Shown here: positions 1 to 64,000 of the stretch, piece after piece
Position numbering within the stretch: the first letter of the stretch is position 1
Layout: each line of letters starts with the position of its first letter
Assembly (NCBI RefSeq): GCF_029277445.1
Contig: NZ_CP119568.1
Span: 62,001-126,000, forward strand
Direction of reading: 5' to 3'
Length of the DNA: 64,000 bases
From: Pararhizobium qamdonense
GTDB lineage: Bacteria; Pseudomonadota; Alphaproteobacteria; Rhizobiales; Rhizobiaceae
Translations under genes and position numbers: made by a program
The notes under the pieces: generated by a model
What the model saw: only the letters and a program-made list of their open reading frames with translations
Databases searched by the model: none
Told to the model about the DNA's origin: nothing

Positions 1-413
1 GGGGAGCCGTGATTGAGATCGGAGATAAGCGGCACGCTTTCACGGCATTCATCGACGCGACGGGTCAGCACGCCGTTTCCGCATGGGATGTCCCATTTCC
101 AAGTCTGATAGAGCAGGGTGTCGTGCGCGAAGCGCGGACGGTGAAAGCATCCACCGCACTCGCCGCCAACGACGACACGGCCACTGTCGCGACGGGCGGC
201 ATCGATCTCGACAGCCAGTTCCGGCCAAAGTTCGAAAAGCCGCTCAGTCACAATCTCTACTGTGTGTCGATACCGTTCCTTCTTCACAAACTGCCCTTTG
301 TCCAGGGAATTACGAGTGCCGAGGAACTCGGGAGCCTTGTGGCGAAGGCCATCTTGGAGGATGCCGCAAGCACCGAGTTCGGTCTCGACGTTGTGCGGAA
401 GGTGGTCGCCTGA
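1..413 (+). CDS. FAD/NAD(P)-binding protein, C-terminal part
   Basis: The reading frame is open from the window edge to a stop at 411-413, so this is the 3' end of a gene that begins outside the window. The visible 134 or so residues contain a segment with TGGIDLDSQFRPK, then SHNLYCVSIPFLLHKLPF and a closing helix ending in FGLDVVRKVVA. This resembles the C-terminal region of rhizobial FAD/NAD(P)-dependent oxidoreductases, where a mixed strand-helix segment closes over the flavin domain. The nucleotide-binding motifs would lie upstream and cannot be seen. It lies 77 bp before the manganese catalase on the same strand, so a shared oxidative-stress role is possible but not shown. Confidence 0.5.
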   Translation, partial: GAVIEIGDKRHAFTAFIDATGQHAVSAWDVPFPSLIEQGVVREARTVKASTALAANDDTATVATGGIDLDSQFRPKFEKPLSHNLYCVSIPFLLHKLPFVQGITSAEELGSLVAKAILEDAASTEFGLDVVRKVVA

Positions 414-433
414 TCCTTCTGCTCAGTGGAAGC

Positions 434-458
434 GGAACAATAGCTTCGACGACTGGTT
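434..458 (+). promoter_or_regulatory. possible EcfG-type (general stress) promoter of the catalase
   Basis: GGAAC at 434-438 is followed after 16 bases by GGTT at 455-458. The alphaproteobacterial general stress sigma factor reads GGAAC-N16/17-CGTT, so this is one mismatch away. It lies 33 bp before the catalase start, a normal distance. Assignment is by pattern only. Confidence 0.4.
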
Positions 459-490
459 GTGCTCACGCCTCCAACCAAAGGAACATGCAT

Positions 491-1417
491 ATGTTCATGA
501 GAGTCGACCAGCTGCAGGCTTCCCTGCCAGCTCCAAATCGTGCAGACCCCAACGCAGCCGCCGCCCTGCAGGAACTCCTCGGCGGAAAGTACGGCGAGAT
601 GTCCACTCTCGGGAACTACATGTTCCAGAGTTTCAACTTTCGGTCCAAGGAAAAGCTGAAGCCATTCTATTCCTTGGTTGCCAGCATCACCGCCGAGGAA
701 CTCGGCCACGTAGAGCTTGTCAGCGCGGGCGTTGCTATGCTCAACAACGGTCCTGACAAGAAGGACGGAGACATGGGCGACGGCGGGGATATCTCCGACG
801 CGCCCTGGGAAGGGATGAAGGATATCCGGCTAGCTGCGGCATTCCTGTCCGGCGCGGGCGGGGCGCAACCCGTCAATAGTAACGGGGTGTCGTGGAACAA
901 TGACTTCATCACGACGACGGGCAATGTCGTCATCGACCTGCTGCACAACTTCCATCTCGAATGCGGCGCGCGTCTTCACAAACTCCGTGTCTACGAAACT
1001 CTTTCCGATCCGACGGGTCGCGAGGTCTGCGGATATCTACTCGTGCGCGGCTCTGTACATGCGCATGCCTATGCTCTGGCGCTCGAGAAAATCACTGGCG
1101 TCGACGTGAGGAAGTTTCTGCCGACACCAAACATTCCGCTCGACAAGATTCCGGAATGCCAGAAATACCTGGATGAGGGCTCCCACCGCAGGCTCTACAC
1201 GTTCAGCCCGAACGACTACAAGGAGATGTCGGGTATCTGGGGCAACGGCGAGGTAGCATTGCCGACCGACCCGCCAGGCGAACTGGAAGTCGTAGACGGC
1301 ATGCCGGAAGGCGGAAAAATCGAGCAGCTTGTCGGCGTTCCGTCGGCGTTCACGCCGGACTACGCGCCGGAAGAGATGTTCGAGATAGCAGAAAAACTTT
1401 ACAAGGCGTCGAGATAA
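491..1417 (+). CDS. manganese catalase (308 aa)
   Basis: This is a dimanganese catalase that breaks down hydrogen peroxide in the cytoplasm. The family's five metal ligands can be placed: E36 (KYGEMST), E70 and H73 (EELGHVE), E157 (FHLECGARLH) and H190 (GSVHAHAY). The typical QSFNFR and NWNND-like segments of the ferritin-like bundle are also present, and the length is normal for the family. The start at 491 is chosen because AAAGGA ends 8 bases upstream; ATG at 485 is too close to that site and ATG at 497 is a third option. A GGAAC-N16-GGTT element lies upstream and a hairpin follows the stop. Such catalases are common stress-induced plasmid cargo in rhizobia. Confidence 0.93.
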   Translation: MFMRVDQLQASLPAPNRADPNAAAALQELLGGKYGEMSTLGNYMFQSFNFRSKEKLKPFYSLVASITAEELGHVELVSAGVAMLNNGPDKKDGDMGDGGDISDAPWEGMKDIRLAAAFLSGAGGAQPVNSNGVSWNNDFITTTGNVVIDLLHNFHLECGARLHKLRVYETLSDPTGREVCGYLLVRGSVHAHAYALALEKITGVDVRKFLPTPNIPLDKIPECQKYLDEGSHRRLYTFSPNDYKEMSGIWGNGEVALPTDPPGELEVVDGMPEGGKIEQLVGVPSAFTPDYAPEEMFEIAEKLYKASR

Positions 1418-1422
1418 TCCGA

Positions 1423-1455
1423 GCTTCGGGGGCTTTGGTCCCCGAAGCCCTTCTC
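1423..1455 (+). terminator. hairpin after catalase
   Basis: A 9-bp perfect stem (GCTTCGGGG at 1423-1431 with CCCCGAAGC at 1440-1448) with an 8-base loop follows the catalase stop by 5 bases. The run after it (CCTTCTC) is only weakly T-rich. Confidence 0.5.
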
Positions 1456-1520
1456 AACAGGAGCGGCGCGGGGTCCAGTGCGTCTCCGCACGCGGACAGG
1501 GGAGCGATCAGGATATAGCC

Positions 1521-1724
1521 ACACGCCTGATGACGGGTATCTTCTTGAATGTCACGGGCCGCAAGCAGGCTGAAGAAGGACACGAGCTCTTGGCAGGAGA
1601 AATGAGCCACAGGGTGAAGAATCTGCTCGCCATCGCTACGGAATTTACTCAGTTGACATCGCGGTCTTCGAGTTCGATCGCGGATATGACCACCCAGCTC
1701 ACTCAGCGACTGACAGCTTCCTAA
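1521..1724 (+). pseudogene. remnant of an HWE-family sensor histidine kinase
   Basis: The frame reads the end of a PAS domain (the DVTGRKQAE-like piece, here NVTGRKQAEE) and then the phosphoacceptor segment of HWE kinases, GEMSHRVKNLLAIA, with the histidine in SHRVKN. It stops after about 65 residues at QRLTAS, well before the ATP-binding domain. No downstream piece of the ATPase domain was found, and the sequence upstream is not readable as a PAS domain in one frame. It is best read as a gene fossil left by deletion. It cannot phosphorylate anything on its own. Confidence 0.6.
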
Positions 1725-1973
1725 CGATCTCACGACCTCAGAGGCGGTCATTACAAGGAAAACGCAACACCTGCCAAATGACCCGCCCGTTCCACGAATA
1801 GGCGTTATCCCACGAAGTAAGTCTTTTCAGACGCTTTAAGCTATGTGACCAACCAGTCGCCGGTTCGACTCATATCAAGGCGCCTGGGATTGATGAGGCG
1901 GGCCAGTGGTTCGAAATCAAATCGTGTTGGGGGCAGATGACGGCGGTGAGTTATTCCGGCATTGTCCTTTCCC

Positions 1974-2741
1974 ATGTTCCGCCAGTCCACGCTCTCCCCC
2001 TTTGTGTATTTGTCTCCGGCTCTTCATCAGGATGAGCTGGCAGCTAGCCCACTTGCAACCAATGGCATGAAGCTTCTCCGCCATGTCGAGCAAAACAGCG
2101 GCATTCCGCTGACGCAATCCATGGGCGCGTTTCATAGGAAATGTGTCGAATGGGCCGCGCATGAATTCCAGTGGCCAGGATACGAACCGGAAATTCTCTA
2201 TTCGGTGAATAAGGTTCTCAACGAACTGGATTTCCCCCCGCTCTCCATCCTGCATTGCGCGCTGCAGGACCTTCGTATCATCCGCCACTACAAGGGCCGG
2301 GCCATTCTAACAAAACGCGGCAGGTCGATCCTCGGCAATCACGGGGAGCTTCAGGCTGTTCTCGCCGAATGGATGCTGGCGGCTCCGCTGCAGGAGAGCC
2401 TGTCCCCTGAGGCTGCCGCCCTGTTCTGGGATCTTAGGCATATGCTGGGCATCGTCTCGACCCGGTTGGGCGACTGGGTGACGCTTGGCGATTATACCGA
2501 ATGGGCACTCCCGGCGGAGATTTTCCCGGCGAGGGGACCGCTCGGCCCCCGACACGAGGCAGGCTGGTTCATCGCACATAATCTCGTTCGCCCGCTGACC
2601 TGGTTGGGCGTACTGGAAAACTCGCCGCAGACCGTGCCAGCCATGTCGATGATGGACAGGCAATTTCGGAAAACGGTGTTGTTCGATAAGTTCTTCAGAA
2701 TCGGCCTTCCGATCGAGATACAGGCGGTCGTACTCCACTAA
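1974..2741 (+). CDS. conserved hypothetical protein (255 aa)
   Basis: I do not recognise a function. The protein has the pattern GIPLTQSMGAFHRKCVEWAA, then EFQWPGYE, a helix with NKVLNELDFPPLSILH, and LTKRGRSIL. This pattern (asparagine-rich linker, 'LTKxGR' and repeated helices) recalls an uncharacterised all-helical region found in plasmid- and phage-borne proteins of Proteobacteria, sometimes attached to pRiA4b ORF-3-like domains. No catalytic motif, signal peptide or membrane segment is visible. ATG 1974 is preferred over TTG 1962. It stands alone between the kinase remnant and a gene-free stretch. Confidence 0.6.
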   Translation: MFRQSTLSPFVYLSPALHQDELAASPLATNGMKLLRHVEQNSGIPLTQSMGAFHRKCVEWAAHEFQWPGYEPEILYSVNKVLNELDFPPLSILHCALQDLRIIRHYKGRAILTKRGRSILGNHGELQAVLAEWMLAAPLQESLSPEAAALFWDLRHMLGIVSTRLGDWVTLGDYTEWALPAEIFPARGPLGPRHEAGWFIAHNLVRPLTWLGVLENSPQTVPAMSMMDRQFRKTVLFDKFFRIGLPIEIQAVVLH

Positions 2742-3311
2742 ATGAGCCCAAAGGACGGGGTCGCTGGGGCTATCGCGAGCGGGCGCTCTGACGCCCACGC
2801 CGGCGCACTTGCCGTCGTACAGATATTCAGCCCACAGCACGTTCTGCGGTTTGTAAATCACCGCGCGGTCCGATGCAGCACCCGGAATCTATAGCGCCAA
2901 CCAGCGCTGTGCGGTGGATGCGACAATCTGTTTTATCGCGGTACGTCTTGGGATCTCTTTGCTGTCAATTTTGATCATGGAGCTAAGGGGGCGGCACTGG
3001 AATGTGAGAGGCGGCCCCGCGCGCCGGGGGCTGTCGATCCCGATTTCCGGCGTTGCCGTCGCTATGCTAAATCTCCGGCGGCAACCCTTTTAACCGGTCT
3101 TGCGGGAGGCGAACGGCTTTCGCACCTCCTGCTACAGCTGGTATGCCTTTTCCTGTTTTAGACGCTTCCGCGAAACGACCCAGAGCTCCCACCGCGTGAA
3201 ACTGCGCGGTTGTAAACCTTGCTCGCCGAGTTGGCTGAAATCGCCCCCCGCCAACACGGTTGATCTGCCGATCGTGCCGTGTTTTGAAGGTGGCAAATTG
3301 GCAGCGGGGCT
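2742..3311. other. 570 bp without a supported gene
   Basis: Short open frames exist on both strands here but none shows family similarity, a ribosome binding site and codon use together. I see no transposon ends or tandem repeats. The segment presumably carries the promoter of the exonuclease gene. Confidence 0.5.
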
Positions 3312-3323
3312 TTGACAACAGAA

Positions 3324-4304
3324 ATGGCAGAACAGTTTGACATGTTTTCGGAGCAGGCTGCGCGCGATCCGATGGTCACGCGTGGCGCCACCAAATCCGC
3401 CAAACCGGACAGGCATGCCATCCCCATGAGTGAAGCGGACATGGTCCGTCATCTGTCGGAGACAGGCCGCTATCGGATCCTGCAGAAACTGGTGCCGCGC
3501 GCAATCTCACCGTTCCCGCGTCCGGAGTACCGCCTCAAGGGCATCATTCTCGACACAGAGACCACGGGCCTGAATGCTCGCAAGGATGAGATCATCGAGA
3601 TTGGCGTGATCGCTTTCACCTTCGATGCGACCGGAAGCATCGGTGACGTGACCGGCATCTACGGTGGACTTCAGCAGCCAAGCGTTTCGGTTCCCACAGA
3701 AATCACTAGGCTTACCGGGATCACCGACGAAATGGTCGCCGGACAATCGATCGATGTGACTGCTTTGCGGGCGCTGATAGAACCGGCGGATCTGGTGATC
3801 GCCCATAATGCCGGTTTCGACCGGCCATTCTGCGAGGCATTCTCTCATCTATTTTCCGGCAAGGCCTGGGCCTGCTCGAACTCCGAGATCGATTGGGCTT
3901 CGCGTGGATATGAAGGCACCAAGCTCGGCTACCTCATTGGGCAGGCAGGCTACTTCCATGAAGGTCATCGGGCGGTCGATGATTGTTTCGCGCTATTAGA
4001 GGTTCTCGCTCGGGAAGTCGATGGATCGGCTTCCACCGCTTTCGCGGAACTCTATCAAGCAAGCCAGAGATCGCGTGTCCGGATCTTTGCGGAGAACAGC
4101 CCCTTCGACATGAAGGACCATCTGAAGGCGCGAGGCTATCGCTGGTCCGACGGAAGCGACGGCCGTCCCAAATCCTGGTGGATCGAGGTTGGCGAAGAAG
4201 CGCTCGATGTTGAGCTCCGCTATCTCAGGGCCGAAATCTACCGCTATCCAGACGCCGATCCTCCCATCAAACACCTGACCGCCTTCGACCGCTTCCGGGC
4301 CTGA
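3324..4304 (+). CDS. DEDDh 3'-5' exonuclease (DNA polymerase III epsilon-like)
   Basis: This is a 326-residue 3'-5' exonuclease of the DnaQ superfamily. The three motifs are in order: Exo I LDTETTG, Exo II VIAHNAGFDRPF, and Exo III-epsilon EGHRAVDDC (histidine five residues before the last aspartate), giving a complete DEDDh metal site. An N-terminal stretch of about 80 residues and a C-terminal region with HLKARGYRWSDG and KSWWIEV flank the nuclease core; such a tail is found in plasmid-borne rhizobial homologues and may bind DNA. It is not the replicative epsilon subunit, since no clear clamp-binding tail is seen. TTG at 3312 is an alternative start. Its place next to repair genes suggests a repair or proofreading role. 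Confidence 0.8.
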   Translation: MAEQFDMFSEQAARDPMVTRGATKSAKPDRHAIPMSEADMVRHLSETGRYRILQKLVPRAISPFPRPEYRLKGIILDTETTGLNARKDEIIEIGVIAFTFDATGSIGDVTGIYGGLQQPSVSVPTEITRLTGITDEMVAGQSIDVTALRALIEPADLVIAHNAGFDRPFCEAFSHLFSGKAWACSNSEIDWASRGYEGTKLGYLIGQAGYFHEGHRAVDDCFALLEVLAREVDGSASTAFAELYQASQRSRVRIFAENSPFDMKDHLKARGYRWSDGSDGRPKSWWIEVGEEALDVELRYLRAEIYRYPDADPPIKHLTAFDRFRA

Positions 4305-4423
4305 TGCAATCCTATTGATGCATCTCCGAAGCGACCCATGCTTTGAGCGCATGGCCGACCTGAGACCTTGTGCCTTATCGACGGGCGGGCAACGGCCTAT
4401 ATTCTAATCATCGAAACGACGTT

Positions 4424-4449
4424 GGAACTAAAGCATGGTTGCTGGCGTC
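4424..4449 (+). promoter_or_regulatory. possible EcfG-type promoter of the DUF1127 gene
   Basis: GGAAC at 4424-4428, then 17 bases, then CGTC at 4446-4449, close to the GGAAC-N16/17-CGTT general-stress consensus. It ends 26 bp before the start codon. Confidence 0.4.
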
Positions 4450-4475
4450 AAGAGAACTCACGAAAGGGGATCACC

Positions 4476-4622
4476 ATGAACGTAGCACGCTCTTTCAATA
4501 ACTGGCGCAAGTATCGTCAGACCGTTACCGAACTCGGCCGCATGAGTTCGCGCGAATTGCAAGACCTCGGCATCGATCGCGCCGACATCCACAGCGTTGC
4601 CCGCCAGTCGGTGGCTCGCTAA
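4476..4622 (+). CDS. DUF1127 (YjiS-like) small protein, 48 aa
   Basis: This is a 48-residue arginine-rich protein with the DUF1127 core WRKYRQTVTELGRMSSRELQDLGI. Members act in Alphaproteobacteria as small regulators; in Rhodobacter a DUF1127 protein (CcaF1) is an RNA-binding protein co-transcribed with CcsR sRNAs, and in Agrobacterium several affect phosphate and carbon use. AAAGGGGA ends 5 bases before ATG 4476, which fixes the start. A terminator-like hairpin follows, and 125 bp later comes an array of four CCTCCTCCC hairpins, the same gene-RNA arrangement as in Rhodobacter. An EcfG-like element lies upstream. Confidence 0.88.
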   Translation: MNVARSFNNWRKYRQTVTELGRMSSRELQDLGIDRADIHSVARQSVAR

Positions 4623-4653
4623 GCGGCTTTTCCTGCCCATCCTGTATGACAGT

Positions 4654-4680
4654 ACGCCCGCTGATGACGCGGGCGTTTTT
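4654..4680 (+). terminator. rho-independent terminator after DUF1127 gene
   Basis: A 7-bp GC stem, CGCCCGC (4655-4661) with GCGGGCG (4669-4675), a 7-base loop and five T (4676-4680). It probably stops most, but perhaps not all, transcription into the downstream RNA array. Confidence 0.8.
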
Positions 4681-4805
4681 GTGTCTGACCGCCGCGAGGC
4701 GCCGCGCTGGAGATCGCTCTCATCAGAACTACGTCGTGCATTCTACGCATAGCTGCACTGCAGCAAAGTCTATTTAATGTGCTGTGTGAATGAGTATCTT
4801 GGTTT

Positions 4806-4968
4806 CCATCGAAGCGATGCACCTCCTCCCGCAGAGCTTCGATTTCAGACGGCCCACTCCTCCTCCCAAGGGACGTCTGTCGGAACAGCGGCACTCCTCC
4901 TCCCAGCCGTTGTTCGGCTCTTTTCGGAAAGCCTGCCGCACCTCCTCCCGCGGCAGGCTTTTCGTTTT
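4806..4968 (+). ncRNA. tandem array of four CCUCCUCCC-loop sRNAs (cuckoo/CcsR-like)
   Basis: Four hairpins follow each other. H1: ATCGAAGC 4808-4815 with GCTTCGAT 4836-4843, extended by TGC/GCA. H2: CAGACG 4846-4851 with CGTCTG 4874-4879. H3: a 10-bp stem 4883-4892 with 4906-4915 (one G-U). H4: a perfect 12-bp stem 4928-4939 with 4950-4961, then a T-rich tail. Each loop presents CCTCCTCCC (4822-4830, 4859-4867, 4896-4904, 4941-4949), while the stem sequences are unrelated and compensate pairwise. The motif is complementary to Shine-Dalgarno sequences. This matches the cuckoo/CcsR family, tandem sRNAs next to DUF1127 genes in Alphaproteobacteria. Processing into four RNAs and the promoter are inferred. 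Confidence 0.85.
4928..4968 (+). terminator. terminator formed by the last array hairpin
   Basis: The fourth array hairpin has a perfect 12-bp stem and is followed by TTCGTTTTC, so it can end the sRNA transcript. The same stem read on the minus strand lies just behind the dinB stop codon and may end that operon too. Confidence 0.6.
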
Positions 4969-4981
4969 CAGGGCCGTCGCA

Positions 4982-6110
4982 TTAGAGCCCGAGAGCGAGT
5001 TGCGGTTCTTGCCCGCTCACTTCCGTGTTGAGCGATGACAGGGTGATCCCGAGGAGCCGCACCGGACGTTTGAACGGGAACACCGAGGCGAGCAGGGTCT
5101 CAGCATTCTCCAGGACCATGTCGATGTCTGACATGGATCCCGACACGGTCCTGCTGCGGGTCGCCTGACTGAAATCCGAATATTTGATTTTGACGGTGAT
5201 CGTCTTTCCCGTGATGTCGTGCGCCTCGCAATACCGCCAGACCTTCTCGGCCAACCGGCCGCAACTCGGCTTTGGCCAGATCGAAATCGTCGATGTCCTC
5301 AACGAAGGTGTCTTCCGCGCCGACGGACTTCCGGATGCGATCAGGTCTAACCTGCCGTTCGTCGATCCCGCGGGCAATGCCGTAGAAATACGGACCGGAC
5401 TTGCCGAAATTCTGCTGAAGGAACGCGAGGGACTTCGACTTGAGATCAAGCCCCGTCTCTATGCCATGCCGTTTCATTCGCTCGGCCGTGGCCGGCCCCA
5501 CGCCATGGAATTTCTTGACGGGGAGGGCCTCGACAAAACCCGGGCCGTTCTTTGGCGTAATGACCGCCTGGCCATTCGGCTTGTTCAGATCGCTCGCCAT
5601 TTTGGCCAGGAACTTGTTGTAGGAGATGCCAGCCGACGCATTGAGGCCCGTGACCGCCTTGATTTTCGCACGGATCTCAAGCGCAATCTCGGTGGCGATC
5701 TCCATGCCCTTCAGGTTTTCGGTGACGTCGAGATAGGCTTCGTCCAGCGACAGTGGCTCGATCAGCGGCGTGTATTCGGCAAAAATCTCGCGGATCTGCT
5801 GCGAGACCTGCCGATAGACGTCGAAGCGCGGCGGCACAAAAATCAGATCCGGGCATTTGCGCTTGGCGGTGACCGATGGCATGGCCGAATGCACGCCGAA
5901 GACACGGGCCTCGTAACTCGCGGCCGCCACAACGCCACGTGCCGCGGATCCACCGACGGCCAGTGGCAGGCCACGCAGCTCCGGGTTGTCACGTTGCTCG
6001 ACCGAGGCATAAAAGGCATCCATATCGACATGGATGATTTTGCGCACGGGTTGCACGCTCCCCATGACGTCAGTTCCCAAAGAATAAGCCGGCATTTGGT
6101 AAACCGCCAT
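4982..6110 (-). pseudogene. dinB: DNA polymerase IV, frameshifted
   Basis: This is a Y-family translesion polymerase. The N-terminal part is intact: IIHVDMDAFYASVEQ carries the first catalytic aspartates, LSLDEAYLDV the second acidic pair, and KFHGVGPATAERMKRHG the thumb HhH. After DDFDLAKAELRP the frame breaks; the correct little-finger sequence (LAEKVWRYCEAHDITGKT and on) continues in another frame to the stop at 4982. One extra base in the CCGG at 5255-5258 explains this. Read in one frame the protein ends in unrelated residues at 5100. It is the last gene of the helicase-SRAP-dinB operon, starting 28 bp after SRAP. The indel may be real or a sequencing error. Confidence 0.85.
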
Positions 6111-6138
6111 TTGACTGCCCTGGTCGTGCTCTGTGCTT

Positions 6139-6816
6139 TCAAAGCAGCAGACCTTCCTCGTCCGGCTTCGGTTTGGCCTGTGGCGGCACGATCACAAGCA
6201 TGTTGCCCGGGAGCGGACGCTGTAGGTGGCGGGCTTCATCCCACGGTGCTGTCAACCAGGTCTCGACTTCTTCAGGCGTGGTCAGGATGGAGGGCATTGC
6301 CTTTTGATGGATAGGCGAGACGATCTCGTTGGGCGAGGTCGTCAAAAATCCGAACAGCTCGTATTCCTGCTCGCCATCCCTGACTTTGCGCACGCCCTTC
6401 CAGGGCGTCCAGAAGCCCGCGAAAAACATCAGCGGCCGGTCTTCGTTGCCGGCGAACCAGGCGTTCGGCACACGCCCGCCTTCGACCTTGCTGGCCGGGT
6501 CGGGCTCGGCAAAGGAGGTGAACGGGACTACGCAGCGGCTGGTGGGTCCAAGCCAGCGGCGCCAGTGCGGCGACGCCACATTGCGGATATTGGTGACGCC
6601 GGGATCGTAGTTCTTCACATAGGCAGGCGGTGACGGCATGCCCCATGTTGCCCGTGCAATCTCCCGCTGACCGTCCTCTGCGATGCGGACAATCGGCGCT
6701 TGATAGCCCGGGTAAACGTCGAAGCTCGCTTCGTTCCAGCCAGCGCGATCCCGGAAGGCTTTCGTGAACTGCAGAACCGCGTCACGGGTGGTGGTCACAT
6801 TGTAGAGATTGCACAT
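6139..6816 (-). CDS. SRAP (SOS response-associated peptidase/YedK) protein
   Basis: This is a 225-residue SRAP protein. The family (YedK, HMCES) shields abasic sites in single-stranded DNA by forming a thiazolidine crosslink through cysteine 2. The key residues are present: C2 exposed after the initiator (MCNLYNV), asparagines in TNIRN (76-79), E104 in TSFAEPD, and H170 in SPIHQKAMP. The length is normal. It lies 12 bp downstream of the helicase gene and upstream of dinB, in an operon behind a perfect SOS box, so it is probably DNA-damage induced. A second, more diverged copy lies at 22827-23534. Confidence 0.93.
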   Translation of the reverse strand: MCNLYNVTTTRDAVLQFTKAFRDRAGWNEASFDVYPGYQAPIVRIAEDGQREIARATWGMPSPPAYVKNYDPGVTNIRNVASPHWRRWLGPTSRCVVPFTSFAEPDPASKVEGGRVPNAWFAGNEDRPLMFFAGFWTPWKGVRKVRDGEQEYELFGFLTTSPNEIVSPIHQKAMPSILTTPEEVETWLTAPWDEARHLQRPLPGNMLVIVPPQAKPKPDEEGLLL

Positions 6817-6828
6817 CAGATCCTCTCC

Positions 6829-8892
6829 CTATTTCCACATGGCCCGCATGCGCGCGCCGACATCGATGCGGATCTGCTGGGCGCTTCGCTCAGATGCAGT
6901 TGCTGAAACCTTCGGCCAGGTCGTCGTCTCGAAGAATTGGAGCAGGGTTGCCGGGACGAACCGCGTCCTCGCTGCATAAACGTGCCGATCCCCTTGAACG
7001 TTCTGCCCATGGGTAAAAAACCGCTGCGGCGTGATCAGGGCCAGTTGATCCCTGGCGCGTGTCATGGCGACATAAAGCAGCCGACGCTCTTCCTCGAGTT
7101 CCTGGCTGGTGCCGGTTCCAAGATCCGACGGTATACAGCCGTCGACAACATTGAGCATGAAGACCGCACGCCATTCCTGGCCCTTGGCCGAATGAATGGT
7201 CGACAAGATCAGATAATCCTCGTCGAGCAGCGGCACCCCCGCCTGGTCGCTGGTGGCATCTGGCGGATCAAGTGTCAGTTCGGTCAGGAAGCGCTCGCGC
7301 GAGGGGTATCCACTGGCGATCTGTTCGAGCTGCAACAGGTCGGCCTTGCGGGTGTCGGCATTCTCATGGATGCGGTCGAGATGCGGCTCATACCAAAGGC
7401 GTGCCTGCCCAATATCCAAAGGCCAGCCATCTTCGGCCTTGCGCAGGTTTGCGAGCAACTGGACGAAGGAAGTCCAGTCTTCGCCGGTCTTGGGCGGAGG
7501 CGGGATTTCGGCAAGGGCCAGCAAAGGTTCAGGGTCGGCCGCGATCGTCTCGAGAATGTTGCCGGCCGTCTTCGGCCCGATGCCCGGCAGCATCTGCAGC
7601 AGCCGGAAGCCTGCGACACGGTCGCGTGGGTTCTGCGCGAACCGCAGCACCGCCAGCATGTCCTTCACATGGGCACTGTCGAGAAATTTCAGGCCACCAA
7701 ATTTGACGAATGGAATGTTGCGGCGGGTGAGTTCAACTTCGAGCGGACCGCTATGACTGGATGTGCGAAACAGCACGGCCTGGTTCTTCAGCGTCATGCC
7801 AGTCTCGCGATTGGCAAGCACCTGGTCGACAATGAAGTTCGCCTGTTCCGTCTCGTCCTTGACGGTGACGAGCTTCGGTCGATCCAGCGATTGCCGCTCG
7901 GTCCACAGGTTCTTGGTGAAGCGCTCGCGCGCCAGATCGATGACGCCATTGGCCGCAGCCAGGATCGGCTGTGTCGAGCGGTAGTTGCGATCAAGCGTGA
8001 TTATGTCGGCGGCTGGGCTGAAGGAAGACGGGAAATCAAGAATGTTGCGAACCGTCGCTGCCCGGAACGAATAGATCGACTGGGCATCGTCGCCGACCAC
8101 GGTCAGGCCACGACCGCCCGGTTTGAGCGCCATCAGCACCGAGGACTGCAGCTTATTGGTATCCTGGTATTCGTCGACCATGACATGGTCGAAGCGATTG
8201 CCGATATCGTCGGCAAGATCGGGGTCGCTGACCATCTGCGCCCAATACAGCAGCAGATCGTCGTAATCGAGCACGTTCTGAACCTGCTTGGCCTCGACAT
8301 AAGTTGCGAACAATTGCTTCAGCTGTTCTTCCCAACTGCCCACCCATGGATAGTGCTGGCGAAGAATGTCGTTCAGCGGCGTCTGCGAATTGACCGCGCG
8401 CGAATAGATCGACAGGCACGTGCCCTTGGTTGGAAAGCGGTTTTCAGTCTTGGACAATCCGAGCTCGTGGCGGGAAAGATTCATCAGGTCGGCGCTGTCT
8501 TCGCGGTCGTGGATGGTGAAATCCACGTTCAGCCCGATCTGCTCGGCATAGATCCGCAGCAACCGCGCGCCGATTCCATGGAACGTCCCGGACCAGGAAA
8601 GCGCGTCGGTGAGTACGCCGGAATTGGCGCCAAGCACCTGTTTGCAGATCCGCTCAACGCGGCGCGACATTTCGGAGGCGGCACGCCGTGAAAACGTCAT
8701 TAGCAGAATGCGCCGAGGATCGGCGCCATTGACGACCAGATGGGCGACCCGGTGCGCCAAAGTGTTGGTCTTGCCGGATCCGGCGCCCGCGATGATCAGC
8801 AGCGGTCCCGCGACCTGTCCGTCCGCCAGCCCAATACCGTGTTCCACAGCCTGCCGCTGCTGCTCGTTCAGTTTTTCAAGATATGCGGCCAT
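6829..8892 (-). CDS. UvrD/Rep-family superfamily 1 DNA helicase
   Basis: This 687-residue protein is a 3'-5' DNA helicase of the UvrD/PcrA/Rep family. Visible motifs in order are: the Q motif LNEQQRQAVEHG, Walker A IIAGAGSGKTNT (lysine about residue 41), motif II VDEYQDTN (about residue 240), DDAQSIYSFR, LDRNYRS, and near the end HSAKGQEW (motif V region) and LLYVAMTRAR (motif VI). It is not the chromosomal UvrD, which is longer and has a different C-terminus. ATG 8892 is chosen because homologous sequence starts there; the open frame runs on to 8955. It opens an operon with SRAP and dinB. The SOS box 43 bp upstream predicts LexA control. Confidence 0.92.
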   Translation of the reverse strand: MAAYLEKLNEQQRQAVEHGIGLADGQVAGPLLIIAGAGSGKTNTLAHRVAHLVVNGADPRRILLMTFSRRAASEMSRRVERICKQVLGANSGVLTDALSWSGTFHGIGARLLRIYAEQIGLNVDFTIHDREDSADLMNLSRHELGLSKTENRFPTKGTCLSIYSRAVNSQTPLNDILRQHYPWVGSWEEQLKQLFATYVEAKQVQNVLDYDDLLLYWAQMVSDPDLADDIGNRFDHVMVDEYQDTNKLQSSVLMALKPGGRGLTVVGDDAQSIYSFRAATVRNILDFPSSFSPAADIITLDRNYRSTQPILAAANGVIDLARERFTKNLWTERQSLDRPKLVTVKDETEQANFIVDQVLANRETGMTLKNQAVLFRTSSHSGPLEVELTRRNIPFVKFGGLKFLDSAHVKDMLAVLRFAQNPRDRVAGFRLLQMLPGIGPKTAGNILETIAADPEPLLALAEIPPPPKTGEDWTSFVQLLANLRKAEDGWPLDIGQARLWYEPHLDRIHENADTRKADLLQLEQIASGYPSRERFLTELTLDPPDATSDQAGVPLLDEDYLILSTIHSAKGQEWRAVFMLNVVDGCIPSDLGTGTSQELEEERRLLYVAMTRARDQLALITPQRFFTHGQNVQGDRHVYAARTRFVPATLLQFFETTTWPKVSATASERSAQQIRIDVGARMRAMWK

Positions 8893-8934
8893 GAACGCTC
8901 GATTGACAGGTCGGGTCGGGACAACTCTTGCTCC

Positions 8935-8949
8935 GAACAAATACGGAAC
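8935..8949 (-). promoter_or_regulatory. SOS (LexA) box of the helicase-SRAP-dinB operon
   Basis: On the plus strand GAAC-N7-GAAC (GAAC at 8935-8938 and 8946-8949), which reads GTTC-N7-GTTC on the minus strand. This is an exact match to the alphaproteobacterial LexA direct repeat. It lies 43 bp before the helicase start. Confidence 0.85.
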
Positions 8950-9129
8950 ATACAATCGAGAAAGCAGGTTGGGAAGATGGCATTTGCAGAGTTAGGGGCG
9001 GGGCGCTCTCGCATCCCATAGCGATTCCTGCTGAGAACCGTCGAACACCCTTTGTATCGAATGCGAATCGAAACCAACGGCAAGCCAAAGCGTTGTGTAC
9101 TGTGACCTCACCAAAGCGGAGACAGACCC

Positions 9130-9433
9130 ATGGCCGACGACAGCACCACAACGATTAAAGCGACTTTCGATACCCGCGCAGCAGCTGATCTTGCGGTCGA
9201 GCACCTCGTTCAGCAGCACAGCATATCAAGGCCGGACATCTTCATCCAGTCAGCCACATCCCAAAACACGGCCGGAACGTCTCCATCCGGCGGGGATGCC
9301 TCCCATGAAGACGGTGCTCGCCGCGATGCGCCGCTTGGCGGAGAGATCGAAGTCTCTGCCGACTTCCAGCCAGATTGCCGCCGTTCAGCGCAGCCTGGGC
9401 GAGGCTGCAGCAATTCTGGTTTCCGGCCGCTGA
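9130..9433 (+). pseudogene. small conserved rhizobial protein, frameshifted
   Basis: I do not know its function. The N-terminal half (ADDSTTTIKATFDTRAAADL, then GGDASHEDGARRDAPLGGEIEVSAD) and the C-terminal half (IAAVQRSLGEAAAILVSGR, ending at 9433) belong to one acidic protein of about 100 residues, but they are in different frames. The break lies near 9355-9375. Read in one frame, the product instead runs to 9486 with an unrelated tail. The first half looks like a ferredoxin-like 'TxFDTRxAADLAVEHLV' fold as in heat-induced or stress-linked proteins. It directly precedes ligD on the same strand. Confidence 0.6.
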
Positions 9434-9493
9434 TGGTTCCGTCGCGGCATCACGCCGAACCCAGTATCGTTTGCGTATCAGGATAGCGAACCA

Positions 9494-12166
9494 ATGGCAG
9501 ACACTCTTTCGACTTACCGCGCCAAGCGCGATTTCAAGAAGACAGCCGAGCCGAGTGGTGAGGCTCATGTCAAGCCGTCGAACCGCCGGCGTTTCGTGAT
9601 CCAGAAGCACGATGCGACGCGGCTGCACTATGATCTCCGGCTCGAACTCGACGGCGTATTCAAATCCTGGGCGGTGACCAAAGGTCCTTCGCTCGATCCA
9701 CACGACAAGCGCCTGGCCGTCGAGGTCGAAGATCACCCGCTCGACTACGGCGACTTTGAAGGCACAATTCCGAAAGGTCAGTACGGCGGTGGCACTGTCA
9801 TGCTGTGGGATCGCGGCTACTGGGAGCCGGAGGGAAATAAGACGCCCGAGGAGGCGCTCGCCAAGGGCGATTTCAAGTTCACCTTGGAGGGCGACCGGCT
9901 CCATGGCAGCTTCGTTCTCGTGCGCATGCGCCATGACCGCGATGGCGGCAAACGCACCAACTGGCTTCTGATCAAACATCGCGACGAGGCGGCCGTTCAC
10001 GAGAATGGCGCAGCAATCCTCGATGACAACGACACATCGGTCGCATCGGGCCGGACGATGGACGCCATCGCTGCTGGCAAGGGGAAAAAACCTAAGCCGT
10101 TCATGCTGGAGGGTGGGGCGGTCGAAGCCGACGCTATCTGGGACAGCAATCATGGTCTTGCGGCTGAAGAGCGCAAAGCCGGGACAAAGACCGCAGTGAA
10201 AGCTAAAACGACGAAGAGAAAGCCGTCTGTTGCGCAACGTGCCAAATCCGAGATGCCCGACTTCATTGCGCCGCAGCTGTGCGACAACCTTTCGCGTCCA
10301 CCGTCAGCGCGTGGCTGGATCCATGAGATCAAGTTCGACGGCTACCGAATCCAGATGCGCATCGAGGGAGGTGAGGTTACGCTCAAAACCCGCAAGGGCC
10401 TGGATTGGACGGCCAAATGGCCCGCCATCGTCAAGGCGGCTTCGGTACTTCCCGACTGCATGATCGACGGTGAAATCTGTGCGCTCGACGAACAGGGCGC
10501 ACCGGACTTCGCAGCACTTCAGGCGGCGCTATCAGAGGGCAAGACAGGCGATCTCGTCTATTTCGCTTTCGATTTGCTGTTCGTTGGAGGTGAAGACCTG
10601 CGGGAGCTGCCGCTCACCGAGCGCAAGGAACGGCTGCAAGCCCTCCTATCGGATGGCGGCGAGGACGCTCGTCTGCGCTTCGTCGAACATTTCGAGACGG
10701 GTGGCGACGCTGTGCTGAAATCAGCCTGCCGCCTGTCTCTCGAGGGCATTGTCTCCAAGCAGGCTGATGCACCCTACCGGTCGGGCCGGACCGATACCTG
10801 GGCAAAGTCAAAATGCCGCGCCGGCCATGAAGTGGTGATCGGTGCCTATGCCAAGACCAACGGCAAATTCCGCTCACTGCTTGTTGGCGTCAATCGTGGC
10901 GACCATTTCGTCTATGTCGGCCGGGTAGGCACGGGCTATGGTGCCAAGACCGTCGAATCTTTGCTCCCTAAGCTTCAGGAAATGGAAACGTCCAAATCGC
11001 CGTTCACCGGGATCGGCGCACCGAAGAAGACTGCGAATATTGTCTGGCTGAAGCCGGAGCTTGTCGCCGAAATCGAGTTCGCCGGCTGGACCGCCGATGG
11101 CCAGGTCCGGCAAGGCGCCTTCAAAGGCCTGCGCGAAGACAAGCCAGCGGCGGAGGTCGAGGCCGACGAACCGGCGTCTCCCTCGAAGGCGGATGTCCCT
11201 GATCCCGAGACCGACAGGCCACCGGCTAAGCGCTTGCGCAAAGGTGCAAAGGAAGAGGTCATGGGGGTGATGATCTCCAGCCCGGAAAAGGCGCTTTGGC
11301 CGGATGCCGGCGACGGGGAGCCGGTCACCAAGGTCGATCTGGCGCGCTACCACGAAGCGGTTGGCTCGTGGCTGATCGACCATATCAAGGGCCGACCCTG
11401 TTCGATCATTCGAACACCTGATGGTGTCGGTGGCGAGCAATTCTTTCAGCGCCATGCCATGCCAGGCACCTCGAACCTGTTGGAACTTGTGACCGTCTTC
11501 GGTGACAAGAAGCCCTATCTCCAGATCGATCGGGTCGAAGGTCTTGCGGCAATTGCACAGATCGGCGGCATCGAGTTGCATCCCTGGAATTGCGAACCTG
11601 GCCAGCCGGAAGTCCCCGGCCGTCTGGTCTTTGACCTTGATCCCGGCCCCGATGTGGAATTTGACACGGTCGTCGAGGCCGCACGCGAAATCCGCGATCG
11701 GCTGGAAGAGTTGGGGCTCGTCAGTTTCTGCAAGACAACGGGTGGCAAGGGCCTGCATGTCGTCACGCCTCTGGCTGTGCCGAAAGGCAAGAAGCTCAGC
11801 TGGGATGAGGCGAAGGGCTTTGCCCATGACGTCTGCCAGGAGATGGCACGCGACAATCCGGACCTGTATCTAATCAAGATGGCAAAGAACCAGCGCGAGG
11901 GTCGGATCTTTCTCGACTATCTGCGCAATGACCGCATGGCGACGGCCGTGGCGCCTTTATCGCCGCGGGCACGGCCGGGGGCGACCGTGTCCATGCCGCT
12001 CAATTGGACGCAGGTGAAGTCAGGCCTTGATCCCGCACGTTTTACCATCCGGACCGTGCCGGACCTCATCAAGAGGAGCACGGCCTGGCAAGACTACTGC
12101 GATGGTCAAAGACCGCTGGAGCTGGCGATTAAACGGCTGACTAAGGCGAAGAAGGCGGCTGCCTGA
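9494..12166 (+). CDS. ligD: DNA ligase D, multifunctional NHEJ enzyme
   Basis: This 890-residue protein has the three LigD modules in the order phosphoesterase, ligase, polymerase. The 3'-phosphoesterase covers about residues 30-200 with H39, H45, D47 ([12 protein letters not shown]) and H81. The ATP-dependent ligase starts near 255; lysine 280 in EIKFDGYR is the adenylation site, and KSKCRAGHE marks motif V. The polymerase/primase domain covers about 590-885, with HPWNC and the metal-binding DLDPGPD near 715, and RIFLDYLRN later. LigD works with Ku to join double-strand breaks. Here the two ku genes lie on the opposite strand and the ligD stop directly abuts the ligC stop. ATG 9494 fits the usual N-terminus. 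Confidence 0.96.
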
Positions 12167-13201
12167 TCAGCGGTCGGACATATCGAATATGGCCGCATTG
12201 TCCTGAACCTCGCGGAGACCTTTGTAGGATGCGTGACGCAAACTGCCGTCGTCGGTCCAGCCGCGAAACTCGATTTCCGCAATCAATGTCGGTTGCGCAA
12301 ACACAAGATTCTTTCCCTTCAGCGGCACGGCCGGCATTTTGGTCCGAAGTTTATCGAGCGTGGACTTCAAGTTGACAGCGTCTTTTTCCTTGAAGCCAGT
12401 CCCGACGGCCCCAACGGAAACCCAGTCGGTACCGCGACAAGCGGCAAGCAACAGGCTGCCCAAGCCGCTACGGGCGGATGCCGACCGCTCATAGCCGACG
12501 ACGATGAAACTTTCGCTCTGGATACATTTGATTTTCAGCCAATCGCCATTGCGGCCGGATCTGTAGGTGCTGTCCCGGCGCTTGGCAATAATGCCTTCGA
12601 GACCGAGGGAACGGGCATTTTCCAGAAGGTCGCCGCCATCGCCGCCAACCTCCTCCGACAGCCGGATCGTGGTTCCCGCGCCTTCCAGCAGATCCTCTAG
12701 CAGATGGCGCCGGACCGCAAGTTCGGTGCCCGTGAGGTCGTGGCCATCGAAATAGAGAAGATCGAAGGCAAAGAGCACTGACTCCGTGGACTCCCGCTTT
12801 CCACCTCGGCCGCCGAGCGAACGCTGCAACGCGCCGAAATCGGAGTGTCCTTCATCGTTGAGTACAACGGCTTCACCATCCAGAATTGCGGTTCCAACGC
12901 CGAGCTTGCCAGCTGCGTCGGCAATGGCCGGAAAACGGTGGGTCCAGTCGTGGCCGCCGCGGGTGATGATCCGCACCCCCTTCGGCTCGATATGGATGGC
13001 AAGTCTGTAGCCATCCGATTTGATCTCGAACGCCCAATCCGGCCCGCTTGGCACTGTTGGTTTCAACATAGCGAGGCAAGGCTCGACACGGTCCGGCATC
13101 GGATCGAAGGGTAGATTGGGCTGCGCCGGATCGCGCCGTCTGCGCGGTTTTGACTGGGCGGCCTGATTATCCTGCAACAGCGGTTTGGCGCGTTGCTTCA
13201 T
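12167..13201 (-). CDS. ligC: ATP-dependent DNA ligase (LigC-type)
   Basis: This 344-residue protein is a stand-alone ATP-dependent ligase of the NHEJ type. It has the nucleotidyl lysine in FEIKSDGYRLAIH (motif I), motif III LFAFDLLYFDGHDL, motif IV GLEGIIAKRRDS, motif V WLKIKC, and the OB domain ending EFRGWTDDGSLRHASYKGL. There is no phosphoesterase or polymerase module. ATG 13201 is chosen because it overlaps the upstream ku stop by ATGA, which indicates translational coupling in a ku-ku-ligC operon. Its stop lies back to back with the ligD stop. A scrambled second copy of this ligase lies at 30453-31095. Confidence 0.9.
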   Translation of the reverse strand: MKQRAKPLLQDNQAAQSKPRRRRDPAQPNLPFDPMPDRVEPCLAMLKPTVPSGPDWAFEIKSDGYRLAIHIEPKGVRIITRGGHDWTHRFPAIADAAGKLGVGTAILDGEAVVLNDEGHSDFGALQRSLGGRGGKRESTESVLFAFDLLYFDGHDLTGTELAVRRHLLEDLLEGAGTTIRLSEEVGGDGGDLLENARSLGLEGIIAKRRDSTYRSGRNGDWLKIKCIQSESFIVVGYERSASARSGLGSLLLAACRGTDWVSVGAVGTGFKEKDAVNLKSTLDKLRTKMPAVPLKGKNLVFAQPTLIAEIEFRGWTDDGSLRHASYKGLREVQDNAAIFDMSDR

Positions 13202-14010
13202 CGGTTGGTCCGGGTTTCGGCGGCAACGGATTTCTTCAGGGCATCCATGATGTTGATGACGTTGCTGGGCGCGGGGGAGGACGCTGGCGTCTTGGTCTTG
13301 GCTTTCGCCGGTTTTTTCATGGCCTTTTTCTTTGCCTTGATGATGTCGAGCAGACGATCCTGCACCGGATCGACGACCATCGTCGCATCCCAATGCTGCG
13401 TCTTGTTTTTGATGAGCTGCTGAATGAGCGGCATCAGGTCTGAATCAGCTTTGTCATCGCCAATACTCTCAAAATAGCTGTCCTCGTCGCGGACCTCATC
13501 ACCGTAGCGCAAGGTCCATAGAACGATACCCTTGCCGCGTGGCTCCAGCATGACGGCGCGTTCGCGCCTTGAAATCACCAGGCGAGAAATGCCGACCATA
13601 TCCTGCGAAGCCATGGCATCGCGGATAACCGAGAACGCCTCCTGAGCGACGATCTCGTTCGGGGAGAGGTAGTAGGGCGTATCGAGCCAGATCCACTCGA
13701 TGGTGTCGCGTTTTGTAAAGGTCGAGATATCGATCGTCCGGGTGCTGTCGAGCGCGACGTTCTCAAGCTCGTCGTCTTCGAGAATGATGTACTCGTCCTC
13801 ACCGCGCTGGTAGCCCTTGACCTCGTCGTCTTCCTTGACGTCCTTGCCCGTGACGGAGTCTACGTAGTGGCTGACGACACGGTTCTGGGTTTCGCGATTG
13901 AGCGTATGAAACCGAACCTTCTCGCTTTCGGATGTTGCCGGCATCATTTGCACCGGGCAATTGACGAGGGAGAGTTTCAGGTAACCCTTCCAGTAAGGAC
14001 GAACGGCCAT
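13198..14010 (-). CDS. ku: Ku protein (second of tandem pair)
   Basis: This 270-residue protein is a bacterial Ku homologue, a ring that binds broken DNA ends and recruits LigD. It begins with the family signature RPYWKGYLKLSLVNCPV and has the core beta-barrel pieces FHTLNRETQNRV, YIILEDDELENV and YYLSPNEI. The lysine-rich tail (IKAKKKAMKKPAKAKTKT) is the part that in other Ku proteins binds DNA and ligase. It lies 12 bp after the other ku gene and overlaps ligC by 4 bases. Rhizobia often have several ku genes, and in Sinorhizobium some pairs act as heterodimers. Confidence 0.95.
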   Translation of the reverse strand: MAVRPYWKGYLKLSLVNCPVQMMPATSESEKVRFHTLNRETQNRVVSHYVDSVTGKDVKEDDEVKGYQRGEDEYIILEDDELENVALDSTRTIDISTFTKRDTIEWIWLDTPYYLSPNEIVAQEAFSVIRDAMASQDMVGISRLVISRRERAVMLEPRGKGIVLWTLRYGDEVRDEDSYFESIGDDKADSDLMPLIQQLIKNKTQHWDATMVVDPVQDRLLDIIKAKKKAMKKPAKAKTKTPASSPAPSNVINIMDALKKSVAAETRTNR

Positions 14011-14022
14011 GGGTGTCTCCTA

Positions 14023-14919
14023 TCAACCGGCGCGGCGGACTGGTGCTGCTGCGGTTTTCGCCTTTGCGGTAGCGGGTTTGGCTTTCGCGCGACCGGCACC
14101 CTTATTGGCATTGGCCGCCGCCCGCTTGGGTTTCTCCTCCTTGGCGCCAAGGCCAGCACTCTCGCGCAAAGCTTGAAGCAGATCACTCGACTTCGAAACG
14201 ACCGGTGCCTTTTTCTTCGGTAGCGATCGACCCTCGATCTTGGCTTTGACGAGTTCGGCCACCGCCTCCTCGTAGCGGTCGTCGAATGTGCTGGCGTCGA
14301 AACTGCCCTTCTTTTTGCCGATGATCAGTTCGGCAACTTCGAGCAGTCCCGGATCACTCTTCATGTCCGGCAGGTCTTCAAACGCGTCTTCGGAGGAGCG
14401 GACTTCGTAGTCGAAGTTCAGTGTTGATGCGATCAGTCCGTTGCCATGCGCGCGGATCAAGACGGTACGCAGGCGGCGGAACAGCACCGTCTGGGCAATG
14501 GCCGCGACCTTGGCGGCCTTCATGCCGTCGCGGAGAAGCACATAGGCATCAGTGCCCATCTTGTCCGGCGTCAGATAGTAGGGCTTGTCGAAATAGACGT
14601 TGTCGATTTCCGAGCAGGGAATGAAGGACAGTATCTTGAGCGTCTTGTCGCTCTTGGGGACCGCCGCTGCAACTTCCTCTGGCTCAAGCACGATGTACTG
14701 GCCGTTTTCGACCTCGTAACCTTTGACCTGATCATCCCGCTCGACCGGATCACCGGTCTCGGTATCGACGAACTCGCGCTTTACTCTATTGCCGGTTGCC
14801 CGGTTCAGCGTGTTGAACGCGATGCGCTCCGACGAGGACGCGGCCGTGTAAAGCGCAACGGCACAGGACACCTCTCCGAACTTGATGAAGCCTTTCCAAT
14901 TCGCTCTTGGGGCAACCAT
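14023..14919 (-). CDS. ku: Ku protein (first of tandem pair)
   Basis: This 298-residue Ku homologue starts with MVAPRANWKGFIKFGEVSC and shares the core pattern with its neighbour (FNTLNRATGNRV, YIVLEPEEV, YYLTPDKM) but is clearly diverged, so the pair is an old duplication. The C-terminus carries an alanine-lysine-rich tail. ATG 14919 is chosen over the longer open frame because the conserved N-terminus begins there. A GGAAC-N17-CGTT promoter element ends 34 bp upstream, which predicts control by the general stress sigma factor. It is the first gene of ku-ku-ligC. Confidence 0.95.
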   Translation of the reverse strand: MVAPRANWKGFIKFGEVSCAVALYTAASSSERIAFNTLNRATGNRVKREFVDTETGDPVERDDQVKGYEVENGQYIVLEPEEVAAAVPKSDKTLKILSFIPCSEIDNVYFDKPYYLTPDKMGTDAYVLLRDGMKAAKVAAIAQTVLFRRLRTVLIRAHGNGLIASTLNFDYEVRSSEDAFEDLPDMKSDPGLLEVAELIIGKKKGSFDASTFDDRYEEAVAELVKAKIEGRSLPKKKAPVVSKSSDLLQALRESAGLGAKEEKPKRAAANANKGAGRAKAKPATAKAKTAAAPVRRAG

Positions 14920-14952
14920 GATACGCGCACTCCTGTACAACCGACGCGATTC

Positions 14953-14978
14953 AACGGAATGAGCTGCCGAATCGTTCC
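14953..14978 (-). promoter_or_regulatory. EcfG-type general stress promoter of ku-ku-ligC
   Basis: On the minus strand GGAAC (14978-14974), 17 bases, CGTT (14956-14953): an exact match to the alphaproteobacterial general-stress consensus GGAAC-N16/17-CGTT, placed correctly before the first ku gene. Confidence 0.75.
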
Positions 14979-15117
14979 GAGGCAAAACGAATCATTTTCA
15001 ATGACTTAGCACCGGAGCTGTTCGCGTTTGGCGAGTCTTGCCTAGAGTCCTGATTCAAATGCATCTTTTGTCGGTGACGCGCGTTTATTGGGGACAGCAA
15101 CCCTAGAGGAGTCGGCT

Positions 15118-15294
15118 ATGAGCAAGCGCGAATTGATCAATACCGGTACTGACAAGCGTTATGTGCGCCGTGATGAAGACGGCAAGTTCGAGGAGAGCGT
15201 CGATGTCTCGCGGTCTCTTTCCGCCGACGCCCGCCACGATGCCAAGAATGATGCGAAACCCGCCGAGGGCGACAAGGGCGATCGCAGGCGCTGA
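15118..15294 (+). CDS. small hydrophilic conserved protein, 58 aa
   Basis: This protein is made almost only of charged residues: KRELINTGTDKRYVRRDEDGKFEES at the start and a disordered tail rich in aspartate, alanine and lysine. The piece DKRYVRRDEDGKFxExxDVxRSLxxDxR is a recurrent pattern in small rhizobial proteins of unknown function. ATG 15118 follows AGAGGA at a good distance. It lies 8 bp before xthA on the same strand, so both are probably one transcript divergent from ku-ku-ligC. I cannot name a function; co-location suggests a role in stress or DNA repair. Confidence 0.6.
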   Translation: MSKRELINTGTDKRYVRRDEDGKFEESVDVSRSLSADARHDAKNDAKPAEGDKGDRRR

Positions 15295-15302
15295 CCCCTT
15301 CG

Positions 15303-16067
15303 GTGAAACTCGCAACCTACAATGTCAACGGCATCAACGGCCGCCTCGACGTGCTGCTCCGCTGGCTTGAGGAGGCAGAGCCGGATGTGTGTCTGCAGGA
15401 ACTGAAGACACCCAACGACAAGTTTCCCCGCAAGGAGATTGAACGCGCCGGCTACGGCGCGATCTGGCACGGGCAAAAATCCTGGAACGGCGTGGCTATC
15501 CTTGCGCGAGACAGGGAACCGATCGAGACGCGACGTGGCCTTCCCGGCGATCCCGACGATGGCCACAGTCGGTATATCGAGGCGGCCGTCGACGGAATGA
15601 TCGTCGGCTGCCTCTACCTCCCGAACGGCAATCCGGCTCCAGGACCCAAGTTCGATTACAAGCTGCGCTGGTTCGAGCGGTTGCAGTCCTATGCGGCGGA
15701 ACTGTTGGAGCTGGACGTCCCTGTCGCATTGGTTGGCGACTTCAACGTCATGCCCACCGACCTTGATGTCTACAAACCAGAACGCTGGACCGACGACGCG
15801 CTGTTTCGTCCGGAAGTAAAGGCGGCCTATGCCGACTTGGTCGCGCAAGGGTGGACGGACGCCATCCGGCATCTTCATCCCGACGAGCGCATTTATACGT
15901 TCTGGGCTTATTTCCGAAATGCCTTCGCGCGAGATGCCGGTCTTCGTATCGACCATTTCCTCTTGAGCCGGGCGCTCGCCGCAGATCTCAAGCGATATGG
16001 CGTCGATAAATCGGTGAGAGGCTGGGATCATACGAGCGATCACGCCCCGGTGTGGATAGAGCTCTAA
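15303..16067 (+). CDS. xthA: exodeoxyribonuclease III / AP endonuclease
   Basis: This 254-residue protein belongs to the exonuclease III family, which cuts at abasic sites and removes 3' blocks in base excision repair. The conserved motifs are all present: LATYNVNGINGR (metal-site asparagine), CLQELK (metal-binding glutamate), WNGVAILAR, VGDFNVMPTD (catalytic DxN) and WDHTSDHAPVWIEL (the final Asp-His). The start is GTG at 15303, 8 bp after the small upstream gene. The length fits the family. Abasic sites are the substrate for both this enzyme and the two SRAP proteins of the window. Confidence 0.95.
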   Translation: MKLATYNVNGINGRLDVLLRWLEEAEPDVCLQELKTPNDKFPRKEIERAGYGAIWHGQKSWNGVAILARDREPIETRRGLPGDPDDGHSRYIEAAVDGMIVGCLYLPNGNPAPGPKFDYKLRWFERLQSYAAELLELDVPVALVGDFNVMPTDLDVYKPERWTDDALFRPEVKAAYADLVAQGWTDAIRHLHPDERIYTFWAYFRNAFARDAGLRIDHFLLSRALAADLKRYGVDKSVRGWDHTSDHAPVWIEL

Positions 16068-16123
16068 CGTGGTCGGGAGATCGTTCGGCGGCGAGGTCCG
16101 TTGCCCTGTTCAGACAGTCCGGT

Positions 16124-16378
16124 CTATTTGAACTTTGCAAGACATGGAAAGCTTTTCCCGCATTGGTCGCCGTCGGGATGAACGAGACGGTCGCAGCCGA
16201 GCGCCGACATCCGCCGCAGGCGCGCGAGCGTGATGCCGGCCCCATGTTTTTTGACAAGTTCCGCTCTGACATAGCTTCCCATCCGGCCGCATGGTCGACA
16301 CTCCACGTCGATGACAGGGTCGCGGATCTGGCGCAGGGTGGAGGTCAGACGCACCGCTTCAATGTTCGCACGGCTCAT
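16124..16378 (-). CDS. small cysteine-containing (zinc-ribbon-like) protein, 84 aa
   Basis: No function is known to me. The sequence reads VECRPCGRMGSYVRAELVKK, then ARLRRMSALGCDRL and DQCGKSFPCLAKF. The C-x2-C pair followed by single cysteines suggests a small zinc-binding fold. Similar short proteins with 'RPCGRxGxYxRxxLxxxxG' occur in rhizobia and phages. It is encoded convergent with xthA and divergent from imuA, whose SOS box lies 200 bp away. A GGGAG stretch lies upstream of ATG 16378. It is shorter than typical genes, so I rate it as probable only. Confidence 0.5.
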   Translation of the reverse strand: MSRANIEAVRLTSTLRQIRDPVIDVECRPCGRMGSYVRAELVKKHGAGITLARLRRMSALGCDRLVHPDGDQCGKSFPCLAKFK

Positions 16379-16585
16379 CGCTGCTCTGCTCCCACCATCG
16401 GGCGTAACAAAGGGACGTTGTTCAAACCATGGTCGTGCAATTCCATCGTCCCCAAATTTATTTGAACCATGCCAGACGCCTGTCTGTGGATGTTATCGGT
16501 ATGATTCGCTTTACGAATCTATTTTTTCCCAAATGTTGAGGACGATATTCCTATTTTTCACACTGTTGACTCTCTGGTTATGAAG

Positions 16586-16600
16586 GAACAGAACGTGAAC
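16586..16600 (+). promoter_or_regulatory. SOS (LexA) box of imuA-imuB-dnaE2
   Basis: GAAC at 16586-16589 and again at 16597-16600 with exactly 7 bases between, equal to GTTC-N7-GTTC on the other strand. It lies 67 bp before the imuA start. A TTGACT hexamer overlaps just upstream. Confidence 0.85.
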
Positions 16601-16667
16601 TTCAATTGTTAAAAGCGGCATGATGTCGTCCATGAAGAGAACACGAACCTAGAGGATTCCGTGACCG

Positions 16668-17417
16668 ATGACGGCTGCGCGAGAGCACGTCATAGCCGAT
16701 CTTCGTACCCGCATCGCGCTGCAAAGTGGCCCTGCGAAGCAATCCGGCTGCCTGCCATTCGGCGTTGACGAAATCGACACCATGCTGCCAGGAGGGGGTC
16801 TTATGCGTGGTGCGCTCCATGAGTTCGCAGGCGGTGGTGCGGGTACGGTCGATGGAGCAGCGGCTGCCCTGTTTGTTGCCGGGGTCGCTGCGCGTACGAA
16901 GGGCAAGATCGTCTGGTGTCTGACGCGACCGGATCTGTTTTTCCCGGCGCTTGCGCAGGCCGGCCTGAATGCAAACCGGGTCATATTTGTCGAGGGCGAC
17001 AGGCAAGAGGACGTGCTTACGTCCATGGAAGAAGCCTTATCCTATGGTGGCCTCGGCGCCGTTGTGGGGGAAGTCGTCCGCCTGCCGATGTTGGCAAGCA
17101 GGCGCCTTCAGCTTGCGGCCGAAAAGAAGGGAAGCCTTGCCCTCGTCGTTCGCAGATGGCGCCGCCAGTCTGAGGCCAACGATTTTGGCCAGCCGACCGC
17201 GTCGACCACAAGATGGCGCGTAAGCGCGCTGCCGTCGGTAGCATTGCCCGTGCCCGGCGTTGGACGGGCAACCTGGTTGCTGGAGTTGATGAGATCGCGT
17301 GCAGGCGAGTGTGCTGAGTTTATCGTTGGAGCGTGTGATGACCAGGGTCGTATCGATCTACCTTCCCGATCTGTCGACGGATCGCATTCGTCGCGCCGAT
17401 CCCGCCATTCCGGTTGA
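16668..17417 (+). CDS. imuA: ImuA, mutasome RecA-like accessory protein
   Basis: This 249-residue protein matches ImuA, the RecA/SulA-like partner of ImuB in the damage-induced mutasome. It has the typical N-terminal pattern LPFGVDEIDTMLPGGGLMRGALHEF and later EEALSYGGLGAVVGEV and RRLQLAAEKKGSLALVV. The arginine-rich segment after this and RATWLLELMRSRAGECAEF are the known C-terminal signature. The stop lies 80 bp inside imuB, in another frame, a long overlap that suggests coupled translation. The SOS box upstream predicts LexA control. Confidence 0.92.
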   Translation: MTAAREHVIADLRTRIALQSGPAKQSGCLPFGVDEIDTMLPGGGLMRGALHEFAGGGAGTVDGAAAALFVAGVAARTKGKIVWCLTRPDLFFPALAQAGLNANRVIFVEGDRQEDVLTSMEEALSYGGLGAVVGEVVRLPMLASRRLQLAAEKKGSLALVVRRWRRQSEANDFGQPTASTTRWRVSALPSVALPVPGVGRATWLLELMRSRAGECAEFIVGACDDQGRIDLPSRSVDGSHSSRRSRHSG

Positions 17418-18849
17418 GCAGGCCATTGCCGTGATTGCAAAGAGCGGATCGAAACGCTGGGTGTCTGCGGCCGATGCTTCTGCAAAGAAGGCAGGTGTCC
17501 GGATTGGCATGCCAGCCGCGAAAGCCCAAGCCCTGTTCCAAGGGCTCCTCATGATCGACGCAGATCCACGAGCCGATGCTGCGGCACTCGAAAGGATCAC
17601 ATTATGGGCGTTGACCCAGTATTCGCCCATCGTCGCCGTCGATGCTTCCGACGGTATCGTCATGGACACCGAAGGGGCCGATCACCTTCGGGGCGGGGAG
17701 CTTCCAACGCTGACGGGCATCGCCAATCTGTTCAGGGGCAGGGGTCTGATGACGCGTGTCGCCATCGCCGACACATGGGGCGCCGCTCATGCCTGCGCGC
17801 GTGCGATCTGCCGGGATACCGTCATCATCCCCAGAGGCGAGACCGTGCGAGCCGTCGAGCGCTTGCCCGTCGGCCTGTTGCGGCTCCCGGAAAAGACTGT
17901 TGGCGATCTCAGGACTCTCGGGTTTCGCACAATTGGGGAGCTTTCAGCGACACCGCGGGCGCTGCTCACGCTTCGCTTCGGGCCTGAGATTGGACGACGG
18001 TTGGACCAGATGTTCGGCCGCGCCGGTGAGCCGATCGACCCCATCCGCAGTTCCGAGCAGATTGAGGTCAGTCGCTCTTTCCAGGAACCGATCGGGGCAG
18101 CCGAGACGATCGACAAATATGTCGGGCGGCTTGTCGTCCAGCTTTGCGACGAACTTCAGAAACAAGGGCTCGGCGTGCGGCGCGCGGATCTCATTATCGA
18201 CAAGGTTGACAACACCCGTCAGGCGATCCGCGCAGGAATGGCAAAGCCCGCACGGGATGTAGCGTGGCTCACCAAGCTGTTCAGGGATCGCACGGAAAAA
18301 ATCGATCCCGGGTTCGGCATCGAGAAGCTGACCCTCGTGGCCGTGATGTCTGAGTTGCTCGAGGAAACACAGACGGCATCGTCGTTTATTGAGGATGTCG
18401 GCGAAGATCTCACGCCTCTCGTGGACATCTTCGGTAACCGCGGCCAACGGGTCTACCGCTTGGCTCCAGTGGCGTCCGACGTCCCGGAGCGCAGCGTCCG
18501 GCGTATTGCCGCTACCGCTGACGATGTCGACGTCTTCTGGTCACATCAATGGCCGCGCCCGGTTCGGCTTCTCGCTCATCCAGAACTGGTCGAGGTCATT
18601 GCGCTGATGCCGGACCATCCGCCTGTGTCCGTGACATGGCGCGGCAAACGCCGAAGGGTCAAAAGCGCTGATGGGCCCGAACGGATCTTTGGCGAATGGT
18701 GGCAGCGCACGTCCGAATGGGCTGCCGTTCGCGATTACTTCATCGTCGAAGATGATGCAGGCGAGCGCCTCTGGATCTTTCGATCCGGGGACGGTGTCGA
18801 CGGCGAAACCGGTTCTCACAAGTGGTTTGTACAGGGAATTTTCACATGA
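17338..18849 (+). CDS. imuB: ImuB, inactive Y-family polymerase subunit
   Basis: This 503-residue protein is ImuB. It has a Y-family polymerase fold but not the metal-binding acidic residues: where DinB has DMDAFYAS, it reads [12 protein letters not shown]. The family acts as a bridge between ImuA, DnaE2 and the beta clamp and does not polymerise. Internal features are [20 protein letters not shown] and the HhH-like stretch [21 protein letters not shown]. The start ATG 17338 lies inside imuA; the stop overlaps the dnaE2 start by ATGA. The gene is intact, unlike its partner dnaE2. Confidence 0.93.
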
Positions 18850-21800
18850 GATATGCCGAGCTTCAGGTGACCACCCATTTCAGTTTTCTAAGGGGCGCGA
18901 GTTCGGCGCAGGAGCTGTTTGTCACCGCGAAACAATTGGGTATCGAAGCGATTGGAGTTGTCGATCGCAACTCGCTTGCCGGGATTGTCCGTGCACTCGA
19001 GGCCTCGCGCGAAACCGGCGTGCGGCTGGTCGTCGGCTGCCGCCTCGATCTGGCTGACGGCATGTCGATCCTGGTCTATCCGACCGACCGGGCCGCCTAT
19101 TCAAGGCTGACCCGACTGATCACACTCGGCAAAAGCCGAGGCGGTAAGAACAACTGCATCCTGCATCTGAACGATGTCGCGATGTATGCGGATGACCTCC
19201 TCGCCATCCTCGTCCCTGACATTGCCGACGATACCTGCGCGGTTCAGCTTCGCAAGATGGCCGACATTTTTGGGGATCGCGCCTACCTGTCATTGTCCTT
19301 GCGGCGTCGCCCGAACGATCAACTGCGGCTGCATGACCTATCAAACATAGCCGCGCGCTGCAGGGTGAAGACCGTCATCACCAACGATGTGCTGTTTCAC
19401 GAGCCAGCAAGGCGGCAACTGCAGGACGTCGTCACCTGCATCCGCAACAACACCACGATCGACGAGGTCGGTTTCGAGCGTGAACGTCACGCCGACAGAT
19501 ATCTCAAGCCGCCCGAGGAGATGGAACGCCTTTTTCCGCGCTATCCGGAAGCGCTGCGGCGAACGATGGAGATTGTCGATCGTTGCAAATTTTCGCTCGA
19601 GGAACTGACCTACCAGTATCCGGAAGAGGCCATCGTTCCCGGAAAATCGGCCCAGGAGTCGCTCGAACATTATGTCTGGCAATGTGTGCCTGATCGTTAT
19701 CCGGAGGGCCTGCCGCCAAAGACGCTGCAGATCGTCCGGCATGAGCTCGACCTGATCAACAAGATGAAATACGCGCCTTACTTCCTCACGGTGTTTTCGA
19801 TCGTGCGGTTTGCGCAAAGCCAAGGCATTCTCTGCCAGGGACGTGGGTCCGCTGCGAACTCTGCCGTTTGCTACATTCTTGGCGTCACCTCTATTGATCC
19901 TGAGACGAACGATCTCCTTTTCGAGCGCTTAGTCAGCCAGGAGCGGGACGAGCCGCCGGACATTGATGTCGATTTTGAACACGAAAGGCGCGAGGAAGTC
20001 ATCCAATGGATCTACAAGACCTATGGCAAGGTAAAGGCGGCACTCTGCGCGACCGTGACGCGCTATCGCGCAAAGGGGGCGATCCGTGACGTGGGCAAGG
20101 CGCTGGGCCTGCCAGAAGATTTGATCAAGGCGCTGTCGTCAGGCATGTGGTCGTGGTCGGAAGAAGTCAGCGACCGTAACGTGAAAGAGCTCAATCTCAA
20201 TCCGGATGATCGCCGTCTGATGCTGACTCTGCAGCTGGCGCAGCAATTGATGGGAGCGCCTCGCCACCTCGGACAGCATCCGGGTGGCTTTGTGCTTACC
20301 CATGACCGCCTTGACGATCTCGTTCCCATTGAGCCGGCCAGCATGAAGGATCGGCAAATTATCGAGTGGGATAAAGACGACGTCGAAGCGTTGAAGTTCA
20401 TGAAAGTTGACGTGTTAGCCTTGGGCATGCTGACCTGCATGAGCAAAGCCTTCGAACTTATCTGCGAGCACAAGGACGAAGACCTGGATTTGTCCAAAAT
20501 CCGTCAGGAGGATCATGCCACCTATTCGATGATCCGCAAGGCCGACACGCTGGGGACGTTTCAGATCGAGAGCCGGGCGCAGATGGCGATGCTGCCGCGC
20601 CTGAAGCCGAGGACATTTTACGATTTGGTCGTCCAGGTCGCGATCGTGCGTCCGGGCCCAATCCAGGGCGACATGGTGCATCCATACCTGCGCCGGCGGG
20701 AGGGCAAGGAAAAGGTCGAGTATCCGACGCCGGAACTGGAAGCTGTCCTTGGAAAAACGCTCGGCGTGCCGCTTTTTCAGGAGAGCGCGATGAGGGTCGC
20801 GATGGTCTGCGCCGGGTTTACTGGTGGCGAGGCCGATCAGTTGCGCAAGAGTATGGCGACGTTCAAGTTCACCGGAGGCGTCAGCCGGTTCAAGGACAAG
20901 CTTGTCTCGGGCATGGTTCGAAACGGTTACACGGCCGAATTCGCTGAAAAGACCTTCAGCCAGCTCGAGGGGTTCGGATCCTATGGCTTTCCGGAATCCC
21001 ACGCGGCTTCCTTCGCGCTGATCGCCTATGCGTCCAATTTTGTGAAGTGCCACTTCCCCGACGTTTTCTGCGCGGCCCTTTTGAATAGTCAGCCGATGGG
21101 CTTTTATGCCCCCGCCCAGATCGTCGGCTGCGCTCGCGCCCATGGCGTTGAGATCCGCCCTGTCTGTGTCAACCAATCCCGTTGGGACTGCACGCTGGAG
21201 CGGATCGGAAATACCGAGAGACATGCGGTCCGGTTGGGCATGCGGCTGGTCAGAGGGCTGGCTGTCTCGGACGCCGCCCGGATTGTAGCAGCTCAGATGA
21301 ACAGTGAATTTGCTTCCGTCGACGACATATGGCGCCGGTCGGGTGTGCCAGCTGCTTCGCTGGTCGAACTTGCAGAGCAGACGCGTTTCGGCCGGCCCTG
21401 AATCTTGAGAGACGCGATGCCCTGTGGGCAATCAAGGCGTTGCGCGACGAGCCGCTGCCTTTGTTCGCCGCTGCTGCCGATCGGGAGATGCAGACGATCG
21501 CCGAGCAGCACGAGCCCGAAGTCGAGCTCAGGCAGATGACCGAAGGCCACAATGTGGTTGAGGACTATGGCCATACCGGGCTGACCCTTCGTGACCATCC
21601 GATTGCGTTCCTGCGAAACGACTTGGCAAAGCGCAGCATCGTGACCTGCGAGGAGGCCATGACCGCACGGGATGGTCGTTGGGTCATGACGGCGGGACTG
21701 GTGCTCGTGCGGCAAAAGCCGGGCTCGGCGAAAGGAGTGATGTTCATCACGATCGAAGATGAAACCGGACCTGCGAACATCGTGGTCTGGCCAAAGCTGT

Positions 21801-22105
21801 TTGAGAAGCGGCGCCGGGTCGTTCTGGGGGCGTCGATGATGGCGATCAATGGACGGATCCAGCGGGAAGGCGACGTCGTCCATCTTGTCGCCCAGCAGTT
21901 GCTCGACTTGTCAGGCGATCTCTCCGGCCTTGCGGACAGAGACATGGAGTTCAGGCTGACATCGGGCCGCGGTGATGAGTTTGCCCATGGCTCTGCCGGA
22001 AGTGGGGATTCACGAGACCGGGCACCGCCACCGAAACCCCGTGATATTTTTGTCCGTGACCTTCATATCGACACCTTGAAGGTCAAGGCGAGAAACTTCC
22101 AGTGA
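18846..22105 (+). pseudogene. dnaE2: error-prone DNA polymerase DnaE2, frameshifted near the C-terminus
   Basis: The first 851 residues read as DnaE2: an N-terminal PHP domain ([10 protein letters not shown]), then the C-family polymerase core with GQGSAAN-like [13 protein letters not shown] and the catalytic [12 protein letters not shown], and the HhH region. After LVELAEQ the frame ends at 21401, but the expected sequence ([17 protein letters not shown], then the OB-fold with VMFITIEDETGPANIVVW) continues in another frame to 22105. One missing G after 21377 explains it. The total of about 1086 residues is normal. The polymerase core would still be made, but without the OB domain. The indel may be real or a sequence error. 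Confidence 0.9.
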
Positions 22106-22151
22106 CTGTCATCAGCTTGTCTGTGGTCGGGTCTCACCTTATCCTGCGGCA

Positions 22152-22529
22152 ATGACAAAGGATCCGCCACACGACGCCTTCGAGCGCGCACTGGAGCGAT
22201 TTGCCGATGGCTATACGCAAGGCATGTTCGAGGGGCGGGCATGGGGCGTGACCGTAAAACGCTCTGCGGATCGTAACCGCATCTGGCTTTACGCCGAGGA
22301 CCTCGCCGGATCCGACATTGTCAGCTTCAATCTTTATCGACTAAAAGGCGCGGGCCTGACGCTAAAGCCGTGCGAGATGTCATCCGAAAAGGTTATGGCC
22401 TTCGTGCTCGGCTTTAACATCGGGCCGTCATCATCGACGGGCGGCATAATGGCGGTCTCGATTTCCAAAACTCCCGTTGGACCGAGAGCGACTGATCAGG
22501 TGCTTATGTTGGCCCACCAATCGGCATAG
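22152..22529 (+). CDS. conserved hypothetical protein, 125 aa
   Basis: I do not know its function. The N-terminal pattern HDAFERALERFADGYTQGMFEGRAWGVTVKRS followed by RIWLYAEDLAGSDIVSFNLYRL is characteristic of a short rhizobial family often found behind dnaE2, and looks like an alpha-beta fold. No catalytic motif, signal or membrane segment is visible. It follows dnaE2 by 46 bp on the same strand. Its last 34 bases overlap, tail to tail, with the gene at 22496-22819, so its C-terminal end may have been changed. Confidence 0.6.
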   Translation: MTKDPPHDAFERALERFADGYTQGMFEGRAWGVTVKRSADRNRIWLYAEDLAGSDIVSFNLYRLKGAGLTLKPCEMSSEKVMAFVLGFNIGPSSSTGGIMAVSISKTPVGPRATDQVLMLAHQSA

Positions 22530-22819
22530 GGCGTGTTTTTGGCAAGCTTGCGATTGTAATCCGGCGCATCGTCCCACCAGGTTGGCCCTCGTTCTCCAAG
22601 GGCGATCTTGGCATCATCGACCCGTTTGCGCGCGGCGGCCGTTGCGTCCTTGTCTCGCCTGGCATCGCGAACGGCCCGACGTGCCGCCATCAGTTCGTTG
22701 ACGAGCTCGACGCGTTTCGTTTCATCCAGGTCGGGATTGCTTTTGCGCCAGAGCCGCCCTTTCACCACGAAGTACCGACCGTCTGGCGTGTCCGGATATG
22801 TTTGCTCGTCTTTTGACAT
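22496..22819 (-). CDS. conserved hypothetical protein in operon with SRAP, 107 aa
   Basis: The protein begins MSKDEQTYPDTPDGRYFVVKGRLWRKSNP and has a long charged helix (ELMAARRAVRDARRDKDATAAARKRVDDAK) and the ending GERGPTWWDDAPDYNRKL. The pattern 'RYFVVxGRLWRxxNPxL...LMxARR' is a conserved alphaproteobacterial family of unknown role. ATG 22819 lies 7 bp behind the stop of the second SRAP gene, so the two are very probably one operon. This partnership suggests a role at abasic sites or in nucleotide handling, which is inference. Confidence 0.65.
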   Translation of the reverse strand: MSKDEQTYPDTPDGRYFVVKGRLWRKSNPDLDETKRVELVNELMAARRAVRDARRDKDATAAARKRVDDAKIALGERGPTWWDDAPDYNRKLAKNTPYADWWANIST

Positions 22820-22826
22820 TTGGATT

Positions 22827-23534
22827 TCACGCGGAAAACAGGTCTGCGGTCTGGCTGGGATGCCCGCCAAGGCCGCCGACCGCCGTGTATCGCGGCAGAA
22901 CCGTCATTCTCTCTTCCGGAAGCGGTCGCTGGAGCTTCTTGGCCTCCTTCCAGTCCGCAGTCATCCAGATCTCACATTCCTCTTTCGTTGTCAGAAGGAC
23001 CGGCATGGCTTTGGGATGGATTGGTTTGACGATCTCATTGGGGTTGGTCGTCAGGAACGCGTAGATATCGTGCTCACCCTCACGCGGTGCTTTGATCGGA
23101 CCGCGGGCACCAGTCCATGTCGTATGAATGCCGGCCAGGGCGAACACCGGTTGGTCTTCGTTCACGACGAACCAGCGCAGGGGCTTCTTGCCCGTTTCCA
23201 GGTCGGCCACTTGTTCGTACTCGCTGAACGCGGTGGCCGGCACAAGGCAACGGTGTTCCACACCAAGCCATTGCTGCCAGTGCGGGATCCATGTCTGGCG
23301 CACATTTGTGACGCCCTTGTCCGGCTTGCCGTCAAGGTGCTCTTCCGGGGTTGGCATGCCCCAGACCGACATCGCCAGTTCCCGTTCACCGTCGACATCG
23401 ACACGAACAATCGGCCCGGGACGGTCGGGGTGGACATTGATGGAGGGAGGCAGATTGCCCTCTCGATATCTGGTGATATCGATAAAATCCCGGATAGCCT
23501 GCTGATTGCTTGTCAGATTGTACAGGTTACACAT
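22827..23534 (-). CDS. SRAP (YedK-like) protein, second copy
   Basis: This 235-residue protein is a second SRAP family member. It has C2 (MCNLYNL), the asparagine in TNVRQ, E105 in TAFSEYE and H173 in KPIHPKAMP, so the crosslinking site is complete. Its overall sequence differs clearly from the first copy at 6139, so it is a distinct subfamily rather than a recent duplicate. ATG 23534 is chosen since cysteine must be residue 2; the open frame upstream is not coding. I found no SOS box in front of it, in contrast to the first copy. It leads a two-gene operon with 22496-22819. Confidence 0.93.
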   Translation of the reverse strand: MCNLYNLTSNQQAIRDFIDITRYREGNLPPSINVHPDRPGPIVRVDVDGERELAMSVWGMPTPEEHLDGKPDKGVTNVRQTWIPHWQQWLGVEHRCLVPATAFSEYEQVADLETGKKPLRWFVVNEDQPVFALAGIHTTWTGARGPIKAPREGEHDIYAFLTTNPNEIVKPIHPKAMPVLLTTKEECEIWMTADWKEAKKLQRPLPEERMTVLPRYTAVGGLGGHPSQTADLFSA

Positions 23535-23856
23535 CGCATTCCCCCTCGCTGGCATGAAGATAGAATATCCAGTTCGACTATCAACGTTGTGCATCGCCCG
23601 CTCGTTGCATCGGGTCCGCGCCTCGATGCAACGAGCGACGGTCAAAGCGCTGCAGCGCATCGCATTGGCCCCGACGCGTGAATTCCTGACTGGCATCCAT
23701 GCTGTCTGGCCCGGTGAACCTGGGAGTAACATCAACAGCGCGCTCATAGCGGATCTGACGGCAAACCTTGCTTCTTCGTGTCGTCAGTGTCTTATTGCCG
23801 ATGAGCGGGACTCATTGCGGCCGGCCCTCAAAACGAAAGATCAGGGCGACTGCCTT

Positions 23857-24282
23857 ATGCCAAATACCATAATCCTCAACCCGAATACTGGTGCGCCTTC
23901 CTTCGGCCTGGTGCCAGGGATGAATAGCCGGGGCACCGTGATCGTGTCGGGAGAAATCCGGCTACTGCGCGGCAAACACCTTGGCCCCAATCGGGGATTT
24001 GGTGCCTGCCACATATGGGCCGAGCACACCAAGGAAATGGAAAAGCTCGGCTTTTTGCTTGAATCCGATGTGCCGAAATACGTGGCTCACATCATTCGCA
24101 CCGGAACGCCATTGTTCTACAGTGGGGATAGCTTCACAAAGATACGTCTCATGGCGGTGAGGGCAGTGGCGGGTACCGCCATTCTGGAAGTGAGAGAGCA
24201 GCGTGAGCTGACGTTCTGGTCTGTCGTGACGGCATACTCAGGAACAAAAAACCACGGCACCCGTGTGGGAACCGTGGTCTGA
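23857..24282 (+). CDS. BECR-fold nuclease-like protein (possible PBECR domain), 141 aa
   Basis: The protein is not a member of a family I can name with certainty. The pattern CHIWAEHTKEMEKLGF, then DVPKYVAHIIRTGTPLFYSG, RLMAVRAVAGTAILEVRE and WSVVTAYSGTKNHGTRVG resembles the phage-associated Barnase/EndoU/ColicinE5-D/RelE-like (PBECR) domains. There a histidine near the start and a late VVTAY strand frame the RNase site. Here it stands alone rather than as part of a large polyvalent protein. The true start could be further upstream, but ATG 23857 is the first that begins a protein-like sequence. The last 32 bases form an inverted repeat (ACCACGG with CCGTGGT). Confidence 0.5.
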   Translation: MPNTIILNPNTGAPSFGLVPGMNSRGTVIVSGEIRLLRGKHLGPNRGFGACHIWAEHTKEMEKLGFLLESDVPKYVAHIIRTGTPLFYSGDSFTKIRLMAVRAVAGTAILEVREQRELTFWSVVTAYSGTKNHGTRVGTVV

Positions 24283-24888
24283 AAACTGGTGTGATTGCAG
24301 TAGCAGCGTCGCCTTAGCTCAAGGGTTCGGAGACCAACCTAATGTCCTGCAAATAAGCTCCCTGTAGAGCTTACCATCCACATGAGCGGGCCAATTTACA
24401 GGTGAAGCCGACTCAAAATGCTCTTTATGCCACAGTGGATATATAGGTGAACATGACGGCTCCGTCAAGTTCAGCAGGGTTAGACACCCTGCGAGAACCT
24501 ATGCGACCCCGCGTCAGAATTCCTGCCCATGCTGAGCTATATAAGAGCAACGGCAACACCCTTCCAGTCATTTCACCAGAAGTCGCCGTTTGCCTCAGAG
24601 AAGATTTTTTCCCGCCATCGCGCGTTAGCAGATGAGCATTCAGGCAGTGGATCTGCGTAATAGATTTTGGTCAGGCGCACGCACGGTCGCACCAGCCGCC
24701 AGCGTTGCCAAACCCAGCTCTCTTGTCTGGCATCCCTAATCCAGTCCCGTCCTTGGACGGTCAACCCACAAGGGGGGTCGCAGCTACTGCGACCTCTCTG
24801 GCTGTGCCGCCGAGGTGACCGCGGCCGGGCCCGGATCAAACGGGCGCCATCGAGCGGGGATTGGCCCCGCCAACCGATGGAGCCTCAC
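24283..24888. other. 606 bp without a supported gene; GC hairpin near its end
   Basis: I find no supported gene. A 62-codon open frame at 24447-24635 shows no family features. Near 24776-24796 there is an 8-bp hairpin (GGTCGCAG, CTA, CTGCGACC) in the GC-rich leader of the next gene, a type of leader common before rhizobial plasmid genes. Confidence 0.5.
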
Positions 24889-25068
24889 ATGTCGGATCGC
24901 AGCCTCGCACAAAACCACGCACTCGATCTTGCCCGGACCCTGATGGTCCCGGTCACCCTCTTCGAAATCGATGGCGAGATCGGCGTCATGCCTTCCGCCG
25001 AGTATGACGGCGACGAAGACGCCATCATCAACGAATACGATCCGTTTGCCTATGGATCGGCTCATTGA
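24889..25068 (+). CDS. small acidic plasmid protein, 59 aa
   Basis: This protein reads SDRSLAQNHALDLARTLMVPVTLFEIDGEIGVMPSAEYDGD and ends in an acidic tail with DEDAIINEYDPFAYG. The 'VPVxLFxxDGxxGVMPxxExDxDD' pattern belongs to a small family found on rhizobial plasmids; function unknown. Its highly acidic, short nature is typical of anti-restriction DNA mimics, but this is only a suggestion. It leads a set of genes running in the same direction (Toprim, DUF1419, methylase-helicase, ParB-like) that is commonly found together on these plasmids. Confidence 0.6.
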   Translation: MSDRSLAQNHALDLARTLMVPVTLFEIDGEIGVMPSAEYDGDEDAIINEYDPFAYGSAH

Positions 25069-25243
25069 GCCGATCATCCCTTCGGGGGAAGGCGTGCCGC
25101 TTGCGCTGATGCGCGCGCAAGGGAGGCTTCGCCGCGAACTTTCCTCGCAGATCTGCACATTGCGAACCGCGCCCTTGCGCGCTTCCATCTTCGCGGCCTG
25201 GGCGCTGCCAGTCCGAAAAGTCAGGAAAGCTAAAGGTGGCGAT

Positions 25244-26179
25244 ATGGAAAAGAATGACATCGAAAAGTTGCGTACCCGGGTGGGCTGCGCAGCAGTGCTT
25301 GAGCATGAGGGCTTTGCGATAGACCGGAAAGAGAGCACACGCCGGGCAGTCAAATTCCGGCGCGACGACGATATCATCATCGTAATTCACGACGACAGGG
25401 GCTGGTTCGACGCCCGTTCGGATTTCAAGGGCGATGTGTTTGCACTCGCAAGCTATCTGCGTGGGATCGGCTTTGCCGAGGCCCTGACCATGGTTGGCGA
25501 TCTCGTCGCGTTTCAGCCAACCGCACCGACCTGGGAAAAACCTATCGGTTGCACGCAAACAATGGCTTCGGTCGCTGACCGCTGGAACCATAGAAAACGG
25601 CCGTGGCGCGGATCGGCGACATGGAACTACCTCCGACAGGGACGGGCTTTGCCATGGCAGGTCATCTCTGCGGCGATCGATGCAGACGTTCTTCGCGAAG
25701 GACCCTACGGCTCGATGTGGGCAAAGCATGTCGATGAGGCGGGCGCCGTCATCGGCTGGGAGGAGCGCGGTCTGGACTGGCGCGGGTTTTCCACCGGCGG
25801 CGCCAAGGCGCTCTTCCGGTTTGGAAAGGTGGATGCCCGTCGGATCTGCGTCACAGAGGCGGCGATCGACGCGCTCAGTCTGGCGGCAATCGAACAGACG
25901 AGACCCGACACGCTTTATGTCAGCACAGGTGGCGGCTGGTCGCCGTTGACCGCTCAGGCGTTGGAAAAACTGGCTTCCCGGGATGGCGCGTGGCTGGTGG
26001 CGGCGACCGACAACAATGTCCAGGGAGAAGTCTTCGCCGATCGCCTGCGCCAGATGGCGGAATGCGCCACTTGCGATTTCTCGCGACTGAGGCCGCCATG
26101 TGAAGACTGGAATGAGGAATTGAAGGAGAGGAGGGAGAGAGGAGAGCTGCCGCATACGCGGACAGCGCATCAAGGGTGA
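25244..26179 (+). CDS. DUF3991/Toprim domain protein (primase-like), 311 aa
   Basis: This protein has an N-terminal DUF3991-like region (VGCAAVLEHEGFAIDRKES, then WFDARSDFKGDVFALASYL) and a Toprim domain with VTEAAIDALSLAAIE and VSTGGGWSP, WLVAATDNNVQGE. The Toprim acidic residues (E in TEAAID, D-x-N in ATDNN) are placed as in primases and topoisomerases, although the usual DxD is DNN here. The zinc-binding domain of DnaG is missing. Such proteins occur in conjugative plasmids and may prime the incoming strand or act in anti-defence. ATG 25244 follows AAAGGTGG. Intact. Confidence 0.8.
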   Translation: MEKNDIEKLRTRVGCAAVLEHEGFAIDRKESTRRAVKFRRDDDIIIVIHDDRGWFDARSDFKGDVFALASYLRGIGFAEALTMVGDLVAFQPTAPTWEKPIGCTQTMASVADRWNHRKRPWRGSATWNYLRQGRALPWQVISAAIDADVLREGPYGSMWAKHVDEAGAVIGWEERGLDWRGFSTGGAKALFRFGKVDARRICVTEAAIDALSLAAIEQTRPDTLYVSTGGGWSPLTAQALEKLASRDGAWLVAATDNNVQGEVFADRLRQMAECATCDFSRLRPPCEDWNEELKERRERGELPHTRTAHQG

Positions 26180-26309
26180 AGCTGCCGCCCGCCTGACTGC
26201 GGCCCTTGACCCGCTGCCCACGAGGCGCCGGCTGAGGAGGGGTGATCAAAGGACTGAACAGAGAGGTCGATCAGGCTTCGCGTCAGTCGTAACCCCGAAG
26301 GAGCCGCAG

Positions 26310-26915
26310 ATGTTCGTTTCTCCAGCAATTCGTAAAGTGTTCGAAGGCGTCGCCAGCCGCCACGAAATGTACGCCCTGTTCAATCGCCATAGCCAATCGC
26401 CGTTCGACGATAACAGGATAAATGGCACGCGATATATCGGCGAGTGGTTTGAGATATCAGAAGCCGAACACGACCACATGTTCGAAATTCTGCCGCCGCT
26501 GTTCTATCGCGGTGATATCTTCGCCATGCGCGAATTTTTGGCCGCCAGCGTCACCAGTGTCTTTTTCGCGCTGACGATCGATGATCGCTCCCGCTGGTTT
26601 CACGGCTATTGCGATCTGAGCGATCGTCAGTCGCCCGACCGGATGCGCGCCGAGATCATCACCCGCGAATCCCGGCCGGTGCGTGCCATGAACCGACAGG
26701 AAAAGCTCGATCATATCTGGAGCGCGACCAGTCCGGATTTCCGCGGCTATGCCGACGCTCGCTTTCCAGCCGATCTGCGCAATCGCCAGACCGTGCTCGT
26801 CTATCCCTCAGCTCACGGCAAGATCTGGAAGCTGCTCGACGATCTGACCGACGAGGAGATCGCCGCAAAACTGCCGGTGCAGTTCCGTCTCCTTCCAGAA
26901 ACCATTGCTGCCTGA
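26310..26915 (+). CDS. DUF1419 family protein, 201 aa
   Basis: The sequence matches the DUF1419 pattern of rhizobial plasmids: HEMYALFNRHSQSPFDDNRI, then GEWFEISEAEHDHMFEILPPLFYRGDIFAMREFLA and SRWFHGYCDLSDR. No catalytic residues are known for the family and none stand out. The gene follows the Toprim gene and precedes the methylase-helicase gene, its usual neighbours, so it probably belongs to the plasmid establishment or housekeeping module. It appears full length. Confidence 0.8.
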   Translation: MFVSPAIRKVFEGVASRHEMYALFNRHSQSPFDDNRINGTRYIGEWFEISEAEHDHMFEILPPLFYRGDIFAMREFLAASVTSVFFALTIDDRSRWFHGYCDLSDRQSPDRMRAEIITRESRPVRAMNRQEKLDHIWSATSPDFRGYADARFPADLRNRQTVLVYPSAHGKIWKLLDDLTDEEIAAKLPVQFRLLPETIAA

Positions 26916-27013
26916 CGGCAGCCTTCACTTCCTAATCTAACCATTCGCGTCCTGGCAACACCCGCAGTCAACAGCGGGTGTGCCTCGGCGCGCCCAGTTA
27001 CAGGAGTTTTCCA

Positions 27014-30000
27014 ATGGCGCAAAACGACCCTTTCACCATCGACCTGTTTGGCAATACAGCTCTCTCATCCAGCTTCGATCTCGGTGTGCCGGGTTTTGCA
27101 GCAGAGTTCGGGGCCGATCTCGACCCGCCGCCATCGACGCCGGCGATGGCCGCTACGGTCCGCAAAGAACCGAAGCCCGCACCGCCGATACGGACGATGG
27201 CCAATTTCCGGCTGCAGGGTTCTCGCGGTCTTGCGAAATCCTGGCGTGACCGTGCGCGTGACAATATCGCCGCGATCCTACTGGCCAACGAGGTAGAGCG
27301 TCAGGGCCTGCCGGCCCGACCTGACCAGCAGGCGAGGTTGATCAAGTTCACCAGCTTCGGTGCCTCGGACCTGGCCAACGGCATATTCCGACGTCCGGGC
27401 GACATGGTGTTTCGCAAAGGCTGGGAGGAGCTCGGCGGCAATCTTGAGAGCGCCGTCGCGGTAGGAGACTACGCATCTCTGGCGCGCTGTACCCAATATG
27501 CCCACTTCACACCGGAGTTTATCGTTCGTGCCATCTGGGCAGGTTTAATCCGTATGGGCTTCCAGGGGGGACGGATCCTCGAGCCGGGCATCGGCACGGG
27601 CATGTTTCCTGCCCTGATGCCGGATGCGCTCTCCCGCACCAGCCACGTCACGGGCGTCGAGCTTGATCCGGTCACCGCCCGGATTGTCCGATTGCTGCAA
27701 CCACGGGCCAGGATCATCACAAGTGATTTCTCGCGGGTGGAGTTGCCTGCGCATTTCGATCTGGCGATTGGCAACCCGCCGTTTTCGGATCGGACAGTGC
27801 GGAGCGATCCGGCTTTCCGCTCTCTCGGCTTCCGGCTGCATGATTATTTCATCACCAAGTCCATCCACCGCCTGAAGCCTGGCGGGCTTGCTGCCTTTGT
27901 GACCTCGTCCGGCACCATGGACAAGGCCGACGCCCGTGCCCGCGAACACATCGCTGGCATGGCCGATCTCGTTGGCGCGATCCGCCTCCCCGAAGGCAGC
28001 TTTCGCGCTGACGCAGGCACGGATGTTGTCGTCGATCTCCTCTTCTTCCGGAAGCGCCGCGCCGACGAGCAGGCTGGAGACGACAGATGGGTCAATCTCG
28101 CGGATGTAAAGGTGGCAGGTGAGGGCGACAGCGTCCGTATCAACAGCTGGTACGCCAATCATTCCGACATGGTGCTGGGACGGCATGCAGTCACGTCAGG
28201 TCCGTTCGGCGAAGCCTATACATGCCTTCCTTTTAACGATGACCTCGAAACGATCTTGAACTCCGCGATCAGCCAGCTACCAGCTGATATCTATGACGGT
28301 GAGGCCTCCACAATTGACTTCGCCCTTGAGGACGAAGTCGCGGAAGCCGTGGCGGAGCGCCCGGATGATCCCAAGGTTCGCGAAGGCAGCTATTTCATCG
28401 GCAAGGTTCACAGCGTGCCTGGGACCTGTTCGTCAAATCCCGGTTCATCGAGACGAAGAACCCCGGCAGGGCGCTGGTGCTGGCGTCGGGCACGCCGATC
28501 ACCAACACGCTTGGCGAGATGTTCTCCGTGCAGCGGATGGATCCAGAGGCGTTGTCGGAACGTGGTCTGCATGAGTTCGATGCCTGGGCGTCGACCTTCG
28601 GCGATACCTCGACCGAACTCGAGCTTCAACCGTCCGGCTAATACAAACCGGTCACGCGATTCAGCCAGTTCGTCAACGTGCCGGAACTGATTGCCATGTT
28701 CCGGTCGTTCGCCGACGTCGTGCTGCCGGTCGATCTGAAAACATATGTGAAAGTGCCGGAGGTCTCCGGCGGCAAGCGCCAAATCGTCACCGCCGAGCCG
28801 ACGGCCGCTTTCAAGTCCTACCAGAAACAGCTGGACGCGCGGATCAAGGCGATCGAGATGCGCGATGGTCCGGCCAAGCCCGGCGACGACATCCTGCTCT
28901 CGGTCATCACTGACGGTCGTCACGCCGCCATCGATCTGCGCCTGGTCGATCAGGCTATGAGCAATGAGACCGCCAACAAGCTGAATGCACTTGTCACGAA
29001 CACCCACCGGATCTGGCAGGAAACGGGAGAGGCGGAGTATCGTCGCAAGGACGGCAAGCCGTTCGACCGGCCGGGCGCTGGCCAGCTCATCTTCTCCGAT
29101 CTCGGCACGATCAATGTCGAGGCGACGCGCGGGTTCTCGGCTTATCGCTGGATCCGCGATGAGCTGGTGCGGCTTGGCGTGCCGACTACCGAGATCGCGT
29201 TTATGCAGGATTACAAGAAGTCGGACGCCAAGCAGCGGCTGTTCAACGACTTCAATGCCGGCAAGGTCCGCGTGCTGATCGGCTCGTCCAAAACCATGGG
29301 CACCGGCGTCAATGTCCAGGCCCGGTTGAAGGCGCTCCATCACCTTGATGTGCCGTGGTTGCCATCGCAGATCGAGCAGCGTGAAGGCCGTATTGTTCGC
29401 CAGGGCAATCAGCATGACGAAGTCGATGTGTTCGCCTATGCGACGCTCGGCAGCCTCGATGCCACCATGTGGCAGAACAATGAGCGCAAGGCCCGCTTCA
29501 TCGCGGCTGCACTGTCCGGCGACACTAGCGTCCGCCGGCTGGAGGACATGGGCGAGGGACAGGCCAACCAGTTCGCCATGGCCAAAGCCATCGCATCCGG
29601 CGACGAACGCCTCATGCAGAAGGCGGGACTGGAGGCCGAGATCGCCCGCCTCGATCGCTTGCGCGCCGCCCATATCGACGACCAGCATGCTATCCGGCGC
29701 CAGATCCGCGACGCCGAACGGGATATCGAGTTATCCAGCTGCCGGATCGAGGATGTGGGAAAGGACATCGACCGTCTGGTCCCAACCATTGGCGACGCAT
29801 TCACGATGCAGGTCGGAAGGGCCGAACTTGACGAGCGAAAGCTCGCGGGCCGTGCGCTGATGAAGGAAATCCTGACGCTGGTTCAGCTTCAGCAGGAGAA
29901 AGAGGTGATCATCGCCACCATCGGCGGCTTCGATCTCGCCTATCAGGGCGAACGGTTTGGCAAGGATGGTTATCGCTATGACACCCTGCTCCAACGCACA

Positions 30001-30279
30001 GGTGGAGGCTACGAGATCGATTTGGCCGTCACCACCACGCCGATCGGCGCGATCTCCCGGCTCGAACATGCGCTTGGCGGGTTTGAACAGGAACGAGAGA
30101 GCCATCGCATTCGTCTCGCCGATGCGAAACGTCGGCTCACCTCCTACACGCCACGTTTGGGTGAAAGCTTCTCATTCGAAGCCGAACTTGAACTCAAGCT
30201 GGGCCAACTGGACGAGATCGAAAGGGATCTTGCGACAACAGCCGATGAACCAGAGGAGGATCGCCAGGAAGCCGCGTAA
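27014..30279 (+). pseudogene. plasmid methylase-helicase fusion, internally deleted and interrupted
   Basis: The intact relatives are giant plasmid proteins (about 1700 residues) with an N-terminal DNA methylase-like part and a C-terminal SNF2-type helicase. Here the methylase half is readable to about 28405: the SAM site GGRILEPGIGTGMFPALMP and NPPF motif (IGNPPFSDR) are present. Then it jumps straight into the last third of the helicase (AWDLFVKSRF, ASGTPITNTLGEM) in another frame, so several hundred residues with Walker A and DEAD-box motifs are missing. A stop (TAA 28639-28641) follows in PSG-stop-YKPVTRF. The rest to 30279 has motif V-VI (SKTMGTGVN, QREGRIVRQGNQ). It cannot make a working helicase. 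Confidence 0.88.
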
Positions 30280-30400
30280 ACTGCGGTATATTCACCGTCA
30301 CTTGAAACGGGGTCGGACCATACACATCTATTGGTCATCACCCGTTTCGATGGTTTCCTGCAGTGGCGATTGCCGCGCGTTTGAAACTGTCCGGGTTGTG

Positions 30401-30440
30401 AGGGCGCTCCCCGAAAGGGTCGAGCGCCCTTTCGTTTCTT
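30401..30440. terminator. GC-rich hairpin
   Basis: AGGGCGCTC (30401-30409) pairs with GAGCGCCCT (30422-30430), followed by TTCGTTTCTT. It probably ended the ancestral minus-strand ligase gene or the plus-strand helicase gene. Confidence 0.65.
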
Positions 30441-30452
30441 GCCCTACAGGCG

Positions 30453-30502
30453 CTATTCCGGGAGTTTGTAGATCGCTGCGTTATCCTGCAGTTCCCGCAG
30501 GC
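30453..30502 (-). pseudogene. last 15 codons of a LigC-type ligase
   Basis: Read on the minus strand this is LRELQDNAAIYKLPE and a TAG stop, matching the C-terminus of the intact ligC (LREVQDNAAIF). It is cut off at about 30503. The adjoining plus-strand segment is the middle of the same gene in opposite orientation, so this is one side of an inversion breakpoint. Confidence 0.8.
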
Positions 30503-32583
30503 GTGTTGCAGTTCACATCGAACCGAACTCGGTACGGATCATCACCCGTGGCGGTCATGACTGGACCGACAGGTTTCCGGCAATCGCCGCCGCTGCGCGC
30601 AAGCTTGGCGTCGGAACGGCCATTCTCGATGGGGAAGCCGTCGTCCCTGATGCCGAGGGCCGCTCGGACTTCGGGGCGCTGCAGCGTTCGCTTGGCGGGC
30701 GTGGGGGCAAAAAAGCATCTGAGGATGCGAGCCTCTACGCTTTCGACCTGTTGTATTTCGATGGCCATGACCTGACGAAGATGGAATTGTCCGGACGTCG
30801 TCACTTGCTGGGAGACCTGATCGGCGAAAACGAAGGAGCGATCCGCGTCTCGCAGAAGATCGAAGTGGATGGCGCGACACTTCTGGAGGCCGCGCGAGAG
30901 CACGGTCTGGAAGGCATCATCGCCAAGCACCGCGACAGTGCCTATCATTCGGGCCGGCTCGGCGACTGGCTGAAGATCAAATGCATCCAGAGCGAAAGCT
31001 TTGTGATTGTCGGATACGAGCCATCCGCTGTGGCACGCGGCGGGATCGGCAGCCTGTTGCTTGCGGCATACCAGGGCGACGCGTTCGTCTATGTCCCGCT
31101 GCTGCTGGCAGATCCCTCAGACGATCTCGGCGCCATGCAGTCCTTTGCGGAAAACATCGCCCGCGAACCGCTGAACCCGGTCGACCAATGGCGCGCCATC
31201 GAGCGGCTGGTGGCTCTCGGATGGACCGAGGAGTCGATCGCCATGGCGCTGGCACTTCCGAGCCGGCAGATCCGCAAACTCCGGCTTCTGGCCAATATCC
31301 TGCCCGCCATGCTCGACCAGATGGCGCGTGGCGATATGCCGAACGAGCAGCAGCTGCGCACGATCGCCGCCGCCGGTCAGGACGAACAGGCCGAGGTCTG
31401 GAAGAAGTACAAGCCGAAGAAGCAGGATCCGCAGGTGTCTTGGTGGGAGGTGGCTCGCGCACTGACCACGACCCGGATGCTCGCGAAACATGCAAGTTTC
31501 GGCGACGATCTGGCTTTGGCTTATGGCATCACCTGGGTCGAGGACCTGTTTGCACCCGCTGACGAGGACAGCCGCTATACGACAGACGTCGAGGCGTTTC
31601 TCGGTGCGCAGCAGGAATGGCTCTCCAACAATCTGCCGAAGCGTGGTTCGGTCATCGAGGCCAATGAATACGGCCAGGCCAAGCTGCCGTCCAAGGCACA
31701 ACAGGTCTACGGCAAGCCGGGCAAGGGTGACCTGACCGGCTGGTACATCAACGCGCGCGACGGCTCGGTTCAGTCGGTTGCCTATCGCATGCCGGAGGCG
31801 AAGAAGCCGAAGTTGGTCAAGGATGCCGATGGTGTCGAGACTGTCGTGGAGGAGGTCGAAGCTCCGAAAGCACGGCCCGATGTGACCCAGAAGGGTCTCG
31901 ACATGATCGGCGACTTGCGGACGGACGCTCTGCACGAGGCGCTTGCCCGTGCGCCGATCGAGGACGATACGCTGATGGCGCTGCTCATTCTGGCCTTCAC
32001 CGGCACCAATGTCAGCATTGCCAGCGGCGCATCGGACAATCCCTATGGTCATGCGAAATGCGGCCCGCATGCTGCTAGGCTGATTGGCGAGGACGGCAAG
32101 CTGTCCTTCGATCGCGAGACACTGGTGCAGGCTGCGCGCTCGGTCCTGATCGAGGCGCTGTCGCTTCGCCGCAATCGCTCCGACAGCGGACTGGTCGCCC
32201 GCATTGCCGGGGACTCCGTCGGCGCTGATCAATTCTTGCCCAATATGGCGACCGAAGACTTCCTCTCCTGCCTGTCACGCACTGCGCTGGAGGCGACCGC
32301 GGAAACGGCGGGCGTGCCCGGTCGGATCAAGGTGAAGGCTACCCGCGCGGCTCTGGTCGAGCATTTTGCCGAGGGAAAGCTGGTGCATCCAGCAGCGCTG
32401 CTCGCGCCATCCGCTGAGGAGGTGCGATCGTGGGTCGGACGCTACACCAGCGTCGACAGCGGATTGGAGGATGCTGGCGACGTTCCCGATACGATCGAAG
32501 ATCAGCTCTCAGGTGGTGACATTGTGGACCATTCTGCGGCCGAGGAAGAGGCGGACGAAGGTTTCCGCGAGGCTGCCGAATAG
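30472..32583 (+). pseudogene. chimera: inverted LigC fragment joined in frame to a ParB-like protein
   Basis: From about 30505 to 31093 the frame encodes the middle of a LigC-type ligase (RIITRGGHDWTDRFPAIA, SDFGALQRSLGGRGGK, GLEGIIAKHRDSAYHSGR, WLKIKCIQSESF). The motif I lysine and the OB domain are missing. Without a frame break it changes at FVYV/PLLLA into the plasmid ParB-like protein: a KorB/ParB helix-turn-helix (GWTEESIAMALALPSRQIRKLR) and a long C-terminal region to 32583. The ParB nuclease-like N-terminal domain is lost. No good start codon exists before TTG 30751. It follows the broken methylase-helicase gene, the usual place of the ParB-like gene. It could still give a product, but not the original one. 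Confidence 0.85.
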
Positions 32584-32606
32584 CACCAGGCATCAGGATC
32601 TGAACC

Positions 32607-32642
32607 AACGCCGCTGGCTCACGCTGGCGGCGTTTCTGTTTC
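32607..32642 (+). terminator. terminator after the ParB-like gene
   Basis: AACGCCGC (32607-32614) with GCGGCGTT (32627-32634), 12-base loop, followed by TCTGTTTC. Confidence 0.6.
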
Positions 32643-32685
32643 GAGCAATCAGAAGGAGTTTGTCATCGCAGAGATCCATGATGAC

Positions 32686-33315
32686 ATGGCCACAGAAAAA
32701 GCAGTGCATCAGGCTGAACTAAGGGCATTGGACCGGCCGACGATACAAGCAGGAGCGTCGACGCCTTGGGGCACGGCACAGGTCTCGCGACGATATGCCG
32801 ACGGTATCGTTCTGCATTCGACCGCCGGCCATGGTGGTTTCCATCTCGCCGAGAATGCCAATACCATCGTCCATGCCCTCTATCGTAATGACACCGAGTT
32901 TTACGAAGAGGATTGTGAATGGGCGAAGGTTGCCCATGCTTTCCCGGATCTATTCACGACCTATGAACGTCGGTTGGCCGATCGGACGCTTCGCGACTAA
33001 TTCCCTGATGCCTACGAGCGCGTCACGGGCGCAATACTGAACGGCAGTCAGTCTCACATGCGGGACAGTCAAGAATTCGAGAGTCGCCATCGCAACGACT
33101 GGGTGGTGATCGCAGCCCTCAATTCCGATCATCAGCCTGGCTTTGTCGAGTGCATCGCGACGCTGGGCGGGATCCGGGGCGAGACCGGCGAACGACGGTT
33201 CCTGGTTCCACGCTCCGACTACGTGATCGGCCGGCATGGCTTCGTCATCGATCCACTGAAGCAAAGGCCATATGACGGTCCGTCCAGCTTCGTGACCTGG
33301 GCGGCAAGGCTATGA
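32686..33315 (+). pseudogene. DUF7007-like plasmid protein with an internal stop
   Basis: The frame runs from 32686 with TPWGTAQVSRRYADGIVLHSTAGHGGFHL and YEEDCEWAKVAHAFPDLFT, meets TAA at 32998-33000 (LRD-stop-FPDAYERVTG), and continues in the same frame with DWVVIAALNSDHQPGFVECIATLGG and VIGRHGFVIDP to 33315. The two parts together are one rhizobial plasmid protein of about 209 residues (DUF7007 type). A single nonsense codon splits it. ATG 33058 could restart the second half. Function unknown. Confidence 0.75.
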
Positions 33316-33488
33316 CTGTCGCGTTCACAGACAGCAGGGCTCCCCGAAATCAGGTGATCGACTTCACCGAGCTCTATCGCAGGATCTGGGCACGGCAGCG
33401 GGAACGGCATGGCCCACCATCGACCACTGCACGCAGATCAACTGAGCCGGGTGAGAGTGGAAAGCCCGGCCAACGTGAGGTGCGATAA
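33312..33488 (+). CDS. short basic protein, 58 aa, overlapping the DUF7007 gene
   Basis: ATG 33312 overlaps the previous stop by ATGA, a hallmark of coupled genes. The product begins MTVAFTDSRAPRNQVIDFTELYRRIWARQRERHG and ends in a low-complexity basic tail. I do not recognise it. The overlap and the well-formed first half support it; the tail does not add anything. Confidence 0.45.
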   Translation: MTVAFTDSRAPRNQVIDFTELYRRIWARQRERHGPPSTTARRSTEPGESGKPGQREVR

Positions 33489-33942
33489 AGCGTTGATCGA
33501 CGTGCGGAAGACATGGCACGGGGCAACCGGCTTGCAATGGCGTGTGCTTGGCCCCGAGATTTGTCAGTGCCCCCAGTGGGTGACGCGGCGTTCCCATGGT
33601 CGGATCGCTATGGCTTTGCATCATGCCGTCGTGGACCAGATCGTCGGCCGGCACAGCACCTCGGTTTTGTTGCGGTCTGACATGGGCGCGTCCCGGTCAA
33701 AGGCCGCTGGCGCGCCGCGTTGCGACAGGATCATCGCCTCGTTGCAAGGCAGGCCCGCGTCTGTCGCAGCCCGCAAGTGCAGGCAGCACCATCCGCAAAC
33801 CATCCTTGCTCCTCCTGGCGATGCCCTGACCTTGGGCCGGGCCGCTGACGCCCATGTCCTTTTGCCCGCACCCGAGGGGCTGAGCCGGACGACAACCGGC
33901 ACCCCGGGCTTCGCTGAAACATCGCTCATAAAGGATCCGATC
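33489..33942. other. 454 bp without a supported gene
   Basis: The frame of the next gene happens to stay open through this stretch, but the translation is compositionally unlike a protein and has no family features. It is probably the leader and promoter region of the gene at 33943. Confidence 0.5.
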
Positions 33943-34629
33943 ATGGCATCGCTCAACCGCTCCACCCAGAAGAACCGTCCCGCCAAATCCCAACGCGCCA
34001 CCACCCTCGAAATGGTCAGGCACGCCTGCCCTGATACAGCCCAGGCGCTGCGCATCTCCGAAAGCTTCGGCCTTGCCCTCATCGACAGCGACGGGATCCG
34101 CGACCTCCACCGCGGCCAGTTGATCGAAAGCGCCGATGCCCTGAAGGAGGGCCTCGTCGAAAAGGCCATGCAGATCCACATGCAACGCATCGTCGGATCC
34201 TTCGTCGGCTCAGCCTACGGCGCCGGGCAATTCTACAGCCGCGCGGTTACAGAGGCCCGCGACCTCACCACCAAGCTTTCCAACGATACCAGAGACGAGG
34301 ACCTCGACGGCCCGGTAGGCTTCGACAGCCGCGCCCAGCGCAAGCGCGAGTTCGCAGCCGACATGGGCCTGCAGGTCCACGTGCTTCGCATGGCAGCCGA
34401 AGGTGCGGTCTCCGCCTACGAAGACATCACCGGAGAGACCTGGAAGCCCTATGAGCGCACGGTCGAGCAACCCGCCAACTCTGTGACAGACAAGCTGCGA
34501 CTGCCCAAATGTCAGCGTTCGAGTAGCCGACTTGCGGGGCTTCGGCCCCGCATTTCTCCAATGCCCGCAACGCCGTTGCGACGTGTTTCGGAAAAGAAAA
34601 AAGGGCCGACGGAAAACCGCGGCCCATAA
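33943..34629 (+). CDS. conserved rhizobial plasmid protein, altered C-terminus
   Basis: The protein begins MASLNRSTQKNRPAKSQR and has LRISESFGLALIDSDGIRDLHRG, then GSFVGSAYGAGQFYSRAVTEARDLTTKL and GFDSRAQRKREFAADMGLQ. Near-identical proteins are spread over rhizobial plasmids; their function is unknown. The expected ending is a short AAAQMSAFE-like tail. Here that tail (AATAQMSAFE and TAG at 34524-34526) is found in another frame, and the actual frame reads through to 34629. A terminator hairpin starts 6 bases after the expected stop, which supports one lost base near 34486-34492. Confidence 0.7.
   Translation: MASLNRSTQKNRPAKSQRATTLEMVRHACPDTAQALRISESFGLALIDSDGIRDLHRGQLIESADALKEGLVEKAMQIHMQRIVGSFVGSAYGAGQFYSRAVTEARDLTTKLSNDTRDEDLDGPVGFDSRAQRKREFAADMGLQVHVLRMAAEGAVSAYEDITGETWKPYERTVEQPANSVTDKLRLPKCQRSSSRLAGLRPRISPMPATPLRRVSEKKKGPTENRGP
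34533..34557 (+). terminator. terminator after the expected stop of the 33943 gene
   Basis: TGCGGGGC (34533-34540), loop TTCG, GCCCCGCA (34545-34552), then TTTCT. It falls inside the frameshifted reading frame, but directly behind the native stop. Confidence 0.75.
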
Positions 34630-34831
34630 AGTGTGAAGGTCATGGACCTCCAGAGGGGAACAGCTGCTGCGGCGGAACTGGGAGGAGCCGCCATGTGCAT
34701 CAGCTGAAGTCTGTATGCACGAATTTTCACCACGCTGCACCTAATTTTTGTGCAGTGCAGCTATGCGTTCGTGGCCTGAAGGACCGCAATCCCTATGCCG
34801 GCATTTTTCCGATGCGCTATTAAAGTGAACG

Positions 34832-35500
34832 CTACCAGGTGATCAACGGCGACTTGCGCAACCAATGATCCGTGGTGACTTGATCCAGCACGAAGGTCGC
34901 AACGTTTTCGCGCGAGATGGAGCCCCCGCGGAACTGGCTGAAATCCGTGAGCGTCTGGATTGTCTCGTGACGAGGCTTGTTATTGAGAACGGTGGGACGG
35001 ACGATGGTCCAATCGAGTCCGCTGTCCCTGATGATGGCTTCCTGCCTGTTTTTATCCGCGTAGACCTTTCGCAGGAGCAGAGGGAAGATTAAGTTGTCAG
35101 AGAGGAGACCGCCGTGCCCTGCGCTATCGCCAGCGCCCATACCGGTAATGGTGACAAGACGCGAAACGTGTTCCGCCTTCATGGCGCTGACAAGCGCTCG
35201 GGTCGCGGTCGAAAGAAGTGTGACCTCGCGAAACGGGCTTGCGGGTGTGCCGAGCGCGCTGATCACGGCATCGCGACCCTTGACGGCCTGGCGCAGCACC
35301 GTCTCGTCACGGGCGTCTCCAACGACGATCTTCGCTCCCTTCATGTCTGCGGCCTTTTCCGGCGAGCGCACCAGGAGCGTGACATCGTAGCCGCAGCTGA
35401 CGGCCTGGCTCACGATATGGGGGCCGGTTGGTCCAGTCGCGCCAAGGACCAGGATCTTCGGTGCGGCGGAGAAATACTTGTCAGTGACGGAAGCGGTCAT
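34832..35500 (-). CDS. NAD(P)-binding atypical SDR (NmrA-like), 222 aa
   Basis: The nucleotide-binding motif is ILVLGATGPTGPHIVSQAV (GATGxTG type, near residue 18), followed by DVTLLVRSPEKAAD, VVGDARD and AVISALGTP; the substrate side has SRLVTITGMGAGDS and SGLDWTIVRPTVL. This is an atypical short-chain dehydrogenase of the NmrA/BVR-B-like kind; the active-site YxxxK is absent, as usual in the group. It may act as an NAD(P)-dependent reductase or redox sensor. It heads a region of redox genes, and the DUF1857 and NmrA genes upstream are on the same strand. Confidence 0.8.
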   Translation of the reverse strand: MTASVTDKYFSAAPKILVLGATGPTGPHIVSQAVSCGYDVTLLVRSPEKAADMKGAKIVVGDARDETVLRQAVKGRDAVISALGTPASPFREVTLLSTATRALVSAMKAEHVSRLVTITGMGAGDSAGHGGLLSDNLIFPLLLRKVYADKNRQEAIIRDSGLDWTIVRPTVLNNKPRHETIQTLTDFSQFRGGSISRENVATFVLDQVTTDHWLRKSPLITW

Positions 35501-35569
35501 GGTTTCGGTCCTCTTTAAAGCAGGGCGCCTCTCAAGAGGCCGCCCTGCAGGGTTTGTTATGTGGGATGA

Positions 35570-36039
35570 TCAGAGCCTGCCTTCCGCGAGCAGTTCTCGG
35601 GTCCGCTTCAGCGTCGACAGCAGCGCGAACTTGTAGCCCTTTTCACTGTCGAACTGCGTCTGCTCGGCCTGTTCTTCCGAGCCGTTCGGCGGCTTGCCGC
35701 GCAGGCCGAGGTAGCAGTAAAACTTCAGTTGCAGTGCGCCTGCTTCGTTCTCGAATAGTTCATTGATAATGGCGCCTTCGCGTGGGCCGGTTGCCTGGAA
35801 GAAGGTGATTTTGCTCTGTGGCTCGAGGGTGATGATTTCCCTGATGTCGGAACCGGCAATAGTGGCTTCGCGCACGAAATGGACAGCGCTTTCCTCGACG
35901 ACGTTGCAGCGGGTGCAAAGGCCGGGCGGGAGAAACAGGCGCGGGTCGCGCGCCTTCAGTTCGAGGTCCTTCCAGACCTGCTCCCGGGTGAGTTTTGTTT
36001 CGCCTTCCGGATTTACCGGGTTGCGGTCGAATAGATCAT
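35570..36039 (-). CDS. DUF1857 (AtaL-like, SRPBCC fold) protein
   Basis: The body reads NPEGETKLTREQVWKDLELKARDPRLF, then LEPQSKITFFQATGPREGAIINELFENEAGALQLKFYCYLG, which matches DUF1857/AtaL-like proteins of the SRPBCC superfamily that bind small hydrophobic ligands. The proper start seems to be ATG 36039 (MIY, then FDRNPVNP) with AAAGGA in front. However, one T is missing after it (TATTCGAC for TATTTCGAC near 36030), so the present frame is only open from TTG 36100, inside the preceding gene. The gene is therefore either slightly broken or hit by a sequence error. It lies between two NmrA-type genes. Confidence 0.65.
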
Positions 36040-36071
36040 CACGGTTGTCCTTTGAAATGTTGGCGATTGCC

Positions 36072-36941
36072 TCAGGCAGCGGCCACGGTTTCCGAGGCAA
36101 AATCTCGATAAGAGCGGAGCGGACGGCCGAGAAGCGTCGTCAGGCGCTCGACATCGCCGCCTTCAGGCAGCATGCCATCTGTCAGGAAGCGCTCGCCCAT
36201 GATGCGCATGTCATAGGCCATCCACGGCGGCATGAACTGCTTGAGGTTCTGTTCGAAAGCTGCCGTATCGCCGCCGCCATAGTTGATCTGACGGCCAAGA
36301 ACATCCGACCAGATAGCAGCGATAGCCGTGCCGGTGAGTGTGTCAGGGCCGACGAGGTTGATGCGATAGGTCGGAAGCGGCTGTGCGGCCCGTTCGCGTC
36401 GCAGCAGTTCAATTGCAGCAATCTCCGCGATATCGCGGACGTCGATCATGGCAAGGCCCTTGGTCCCGACGGGCATCGGGTAGACGCCATAGCCGGTGAT
36501 GACGTCCTTGATCGTCAGATCGTTCTGGATGAAGTATGCCGGACGTAGGATGGTGGCGTTTATGCCCATCTGCTCGATCATCCGTTCGACGCCAAACTTG
36601 CCGGCGAAGTGCGGCACGTTCACGTAGACATCAGGGTGAATGACCGACAGGTAGACGATGCGTTCGATGCCAGCCGAGTGGGCGACGTTGAGGGCGATCA
36701 AAGCCTGGGTGAACTCGTCTGGTGCGACAGCGTTCAGCAGGAAGAGCGTCGACACACCGTCGAAGGCCGTGCGCAGGGCATCGACGTCGAGAAAGTCACC
36801 TTTGACGACGGCAACACCTGCCGGGAAATTGGCCTTGGAAGGGTCGCGGACGAGAGCGCGGACATCAGCGCCGCTATTGACGAGATGCTGGATGACTTGG
36901 CCGCCGATATTGCCGGTGGCGCCGGTAACGAGAATGGTCAT
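36072..36941 (-). CDS. NmrA/QOR2-like NAD(P)-binding oxidoreductase, 289 aa
   Basis: The protein begins MTILVTGATGNIGGQVIQHLVNSGADVRALVRDPSKA, a GATGxxG dinucleotide motif with an arginine for NADPH. It continues with TLFLLNAVAPDEF, IERIVYLSVIHPD and ILRPAYFIQN, typical for the NmrA / NAD(P)H:quinone oxidoreductase 2 group. It stands divergent from the LysR gene at 37048 with 106 bp between, the classic arrangement for a LysR target gene. The length is normal. Confidence 0.85.
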   Translation of the reverse strand: MTILVTGATGNIGGQVIQHLVNSGADVRALVRDPSKANFPAGVAVVKGDFLDVDALRTAFDGVSTLFLLNAVAPDEFTQALIALNVAHSAGIERIVYLSVIHPDVYVNVPHFAGKFGVERMIEQMGINATILRPAYFIQNDLTIKDVITGYGVYPMPVGTKGLAMIDVRDIAEIAAIELLRRERAAQPLPTYRINLVGPDTLTGTAIAAIWSDVLGRQINYGGGDTAAFEQNLKQFMPPWMAYDMRIMGERFLTDGMLPEGGDVERLTTLLGRPLRSYRDFASETVAAA

Positions 36942-37047
36942 GGGATTTTCTCCGGGTTGGTTTTGCTTGACACCCGGAATATGGCTGGTTCACTATTAAA
37001 CCAATAGACCGTTAAAGTAGACAGTTCGTCTCACAGGTGGAACGATC

Positions 37048-37938
37048 ATGGATCTCGTCGCACTTGCCGATTTCAACCTTGTCGCGCGTCACGGCGGTTT
37101 CGGCAAAGCGTCGCGGGCGTCTGGGCGCCCAAAGGCGACCTTGTCTCGACGGGTGACCGAACTGGAGGCTGCCCTTCAGCTTCGCCTATTTGAACGTGGC
37201 GCGCGCAACCTCAAACTCACCGAGGAAGGACGCGCCCTTCATGAGCGGACAGCCGCTCTGCTGACGGAGCTCGACGAAACGGCGGCCACCATCGCGGCGG
37301 GCGGGGACAAGCCGCGCGGCAGGTTACGGATCAGCGCGCCGCTTTTGTTTTCGCAGACAGCCATGGGTCGGATCGCGGCCGGCTTTGCACTGAAATATCC
37401 CGACGTGCGGTTGGAAGTCACGACGGAGGACCGGGCTGTCGACATGATCGAGGAAGGCTATGACCTCGTCATCCGGGTCAATCCGGACCCGGACGAAAGT
37501 CTGGTCGGCCGAGCCTTTCTGCATGATCGTCTGGTCGTCGTGGCAAGCCCCGACCTTCCCCGCCCAGTGGCCGATCTCCCGGCGCCAGGTGTCGTGCGCG
37601 TGGCGGGCGATCGGCAGACCTGGAGCGTCGTGACTTCAGAAGAACCCGCGACGATCGGGATCGAGCCCATCCTCGCACTGTCTTCACTCATCATGGTTCG
37701 GGATGCCGTGCGAACGGGCGTCGGCGCTGCTCGTATGCCGATTTCGCTGGTGAGCCACGATCTAGCCGACGGCACTTTGCTGCACTGGGGCGATATCGAG
37801 GGCTCCGAGATCGCGCTGTGGGCGCTCTATCCATCGCGTCGATTGCTCAGCGCGCGTGTCTCCGCCTTCCTGGATTTTTTAAAGCAGGCTTTTCCCAACG
37901 GAACGCCCGATGAACTAGCGGCCTACATCGGCAGGTGA
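37048..37938 (+). CDS. LysR-family transcriptional regulator
   Basis: This 296-residue protein has an N-terminal winged helix (DLVALADFNLVARHGGFGKASRASGRPKATLSRRVTELE, about residues 1-60) and a periplasmic-binding-protein-like effector domain (GRLRISAPLLFSQTAMGRIAAGF, YDLVIRVNPDPDESLVGRAF). The variant helix with 'SGRPKATLSRRV' is common in LysR members near NmrA genes. It lies divergent from the NmrA-type gene at 36072-36941, which is its most likely target. The inducer cannot be told from sequence. Confidence 0.9.
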   Translation: MDLVALADFNLVARHGGFGKASRASGRPKATLSRRVTELEAALQLRLFERGARNLKLTEEGRALHERTAALLTELDETAATIAAGGDKPRGRLRISAPLLFSQTAMGRIAAGFALKYPDVRLEVTTEDRAVDMIEEGYDLVIRVNPDPDESLVGRAFLHDRLVVVASPDLPRPVADLPAPGVVRVAGDRQTWSVVTSEEPATIGIEPILALSSLIMVRDAVRTGVGAARMPISLVSHDLADGTLLHWGDIEGSEIALWALYPSRRLLSARVSAFLDFLKQAFPNGTPDELAAYIGR

Positions 37939-37968
37939 GGGACCGCCTGTTCCAATTCTGCAATCGCG

Positions 37969-38873
37969 CTAGCGTTGGCCAGCAGTGTTTATGCGCGAAT
38001 AAGCGCCGGGCGGCATTCCTACATGCCGACTAAACGCAACGCTGAAGGCGCTTGCCGATCCATAGCCGACGCGTTGCGCAATCTCCGCCGTGGCGACATC
38101 CTCGCGGAGCAACTCCTTCGCCAGCGCCATGCGCCAACCGGTCGCGTATTCCATCGGGGCGACGCCAACCTCCCTCCGGAAACGATCGAAGAAGGTCGAC
38201 CGGGACATGGCGGCATCCCGCGCAAGTGTTTCTACCGTCATGCTGCGACCTGGATCCGCGTGGATCTGGCGTAAGGTCGGTGCCAGCAGAGGATCGGCCA
38301 TGCCGCGCAGGAGACCGGGTGGGGCCGCAGCGCTTCCCGTTGATCGCAAAGCTTCGATCAACAGCACCTCCAACAACCGGTGAAGCACCATCTCGCGCGC
38401 GGAACGGTCGGCTCTCGTTTCGTCATTTATCATCCGGACCAATATCGTCAGCCGCTCTTCGCCTCGAACATGGATGATCTCCGGCAGCAACGAGACGAGA
38501 AGAGCTTTGTCATCCGAGCCAAAGGCACAATGGCCAACCATTGCCTTGATTTCGGCGGCGCTTCGGGGTCTCCGAGCCGGAAGACACCCGGGCTGGTCTC
38601 AAGGCGCTGGGCAAGCGCTCCGCGCGGCGGAGGTTCCAGGCTGCTCATCGTAAACGAGAAGATTTCCGGAACCAGCACGAAGTCGCCGGCCGTAAGCAAA
38701 ATTGGCTCACGACCGGCGATCGTCATCCGGCAATGGCCCTCGACTACCGCGCAGTAAAAGGGGCTTCCAAGTTCCGTGCGCTCGACGAGCCACTGACCGC
38801 CACCCGTCACCAGCTTTGAGATCGACGGCATTGGCTTGAGCAGGGAAACGACTTCGGCAATTGGATCGCTCAT
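37969..38873 (-). pseudogene. AraC-family regulator (cupin type), frameshifted
   Basis: The N-terminal half (SDPIAEVVSLLKPMPSISKLVTGGGQW, YCAVVEGHCRMTI, LTAGDFVLVPE) is a cupin-type AraC ligand domain in one frame. The C-terminal half (HADPGRSMTVETLARDAAMSRSTFFDRFRREVG, then YGSASAFSVAFSRHVGMPPG) has both helix-turn-helix motifs of AraC in another frame. The switch is near 38555-38565: EAPPK should read EAPAEIKAMVGHCAFG. One lost base explains it. Together the halves give a normal length of about 300 residues. It is divergent from the SDR gene at 38972, its probable target. Confidence 0.82.
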
Positions 38874-38971
38874 GGTTTCGGACTCATGCTAAAAATTCTC
38901 GGACAATCGAATATAGATAGTCCGATGTGTCTGGTCCATCTCTTGGCAAGGTAATTGTCAGGAGACAGAAC

Positions 38972-39730
38972 ATGCCAAGGATTCTCATCACCGGTTGCTC
39001 GTCCGGTTTCGGTCTCGCCATCGCGCAGACATTTGTGAGCGCAGGATGGGACGTGGTCGCGACCATGCGTACTCCGCAGACCGATCTGATGCCCCATAGC
39101 GAAAAACTTAAGATACTGGCGCTGGACGTGACCAGCGCCGACAGCATCACGAAGGCGGTCGAAGCGGCCGGGCCGATCGATGCTCTTGTCAACAATGCCG
39201 GCGTCGGCATGCTCAATGTACTAGAAGGCGCCGAGATGCCGAAAATCCGCGAACTGTTCGAAACGAACGTGTTCGGCGCGATGGCGATGACCAAAGCCGT
39301 TCTTCCGCAGATGCGTATCCGTCGGTCGGGCGTTATCGTGAACGTCAGCTCCAGCGTCACCATCAAGCCGCTGGCCGCACTCTCTGTCTACAGTGCCAGC
39401 AAGGCAGCGCTGAACGCTTTCACGGAAAGTCTCGCTCTGGAGACCGCTCTGTTCGGCGTGCGTGCGAAGCTTGTTCTGCCGGGTTCGGCGCCGACGACCG
39501 GGTTCGGCAAAAATGCCGTCGCACGTATGGGAATGGATATTCCCGAGCCATACAGCGCATTCGTCCACGACTACCTGACAACACTGCGTTCCGGCACAGA
39601 ATTCACGACGCCGGATGATGTCGCAGACGCCGTCTGGCGCGCCGTGACGGAACCGGATGCACCGATGAAAACGCCCGCCGGCGCCGATGCGAAAACCTGG
39701 TTCCGCGAGGCAGGCCACTCGCTGGCCTGA
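38972..39730 (+). CDS. short-chain dehydrogenase/reductase, 252 aa
   Basis: This is a classical SDR: cofactor motif TGCSSGFGLAIA (TGxxxGxG, residues 7-14), structural NNAG (LVNNAGVGML), catalytic serine in IVNVSSSVT, and YSASK (Y-x3-K) in SVYSASKAALNAF. The ending of the second half, GSAPTTGFGK, is where substrate specificity lies. The start at ATG 38972 follows GGAGA at a good distance. It is divergent from the AraC-type regulator and followed 20 bp later by the hydrolase gene, so the two probably form an operon under AraC control. Substrate unknown. Confidence 0.9.
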   Translation: MPRILITGCSSGFGLAIAQTFVSAGWDVVATMRTPQTDLMPHSEKLKILALDVTSADSITKAVEAAGPIDALVNNAGVGMLNVLEGAEMPKIRELFETNVFGAMAMTKAVLPQMRIRRSGVIVNVSSSVTIKPLAALSVYSASKAALNAFTESLALETALFGVRAKLVLPGSAPTTGFGKNAVARMGMDIPEPYSAFVHDYLTTLRSGTEFTTPDDVADAVWRAVTEPDAPMKTPAGADAKTWFREAGHSLA

Positions 39731-39750
39731 AGACGACCACCCCAAAATCA

Positions 39751-40713
39751 ATGTTTAAGGACCCGAACGTGAACAACCTGATCGATCTCGCCAAACATAT
39801 TCCCACGCCTGAGGCGACGCTCACTGTGGCCTATACCCCAATCCGTTTGCCGATGGTCGGCCGCCAACCGCTGGAACTGCGTCTGACCGCGCCCGCGACC
39901 GGCGGCAACCTTCCCATCGTGCTGCTGTCGCATGGGTTCGGCCCCTCCAACTACATCCCGTCAAAAGACGGTTACGCTCCGCTGGCCCAGTTCTGGGCGG
40001 AACGGGGTTTCGCGGTTATCCAGCCGACGCATGCGAGTTCGCTCGTCGGTGGCTTGCCTTCGGATTCCCCCGGCGCGCCGTTCTTCTGGCGCGAGCGCGT
40101 CGAGGAGATAAAGGCGATCCTCAACCAACTACCCGAGGTTGAACGGCAGGCGCCCGCCGTTGCGGGCCGGATGGATCATTCGCGCATCGGCGCGGCCGGC
40201 CATTCTTTCGGTGGGCACACCGTCGGGCTCCTGCTAGGCGCGCAGCTGAATGGTGAGGATTTCTCCGATCCGCGTATCTCAGCAGGCATTCTACTGACGA
40301 CTCCGGGGCGAGGCGGCAAGGATATGACCGAGGAGAAAGCTGCCCGGTTTCCGTTCTTCGACGTTGATTTTTCGCCGCTGACGACCCGCAGCCTTGTCGT
40401 CTGCGGTGATACGGACAATCCGCATTTCACAACGCGCGGCCCTGAATGGCATGCGGATGCGTTTCACGATGCGCCGGGCGCAGAGGCCCTGTTGACGATG
40501 CACGGCGTCGGACACGGGCTTGGCGGGATCGCCGGATTTGACGCAAAGGAAACAGAAATCGAGGCGCCCGATGTGCTGGAAGCAACAAAACGTCTGACGC
40601 TCGCTTGGCTTCAGACGGTGCTAAGAGCGGATGTAGGTGCATGGCCCGGCGCATGCCTTGCGCTCGAGGGTGAAGCCGCGCCGCTTGCGGATGTCACACA
40701 AGGCCAGAACTAA
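39751..40713 (+). CDS. alpha/beta hydrolase (dienelactone hydrolase-like), 320 aa
   Basis: The protein carries the oxyanion strand LPIVLLSHGFGPSNY, the nucleophile elbow AAGHSFGGH (serine in G-H-S-F-G), an acid in CGDTDNPH and a histidine in MHGVGHGLGG, a complete alpha/beta hydrolase triad. No signal peptide is seen, so it is cytoplasmic. It resembles the dienelactone hydrolase/PAF-acetylhydrolase-like group often annotated next to SDR genes. It follows the SDR gene in the same direction. The exact substrate is not known. Confidence 0.85.
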   Translation: MFKDPNVNNLIDLAKHIPTPEATLTVAYTPIRLPMVGRQPLELRLTAPATGGNLPIVLLSHGFGPSNYIPSKDGYAPLAQFWAERGFAVIQPTHASSLVGGLPSDSPGAPFFWRERVEEIKAILNQLPEVERQAPAVAGRMDHSRIGAAGHSFGGHTVGLLLGAQLNGEDFSDPRISAGILLTTPGRGGKDMTEEKAARFPFFDVDFSPLTTRSLVVCGDTDNPHFTTRGPEWHADAFHDAPGAEALLTMHGVGHGLGGIAGFDAKETEIEAPDVLEATKRLTLAWLQTVLRADVGAWPGACLALEGEAAPLADVTQGQN

Positions 40714-41282
40714 AATTGGTAAAGTCGATTTGCGGCCAGGTTGCTCCTCGCGATCTGGCCGTTGGTGGCTTAAAGGAACCGGTTGCACGGCGGAAAACTT
40801 CGAGCGGCTTGAAGCCCTTGGATTGGTCCAGGGTGTGGTCTGTCTGAAGCTGGGAGTGGGGAGTGAGCACGTCTCAATCTTGTCACCCGTCCAGGCATGG
40901 CACCACAACCACCAGCGCGAAGAAGCAATGCAGCGTTCCCGGGAACCTCCCAAATCCAGTCGTTGGCTTTGACCAAGTGTTTGGGGCTTGTGGGCGCTAT
41001 GCATCCATTCCCATTGGTCGCCACCCGATGATGCCAATGTGTATCCCTTGATCCGCCAGCTGGCACGTCCACTGCGGTCTCGATGGGGCATGTCTGACCA
41101 AAGACCGCCTCGAGGTGCTCGGCTCGATCGGCATCCGCAACGGCCGGCTCGTTTTCTTCCCCTGACTGCAAGCAGCCATTCCTCGCGAGGCAAGAAAGCC
41201 TCTCCTATGGCCGTCCTCCACTCCGTTTCGGCCTTTCAGGTGCGGGCCCATCGTCCCCGGTCCTATCGACTGCCATCGAGAT
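40714..41282. other. gene-poor stretch with a degenerate gene end and one copy of a leader repeat
   Basis: No intact gene is seen. At 41096-41167 one frame reads like the end of a protein (LTKDRLEVLGSIGIRNGRLVFFP and stop) that has no intact beginning. From about 41090 the sequence is a diverged copy of the region before the DUF736 gene at 43065. Confidence 0.45.
41090..41282 (+). repeat. leader repeat, copy A (truncated by the IS)
   Basis: The core ATTCCTCGCGAGGCAA (about 41178-41193), CGTCCTCC and GTCCTATCGACTGCCATCGAG match, with differences, the region 42836-43024 before the first DUF736 gene. The similarity ends at about 41282, where the IS110 element begins. Boundaries are by eye. Confidence 0.5.
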
Positions 41283-41352
41283 CCTATGAGTAATGGCGGC
41301 GATCTGTTTTGATCTGGTTGACGTCAATGCCGTTGCAGAAAGGAGCAGGACG

Positions 41353-42507
41353 ATGTCGCAGGATGGTGTTTATGCAGCAGGAACTCCCCAAAGAGAGCTC
41401 GGGGCGATTTTCACCTCGATCGAATTGAGCAAAAAGACGTGGCTACTGACCTCGATGTCACCCGGCGCCGGTGAGAAGATGTCTCGTCACATTATTGCCG
41501 GTGGCGATATCACCGGCCTTTTTGCCCAACTCACTATGTTGCGGCGAAGGGCGTACGACCGAACCGGCTCCGATTATCCGTTCGTCATTATACAGGAGGC
41601 CGGCCTCGATGGATTCTGGGTCCACCGCGCGCTGACGGCAGAGGGCTACGAGAGCCATGTCGTTGACGCGGCCTCCATTGCAACATCACGACGCAAGCGG
41701 CGGGTGAAGACCGATAGATTAGACGGCGAGAGTTTGATCCGAGCGTTGCTCGCCTTCAAGCGGGGAGAGCCGCGGGTCTGCTCGATGTTGCGCGTGCCGA
41801 CCCCGGATGAAGAAGATCGCCGTCGCATCGTCCGGGAGCGGAAAGTTCTGATGGAAGAGCGTATTCGACACAGCAACCGTATCAAGGGTCTGCTCTTCTC
41901 GCAGGGGATCACTGGCTACGATCCCCTGCGACGTGATCGCCGCGAACAGTTGGAGACGCTTCGTACGGGCGATGGGCGAGCTTTGCCGCTACACATGAAA
42001 CGGCAGGTCTTGCGCGAGATGACCCGCATGGACCTGCTGATCGACCAGATCAAGGAGGTTGAGGCAGAACGTGACGACATGCTTGCGGAGGAACGGCAGT
42101 CGGCTCGCGAAGTGGTATTGCTGTCGAAGGTCGTGGGTATCGGGCCAGAGTTTGCTGCAGTCCTTTGGGGTGAGGGCTTGTTTCGACGGTTCGACAATCG
42201 GCGGCAAGTCGCCGCCTACGCGGGGCTTGCGCCAACGCCTTGGCAGAGCGGATCGATTGACCGGGAGCAGGGCATTGGCAAGTCCGGGAACCCTCGGCTT
42301 AGATCGACCCTGTTGGAGATGGCCTGGCTTTGGTTGAGGCATCAGCCCGCCTCAACGCTCAGCCGTTGGTTCAATGAACGAGTCGCGCAAAATGGCGGCC
42401 GCTTCAAGAAGGTGATGATCACGGCACTGGCGCGCAAGCTGGTTGTGGCGTTGTGGAAATATGCCAGCGCGGGCGTCGTGATCGAGGGCGCGGTGGTCAG
42501 ACCGTGA
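41353..42507 (+). CDS. IS110-family transposase, 384 aa
   Basis: This is a DEDD-type recombinase of the IS110 family. The N-terminal RuvC-like domain has IFTSIELSKKTWLLTSM (here glutamate where most members have aspartate), VIIQEAGLDGFWVHRAL, and RRVKTDRLDGESLIRALLA with the D-x2-D pair. The C-terminal domain has the transposase_20 pattern VVGIGPEFAAVLWGEG, then AYAGLAPTPWQSGSIDREQGIGKSGNPRLR with the active-site serine. AAGGAG ends 7 bases before ATG 41353. The gene looks intact, so the element could be active. Confidence 0.92.
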   Translation: MSQDGVYAAGTPQRELGAIFTSIELSKKTWLLTSMSPGAGEKMSRHIIAGGDITGLFAQLTMLRRRAYDRTGSDYPFVIIQEAGLDGFWVHRALTAEGYESHVVDAASIATSRRKRRVKTDRLDGESLIRALLAFKRGEPRVCSMLRVPTPDEEDRRRIVRERKVLMEERIRHSNRIKGLLFSQGITGYDPLRRDRREQLETLRTGDGRALPLHMKRQVLREMTRMDLLIDQIKEVEAERDDMLAEERQSAREVVLLSKVVGIGPEFAAVLWGEGLFRRFDNRRQVAAYAGLAPTPWQSGSIDREQGIGKSGNPRLRSTLLEMAWLWLRHQPASTLSRWFNERVAQNGGRFKKVMITALARKLVVALWKYASAGVVIEGAVVRP

Positions 42508-42800
42508 CCGTTTAAGCGCATACCAGTTCGGCACAGGCCTGATCAGCCTCGCCGGAACCAGGTGGACGACCGCATCGCGGCTTGGCTTCAAATGCCGTCA
42601 TCGAGAATGGTCTCGTCCTCCTGAGCCCTAGCCGCCGTAGGCGGGATTGTGGTGCGGCCGTTGAAACGGCGACCGGATATGAGGTTGATACGTGCAGGGC
42701 GCGCGGATCAAGAAACGGGCTCAGACCGAAGGTTCTAAAGGCGAATTCGATGCGCCACCAGTGCCGGTCCATGGTTGGAAGATCGTTGTCCAGCATCGTT
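42508..42800 (+). ncRNA. candidate bridge-RNA-bearing non-coding end of the IS110 element
   Basis: IS110-type elements carry a structured 'bridge' RNA in a non-coding end. This right end of about 300 bp has no gene and shows small hairpins: CCGCC-GTA-GGCGG (42632-42644) and GCCGTT-GA-AACGGC (42657-42670). The left end is only about 70 bp, so if such an RNA exists it should lie here. This is inference from family knowledge. Confidence 0.3.
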
Positions 42801-42835
42801 CTCGTGAGAGACCGGTGTCCGGAGCGGCCCCTTGC

Positions 42836-43024
42836 GACCTCTCTTCAGGCTGGTCTGACGCCAATCTGTCCTGATCCTGCAACGGCTTCGCCGAACTTCT
42901 TCCCCTGCGTCGTCGCCGCATTCCTCGCGAGGCAACAAGTCCGGCTTTCGCCGTCCTACGCTTAGCGCTGCGGCCCTTGGGATGCAGTCGGCCTGATTGG
43001 CGTCTTACGACCGCTATCGAGGCC
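42836..43024 (+). repeat. leader repeat, copy B (before the DUF736 gene)
   Basis: It shares ATTCCTCGCGAGGCAA (about 42921-42936) and GTCTTACGACCGCTATCGAG with copy A at 41090-41282. The centre of the shared motif is the palindrome CCTCGCGAGG. Copy B continues into the DUF736 gene; copy A is cut by the IS. Confidence 0.5.
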
Positions 43025-43064
43025 GCAAGGGGCGGCTTCGGCAAACTCAGTCAGGAGAATGACA

Positions 43065-43388
43065 ATGGCTACCATCGGAACCTTCCAACAATCGGGCAAC
43101 GACTTCAGCGGCGAGATCGTCACTCTTTCCCTCCAGACCAAAAACGTCCGCATCGTTTCCGATACGCGCTCCAGCGGCGAAAACGCTCCCAGCCACCGCG
43201 TCTTCGTCGGCCGGATCGAAATCGGAGCCGCCTGGTCCAAGCAGTCCAACGAGGGCCGCAACTACCTCGGTCTCAAACTCGACGACCCGAGCTTCACGGC
43301 TCCGCTCTACGCAAATCTGGTCGAAGACGAAGATGGCAAGGCCTTCAGCCTCATCTGGTCGCGGCCGAACCGCCGGTCCGGCGACTAA
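43065..43388 (+). CDS. DUF736 family protein, 107 aa
   Basis: The protein begins MATIGTFQQSGNDFSGEIVTLSL and contains IEIGAAWSKQSNEGRNYLGLKLDDPSFTAPLYANL, the DUF736 signature. The family is very common on rhizobial plasmids, usually in tandem copies, and is suspected to take part in plasmid maintenance or single-stranded DNA handling; no activity is proven. ATG 43065 is preferred to 43059 because AGGAG lies 7 bases before it. A 10-bp hairpin and the second DUF736 gene follow. Confidence 0.9.
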   Translation: MATIGTFQQSGNDFSGEIVTLSLQTKNVRIVSDTRSSGENAPSHRVFVGRIEIGAAWSKQSNEGRNYLGLKLDDPSFTAPLYANLVEDEDGKAFSLIWSRPNRRSGD

Positions 43389-43398
43389 CCCCTCCCAA

Positions 43399-43428
43399 CG
43401 TGACGCCCTACACCTGCGGGGCGTCACG
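43399..43428. other. 10-bp perfect hairpin between the DUF736 genes
   Basis: CGTGACGCCC (43399-43408) pairs with GGGCGTCACG (43419-43428). No T-run follows, so it is more likely an RNA stability or attenuation element than a classical terminator. A second smaller hairpin (GCCACTC with GAGTGGC) follows at about 43436-43472. Confidence 0.6.
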
Positions 43429-43527
43429 AAAACCAGCCACTCACAGCTCGAAACCGTAGCTTGACGAGTGGCTCCTCATATGAGGCCGCGATGGACGCGG
43501 CCCGAACAACCGAAAAGGATTACGACA

Positions 43528-43839
43528 ATGGCAACCATCGGCTCTTTCACCGCTTCCGGCAACGGCTTCTCCGGCACCATCAAGACCCTCAACCTCAACG
43601 TCAAGGCAACCATCCGCGCCGTCGAGCGCACTTCCGAAAAGGGCCCGGACTACCGCATCCTCGCCGGGGCTACGGTCGAATTCGGCGCAGCCTGGAAGAA
43701 GACCTCGAACGAAGGCCGTGACTACCTCTCGGTCAAGCTCGACGATCCGAGCTTCCCGGCCCCGATCTACGCGACGCTAATCGAGGTCGAAGGTGAAGAA
43801 GGCCTCTCCCTCATCTGGTCCCGGTCGAACCGGGACTGA
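43528..43839 (+). CDS. DUF736 family protein, 103 aa (paralogue)
   Basis: This protein begins [23 protein letters not shown] and has [35 protein letters not shown]; it is clearly a paralogue of the gene at 43065, about half identical by eye, so an old duplication. It keeps the same WSRSNRD-type ending (WSRPNRR in the first copy). ATG 43528 follows AAAAGGA. Function unknown; see the first copy. Confidence 0.9.
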
Positions 43840-43848
43840 TACTGGATG

Positions 43849-43866
43849 CCCCGCCGTAAGGCGGGG
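43849..43866. terminator. hairpin between convergent DUF736 and HU genes
   Basis: CCCCGCC (43849-43855), loop GTAA, GGCGGGG (43860-43866). It lies between two convergent genes and may serve both, although no T-run is present. Confidence 0.45.
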
Positions 43867-43882
43867 CTCTCCACGTCAAGGA

Positions 43883-44161
43883 TCACTTGTTCAGTGCATC
43901 CTTGAGCGCCTTGGCAGGCGCAAAGGTCAGCTTCTTCGAAGCCGCAACCGTCATCTTCTCTCCGGTCGCAGGATTGCGACCCTCGCGCTCAGGCGAAGCT
44001 TTCACCTTAAATTTGCCGAAGCCAGGGATCGACGTTTCAGCGTCGGAGCCTGCAGCATCGGCGATGGCCTGGAACACGGCCTCGACAATGCCCTTGGACT
44101 GAACCTTCGTCAGGCCGTTGTCGGCTGCAATCTTGTCGGCGATTTCATTGGTGGTGGTCAT
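43883..44161 (-). CDS. HU-family DNA-binding protein, 92 aa
   Basis: This is a full-length HU/IHF-type nucleoid protein. The conserved arm region is FGKFKVKASPEREGRNPATGEKMTVAASKKLTF, with the GRNPxTG motif and the intercalating proline. The N-terminal helices (NEIADKIAADNGLTKVQSKGIVEAV) form the dimer. It bends DNA without strong sequence preference. Plasmid copies often help with replication, transfer or silencing. It is encoded convergent with the DUF736 genes. Confidence 0.95.
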   Translation of the reverse strand: MTTTNEIADKIAADNGLTKVQSKGIVEAVFQAIADAAGSDAETSIPGFGKFKVKASPEREGRNPATGEKMTVAASKKLTFAPAKALKDALNK

Positions 44162-44244
44162 GGAATTCCTCGCATCTTGTTGTCAAAGATAAAATCCGTG
44201 TCAGCTTATGACCGGATTGTCATCGGCGACGATGGAGACGAGGA

Positions 44245-44511
44245 TCAGATCCGTGGGATGTCCACAGGTCGTTTTGGCCGATAACCCCGTTTGCGCTTCT
44301 CACAAAGGACGTCGAGGAACAGGTTGATGGCCTGGCTCTCGTTGTCAAACAGATGCACCATCTGCTGTCCGCGCGTTCCAATCCGCCCCCAGGCACGTAT
44401 AAGCGACATCTCGCCGAACAATGTCGGCTGAACGGCGAGCGCGTAGAACCGCGCCATGTTCGTTTCCGGCGCGATACGCTCGATATAGAGGTGGTAGGGC
44501 TGCGTGATCAT
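44245..44511 (-). CDS. WGR-domain protein, 88 aa
   Basis: The protein is one WGR domain: NMARFYALAVQPTLFGEMSLIRAWGRIGTRGQQMVHLF with the name-giving tryptophan-glycine-arginine, and a closing helix (AINLFLDVLCEKRKRGY). WGR domains are found in PARPs and MolR-type proteins and bind nucleic acid ends. Short stand-alone versions are typical of rhizobial plasmids. It lies 95 bp behind the nuclease gene and on the same strand as the traCDG operon. Confidence 0.85.
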   Translation of the reverse strand: MITQPYHLYIERIAPETNMARFYALAVQPTLFGEMSLIRAWGRIGTRGQQMVHLFDNESQAINLFLDVLCEKRKRGYRPKRPVDIPRI

Positions 44512-44606
44512 GACGGCAGATTCGCGCGTTCAAAGACTGCCGTCCAATGAGAGTTTTGAATCGGATGGGCCTTATCGATTCATAACATTGATCCCCGACG
44601 CCCGGA

Positions 44607-45044
44607 TCACTCGCACCAGCCCCGGCGTGATACCTGCCACTTCCGGGCCAGTCCCTCGGCAACGAGCATATCCCCGACCGATCGCCGATCTCGGTAGACG
44701 ATCCTGAACTTGCGACCGAAGCGATCTTCATCCCTGGCGGTCGTCTTGAACAAGAGCGGACCGGAATTCAGGGTGTCGAGCAAACGTTGTTTCGCCGCAA
44801 GGCCACGCTTGCGTTCGCTCTCGCATCTTGGCGGGCTGAGCTCCGGCGTGTCGATGTCGGCGATCCTGATCTTTTCACCTCGAAACCAGAACGTATCACC
44901 GTCCACCACGCAGGTGATCCTATGGCCGCCATCGCACAGAGAGAAGGCTTCGCTCGCTCTTTTCGGCTGTTGGGCTGACACCGCGGATGCGAGGAGGCAG
45001 ACTGCTATGGTCGATAGGGTGGCAACGGCCGTGGAAATTTTCAA
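44607..45044 (-). CDS. secreted thermonuclease-family (SNase) protein, 145 aa
   Basis: A signal peptide is clear (MKISTAVATLSTIAVCLLASAVSAQQ). The mature part is a staphylococcal-nuclease-like domain: VVDGDTFWFRGEKIRIADIDTPEL with the metal-site aspartates, then RDEDRFGRKFRIVY and VGDMLVAEGLARKW. The family cleaves DNA or RNA in the periplasm. The start codon overlaps the traG stop by 4 bases (ATGA), so it is the last gene of the traC-traD-traG operon. Such nucleases are frequent in Dtr regions; their role in transfer is unclear. Confidence 0.88.
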   Translation of the reverse strand: MKISTAVATLSTIAVCLLASAVSAQQPKRASEAFSLCDGGHRITCVVDGDTFWFRGEKIRIADIDTPELSPPRCESERKRGLAAKQRLLDTLNSGPLLFKTTARDEDRFGRKFRIVYRDRRSVGDMLVAEGLARKWQVSRRGWCE

Positions 45045-47016
45045 TCTATTGTCTCCTCGATTCCCGTGGAGCGGCCTGTCCCATTTGCATTCGACCCTTT
45101 TATGGCTTGCCTGTGAAACCGGTTCTCCCCGACGGAAGCGCTCATATCCTTGCGCCTGAACCAGATGGCGCGACCGCAGCGTAGCGGCGCATTGCCAGCG
45201 GTGAAGACGATCTGCTCGTCGCCGCGCATGCGCATCACTTCATGCGGGAGGATCAGCGGACGGCGGGTCAATTGTTTCGATCGTGAGCGCGACGATCCTT
45301 TCATTCCGGAAGAGCGGTTTGTCTGGTCGATCTCGACCGTGGTGTCGCCGCAGCGCTTGGATATGTACTCTGCGGACTCCGGATCGTTGATCGCCGCGAA
45401 CGAAATCCACGATGCAGACTCGAACCATTTCGAGCTGGCATCGCGACCGCCATAGGCTTCGCGCATCTGGCCGAGTGACTGGAAGATCAGTGCCAGGCTG
45501 ATGCCATATTTGCGTCCGGCGTCACGGGCGGTTTCCAGGACGCGCAGATAGCCGAGGCGGGCTACCTCATCGAGCAGAAACAGGGTGCGACCTGCAACCT
45601 CGCCATTGCGATTATAGATCGCATTGAGGAAGGAGCCGATGACGACCCTTGCCAGCCCCGGGTGCGATTCCAGAACCTTCAGGTCAAGGGCGATGAAGAT
45701 GTCCGTGCCGCCGGTCGCCAGCTCGTCGGTCGAGAAGCTGTCGCCTGAAACGAGGGCGGCATAGTTCGTATAGGAGAGCCAGTGCGTTTCCTTGACCGCA
45801 TTGGCGTAAACACCGCTGAATGTTTCCGGCGTCATGTTGACGAATACGGCGACGTTCTCGCGCACGAAGGTGGATTGCGACTGCTCGTAAATCCGCGTTA
45901 ACCGCTCCCGCAGTTTCGGTTCGGGCTCGGATAGATTGGCGCGGACACGGCGCAGCGTCTGGTCCCTGGCGTCCGTGTGTCCGGACAGGCAGACATCGGC
46001 GATCAGCGCCGTCAGCAGCTACATGGCGGACGCGCGGAAGAAGTCGTCGCGTGCGGAAGCTGCTCGGGCATTGTCGGTCATGATCCAGGTCGCGACTGCG
46101 ACGATGTCCTCTTCCTTCGTGCTGCCGTGTCGCCCGATCCAGTCGAGCGCGTTGAAACCGACGCCTGACGCCTAGGGATCGAGAATGATCACCTTCCGGC
46201 CAGTCTTGCGGCGATGCTCCGATACCATCGGCGCCACTTCGCTCGACGGATCGAGGACGACAAGGCCGCACCCCACTTGAGCGCGGTCGGGACCGTTACC
46301 GACGTCGTCTTGAAGCCACCGGAGCCGGCGAAGACAATGCCATGGGACGAGCCGAACGAGCCGTCGAAGCATAGGAGCGGGCTCTTGCCCCCCGCTCCCC
46401 AGGTCGACGGATCGTCAGCGCGGAACGACACGGCCGCAACGCTGTCGCGATCGACGCGATATCGTTCGCCTAGGACGATGCCGCCGGGATCGGGAAAAAG
46501 TTTTGCAGCCTCCTGCACCGTCATCCAGTCGGCCTCGCCATGCACCGCTCGCTTTCCCCCAATCCGCCGTGGTGCGGCTTGGGCAAAAGCTGCGTTTCCC
46601 TTCGTCGTGACGCGCAGTGCGAAGACGCCGGCGAGGAATGCTGTCAATGCGCCAAGCATCGTTGCGGGGTCCGCATATCCGAGCACGGATTGACCTTTCG
46701 GGATGTCGCCAGCCATCCCGGCCAGGCGAACCCCCTCGCGCAGGCGAGCGATGAGGATTGCCACTCCATTTCCGCTAACGACCCCCCATCCTGCAGCCTT
46801 GATACCCGCTGCGCCATTTGCCGCGAACAGAAAGATCGTGCCGATTGCAGCCGCAGTGGCATAGGGCAACGCAAGGCCGATCCGCCCGAGCATCAGCTTG
46901 GCCTGCGCGGTCTTGCCGAGCGCGGCCAGCAAGTGTTCGATCCCCGGCATGAACACCACGACGACGATCATCGTCGCCGCCGGGATGACGGCGAGGAACA
47001 GTTTACTCACTGTCAC
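45041..47016 (-). pseudogene. traG: conjugation coupling protein TraG, degraded
   Basis: TraG is the VirD4-like ATPase that links relaxosome and mating channel. The first part has the membrane segments and Walker A (GSGGFKTTSVTVPTALKWG). Then the frame shifts near 46270; the proper sequence (LVVLDPSSEVAPMVSEHRRKTG) goes on in another frame. That frame has a TAG at 46172-46174 (LDP-stop-ASGVGFNALDW) and a second TAG at 46019-46021 (SAM-stop-LLTALIADV), and then reads cleanly to 45041 with Walker B FLLDEVARLG. Three separate lesions make sequence error unlikely as the only cause. The plasmid cannot use its own coupling protein. Confidence 0.9.
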
Positions 47017-47218
47017 GACCGAACACCTCCGCGCCTATCACTGTCAGGCGCGATTGCTCCGTATCGTTGCCCTTGAGGCGACGACTGGCATCGATCAGCA
47101 GGCCGAGCAGTAGTGCCCGCTTCTCGTAACGCAGTCCTGCCTTGACGATGAGGCCACCGAGTTCGATTTTTTCGCGGGTGTCTTTCTTTCGGGCGTCAGC
47201 CGTCATTGTGCGGGCCAT
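47003..47218 (-). CDS. traD: TraD, conjugal transfer protein
   Basis: This 71-residue protein reads [40 protein letters not shown], the typical TraD sequence and length in Ti/rhizobial plasmids. It helps the relaxosome by an unknown mechanism. It overlaps the traG start by 14 bases and lies 4 bp after traC. Confidence 0.92.
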
Positions 47219-47222
47219 GCGT

Positions 47223-47519
47223 TCAAGCCTCACCAGGCCTGCCCGCAGGCGCGCCAGTTTCGATCGTCGTGACCGTCTCGCCTGCGGTCCTGCCGTCGCC
47301 GACATTTCTCTTCCCGGTCGCACTTCCTTTGCCTCCGCGAAACCGCCTGGTGATCTCCTCGAACGCAGCCTGTAACTCGTTTTCCTCGATCTCGATCTCA
47401 CCGAGGCCGGCCTTCAACGCGATCCGGCCGATGCGCTCGGCCTCGCGTGTTTCCGCTTGTCTCAGCTGATCCTGCAATCTGGCGATTTCTTCCCTGATCT
47501 TCGATGATGGTTTCTTCAT
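47223..47519 (-). CDS. traC: TraC, conjugal transfer protein
   Basis: This 98-residue protein begins [46 protein letters not shown], which is the conserved coiled-coil start of TraC, and has a basic glycine-rich tail. TraC is thought to bind oriT together with TraA and TraD. It is the first gene of traCDG and reads away from oriT. The ATG at 47519 is chosen as the conserved start. Confidence 0.92.
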
Positions 47520-47594
47520 TCCGGTCGCATCTCCCCTGGAAATCTTGGCGGCTCTGTTCCGTTGCAAGATTTCCCCAAAAGCACATCCGAAGGA

Positions 47595-47612
47595 ATGTGC
47601 AGATCTGCACGT
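47595..47612. promoter_or_regulatory. tra box (TraR binding site)
   Basis: ATGTGCAGATCTGCACGT at 47595-47612 differs at one position from the 18-bp tra box of Ti plasmids (dyad ATGTGCAGATCTGCACAT). It lies between traC and traA and is placed to control both divergent operons. Confidence 0.9.
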
Positions 47613-47659
47613 CGGCAAAGCCGACACTTTGGAGGATGATCCCGCCGTTCCGAAGGAGC

Positions 47660-47700
47660 GGATCCAAGTGCGCAATTATACGTCGCTGACGCGACGCCCT
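47660..47700. other. oriT: oriT nick region
   Basis: AAGTGCGC at 47666-47673 resembles the IncQ/Agrobacterium nick-site core (TAAGTGCGCCCT). Directly after it comes the inverted repeat CGTCGC-TGAC-GCGACG (47681-47696). The place between traC and traA is where rhizobial oriT sites are found. The exact nick position is inferred. Confidence 0.75.
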
Positions 47701-47777
47701 GCGTAGGGGCCTAAAGAGGGGCCGACCATGGTCCGACCGCTCCCGACGATGAAGTTCAAACCGGGAGCTTTACCGCC

Positions 47778-50700
47778 GTGGCCATCGCGCACTTCTCAGC
47801 CAGCATCGTCAGCCGCGGCGGCGGCCGCAGTGTGGTGCTGTCTGCTGCCTACCGGCACTGCGCCAAGATGGAATATGAGCGCGAGGCCCGTACCATCGAC
47901 TACACCCGTAAAGAGGGGCTGCTGCATGAGGAATTCGTCTTGCCTGCCGATGCCCCGAAATGGGTGCGCGCGATGATTGCCGACCGCTCTGTTGCCGGAG
48001 CTTCGGAAGCCTTCTGGAACAAGGTCGAAGCCTTCGAAAAGCGTTCTGATGCGCAGCTCGCTCGCGACCTGACCATTGCGCTTCCATTGGAGCTGTCTAC
48101 CGAGCAGAACATCGCACTGGTGAGGGACTTCGTCGAGAAACACGTCCTCGCCAAGGGTATGGTGGCCGACTGGGTCTACCACGACAATCCCGGCAATCCG
48201 CATATCCATCTGATGACCACATTGCGTCCGCTGACCGAGGACGGGTTCGGATCGAAGAAGGTCGCGGTCGTTGGCGAGGATGGCCAGCTGGTCCGCACGA
48301 AGTCCGGGAAAATCCTCTATGACCTCTGGGCCGGATCGACCGACGACTTCAACGTCCTGCGCGATGGATGGTTCGAGCGGCTGAACCATCATCTGGCGCT
48401 CGGCGGGATCGATCTCAAGATCGACGGCCGTTCCTACGAGAAGCAGGGCATCGAACTCGAGCCGACCATCCATCTTGGCGTTGGCGCCAAGGCGATCGAG
48501 CGAAAGGCGCAGGAGCAGGGCGTCCGGCCAGAGCTTGAGCGCATTGAATTGAACGAAGAGCGGCGGTCGGAAAACGTGCGTCGTATCCTGCGCAATCCAG
48601 CCATCGTGCTCGACCTGATCACGCGAGAGAAGAGCGTCTTCAATGAACGCGATGTCGCAAAGGTTTTGCATCGCTATGTCGATGACCCGACTGTTTTCCA
48701 GAAACTGATGTTACGCATCATCCTGAATCCCGAGGTACTTCGGCTGCAGCGTGACACGATCGCGTTCGCGACCGGAGAAAAGGTGCCGGCCCGTTATTCG
48801 ACCCGTGCGATGATCCGGCTGGAAGCGACGATGGTGCGGCAGGCAATCTGGCTGTCGAACCGGGACGGTCATCCAGTCTCTGAAGCAGCTCTGGCCGCAA
48901 CGTTCCGGCGGCATGAGCGGTTGTCGGACGAGCAGAAAACTGCGATCGAGCGGATCGCCGGTCCCGCCCGGATCGCAGCTGTGGTTGGACGCGCCGGCGC
49001 TGGCAAAACCACGATGATGAAAGCTGCCCGCGAGGCATGGGAACTGGCCGGATATCGTGTGGTCGGCGGAGCACTTGCCGGCAAGGCGGCGGAGGGCCTG
49101 GAAAAGGAAGCTGGGATACAGAGCCGGACGCTTGCGTCTTGGGAACTGCGCTGGAACCGTGGTCGTGACGTTCTCGATGACAAAACCGTCTTTGTCCTGG
49201 ACGAGGCCGGCATGGTCGCCTCAAAACAGATGGCCGGCTTTGTCGATGCCGTCGTCAGGGCAGGTGCCAAGATCGTTCTGGCCGGCGATCCCGAACAGCT
49301 CCAGCCGATCGAGGCGGGGGCTGCCTTCCGCGCCATCGTTGACCGCATAGGTTATGCCGAACTCGAGACAATCTATCGCCAGCGCGAGGACTGGATGCGC
49401 AGGGCGTCACTCGATCTGGCGCGAGGCAACGTGGAAAAGGCGCTGACCGCCTATGATGCCAATGTCAGGATCACGGTAACGCGCCTGAAGGCCGAAGCGG
49501 TCGAGCGGCTCATCGGTGACTGGAACCACGATTACGATCAGACGAAGACAACATTGATCCTCGCGCATCTGCGCCGTGACGTGCGCATGCTGAACATTAT
49601 GGCCCGCGAAAAATTCGTTGAACGCGGCATTGTCGGTGAGGGCCATGTCTTCAAAACGGCTGACGGCATTCGCCAGTTCGACGCGGGCGACCAGATCGTC
49701 TTCCTGAAGAACGAAGGGTCGCTCGGCGTCAAGAACGGCATGATCGCTCATGTCGTTGAGGCTGCACCAAACAGGATCGTTGCTGTTATCGGAGAGGGTG
49801 ATCAGCGCCGCCAGGTCATCGTCGAGCAACGCTTCTACAGCAATCTTGATCATGGCTACGCCACCACGATCCATAAATCGCAAGGCGCTACTGTCGACCG
49901 CGTGAAGGTGCTGGCAAGCCTGTCGCTCGATCGGCATCTGACCTACGTGGCGATGACCCGCCACCGCGAAGATTTGCAGCTTTATTACGGCCGCCGGTCA
50001 TTCGCCTTCAACGGCGGGCTCAGCAAAGTTCTTTCCCGAAAAAATGCCAAGGAGACCACGCTCGATTATGAGCGCGGAAGGCTTTACCGCGAGGCGCTGC
50101 GGTACGCAGAAAACCGTGGCCTCAACATCCTCCAGGTGGCGCGGACGCTGCTACGCGACCAACTCGACTGGACGCTGCGCCAGAAGACGAAACTGGTCGA
50201 TCTCGGCCAGCGCCTTGCAAACTTTGCAGAGCGTCTCGGTCTGCACCATCCCCCGAAAACCCAAACGATAAAGGAGGCCGCGCCCATGGTCGCAGGCATC
50301 AAGACATTCCCCGGTTCCGTTGCCGACACAGCATGGAACAAGCTGGACACCGATCCAGCCCTCAAGAAACAATGGGAAGAGGTCTCGGCCCGCTTTTCTT
50401 ACGTCTTTGCCGATCCCGAAACCGCTTTCCGGGCGATGAACTTCGATGCGGTTCTGGTGGATAAGGAAACGGCCAAACTGGCGCTTCAGACGCTGACGAC
50501 CGCCCCGGCGTCGATCGGACCGCTCAGGGGCAAGACAGGCGTTCTTGCTAGCAGGACAGAGCGCGAGGACCGTCGCGTTGCAGACCTCAATGTTCCGGCC
50601 CTGAAGCGCGATCTTGAGCAGTATCTGAGGATGCGCGAGACCGCCGTGCAGCGGCTGCAGGCGGATGAACAGGTTTTGCGTCAGCGCGTGTCGGTCGACA

Positions 50701-51080
50701 TCCCGGCATTGTCGCCGGCAGCACATCTGGTGCTGGAGCGCGTGCGTGATGCAATCGACCGCAACGATCTGCCGGCTGCCATGGCATATGCACTGAGCAA
50801 TCGGGAAACCAAGCTGGAAATTGACGGGTTCAACCAAGCCGTCACCGAACGCTTCGGCGAACGTACCATGCTCACCAATGCCGCGCGCGAACCCTCCGGA
50901 AAGCTCTTCGACAAACTCTCCGAAGGGATGCAGCCCGAGCAGAAGGAGCGTCTGAAGGAAGCTTGGCCGATCATGCGTACGTCGCAGCAACTCGCCGCTC
51001 ACGAGCGCACCGTCCAGACCCTGCGGCAAGCCGAGGATTTGCGTCTCTCCCAGCGCCAGACGCCGGTGATGAAACAATGA
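47778..51080 (+). CDS. traA: TraA, relaxase-helicase
   Basis: This 1100-residue protein is the conjugative relaxase of Ti-like plasmids. The N-terminal MOB-Q domain (about 1-250) has [25 protein letters not shown] and the metal-binding histidines in [11 protein letters not shown]. The middle is a RecD-like SF1 helicase: Walker [14 protein letters not shown] (about residue 405), [25 protein letters not shown] and [10 protein letters not shown]. The C-terminal third is helical. The start is GTG 47778. It is intact and full length, so strand cutting and unwinding at oriT should still work. traF follows with a 4-base overlap. Confidence 0.96.
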
Positions 51081-51604
51081 GTCGGCGCCTTCTCCTGTTC
51101 CTGGCCGGTGCGGGCGGGGTGATCGCCGCACTAGTGGCAGTCGGCTATATGGGCGGCTTTCGGTTGAACCTGACGCCGAGCGAGCCGCTTGGACTCTGGC
51201 GTATCGTGACCCTCCAGCGTCCGGTCGAAGCCGGCGATCTCGTGTTCATCTGCCCACCGGCAACCGCTTCATTCGAGGAAGCACGGCGCCGCGGCTATGT
51301 CAGGCGCGGCCTCTGCCCGGGTGGCTATGCGCCGCTGATCAAGACAGTGGCGGCGCTTCCCGGACAGCATGTGGAAATAGGCGCGAATGTCACTGTCGAC
51401 GGTAGGCCTCTCGCCTCATCGATCGTTCGCGCGAGCGATGGCGAGGGCAGGGCGATCACACCGTTCAAAACCGGCATCGTGCCACTGAGATATCTGTTTC
51501 TTCACTCATCCTTTGCGAGCTCCTATGATAGTCGGTATTTCGGGCCGGTTCCGGACACGGGCCTTCTCGGCCTGGCGCGGCCGGTCCTCACATTCGATCC
51601 ATAA
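51077..51604 (+). CDS. traF: TraF, pilin maturation protease (S26 family)
   Basis: This 175-residue protein is a signal-peptidase-like (S26) protease. The N-terminal membrane anchor is [24 protein letters not shown]; the catalytic serine is in [11 protein letters not shown] and the lysine in [11 protein letters not shown]. TraF cyclises or trims the conjugative pilin TrbC and is also needed for transfer. Its ATG overlaps the traA stop (ATGA). No trb genes are found in this window, so its pilin substrate would need to be encoded elsewhere. Confidence 0.93.
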
Positions 51605-51932
51605 CTGGCGGCGATCCTGCCTGCTCATCGCGGTATCTGTCACTTGCGGCTGGACTGCCTGGAGCGGCCATGTCTTGACCCTTCCGGTTGCTGTGTTGTT
51701 TCCGGCGCTCTGGGTGTTGTCGCCGTCCAGACTGACCGCGTTGCTCGTCTCGGCCGGATATTTTCTGGCTGCCTCGCGTGGGCTGCCGCAGGGCGTCGCC
51801 AACTTCTATGCCGCCGATCTCTGGCCTGGGCTTCTGCTCTGGGCAACAGCTTCTCTCTCCTTTGCCGGCACTGCCGGAAAGCTACAGGTCAGAGGAATTG
51901 ACCGGTGGCCCACAGCATCTTCGTTACATTGA
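51597..51932 (+). pseudogene. traB: TraB, N-terminal piece joined to a deletion
   Basis: The sequence [38 protein letters not shown] and FLAASRGLPQGVANFYAADLWPGLLLW is the start of TraB, a membrane protein that raises transfer efficiency (related to cutin hydrolase/nitrilase-like proteins). It ends at ATASLSF near 51863. Everything after is from a different gene in another frame, so about three quarters of TraB is missing. A proper ATG is also not seen at the start; the codon before HNW is ATC. Confidence 0.85.
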
Positions 51933-52014
51933 GGCCAGCATCGAGATGCACGCGCAGATGAGCGCAGTGAGTACCCTGATCAGCATGCTCGGCTACATCC
52001 CGACCGTTAACTAA
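51868..52014 (+). pseudogene. traM: TraM antiactivator, C-terminal half only
   Basis: The frame reads ALPESYRSEELTGGPQHLRYIEAS and then IEMHAQMSAVSTLISMLGYIP, the second half of TraM, which binds TraR and blocks it. The first about 50 residues are missing; the piece starts straight after the traB break at 51863-51868. A deletion has therefore removed the end of traB, probably traH, and the front of traM. TraR should have lost its normal brake. Confidence 0.85.
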
Positions 52015-52061
52015 TCCGGATTCATGGCCATACATGGTGAGCAACTCGGCCACCGGCGCTC

Positions 52062-52766
52062 TCACATCAGTTTTCTGCGAATTGCCAGCGCCGTAAGATG
52101 GGCCTTGCTCCGGACATCGAAGCGCTTCATCGCCTCGCGAAGCTTGACGCGGACGCTGTTGTATTTGACGCCCTCCACATCAGCAATCTCCTCCATCGTC
52201 ATGCCGACGGCGATCCATCTTAGATAGGTCGCCTCTTTAGGATCGAGCCAGGTGGCATCTTCCACGGTAGGAGTGGTTTGAAGGAACGAGATGCAGGCAG
52301 GGAGCTGTCCGACGGCAGCGGCGGCCGCGACCGCGTCGATCTCACGGTCGAGATCGATTGCTTGCCTTTCCGACGCTAGAGTGAACATCGACATCGAGCC
52401 GTTGGCAGTCTTGATCGGAACGGTTATCCCGGAGCGGATGCCGAAATCGGCAGCATGCGCATAGAAGGCGCGCTCTTCCTTCGATTGCCTTGCGCGATCG
52501 TGTTCGCTGGACCACGCAAAAACTTGCTTTCTGGATTTCGCGCGCTTGACGACCGGATCGAGCTTATCGAAGTTCGTCTCGAAATACGTCGACCGCCACT
52601 CGCGATGATAATTGGTGACTGCAATGCTGTGCTTGTGCTGGATGTGCAGATAGGCGTAGCCGGTGAAGCCAAAGTGGTGGGTGAGGTCGGAAAGGCCCTG
52701 CGTGAGGATGCTTTCGTCGCCCTGTATCGCCGCAAGATCGGTCAGCTTGTCCAGCCAATGCTGCAT
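52062..52766 (-). CDS. traR: TraR, quorum-sensing activator of transfer
   Basis: This 234-residue LuxR-type protein is very close to TraR of Ti plasmids ([18 protein letters not shown]). The residues that hold the acyl-homoserine lactone are present: Y53, W57, Y61, D70 and W85. The C-terminal GerE-type helix-turn-helix is [42 protein letters not shown]. TraR bound to 3-oxo-octanoyl-HSL activates tra boxes such as the one at 47595. The synthase traI is not in the window. The gene is convergent with the traB/traM remnants. Confidence 0.96.
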
Positions 52767-53952
52767 TTTTCACTCCGATTTGGTCGTCAGGTGGAACAGA
52801 TCACTAGAGCCCCTCGACGTTTACAATTATATGCGCTCAAAAATCAACCCAAGATTGCATAATAGTGCATGTGGAACTAGAATAAAAGCCACTTTATGAG
52901 TTTGTGAAAACCCTCGGCGACGCGAGCCTTCGCCCCCGGCGGACTTCGCTCACCGCGGAGTGAATGCGTTGGAACAACTCGCGACAGGACCTACCGAACC
53001 TGCAACTGCCAGTCTCGCCTGATCGAGCGGGGACGGGTTGGAGATGTCTTTGTGACTCAGAGCGAGCGCAATGTCGATCTGATCGGACAGAACCCCTTCT
53101 GTGTAATACATATGCCCGGTCTCGCAGCTGGTTGAGATCGAAAGTGGCTTTACAATCATATGCAGACGCTCGTGCTCATCGCCAGGAACACGGCAATCGC
53201 TTCCCTGGTCGACGGAAGCATCCCTGTACAGAATTGATCCTGACGCCGGCGGCGGAATATCTCAATTTTCGCCGCCACCAGCCTCTCGGCGTCAGTCAAT
53301 CGAGCGTCAGCGCCAGGAATCAAGTGCTGGAAAAGGAGCGCGTATTCCGCTAGGGCGGCAGCGATGTGGGTTTTGCATGTGCCGGGCCAACCAACCAGAC
53401 AATCGCGCTTGCCAGGATAGCGCGCAGGTCTGTTCCATTGAACCCGCTGTAATTTTTCCTCACGACGTTCTGGAACAGCTAATCGACTCTGCCAACCGCT
53501 TCATCATTTTTGGAGAAGAACTACGGGAGCAATCAGGCTATTAGCACAGCGCCGCCGGCGCCGCAGGTCAACATCAGCTATAGATCATAGTGCTTTGCCT
53601 TGGCACAATGTGGTAGGTCCGCCAGCTAGCCAAGCGAATAGCAAGCCTGGAGCGACTAGTTCCTGAGCCTGCGAAGTACCCCCTGCGAAGCGGCGAAACT
53701 TGCCCTCCTTGTCCTCGAACCATGCGTCCAACGCACAGTACGGGATCGCGCGGTTGGTGTTTCAGTTCCATAAACAGCGTGTGCCTAAGTAATGATGTCC
53801 TCATCAGACAGATCACCCTGGCTGGGGGTGCAAAGGTCCGTTTGATGCAGCTTCGTGGATCGTTGGTGCGCACACTACCATAGTCTCCCGCTTCTGAGTT
53901 GTCGTTGATGATCGCTGGATGCTTTGGCGCCTGCATCTTGGCTCGCACCATA
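52767..53952. other. nearly 1.2 kb without an intact gene
   Basis: Only broken pieces are visible between traR and the LysR gene, among them the IstB-like remnant listed separately. In related plasmids traI/trb genes lie in this neighbourhood; no part of them can be recognised here. Confidence 0.55.
53340..53440 (-). pseudogene. IstB-like (IS21) ATP-binding protein remnant
   Basis: On the minus strand the frame reads CLVGWPGTCKTHIAAALAEYA, which corresponds to the Walker A segment of IstB helper proteins (normally VGPPGTGKTHLA). The lysine is kept but neighbouring glycines are changed, and the surroundings are not readable. It is most likely a fossil of an IS21-type element. Confidence 0.4.
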
Positions 53953-54861
53953 TCACCGAAGCTCAGCCGGGGGTCTTTGATGCCGGACCAGCGAGCGGGC
54001 AATATCGATGATATCGTCCCGCGAGGCCGTTGGATCTTTCATATTCCAGGCAACCCCCATGCCAATCTTGAAATCCACCCCCCTCACCTTTCGAAGCTCG
54101 AAATTGCGGTTGGGGAAATCTCTCGTCCATTGCGGTGCAAAGCCAATGCCAAGGCCTGCTGATACCAACGAGATCAGCGCGAAGGTGTCGTCGCAGCTAT
54201 AGGCGATATTGCGGGCCAGATCGTGCTCGGCAAACATCTCGGCAAAGTACCGCTCTGTATAGGAGAGGTTCTGGCGCGAAAACGAGATGATCTTTTGATC
54301 GCGTAGGTCTTCGATGTCGATCTCTGCCAGATTGGCAAGACGGCTTTCCTTGGCCACAGCGAGCAGATATTCATCATTCGCCATGGAGAAGAACCGCAGG
54401 CTTCCGATGTTCTCCACGGGCCGGATGAAGCCAAGGTTGATCTGGCCGGATTCCAGGCTGCGGATGATATCGCTGGTCGAGCCGCTCTGGATCTGCAGCT
54501 GGATGTCGGGATATTTACGAGCGATCTTCGACAGAAAGGTTGGAAGCACGCCGATGGTGGCTGGATAGATCGTGCCGATCCGGATCTTGCGCACGGTCTT
54601 GCCGGCAGCCGAACGCGTCGCTTGCGCACTCATATCGATATCGCTCAAAATCCGCACACTGCGGTTATAGAATGTCTCGCCGGCAACCGTAAGCTCTACC
54701 CGCCGTGTCGAACGGACAAACAGCTGCACGCCCAGCTCCCGCTCCAGCGCCTGGATCTGCGTCGACAGGGCCGGCTGGGCGATATGCACCCGTGCTGCCG
54801 CCCTGCCGAAATGCAACTCCTCGGCAACAGCGACGAAGTAGGTGAGTTGGCGCAGTTCCAT
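53953..54861 (-). CDS. LysR-family transcriptional regulator, 302 aa
   Basis: The N-terminal winged helix is textbook: MELRQLTYFVAVAEELHFGRAAARVHIAQPALSTQIQALERELG, followed by LFVRSTRRVELT. The effector domain (IRIGTIYPATIGVLPTFLSKIARKYPDIQLQIQSG, GQINLGFIRPVENIG) resembles the CatR/BenM subgroup that responds to small aromatic acids. It is intact and divergent from the XRE regulator gene with 78 bp between. The target may have been lost in the degraded neighbouring region. Confidence 0.9.
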   Translation of the reverse strand: MELRQLTYFVAVAEELHFGRAAARVHIAQPALSTQIQALERELGVQLFVRSTRRVELTVAGETFYNRSVRILSDIDMSAQATRSAAGKTVRKIRIGTIYPATIGVLPTFLSKIARKYPDIQLQIQSGSTSDIIRSLESGQINLGFIRPVENIGSLRFFSMANDEYLLAVAKESRLANLAEIDIEDLRDQKIISFSRQNLSYTERYFAEMFAEHDLARNIAYSCDDTFALISLVSAGLGIGFAPQWTRDFPNRNFELRKVRGVDFKIGMGVAWNMKDPTASRDDIIDIARSLVRHQRPPAELR

Positions 54862-54939
54862 TTATCCTACATATTGTTGGTTTTGATACCAACATATCGT
54901 ACATGGACCCGTGTGGTTTGTCATGAACAAATTGTGGGG

Positions 54940-55275
54940 ATGGAGCCATTTGCTAGAAACTTACGCTCACGCGCCGCGAAACTCGGTATTTCGAATGCCG
55001 AGGTGGCTCGCCGTGCCGACCTGAGCGATCGCCGCTATGGCAATTACGTCAGTGGACGGCGGGAGCCGGACCTAGCGACGTTAATTCGTATTTCAAGAGT
55101 TTTGGGTGTCAGCGTGGACGAACTGGTAGGTTCGACAGTCGAAAAACGGACTGAAAGCAAGGAGCATCTACTTCAAGAACGCATCGAGGCTGCACTGCGA
55201 ACTCTTGACCATGACGATCTTCAGAGACTTGCCATCATGGTCGAAGCACTTGCGGTTGCTCGCACCCCCCCATGA
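54940..55275 (+). CDS. XRE-family small regulator, 111 aa
   Basis: The protein is a Cro/CI-type helix-turn-helix (FARNLRSRAAKLGISNAEVARRADLSDRRYGNYVSGRREPDLATLIRISRVLGVSVDELVG, about residues 4-65) with a short helical tail (LLQERIEAALRTLDHDDLQRL). ATG 54940 and GTG 54934 are both possible starts. It has no partner toxin next to it: the region downstream holds only fragments. It is divergent from the LysR gene, sharing its promoter region. Confidence 0.8.
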   Translation: MEPFARNLRSRAAKLGISNAEVARRADLSDRRYGNYVSGRREPDLATLIRISRVLGVSVDELVGSTVEKRTESKEHLLQERIEAALRTLDHDDLQRLAIMVEALAVARTPP

Positions 55276-55564
55276 ACGGCTCACGCCCGCGGCGACTCGG
55301 AAATTTGCTCGCCTTGATAGGAACGATCAACAGTTTCAGTTGGATTTCAGTAGTTTCAGCTACTTAGGTAACTCCGGGCGAGAGTATCCGTAGCGAGCAA
55401 CGGAGGCGGACTGTGTAACGTACATCCACATTGGTTGCGGATGACATTCAAATAGCTGCGCACAGCATCAATCGCTTTGGCGCAACTTAGCGAGGGCATC
55501 ATCTGAGAGTTAGCGCCCCATAATGAACAAGCACCGTTGCCTACCTTTTTGATCCATTCTTGCA

Positions 55565-55849
55565 GTGAGCGCACCAAATTCCTTTGCTTTGGGACTGGAG
55601 GGCGGGTTTGCCACAGCGAAGTCGCTCGGGGAAGATAGGAGAATAGTTTGCGCATCACCTGCGTACCTAGAAAAAAATGGCACACCAATGCATCCGGATG
55701 ACTTCGCCAAACACGACTGCATCACGATGCGTTTTGTACAATATCTTGATCGTGAGTGGCCCTCTGTCGTAGACGGCGCCGTGCGAAACGTTGCAGTAAA
55801 AGGCCGTCGGGTTGCCAATGGGGGGGGAACCCTTAGTTTTGAAGCATAG
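55565..55849 (+). pseudogene. LysR effector-domain fragment
   Basis: The frame contains LGEDRRIVCASPAYLEKNGTPMHPDDFAKHDCI, a typical part of the LysR effector domain, followed by DGAVRNVAVKGRRVANGG. There is no DNA-binding domain upstream, and the frame ends soon after. It is a remnant of a regulator gene between the XRE gene and repA. Confidence 0.7.
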
Positions 55850-55969
55850 GTGAATCGGTTTCGTCCGGTTGTTTTCGTATGGTCAACCAGGCGTGATCCA
55901 TCTCGCGGCCAATCAATCATTCTGGGGAAACCGCTGCTAACCGCACCGAAGCGGTGTCGCTCCAAAGAA

Positions 55970-55985
55970 GTTGTACTTGTACAAC
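55970..55985. promoter_or_regulatory. parS-like palindrome upstream of repA
   Basis: GTTGTAC-TT-GTACAAC (55970-55985) is a near-perfect 16-bp palindrome in the form GTT-N4-NN-N4-AAC. repABC partition sites are 16-bp palindromes of the form GTTNNNNGCNNNNAAC, so only the central two bases differ. It lies 143 bp before repA. It could be the RepB-binding partition site; the gene order allows that. Confidence 0.5.
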
Positions 55986-56014
55986 AACAGCTTCCCGAAT
56001 CCGGATGCTGTTGG

Positions 56015-56029
56015 TTAATCTGTCGTTAA
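56015..56029. promoter_or_regulatory. CtrA-type box in the repABC promoter region
   Basis: TTAA-TCTGTCG-TTAA (TTAA-N7-TTAA) is an exact match to the full CtrA site of Alphaproteobacteria. It lies about 100 bp before repA, in the expected promoter area. It would tie plasmid replication to the cell cycle. Confidence 0.45.
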
Positions 56030-56128
56030 CGAAAAAGACTTTGCCACGCCGGATAGAATCGGGCCTAATGAGATCAGCGCATTTTAAGCGCTAATCAAAT
56101 AATAAGCGCGGATTGAGTCGGGGCCAAT

Positions 56129-57328
56129 ATGTTGAACATCGCAGGCAATAAAAATGGTGAGAGCCTGCGCTCTCTGATCGCCACTGATGCCGAAGAATTG
56201 TCGCGCCAGCTGCAGGCGCACCAACAGCGCACATTCCCGCCCACAGCGCAAAAGAATATTCGCCAGTTCACACCGGCTGAGGCTGCCGATTTCATTGGTA
56301 TCCACCAGGGATATCTGCGCCAGATCGTGGCGGATGGGCATGGGCCTGAACCCTTGGCCAATGGCCGCCGTCAATATTCGGTGCAGGACATCGAAAACCT
56401 TCGCCATCTTCTTGACGAAGGCGGGAAGGGGCCTCGCAAATATGTCCGCCATCGGCGTGAGGGTGAAAAGCTTCAGGTCATCTCCGTGATGAACTTCAAG
56501 GGCGGTTCGGGAAAGACCACGACATCGGCGCATCTTGCACAGTTTCTCGCCTTGCGCGGCTACCGGGTTCTTGCCATTGATCTCGATCCGCAGGCATCGC
56601 TCTCGGCGCTGTTCGGGCATCAGCCGGAATTCGACGTCGGCGAAAATGAAACGCTTTACGGTGCGATCCGTTATGATGGCGCCAGGCGGGACGTGACCGA
56701 TATCGTACGGGCGACCTATACGCCCAATCTCCATATCATTCCGGGAAATCTGGAATTGATGGAGTTCGAGCATGAAACGCCCAAGGCTCTGGCCGACCGG
56801 CATCAATCGGATTCGATGTTCTTTGCCCGCATCGGCGAATGCCTGGCAGAGATCGAAAGCGCCTACGACATTGTGGTGATCGATTGCCCGCCGCAATTGG
56901 GCTTCTTGACGCTTTCAGCGCTCTGCGCGGCGACGGCGGTTCTCATCACTGTGCATCCGCAGATGCTCGACGTGATGTCGATGAGCCAGTTTTTGCATAT
57001 GACCGGGGATCTGCTGTCGGTTGTCGAAGAAGCCGGCGGTTCGATGGACTATGATTGGATGCGCTATCTCGTGACGCGGTATGAGCCGAACGACGGTCCA
57101 CAATCGCAGATGTCAGGCTTCATGCGCTCGATTTTCGGAAACCGGGTTCTGGAAAATTCGATGGTCAAATCGACGGCGATTTCCGATGCCGGGCTGACCA
57201 AGCAGACGCTGTATGAGGTGGACAGGAACCAGTTCACCAGAGGTACCTATGACCGGGCGCTTGAATCCCTCACGGCCGTGAATACGGAAATAGAGGATCT
57301 GATCAAGCGAACATGGGGGAGGAAGTAA
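56129..57328 (+). CDS. repA: RepA, plasmid partition ATPase (ParA type)
   Basis: This 399-residue protein has an N-terminal helix-turn-helix region (FTPAEAADFIGIHQGYLRQI, about residues 48-67) that serves in autoregulation. The ParA ATPase domain follows: deviant Walker A VMNFKGGSGKTTTSAHLAQ (about 120-140), DLDPQASLS and VIDCPPQLGFLTLSAL. RepA with RepB separates plasmid copies and represses the repABC promoter. The gene is intact and heads the repA-repB-repC operon; repB starts 3 bp after its stop. Confidence 0.97.
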   Translation: MLNIAGNKNGESLRSLIATDAEELSRQLQAHQQRTFPPTAQKNIRQFTPAEAADFIGIHQGYLRQIVADGHGPEPLANGRRQYSVQDIENLRHLLDEGGKGPRKYVRHRREGEKLQVISVMNFKGGSGKTTTSAHLAQFLALRGYRVLAIDLDPQASLSALFGHQPEFDVGENETLYGAIRYDGARRDVTDIVRATYTPNLHIIPGNLELMEFEHETPKALADRHQSDSMFFARIGECLAEIESAYDIVVIDCPPQLGFLTLSALCAATAVLITVHPQMLDVMSMSQFLHMTGDLLSVVEEAGGSMDYDWMRYLVTRYEPNDGPQSQMSGFMRSIFGNRVLENSMVKSTAISDAGLTKQTLYEVDRNQFTRGTYDRALESLTAVNTEIEDLIKRTWGRK

Positions 57329-57331
57329 CGG

Positions 57332-58357
57332 GTGGCGCGCAAGAATGTTTTTAGCCTCATCGAATCCGATGTGAACCCGCAGGTGGACAATGAGCCTGCG
57401 TTTGCCAATTCGCGGCCGCTTGCCGGTTTTGAAAAGCCGTTGAAACGGGCAAGTCCCGTTGGCGCCATATCCCAGTCGCTGGGTGGCGTGCATGAGAAGG
57501 CACAGCGTGTCGATGCGCTGGAGAAGCAGCTTGCTCAGGGGCAGGCGATCGTCGAACTCGACACGGCGGTACTGGACAGTTCGTTCGTTGTCGATCGGCT
57601 CAGCGTGAGTTCGCAAGACCAGGCGCTTCTGGTTTCTCAGATTCGCGAACACGGGCAGCAGGTGCCTATCCTTGTGCGTCCGCACCCGGAGAGGGAAGGG
57701 CGCTTTCAGGTTGCCTATGGTCACCGCCGCCTGGCCGCCATCAGGACGATCGGCGGCCCCATCCGCGCCGTGATTCGCGATCTCACTGACGAACAGCTCG
57801 TTGTCAGCCAGGGGCAGGAAAACAATGCGCGGACAGACCTGACATTTATCGAGCGCGCCTTCTTTGCTTCACGCCTGGAAGGACGCAATTTCAGCCGCGA
57901 TGTCATCATGTCTGCGCTGGGTGTCGATAAGGCTGCCCTGTCGCGCATGATCGCGCTTGTAAACCGGCTGCCTGCTGAACTTATCGAAGCGATCGGTGCC
58001 GCTCCCGGTTTTGGCCGGACGCGCTGGGCCGAGCTTGCCGATCTGATCGAAGACGAGAGCCGGAGGAAACGAGCGCTCGATTCACTTCGCGCCACAGGTT
58101 TTGACAGCCTGACATCAGACGCGCGCTTCCAGGCGGTCTACGACCGGCTGCGGGAGAGCAGGGACAAGGCGCGAAGCTCGTTTTGGAGTGCCGGTACGGG
58201 CCGCAAGGCGGTGAGAATATCCGAGACGGGCGACGCTTTGAAACTGGTGTTCGACAAGACGGTCGAGCCGGATTTTGGCGCCTATGTGGAAGGCAAGCTT
58301 TCCGCGCTTTACGACGATTTCGTGCAATCGAAAGAGACAACAGGAACAGGAGACTGA
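57332..58357 (+). CDS. repB: RepB, partition DNA-binding protein (ParB type)
   Basis: This 341-residue protein has the ParB nuclease-like core ILVRPHPEREGRFQVAYGHRRLAAIRTIGGPIRAVIRDLTDEQLVVSQGQENNARTDLTFIE-type organisation: GHRR (CTP-binding motif) and QGQENNARTDLTFIERA (ENxxR-like). The helix-turn-helix follows (RDVIMSALGVDKAALSRMIALV). It binds parS. The start is GTG 57332, in the usual MARKNVFSLI context. Intact. Confidence 0.96.
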   Translation: MARKNVFSLIESDVNPQVDNEPAFANSRPLAGFEKPLKRASPVGAISQSLGGVHEKAQRVDALEKQLAQGQAIVELDTAVLDSSFVVDRLSVSSQDQALLVSQIREHGQQVPILVRPHPEREGRFQVAYGHRRLAAIRTIGGPIRAVIRDLTDEQLVVSQGQENNARTDLTFIERAFFASRLEGRNFSRDVIMSALGVDKAALSRMIALVNRLPAELIEAIGAAPGFGRTRWAELADLIEDESRRKRALDSLRATGFDSLTSDARFQAVYDRLRESRDKARSSFWSAGTGRKAVRISETGDALKLVFDKTVEPDFGAYVEGKLSALYDDFVQSKETTGTGD

Positions 58358-58367
58358 ACCGCAAAAG

Positions 58368-58418
58368 AAAAAGGCCCCCAAACGTTTCCGTCGTGGAAGC
58401 CCTTCTCATAAGTTTCGC
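58368..58418 (-). ncRNA. antisense RNA (ctRNA/incA) controlling repC
   Basis: The gap between repB and repC carries, on the minus strand, a short transcript that ends in GGGCTTCC...GGAAACGTTTGGGGGCC and TTTTT (58372-58368). repABC plasmids have a ctRNA of about 50-60 nt at this place that blocks repC expression. With the promoter listed next, its length here is about 51 nt. Confidence 0.8.
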
Positions 58419-58424
58419 AGCTAG

Positions 58425-58453
58425 AGAATCACATTTCCACGAATCATAGTCAA
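58425..58453 (-). promoter_or_regulatory. promoter of the ctRNA
   Basis: On the minus strand TTGACT (58453-58448), 17 bases, GATTCT (58430-58425). The -35 box is near consensus and the spacing is ideal; the -10 is moderate. The start site would be about 58418. Confidence 0.65.
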
Positions 58454-58511
58454 GAGTCTTTGGCATCGTTTTGGTGAGCAAATTTCTTTTGCCTTTTACA
58501 AGGTGAAGAAA

Positions 58512-59726
58512 ATGCAGGTTGGAAGTGTGACGACGCCCTTTGGGCGGCGGCCGATGACGCTTGCCATGGTGGCAAATCAAGTTTTGGCCCAGGAGATCGA
58601 GCCGGAAAAGTCGGTCGACAAGTGGAAACTCTATCGCAGTTTGTGCGAGGCACGTTCGCGCCTTCAGATAACCGATCGTGCTTTAGCGGTTATGAACGCG
58701 CTCTTGAGCTTTTATCCGAAGAATGAGCTGTCGGTGGACAACGGCCTCGTCGTCTTTCCCTCGAATGCGCAGCTCTCGTTGCGTGCCCATGGAATGGCGG
58801 AACAGACGTTGCGCCGGCATCTGGCGGTGCTTGTCGAGGCGGGGCTTCTGTCGCGCAAGGACAGTGCCAACGGCAAGCGCTATGCGCGCCGTGACCGGGC
58901 GGGCTCGATCGACGAGGCCTTCGGCTTCTCCCTAGCACCGCTTCTGGCACGAGCCGATGATATCGAACGGCTGGCAGACGAGGTTGTTGCGGAGCGCCTG
59001 CATACGCAGCGCCTGCGCGAGCGATTGACCATCTGCAGCCGCGACCTATCAAAGCTCATCGAAACCGCGCTGGAGGAGGGGATTGCGGGCGATTGGGCAG
59101 GCACGCATCTGCATTATAGCGCTCTTTTGGGCGCACTCCCGCGCAAGCCAGGGGCAATTGAGCTGACGGCCGCGCTGGGCGAAATCGAGGCATTGCGCGA
59201 TGAGGTGGCCAACCGATTGGAAACACAGATCAATCAACAAAAAACAAGCGGCAATGCCCTCCAAAATGAGCGGCACATACAGAATTCAAATCCCGACGCT
59301 ACTTCTGAATCTGAACCTGCTCTCGAAAAGAAGCAGGAGGAAAATTCCGTGACCGGGCGGCACGGTGGGAATGAGCGGGTAAAGGCGTTCCCACTCAACA
59401 TGGTGCTGTCGGCATGCCCGGATATCACCATGTACGGGCCGGGCGGCGGTATTTCCAGCTGGCGTGACCTGATGGCTGCCGCAGTGGTGGTGCGCTCGAT
59501 GTTGGGCGTCAGTCCCAGCGCCTATCAGCAGGCTTGCGAAATTCTCGGTCCTGAAAATGCGGCGGCCGTGATGGCTTGCATCCTAGAGCGGGGCGGCCAG
59601 ATCAATTCTGCCGGCGGATATCTCCGCGATCTGACCCGCAGAGCCGAAAAGGGCGAGTTTTCACTGGGGCCAATGTTGATGGCGCTGATGCGGGCCAATG
59701 CGCCGGGGGACCGGAAAGCCGGGTAG
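58512..59726 (+). CDS. repC: RepC, replication initiator
   Basis: This 404-residue protein begins MQVGSVTTPFGRRPMTLAMVANQ, the standard RepC start, and has the winged-helix part LVVFPSNAQLSLRAHGMAEQTLRRHLAVLVEAGLLSRKDSANGKRY and the C-terminal region with FPLNMVLSACPDI and GGGISSWRDLMAAA. It starts replication in cis at an origin inside its own gene. The ATG at 58512 is chosen over GTG 58503 by similarity and spacing from the AAGG. Expression is limited by the ctRNA in front. Confidence 0.97.
   Translation: MQVGSVTTPFGRRPMTLAMVANQVLAQEIEPEKSVDKWKLYRSLCEARSRLQITDRALAVMNALLSFYPKNELSVDNGLVVFPSNAQLSLRAHGMAEQTLRRHLAVLVEAGLLSRKDSANGKRYARRDRAGSIDEAFGFSLAPLLARADDIERLADEVVAERLHTQRLRERLTICSRDLSKLIETALEEGIAGDWAGTHLHYSALLGALPRKPGAIELTAALGEIEALRDEVANRLETQINQQKTSGNALQNERHIQNSNPDATSESEPALEKKQEENSVTGRHGGNERVKAFPLNMVLSACPDITMYGPGGGISSWRDLMAAAVVVRSMLGVSPSAYQQACEILGPENAAAVMACILERGGQINSAGGYLRDLTRRAEKGEFSLGPMLMALMRANAPGDRKAG
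59215..59350 (+). other. oriV: AT-rich stretch inside repC, probable oriV
   Basis: This segment of repC is clearly richer in A and T than the rest of the gene and codes for a variable linker (NQQKTSGNALQNERHIQNSNPD). In repABC plasmids the origin lies in an AT-rich part of repC. Assignment by position and composition. Confidence 0.6.
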
Positions 59727-59767
59727 GGCAGGGGGCCTTGTCCAGCCCACAGAGCCCTGTTTGCAGT

Positions 59768-61765
59768 CTAGGCTGGCCTTCGCAACCGGGACGCCTGATC
59801 GTCAATCGGGGGAAGCGCGTGAAAATCCTCCGGGGGCGCGGGCCGGCCGACATGAAAGCCTTGGACGTGATCGATGCGAAATTCGCGCATGAGTTCCAGC
59901 TGTTCGTCGGTTTCGACACCTTCGACGAGGATTTTGTGGCCGCGATTACGCACCAGCCCGATAATATCCTGCAGCATGGCCTTACCCCTTGCGGTGCTGC
60001 TGTCGTGCAGGAAGGAACGATCAATCTTGACGGTATCGAAATCGATCAGACGCAGCCAGGAGAGGCCGGCAAAACCCGTTCCGAAATCATCGAGCCAGAT
60101 CCGGATACCCAGCATCTTCAGATCGCTGATGCAGCGCAGGATGTCGGAATTCATCTCCATTTCGATGCCCTCGGTGATCTCGAAGGCAAGCCTGCCGCCG
60201 GCAACACCGGTATCGCCAAGGATGGCAGCCACAGATGTGGCAAAACCAGGCGTCTTCAGCTGGATCGGCGATACGTTGACGCTGACGACACGGACATGAT
60301 TGTCGATCAGGAGATCGGCACAGACTTTGCGGATAGCCCAGTATCCAAGGTTCAAGATGGCGCCGGTTCGCTCTGCGATCGGGATGAAGAGAACGGGAGA
60401 AACCGCAGTTCCATCCAGCATCTTCAGACGCATCAGGGCCTCGACGGCCTCGAGGCGGCCGGTGGAAACGTTGCGGATCGGTTGATAGACCAGCGATACA
60501 AGGTTCTGACCGGTGGCGATTTTCAGGAGAGCCGCGATATTTTCGCTCTCATCGCTGCTTTGCGGATCATTGGGGTCGAACAGCTTCGCGCAGTTGCGTC
60601 CGCTTGCCTTGGCGGCGTACAGGGCGCGATCGGCCTCGTGGATGATCTTTTCAAGTTTCGTGCCGGCCTGGCTCCGGGTGAACGCAGCCCCGACGCTGAC
60701 CGTGACGATCGACATGCCATCGCGGCGCTGCTGGTGCACCAGGCCCATGCTTTCCACGGTCTGGCAGATGTTTTCCGCCAGATCGGCAACCTCTTCCAGA
60801 GTGTCCACGCGCGCAAGCACGACGAACTCTTCGCCGCCATAACGACCGATCGAGCCATTGTAGCGCTTTATCGAATCCGCAAGGGCATCGGCGACCAGGA
60901 TAAGGCATCGATCGCCTTCCTGATGGCCGTAGCAATCGTTGTATTTTTTGAAGAAATCGACATCGATGAGGATGGCTGCAAAACTGGTGCCATATCTCTG
61001 CCAGTCGCTCCAGTAGTCCCGGAGCCGTTGATCGATGGCGCGGCGGTTTTCAAGTCCGGTCAGCGGGTCGGTATTTGACAATCGCAACAGTGCATCGCCC
61101 CGCTCCGACGCCTCTTTTTGCTGAAGCTTTGCCTCGAAAGCATTCAGGAACACCTTGTAGCGCTCCCTGTTCAGCTTCCAGTTCACATACGAGGTGAAAA
61201 CGAAGCAGGAGATGCAAAATGTTCCGAATGCAAGCTTGTAGGAGTGGTCGATCAGCGGAAAAGACTGCAACGCAGCCAGGAAAATGAACAGGATAATGGC
61301 TGAGGCAATCAGGGACAGGCGGAACTGGAAGCTGAAAAACAGATTGACGCTCATCATGAAGATCGCGCCGAACACCATGTAATAGGAGATGCTGACGGTA
61401 TCGGCCGTCATCAGCGACGGGTAGAGCCAACCGGCATAGGCAACAACCAGGCTGGCGGCGCAGGTTGTGTCAATCACATCGGCACTGGCATTCCAGCGAA
61501 CCTCGGCTTCCAACAGGAAAAAAGCAATGGTCCCGATGACGAAACGGGATGCAACCACATATGCTGCGACGTCCGGAACGAGCAGAACGTCGGTGATCGA
61601 AAACAGCAGGTAGACGGCGATCGCGATCCACATGCCGTGACGCGTATCCTGGCGGCGGATGTTCTGGCCTTCCTCCTTATAGAGCGTGCGAAGCTCCGCC
61701 GATGCCGGCCGTAACGGCTCAGCATTGAGGTCGATCTCCACTACATCGGCCAGCGTGTGCTTCAT
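59768..61765 (-). CDS. membrane GGDEF-EAL protein (cyclic-di-GMP turnover), 665 aa
   Basis: The N-terminal about 200 residues have several hydrophobic segments (IAIAVYLLFSITDVLLV, LIASAIILFIFLAAL and others), so the protein is membrane-anchored. The GGDEF domain (about 245-410) has SNTDPLTGLENRRAID and the active-site GGEEF (RYGGEEFVVLARVD), so a cyclase may be active. The EAL domain follows: EAVEALMRL, VSVNVSP, FEITEG, DDFGTG, and EGVET with the catalytic glutamates, so a phosphodiesterase may be active too. ATG 61765 begins MKHTLADVVEIDL. It stands convergent with repC and divergent from the methyltransferase gene. Confidence 0.92.
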   Translation of the reverse strand: MKHTLADVVEIDLNAEPLRPASAELRTLYKEEGQNIRRQDTRHGMWIAIAVYLLFSITDVLLVPDVAAYVVASRFVIGTIAFFLLEAEVRWNASADVIDTTCAASLVVAYAGWLYPSLMTADTVSISYYMVFGAIFMMSVNLFFSFQFRLSLIASAIILFIFLAALQSFPLIDHSYKLAFGTFCISCFVFTSYVNWKLNRERYKVFLNAFEAKLQQKEASERGDALLRLSNTDPLTGLENRRAIDQRLRDYWSDWQRYGTSFAAILIDVDFFKKYNDCYGHQEGDRCLILVADALADSIKRYNGSIGRYGGEEFVVLARVDTLEEVADLAENICQTVESMGLVHQQRRDGMSIVTVSVGAAFTRSQAGTKLEKIIHEADRALYAAKASGRNCAKLFDPNDPQSSDESENIAALLKIATGQNLVSLVYQPIRNVSTGRLEAVEALMRLKMLDGTAVSPVLFIPIAERTGAILNLGYWAIRKVCADLLIDNHVRVVSVNVSPIQLKTPGFATSVAAILGDTGVAGGRLAFEITEGIEMEMNSDILRCISDLKMLGIRIWLDDFGTGFAGLSWLRLIDFDTVKIDRSFLHDSSTARGKAMLQDIIGLVRNRGHKILVEGVETDEQLELMREFRIDHVQGFHVGRPAPPEDFHALPPIDDQASRLRRPA

Positions 61766-62042
61766 GCACGTTCCATGGGGTTGCGTCGCATCCTTCCACC
61801 CTTGAACTGAAATTCCGGCTGCGACCATAACCCGCGATATTTGCACGCGCAGGAAAGCGAGGCAGCCCATCAAGAAAAGACAGCACTTTTAGGCACAGTA
61901 GGCGACGTACATTAAGTTTTCCTGAATTTGCCGTAGGTTAGCAGGCTCGGGCGATCAAACCAACTGTTACGCGAGCACGTTAACCATGACATGCGGTTAC
62001 GTGCAATTTTGATTGGCACTGCACGCGTTTTTCTCCATAGTG

Positions 62043-62057
62043 TTAACGATCCGTTAA
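62043..62057. promoter_or_regulatory. CtrA-type box upstream of the methyltransferase gene
   Basis: TTAA-CGATCCG-TTAA, part of a longer palindrome GTTAACG-ATC-CGTTAAC (62042-62058). It is an exact TTAA-N7-TTAA site, 15 bp before the start codon. Confidence 0.4.
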
Positions 62058-62071
62058 CGCATGAGGCTCGA

Positions 62072-63115
62072 GTGACCCAATTTAAGATTGCCTTTGATGG
62101 CGAAAGCCTGATCACCCCTGCGGCCATAACCACAGAACTTTCATCCTCCAAAACCGATCTTCACTATGAGCAATTGGCAACCGGCCGCGTGGAAGTCGCG
62201 CTGGCGCTGAAGATTGCGCAGCAGCAGATCACCGATGAGCAGAGCCCCGCGCTGATCATCCATCGCCTGATCGGCACGCTTCATGAAACGCGGCGCAAAT
62301 ATCATCACAACGTCTGGCAGGAACTGATCCCGATCGTGCAGAACCATCCGGTCGCCGATTTCTTCCATGAGGATCCCTTCACGCGCTGGTCGTTCATGAA
62401 GCCGCGTGGTTATTCCGGCGATGCGCAGTTGATCGACTTCATCTACGGCCATCCAAGCGTTTCGGGGGAAATCGCCAAGGCTTCGCCGCTCGGCAAGGAA
62501 CTCTACGGTTACACCAGCCAGTCGCCATCTCCGGTTGCAGTGCGCGAACGGCGCGATCTTCTGACACGCTATGTCGACGAAATCGCGACGGAAAAAGGTC
62601 CGGATACGGAAATTCTGACTGTCGCGGCCGGCCATTTGCGTGAGGCTGACAATTCGGTTGCGCTGCGCGAAAAGCGGATCAAGCGCTGGGTGGCCCTCGA
62701 TCAGGACCCGCTCAGCGTCGGCTCGATGGTCCGCGACTTCAACGGTACCTGCGTCGAGGCGATCGACGGCTCCGTTCGCGGCCTTTTGACGAAATCACAC
62801 ACACTTGGCAAGTTCGACTTCATCTATGCGGCAGGTCTCTACGACTATCTCGCCGACAAGGTGGCGATCAAGCTGACGCAGACCTGCCTGGACATGTTGA
62901 AGCCAAACGGCGTGTTTCTGTTCGCCAATTTCTCGCGTGACGTCGATGATGACGGCTATATGGAAACCTTCATGAACTGGGCATTGCTGCTGCGTTCAGA
63001 GGTGGAAATGTGGAACATCATCAACGCCAGCGCCGACCGCAACGCGGTTGAGGCGCGTGTCGAATTCGGTGAAAACCGCCATATCGTCTACGGTATTATC
63101 CGCAAATACGGCTGA
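62072..63115 (+). CDS. SAM-dependent methyltransferase (EF/3-OH palmitate methyl ester type), 347 aa
   Basis: The C-terminal half is a class I methyltransferase fold: ILTVAAGHLREAD (SAM-binding loop, the usual GxGxG is AAGH here), KRWVALDQDPLSVG, FDFIYAAGLYDYL and LKPNGVFLFANFS. The whole arrangement, with an N-terminal helical region (VWQELIPIVQNHPVADFFHEDPFTRWSFMKPRGYSGDAQL), matches proteins annotated as extracellular factor 3-hydroxypalmitate methyl ester biosynthesis proteins, related to PhcB of Ralstonia. GTG 62072 is taken as start; the frame is open further upstream. It lies divergent from the GGDEF-EAL gene. Confidence 0.8.
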   Translation: MTQFKIAFDGESLITPAAITTELSSSKTDLHYEQLATGRVEVALALKIAQQQITDEQSPALIIHRLIGTLHETRRKYHHNVWQELIPIVQNHPVADFFHEDPFTRWSFMKPRGYSGDAQLIDFIYGHPSVSGEIAKASPLGKELYGYTSQSPSPVAVRERRDLLTRYVDEIATEKGPDTEILTVAAGHLREADNSVALREKRIKRWVALDQDPLSVGSMVRDFNGTCVEAIDGSVRGLLTKSHTLGKFDFIYAAGLYDYLADKVAIKLTQTCLDMLKPNGVFLFANFSRDVDDDGYMETFMNWALLLRSEVEMWNIINASADRNAVEARVEFGENRHIVYGIIRKYG

Positions 63116-63124
63116 GACTTGAGA

Positions 63125-63143
63125 GGGGCGGCCAGGCCGCCCC
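63125..63143. terminator. hairpin between convergent genes
   Basis: GGGGCGG (63125-63131) pairs with CCGCCCC (63137-63143). It sits between the methyltransferase and the dehydratase gene, which converge. No T-run follows. Confidence 0.4.
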
Positions 63144-63149
63144 GATCCA

Positions 63150-64000
63150 TCAACCCTTGAACAGATATTGCTCGATGGAGGCCGGTTTCATCTCGATGGA
63201 GAAGCCCGCGGCCTGGGGCGGCATATAGGCGGCGTCCTGAATGATGCAGGGCTCCAGGAAATGTTCGTGCAAGTGGTCGACATATTCGATCACCCGCCCG
63301 TCCTTGGTGCCGGATACCGCGACATAGTCGATCATCGACAGGTGCTGGACATATTCGCAAAGGCCGACGCCGCCGGCATGCGGCCAGACCGGAAGGTCAT
63401 ATTTCGCGGCAATCAGCAGAACGGCCAGCACCTCGTTCAGCCCACCCATGCGGCATGAATCGATCTGCACGATGTCGATCGCGCCCTCGGCGATGAACTG
63501 TTTGAACATGATGCGGTTCTGGCACATTTCGCCGGTCGCAACCTTCACGGCGCCTATGCCGGCGCGGATCTTGCGGTGTCCGGCCACATCGTCCGGGCTG
63601 GTCGGTTCTTCGATGAAGAATGGCTTGGCAAAGACGAGCTTGTTCACCCATTCGATGGCTTCGTTGACTTCCCAGACCTGGTTGGCGTCGATCATCAGGT
63701 AACGATCCGGGCCGATGACCTCGCGGGCGATACGCAGGCGGCGGATGTCGTCATCGAGATCACGGCCGACCTTCATCTTGATATGGTTGAAGCCCGCATC
63801 GATCGCTTCCTGGCAGAGGCGGCGCAGTTTGTCATCGTCATAGCCGAGCCAGCCGGCGGATGTCGTGTAGCAGGCATAGCCTTCCGCCTCGAGCGTCGCG
63901 ATGCGCTCGGCCTTACCGGCTTCGGCGCGCTTGAGAATGGCGACCGCTTCCTCGCGGGTGAGCACGTCGGTGAGGTAGCGGTAATCGACGATATCGGCGA
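63150..64000 (-). CDS. L-fuconate dehydratase (enolase superfamily), C-terminal part
   Basis: The gene runs out of the window; about 283 residues of the C-terminal part are visible. It shows the enolase-superfamily barrel with HIKMKVG (catalytic KxK), LMIDANQVW (metal aspartate), FIEEPTSPDD (metal glutamate), ATGEMCQNR (metal glutamate) and VWPHAGGVGLCEYVQ (catalytic histidine). The HAGGVGLCEYVQHLSMID motif is specific to L-fuconate dehydratase, which makes 2-keto-3-deoxy-L-fuconate in L-fucose breakdown. The frame stays open to the window end. The partner genes of the pathway are outside the window. Confidence 0.92.
   Translation of the reverse strand, partial: ADIVDYRYLTDVLTREEAVAILKRAEAGKAERIATLEAEGYACYTTSAGWLGYDDDKLRRLCQEAIDAGFNHIKMKVGRDLDDDIRRLRIAREVIGPDRYLMIDANQVWEVNEAIEWVNKLVFAKPFFIEEPTSPDDVAGHRKIRAGIGAVKVATGEMCQNRIMFKQFIAEGAIDIVQIDSCRMGGLNEVLAVLLIAAKYDLPVWPHAGGVGLCEYVQHLSMIDYVAVSGTKDGRVIEYVDHLHEHFLEPCIIQDAAYMPPQAAGFSIEMKPASIEQYLFKG

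Follow-up and report, generated by a model that had tools for sequence, protein, structure and literature searches.

In S. meliloti, the small RNA SmelA099 (SMa6570), also named smrA6 (PMC7143759), was recovered by a sequencing survey as a 160-nt RNA at positions 1328175-1328334 of pSymA (PMC2873474). Families with four hairpins (SmelA099) and three hairpins (SmelA075), both with similar CCUCCUCCC loops, have been described and likened to RS0680a of Rhodobacter, which likewise has anti-Shine-Dalgarno loops (PMC3927594); the three-hairpin relative SmelA075 is reported to occur in processed forms (PMC3927594, PMC2873474). NfeR1 (Smr14C2; Rfam RF02344) is a chromosomal three-hairpin RNA with transporter genes among its targets, which it represses through its loops independently of Hfq. 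The LsrB site of nfeR1 in S. meliloti lies at -72 to -57 with the motif TGCA-N6-GCAT, and both binding and activation are reported from experiment (PMC10746234). For the abcR1 promoter, an LsrB/VtlR consensus of GCAT-N3-TG-N3-T has been proposed at -61 to -49 (PMC8844928). VtlR directly activates abcR1, vrsA and atu1667 in Agrobacterium (PMC7486931), and abcR2 and three DUF1127 genes in Brucella melitensis (PMC12595884). In Rhodobacter sphaeroides, the DUF1127 gene ccaF1 and the four RNAs CcsR1-4 form a single transcript that is read from an RpoHI/RpoHII promoter and has its terminator at the 3' end (PMC10253847).

The locus compared here with these systems lies in a 64-kb window, the whole stretch of DNA that was analyzed, and consists of the following elements.

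4807..4966, + strand: predicted small RNA of ~160 nt with four hairpins; ends placed by alignment with SmelA099 of pSymA
4808..4843, + strand: hairpin 1 from the fold, an additional module that the Rfam model does not cover; loop motif 4822-4830
4846..4879, + strand: hairpin 2 from the fold, weak alone; loop motif 4859-4867
4883..4915, + strand: hairpin 3 from the fold; loop motif 4896-4904
4925..4964, + strand: hairpin 4 from the fold, its stem running into a T-rich stretch; loop motif 4941-4949
4840..4965, + strand: match to the full Rfam model RF02344, ar14 (NfeR1 family), model positions 1-123; 103.3 bits against a gathering cut-off of 58.8, E 5.7e-18

A sequence-only reading of this DNA had described four consecutive hairpins with unlike stems and CCUCCUCCC in every loop, and this description held. 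The motif CCTCCTCCC occurs in four exact copies in the 64-kb window, all on the + strand and starting at 4822, 4859, 4896 and 4941, against a mean of 0.56 in shuffled sequence (none of 100 shuffles reached four). The predicted fold of positions 4800-4970 as RNA consists of four hairpins independent of one another and has an energy of -72.7 kcal/mol (z = -5.7), a stability equaled by none of 200 shuffles, and the four loop motifs had mean unpaired probabilities of 0.99-1.00. Folded singly, hairpins 1, 3 and 4 were each more stable than all 500 of their shuffles. Hairpin 2 was not outstanding when folded alone: with two different cuts, 28 and 22 of 500 shuffles matched its stability, and with another cut, in which one pair was lost, 113 of 500 did so. 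Hairpin 4 probably doubles as the terminator of the RNA.

The ar14 model contains three hairpins and covers hairpins 2-4 of the array; hairpin 1 falls outside it. The array thus has the three hairpins of the ar14/NfeR1 family, each with an unpaired CCUCCUCCC and a differing stem, plus one in front, and it shares with the SmelA099 subgroup the four modules, the common loop motif and a length of ~160 nt (estimated from homology). The proposal that the RNA structure is under selection had been tied to a covariance-model score, and the score obtained with the ar14 model is well above chance. From its sequence, the array looks like a real, conserved small-RNA gene belonging to the already described NfeR1-type family. 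The four-hairpin plasmid form is not new, having been published since 2010-2011 as SmelA099.

SmelA099 is the closest counterpart. It is plasmid-borne, its four CCUCCUCCC hairpins have their loops at positions 16, 53, 89 and 135 of the 160 nt, a spacing close to that in the window, and its stretch of pSymA aligned with the window array over its length. It also adjoins the 3' end of a dinB gene on the other strand (359 residues aligned at 71% identity) and has a VtlR-like motif at the same distance. It differs from the window array in the sequence of hairpins 2 and 3 and in having no DUF1127 match in the surrounding 5.5 kb. The likeness to NfeR1 lies in identical hairpin loops, an LsrB site at about the same distance and transporter genes as targets, whereas the window array has the extra 5' hairpin and is on a plasmid. 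AbcR1 and AbcR2 (ar15, RF02345) are anti-Shine-Dalgarno small RNAs with the same proposed box at the same distance, but their structure and Rfam family are different, and the array scored below the RF02345 gathering cut-off. The comparison with SmelA099 leads one to expect a single RNA of ~160 nt, and not the four processed RNAs that the sequence-only reading had anticipated.

The array is one of several in its genome, an assembly of 6.24 Mb in five contigs in which the window lies on C3 (615 kb) and C1 is chromosome-sized. Seven loci scored above the ar14 cut-off. By pattern search, C2 has two four-loop arrays and C3 and C4 have one each; the copies on C1 show two or three exact loops. Above-cut-off ar14 matches were present in 37 of 61 genomes (this one and 60 relatives), and the array was matched in 488 of 72,556 plasmid records, in 455 of them over at least 80% of its length. 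Such arrays are therefore common on plasmids, and the Rfam ar14 model omits their recurrent first hairpin. Five CCTCCTCCC loops were seen in two arrays, L021 (3348-3538) and L190, the number of modules in the loci examined being mostly three to five.

Conservation was examined in 80 genome loci selected for a DUF1127 protein similar to that of the window, or 81 loci with the window included. At least three loops were found behind the DUF1127 gene in 38 of the 80 (39 of the 81), and loop 1, with at most one mismatch, was kept in 38 of the 39 loci having at least three loops, being absent only from L053. Thirty-four arrays were aligned, that of the window and those of 33 loci out of the 38 retrieved with at least three loops; as these were selected for four loops within one mismatch, the constancy of loop number in this set is partly due to selection. 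Exactly four loops were present in 32 of the 33, and L013 had one more match, with one mismatch, farther upstream; the alignment left out L021, which has five loops, and L024, L027, L029 and L053, which have three each. The loops had been said to be conserved on covarying stems, which proved right in part. Changes on both sides were seen in 11 of 45 pairs among the 34 arrays, two of these pairs being in hairpin 1, four in hairpin 2 and five in hairpin 3, whereas hairpin 4 had no such pair. They amount to 17 cells, where shuffling gave a mean of 3.8 and 0 of 500 shuffles came as high; as the aligned rows are related, these changes are support rather than proof. The stems are mostly conserved too, however, with a mean column identity of 88%.

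The region upstream of the array contains the following elements, to which a second small-RNA gene of the same plasmid is added.

4349..4361, + strand: imperfect VtlR/LsrB-like box upstream of the DUF1127 gene; one of seven fixed letters differs
4476..4622, + strand: DUF1127 protein of 48 aa; PF06568, E 1.6e-15
4654..4676, + strand: terminator-like hairpin between the DUF1127 gene and the array; 8 pairs, 7 of them G-C, then a T run
4737..4750, + strand: TGCA-N6-GCAT, the LsrB motif of the nfeR1 promoter (motif from PMC10746234), where it is described at -72 to -60
4747..4759, + strand: proposed VtlR/LsrB box GCAT-N3-TG-N3-T, a perfect match spanning -60 to -48 relative to the predicted start (consensus from PMC8844928 and PMC7486931)
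4794..4799, + strand: possible -10 element GTATCT, weak, read from the sequence; no convincing -35
34597..34705, - strand: ar15 (AbcR family) RNA, 114.3 bits; same box at -61 to -49

The DUF1127 gene ahead of the array was confirmed by its Pfam match, and with it one part of the kinship with CcsR and the cuckoo RNAs that had been claimed for this locus: an anti-Shine-Dalgarno hairpin RNA does lie beside a DUF1127 gene, as in the CcsR1-4/CcaF1 system (PMC10253847), and a CcsR-like RNA adjoining a short DUF1127 gene is also the arrangement of cuckoo RNAs/CIN1. The other part, a CcsR-type operon, is improbable. In such an operon, gene and array would share a single promoter, that of DUF1127; RNase E would cleave the joint transcript into separate small RNAs, and the DUF1127 protein would aid their maturation. 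The arrays of at least three loops behind DUF1127 in 39 of the 81 loci would fit this, as would the single ccaF1-CcsR transcript of Rhodobacter (PMC10253847), and the T runs after the terminator hairpin are short in several of the loci listed, which would permit read-through. The sequence nevertheless points away from a CcsR-type operon, because a terminator-like hairpin intervenes and a separate conserved block precedes the array. The Rhodobacter unit is terminated solely at its 3' end, whereas the window has the terminator-like hairpin at 4654-4676; the motif of this hairpin separates gene and array in 37 of the 39 array loci (all except L013 and L071). In the 34-array alignment, the terminator region was 88% conserved, the spacer 4681-4735 only 52% and the block 4738-4763, immediately ahead of the array, 84%. 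Gene and array also occur apart: an array is missing from 41 of the 81 DUF1127 loci, among them L016 and L085, which give no verdict because the contig stops there, and one more locus has two loops. Protein comparison found no DUF1127 match within the 5.5 kb around SmelA099 or the 11 kb around L122, the second array on C2. These observations speak against the operon, although short T runs leave room for read-through, and DUF1127 probably forms a transcription unit of its own, closed by its own terminator. At a chromosomal locus (L125), a pair of ar14 copies is followed by a DUF1127 gene at 5395-5532 (78% identity over 46 aa) and a weaker second match at 6045-6179, so that gene and RNA stand in the reverse order relative to the window.

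Positions upstream of the array were counted from a start set 15 nt ahead of loop 1. An LsrB motif about 60-72 nt before the start, as in NfeR1, is thus present as sequence and relative to a predicted start. A search with the E. coli consensus found no E. coli-type promoter in 4300-5050, and inspection by eye for the nfeR1-type sigma-70 core, CTTAGAC-N17-CTATAT, recovered only the -10-like GTATCT and no clear -35 in the window; judged by consensus, the core promoter is weak. The VtlR/LsrB box was perfect in 29 of the 34 aligned arrays and had one mismatch in five, and its position was nearly fixed, at -60 in 25, at -59 in eight and at -69 in one. A 15-letter VtlR motif (PMC12595884) gave its best match at -60 or -59 in all 34 array promoters, and singly reached p 0.05 in 25 of them against nine of 34 DUF1127 promoters. 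In the DUF1127 promoters of the 34 aligned loci, the box was perfect in 18 and had one mismatch in 16, the window among the latter. This fits the reported activation of DUF1127 genes by VtlR in Brucella, and the DUF1127 unit may answer to the same regulator as the array; the case for such control is weaker for DUF1127 than for the array, because fewer DUF1127 promoters reach p 0.05.

A 16-bp form of the box, the exact 16-mer GCATAGCTGCACTGCA, occurs five times in the genome, always on C2-C4. Of the four four-hairpin arrays, three are preceded by it, one on each of these contigs; the other two occurrences precede the best-scoring ar15 genes, on C4 and C3. With two mismatches, it was found at four further places, only one of which precedes an array (the second C2 array), and the backward control was found at four in all. 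Exact copies in the 61 genomes numbered 23, in 13 genomes of the same genus, with 20 before an array and three before an ar15 gene; because the window supplied the 16-mer, there is some circularity in its association with arrays. For the chromosomal ar14 copies (L001 and L003), the best match to the VtlR/LsrB box in the 260 nt scanned had two mismatches and was not a good one. Adjoining the chromosomal ar15 pair is a gene for a LysR-type protein (PF00126, PF03466), placed as lsrB/vtlR is in the published accounts and presumably its orthologue. The literature searched, mostly passages, outlines and abstracts, contained no statement of a box shared by plasmid copies of ar14 and ar15. The box common to these plasmid-borne genes and the correction of the operon reading are the new points here, and the locus adds a regulatory link that can be tested: an exact 16-bp box at the place where LsrB/VtlR reportedly acts in nfeR1 and abcR1.

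Candidate targets were sought as Shine-Dalgarno sequences able to pair with the loops. The sequence GGGAGGAG stands 4-10 nt before an ATG at 28 sites in the genome, 21 of which open an ORF of at least 60 aa; the other seven, one of them antisense within an ar14 array, were left out. Ten of the 21 ORFs encode periplasmic (transporter) binding proteins by Pfam. A control sequence, GAAAGGAG, with the same spacing gave 22 sites, of which 11 were likewise left out, and none of the remaining 11 ORFs encodes a binding protein; these 11 include two copies of one transposase and three transport permeases. The difference (10 of 21 against 0 of 11; one-sided Fisher p 0.0055) comes from a small test with a single control pattern of the author's choosing. 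The predicted set agrees with the published targets of NfeR1. Two exact patterns for the 16S rRNA 3' end were unmatched in the host assembly, and complementarity of the loops to the host's own ribosome is for that reason assumed.

The explanation that best accommodates these observations, to which a probability of about three in four is given, is that a single small-RNA gene makes up the array: a paralogue of NfeR1 with four hairpins, carried on a plasmid, that would be activated by LsrB/VtlR and would repress uptake genes. The box at 4747-4759 is the predicted binding site of this chromosomal LysR-type regulator, which would from there switch on the transcript of ~160 nt. Its four unpaired CCUCCUCCC loops would then pair with strong Shine-Dalgarno sequences and block translation, the target mRNAs being mainly those of periplasmic binding proteins and catabolic enzymes. 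For the host strain, transcription, LsrB binding, the targets and their repression are all predicted from sequence and from the described relatives. If the arrays are expressed, they would tie the content of a plasmid to the nutrient-uptake programme of its host.

Two other readings accept the structure and dispute its function. A plasmid copy might be kept by linkage only, being hardly transcribed or without effect beside the chromosomal copies, and such a quiet paralogue is a real possibility, if an unlikely one, because only one of the six nfeR1-type copies of S. meliloti was reliably detected on northern blots (PMC7143759); the broken dinB gene next to the array in the window (described below) points the same way. 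Against it, the hairpins and the box are conserved in the 34 aligned arrays, all four loops are kept on C4, where the matches to dinB and the exonuclease gene are confined to short remnants, and SmelA099 was recovered by sequencing (PMC2873474). It is highly improbable that the loops serve as a decoy, mimicking the 3' end of 16S rRNA and titrating messages or ribosome-associated proteins instead of silencing chosen mRNAs; four identical unpaired loops would suit that role, but the three motifs of NfeR1 are reported to be redundant in the silencing of single mRNAs (PMC10746234). The NfeR1-type regulator reading can also be widened, tentatively and with the odds against it: plasmids of Rhizobiaceae may carry a recurrent LsrB/VtlR-controlled anti-Shine-Dalgarno pair, made up of one ar14 copy with four hairpins and one ar15 copy (the combination present on C3 and C4), that damps translation of uptake genes, chromosomal as well as their own, with loop number setting the dose. 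Were this so, incoming replicons would plug into the chromosomal regulator of the host, lowering the cost of newly acquired transporters.

The setting of the array within the window is given by the following elements.

3312..4304, + strand: 3'-5' exonuclease-like protein, a neighbor; PF00929
4982..6110, - strand: dinB-like DNA polymerase IV gene, broken frame, convergent with the array; overlapping ORFs 5100-6110 and 4982-5449; PF00817; two tblastn pieces
~41191-52782: DNA resembling conjugation genes of the Ti type; the best records name traA, traG, traR and TraH
58361-58514: repABC antisense RNA (ctRNA_p42d) and S-element

The plasmid location that had been proposed was borne out: the match at 58361-58514 suggests a plasmid replication region, DNA similar to Ti-type tra genes is present, and a dinB-like gene adjoins the array, this gene being either broken or affected by a sequencing error. 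Beside the four-loop array on C4 (L123), dinB and the exonuclease gene are matched only over short stretches, of 64 aa and 139 aa respectively. On pTiAg57 and pRltCC275eA, the order is exonuclease, DUF1127, four-loop array and dinB, followed by imuA-, polymerase-Y- and error-prone-polymerase genes. A convergent dinB was found in 15 of the 39 array loci and an upstream exonuclease gene in 17, so that this neighborhood is common and not required. A stress link had been drawn from the SOS polymerase neighbors, and control of the array by the SOS response was not borne out. The window contains seven matches to the consensus of the LexA-type box, GTTC-N7-GTTC, where 2.1 would be expected, and no match falls between 1352 and 8934. 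As none lies near the array, the SOS neighbors do not imply SOS control, and this candidate was rejected. A movable post-transcriptional regulon, as the sequence-only reading had phrased it, is possible. The plasmids C3 and C4 both carry an IS110-type transposase ORF, at ~41338 of the window (C3:103338) and at C4:188631, and the two ORFs agree in length and in Pfam score.
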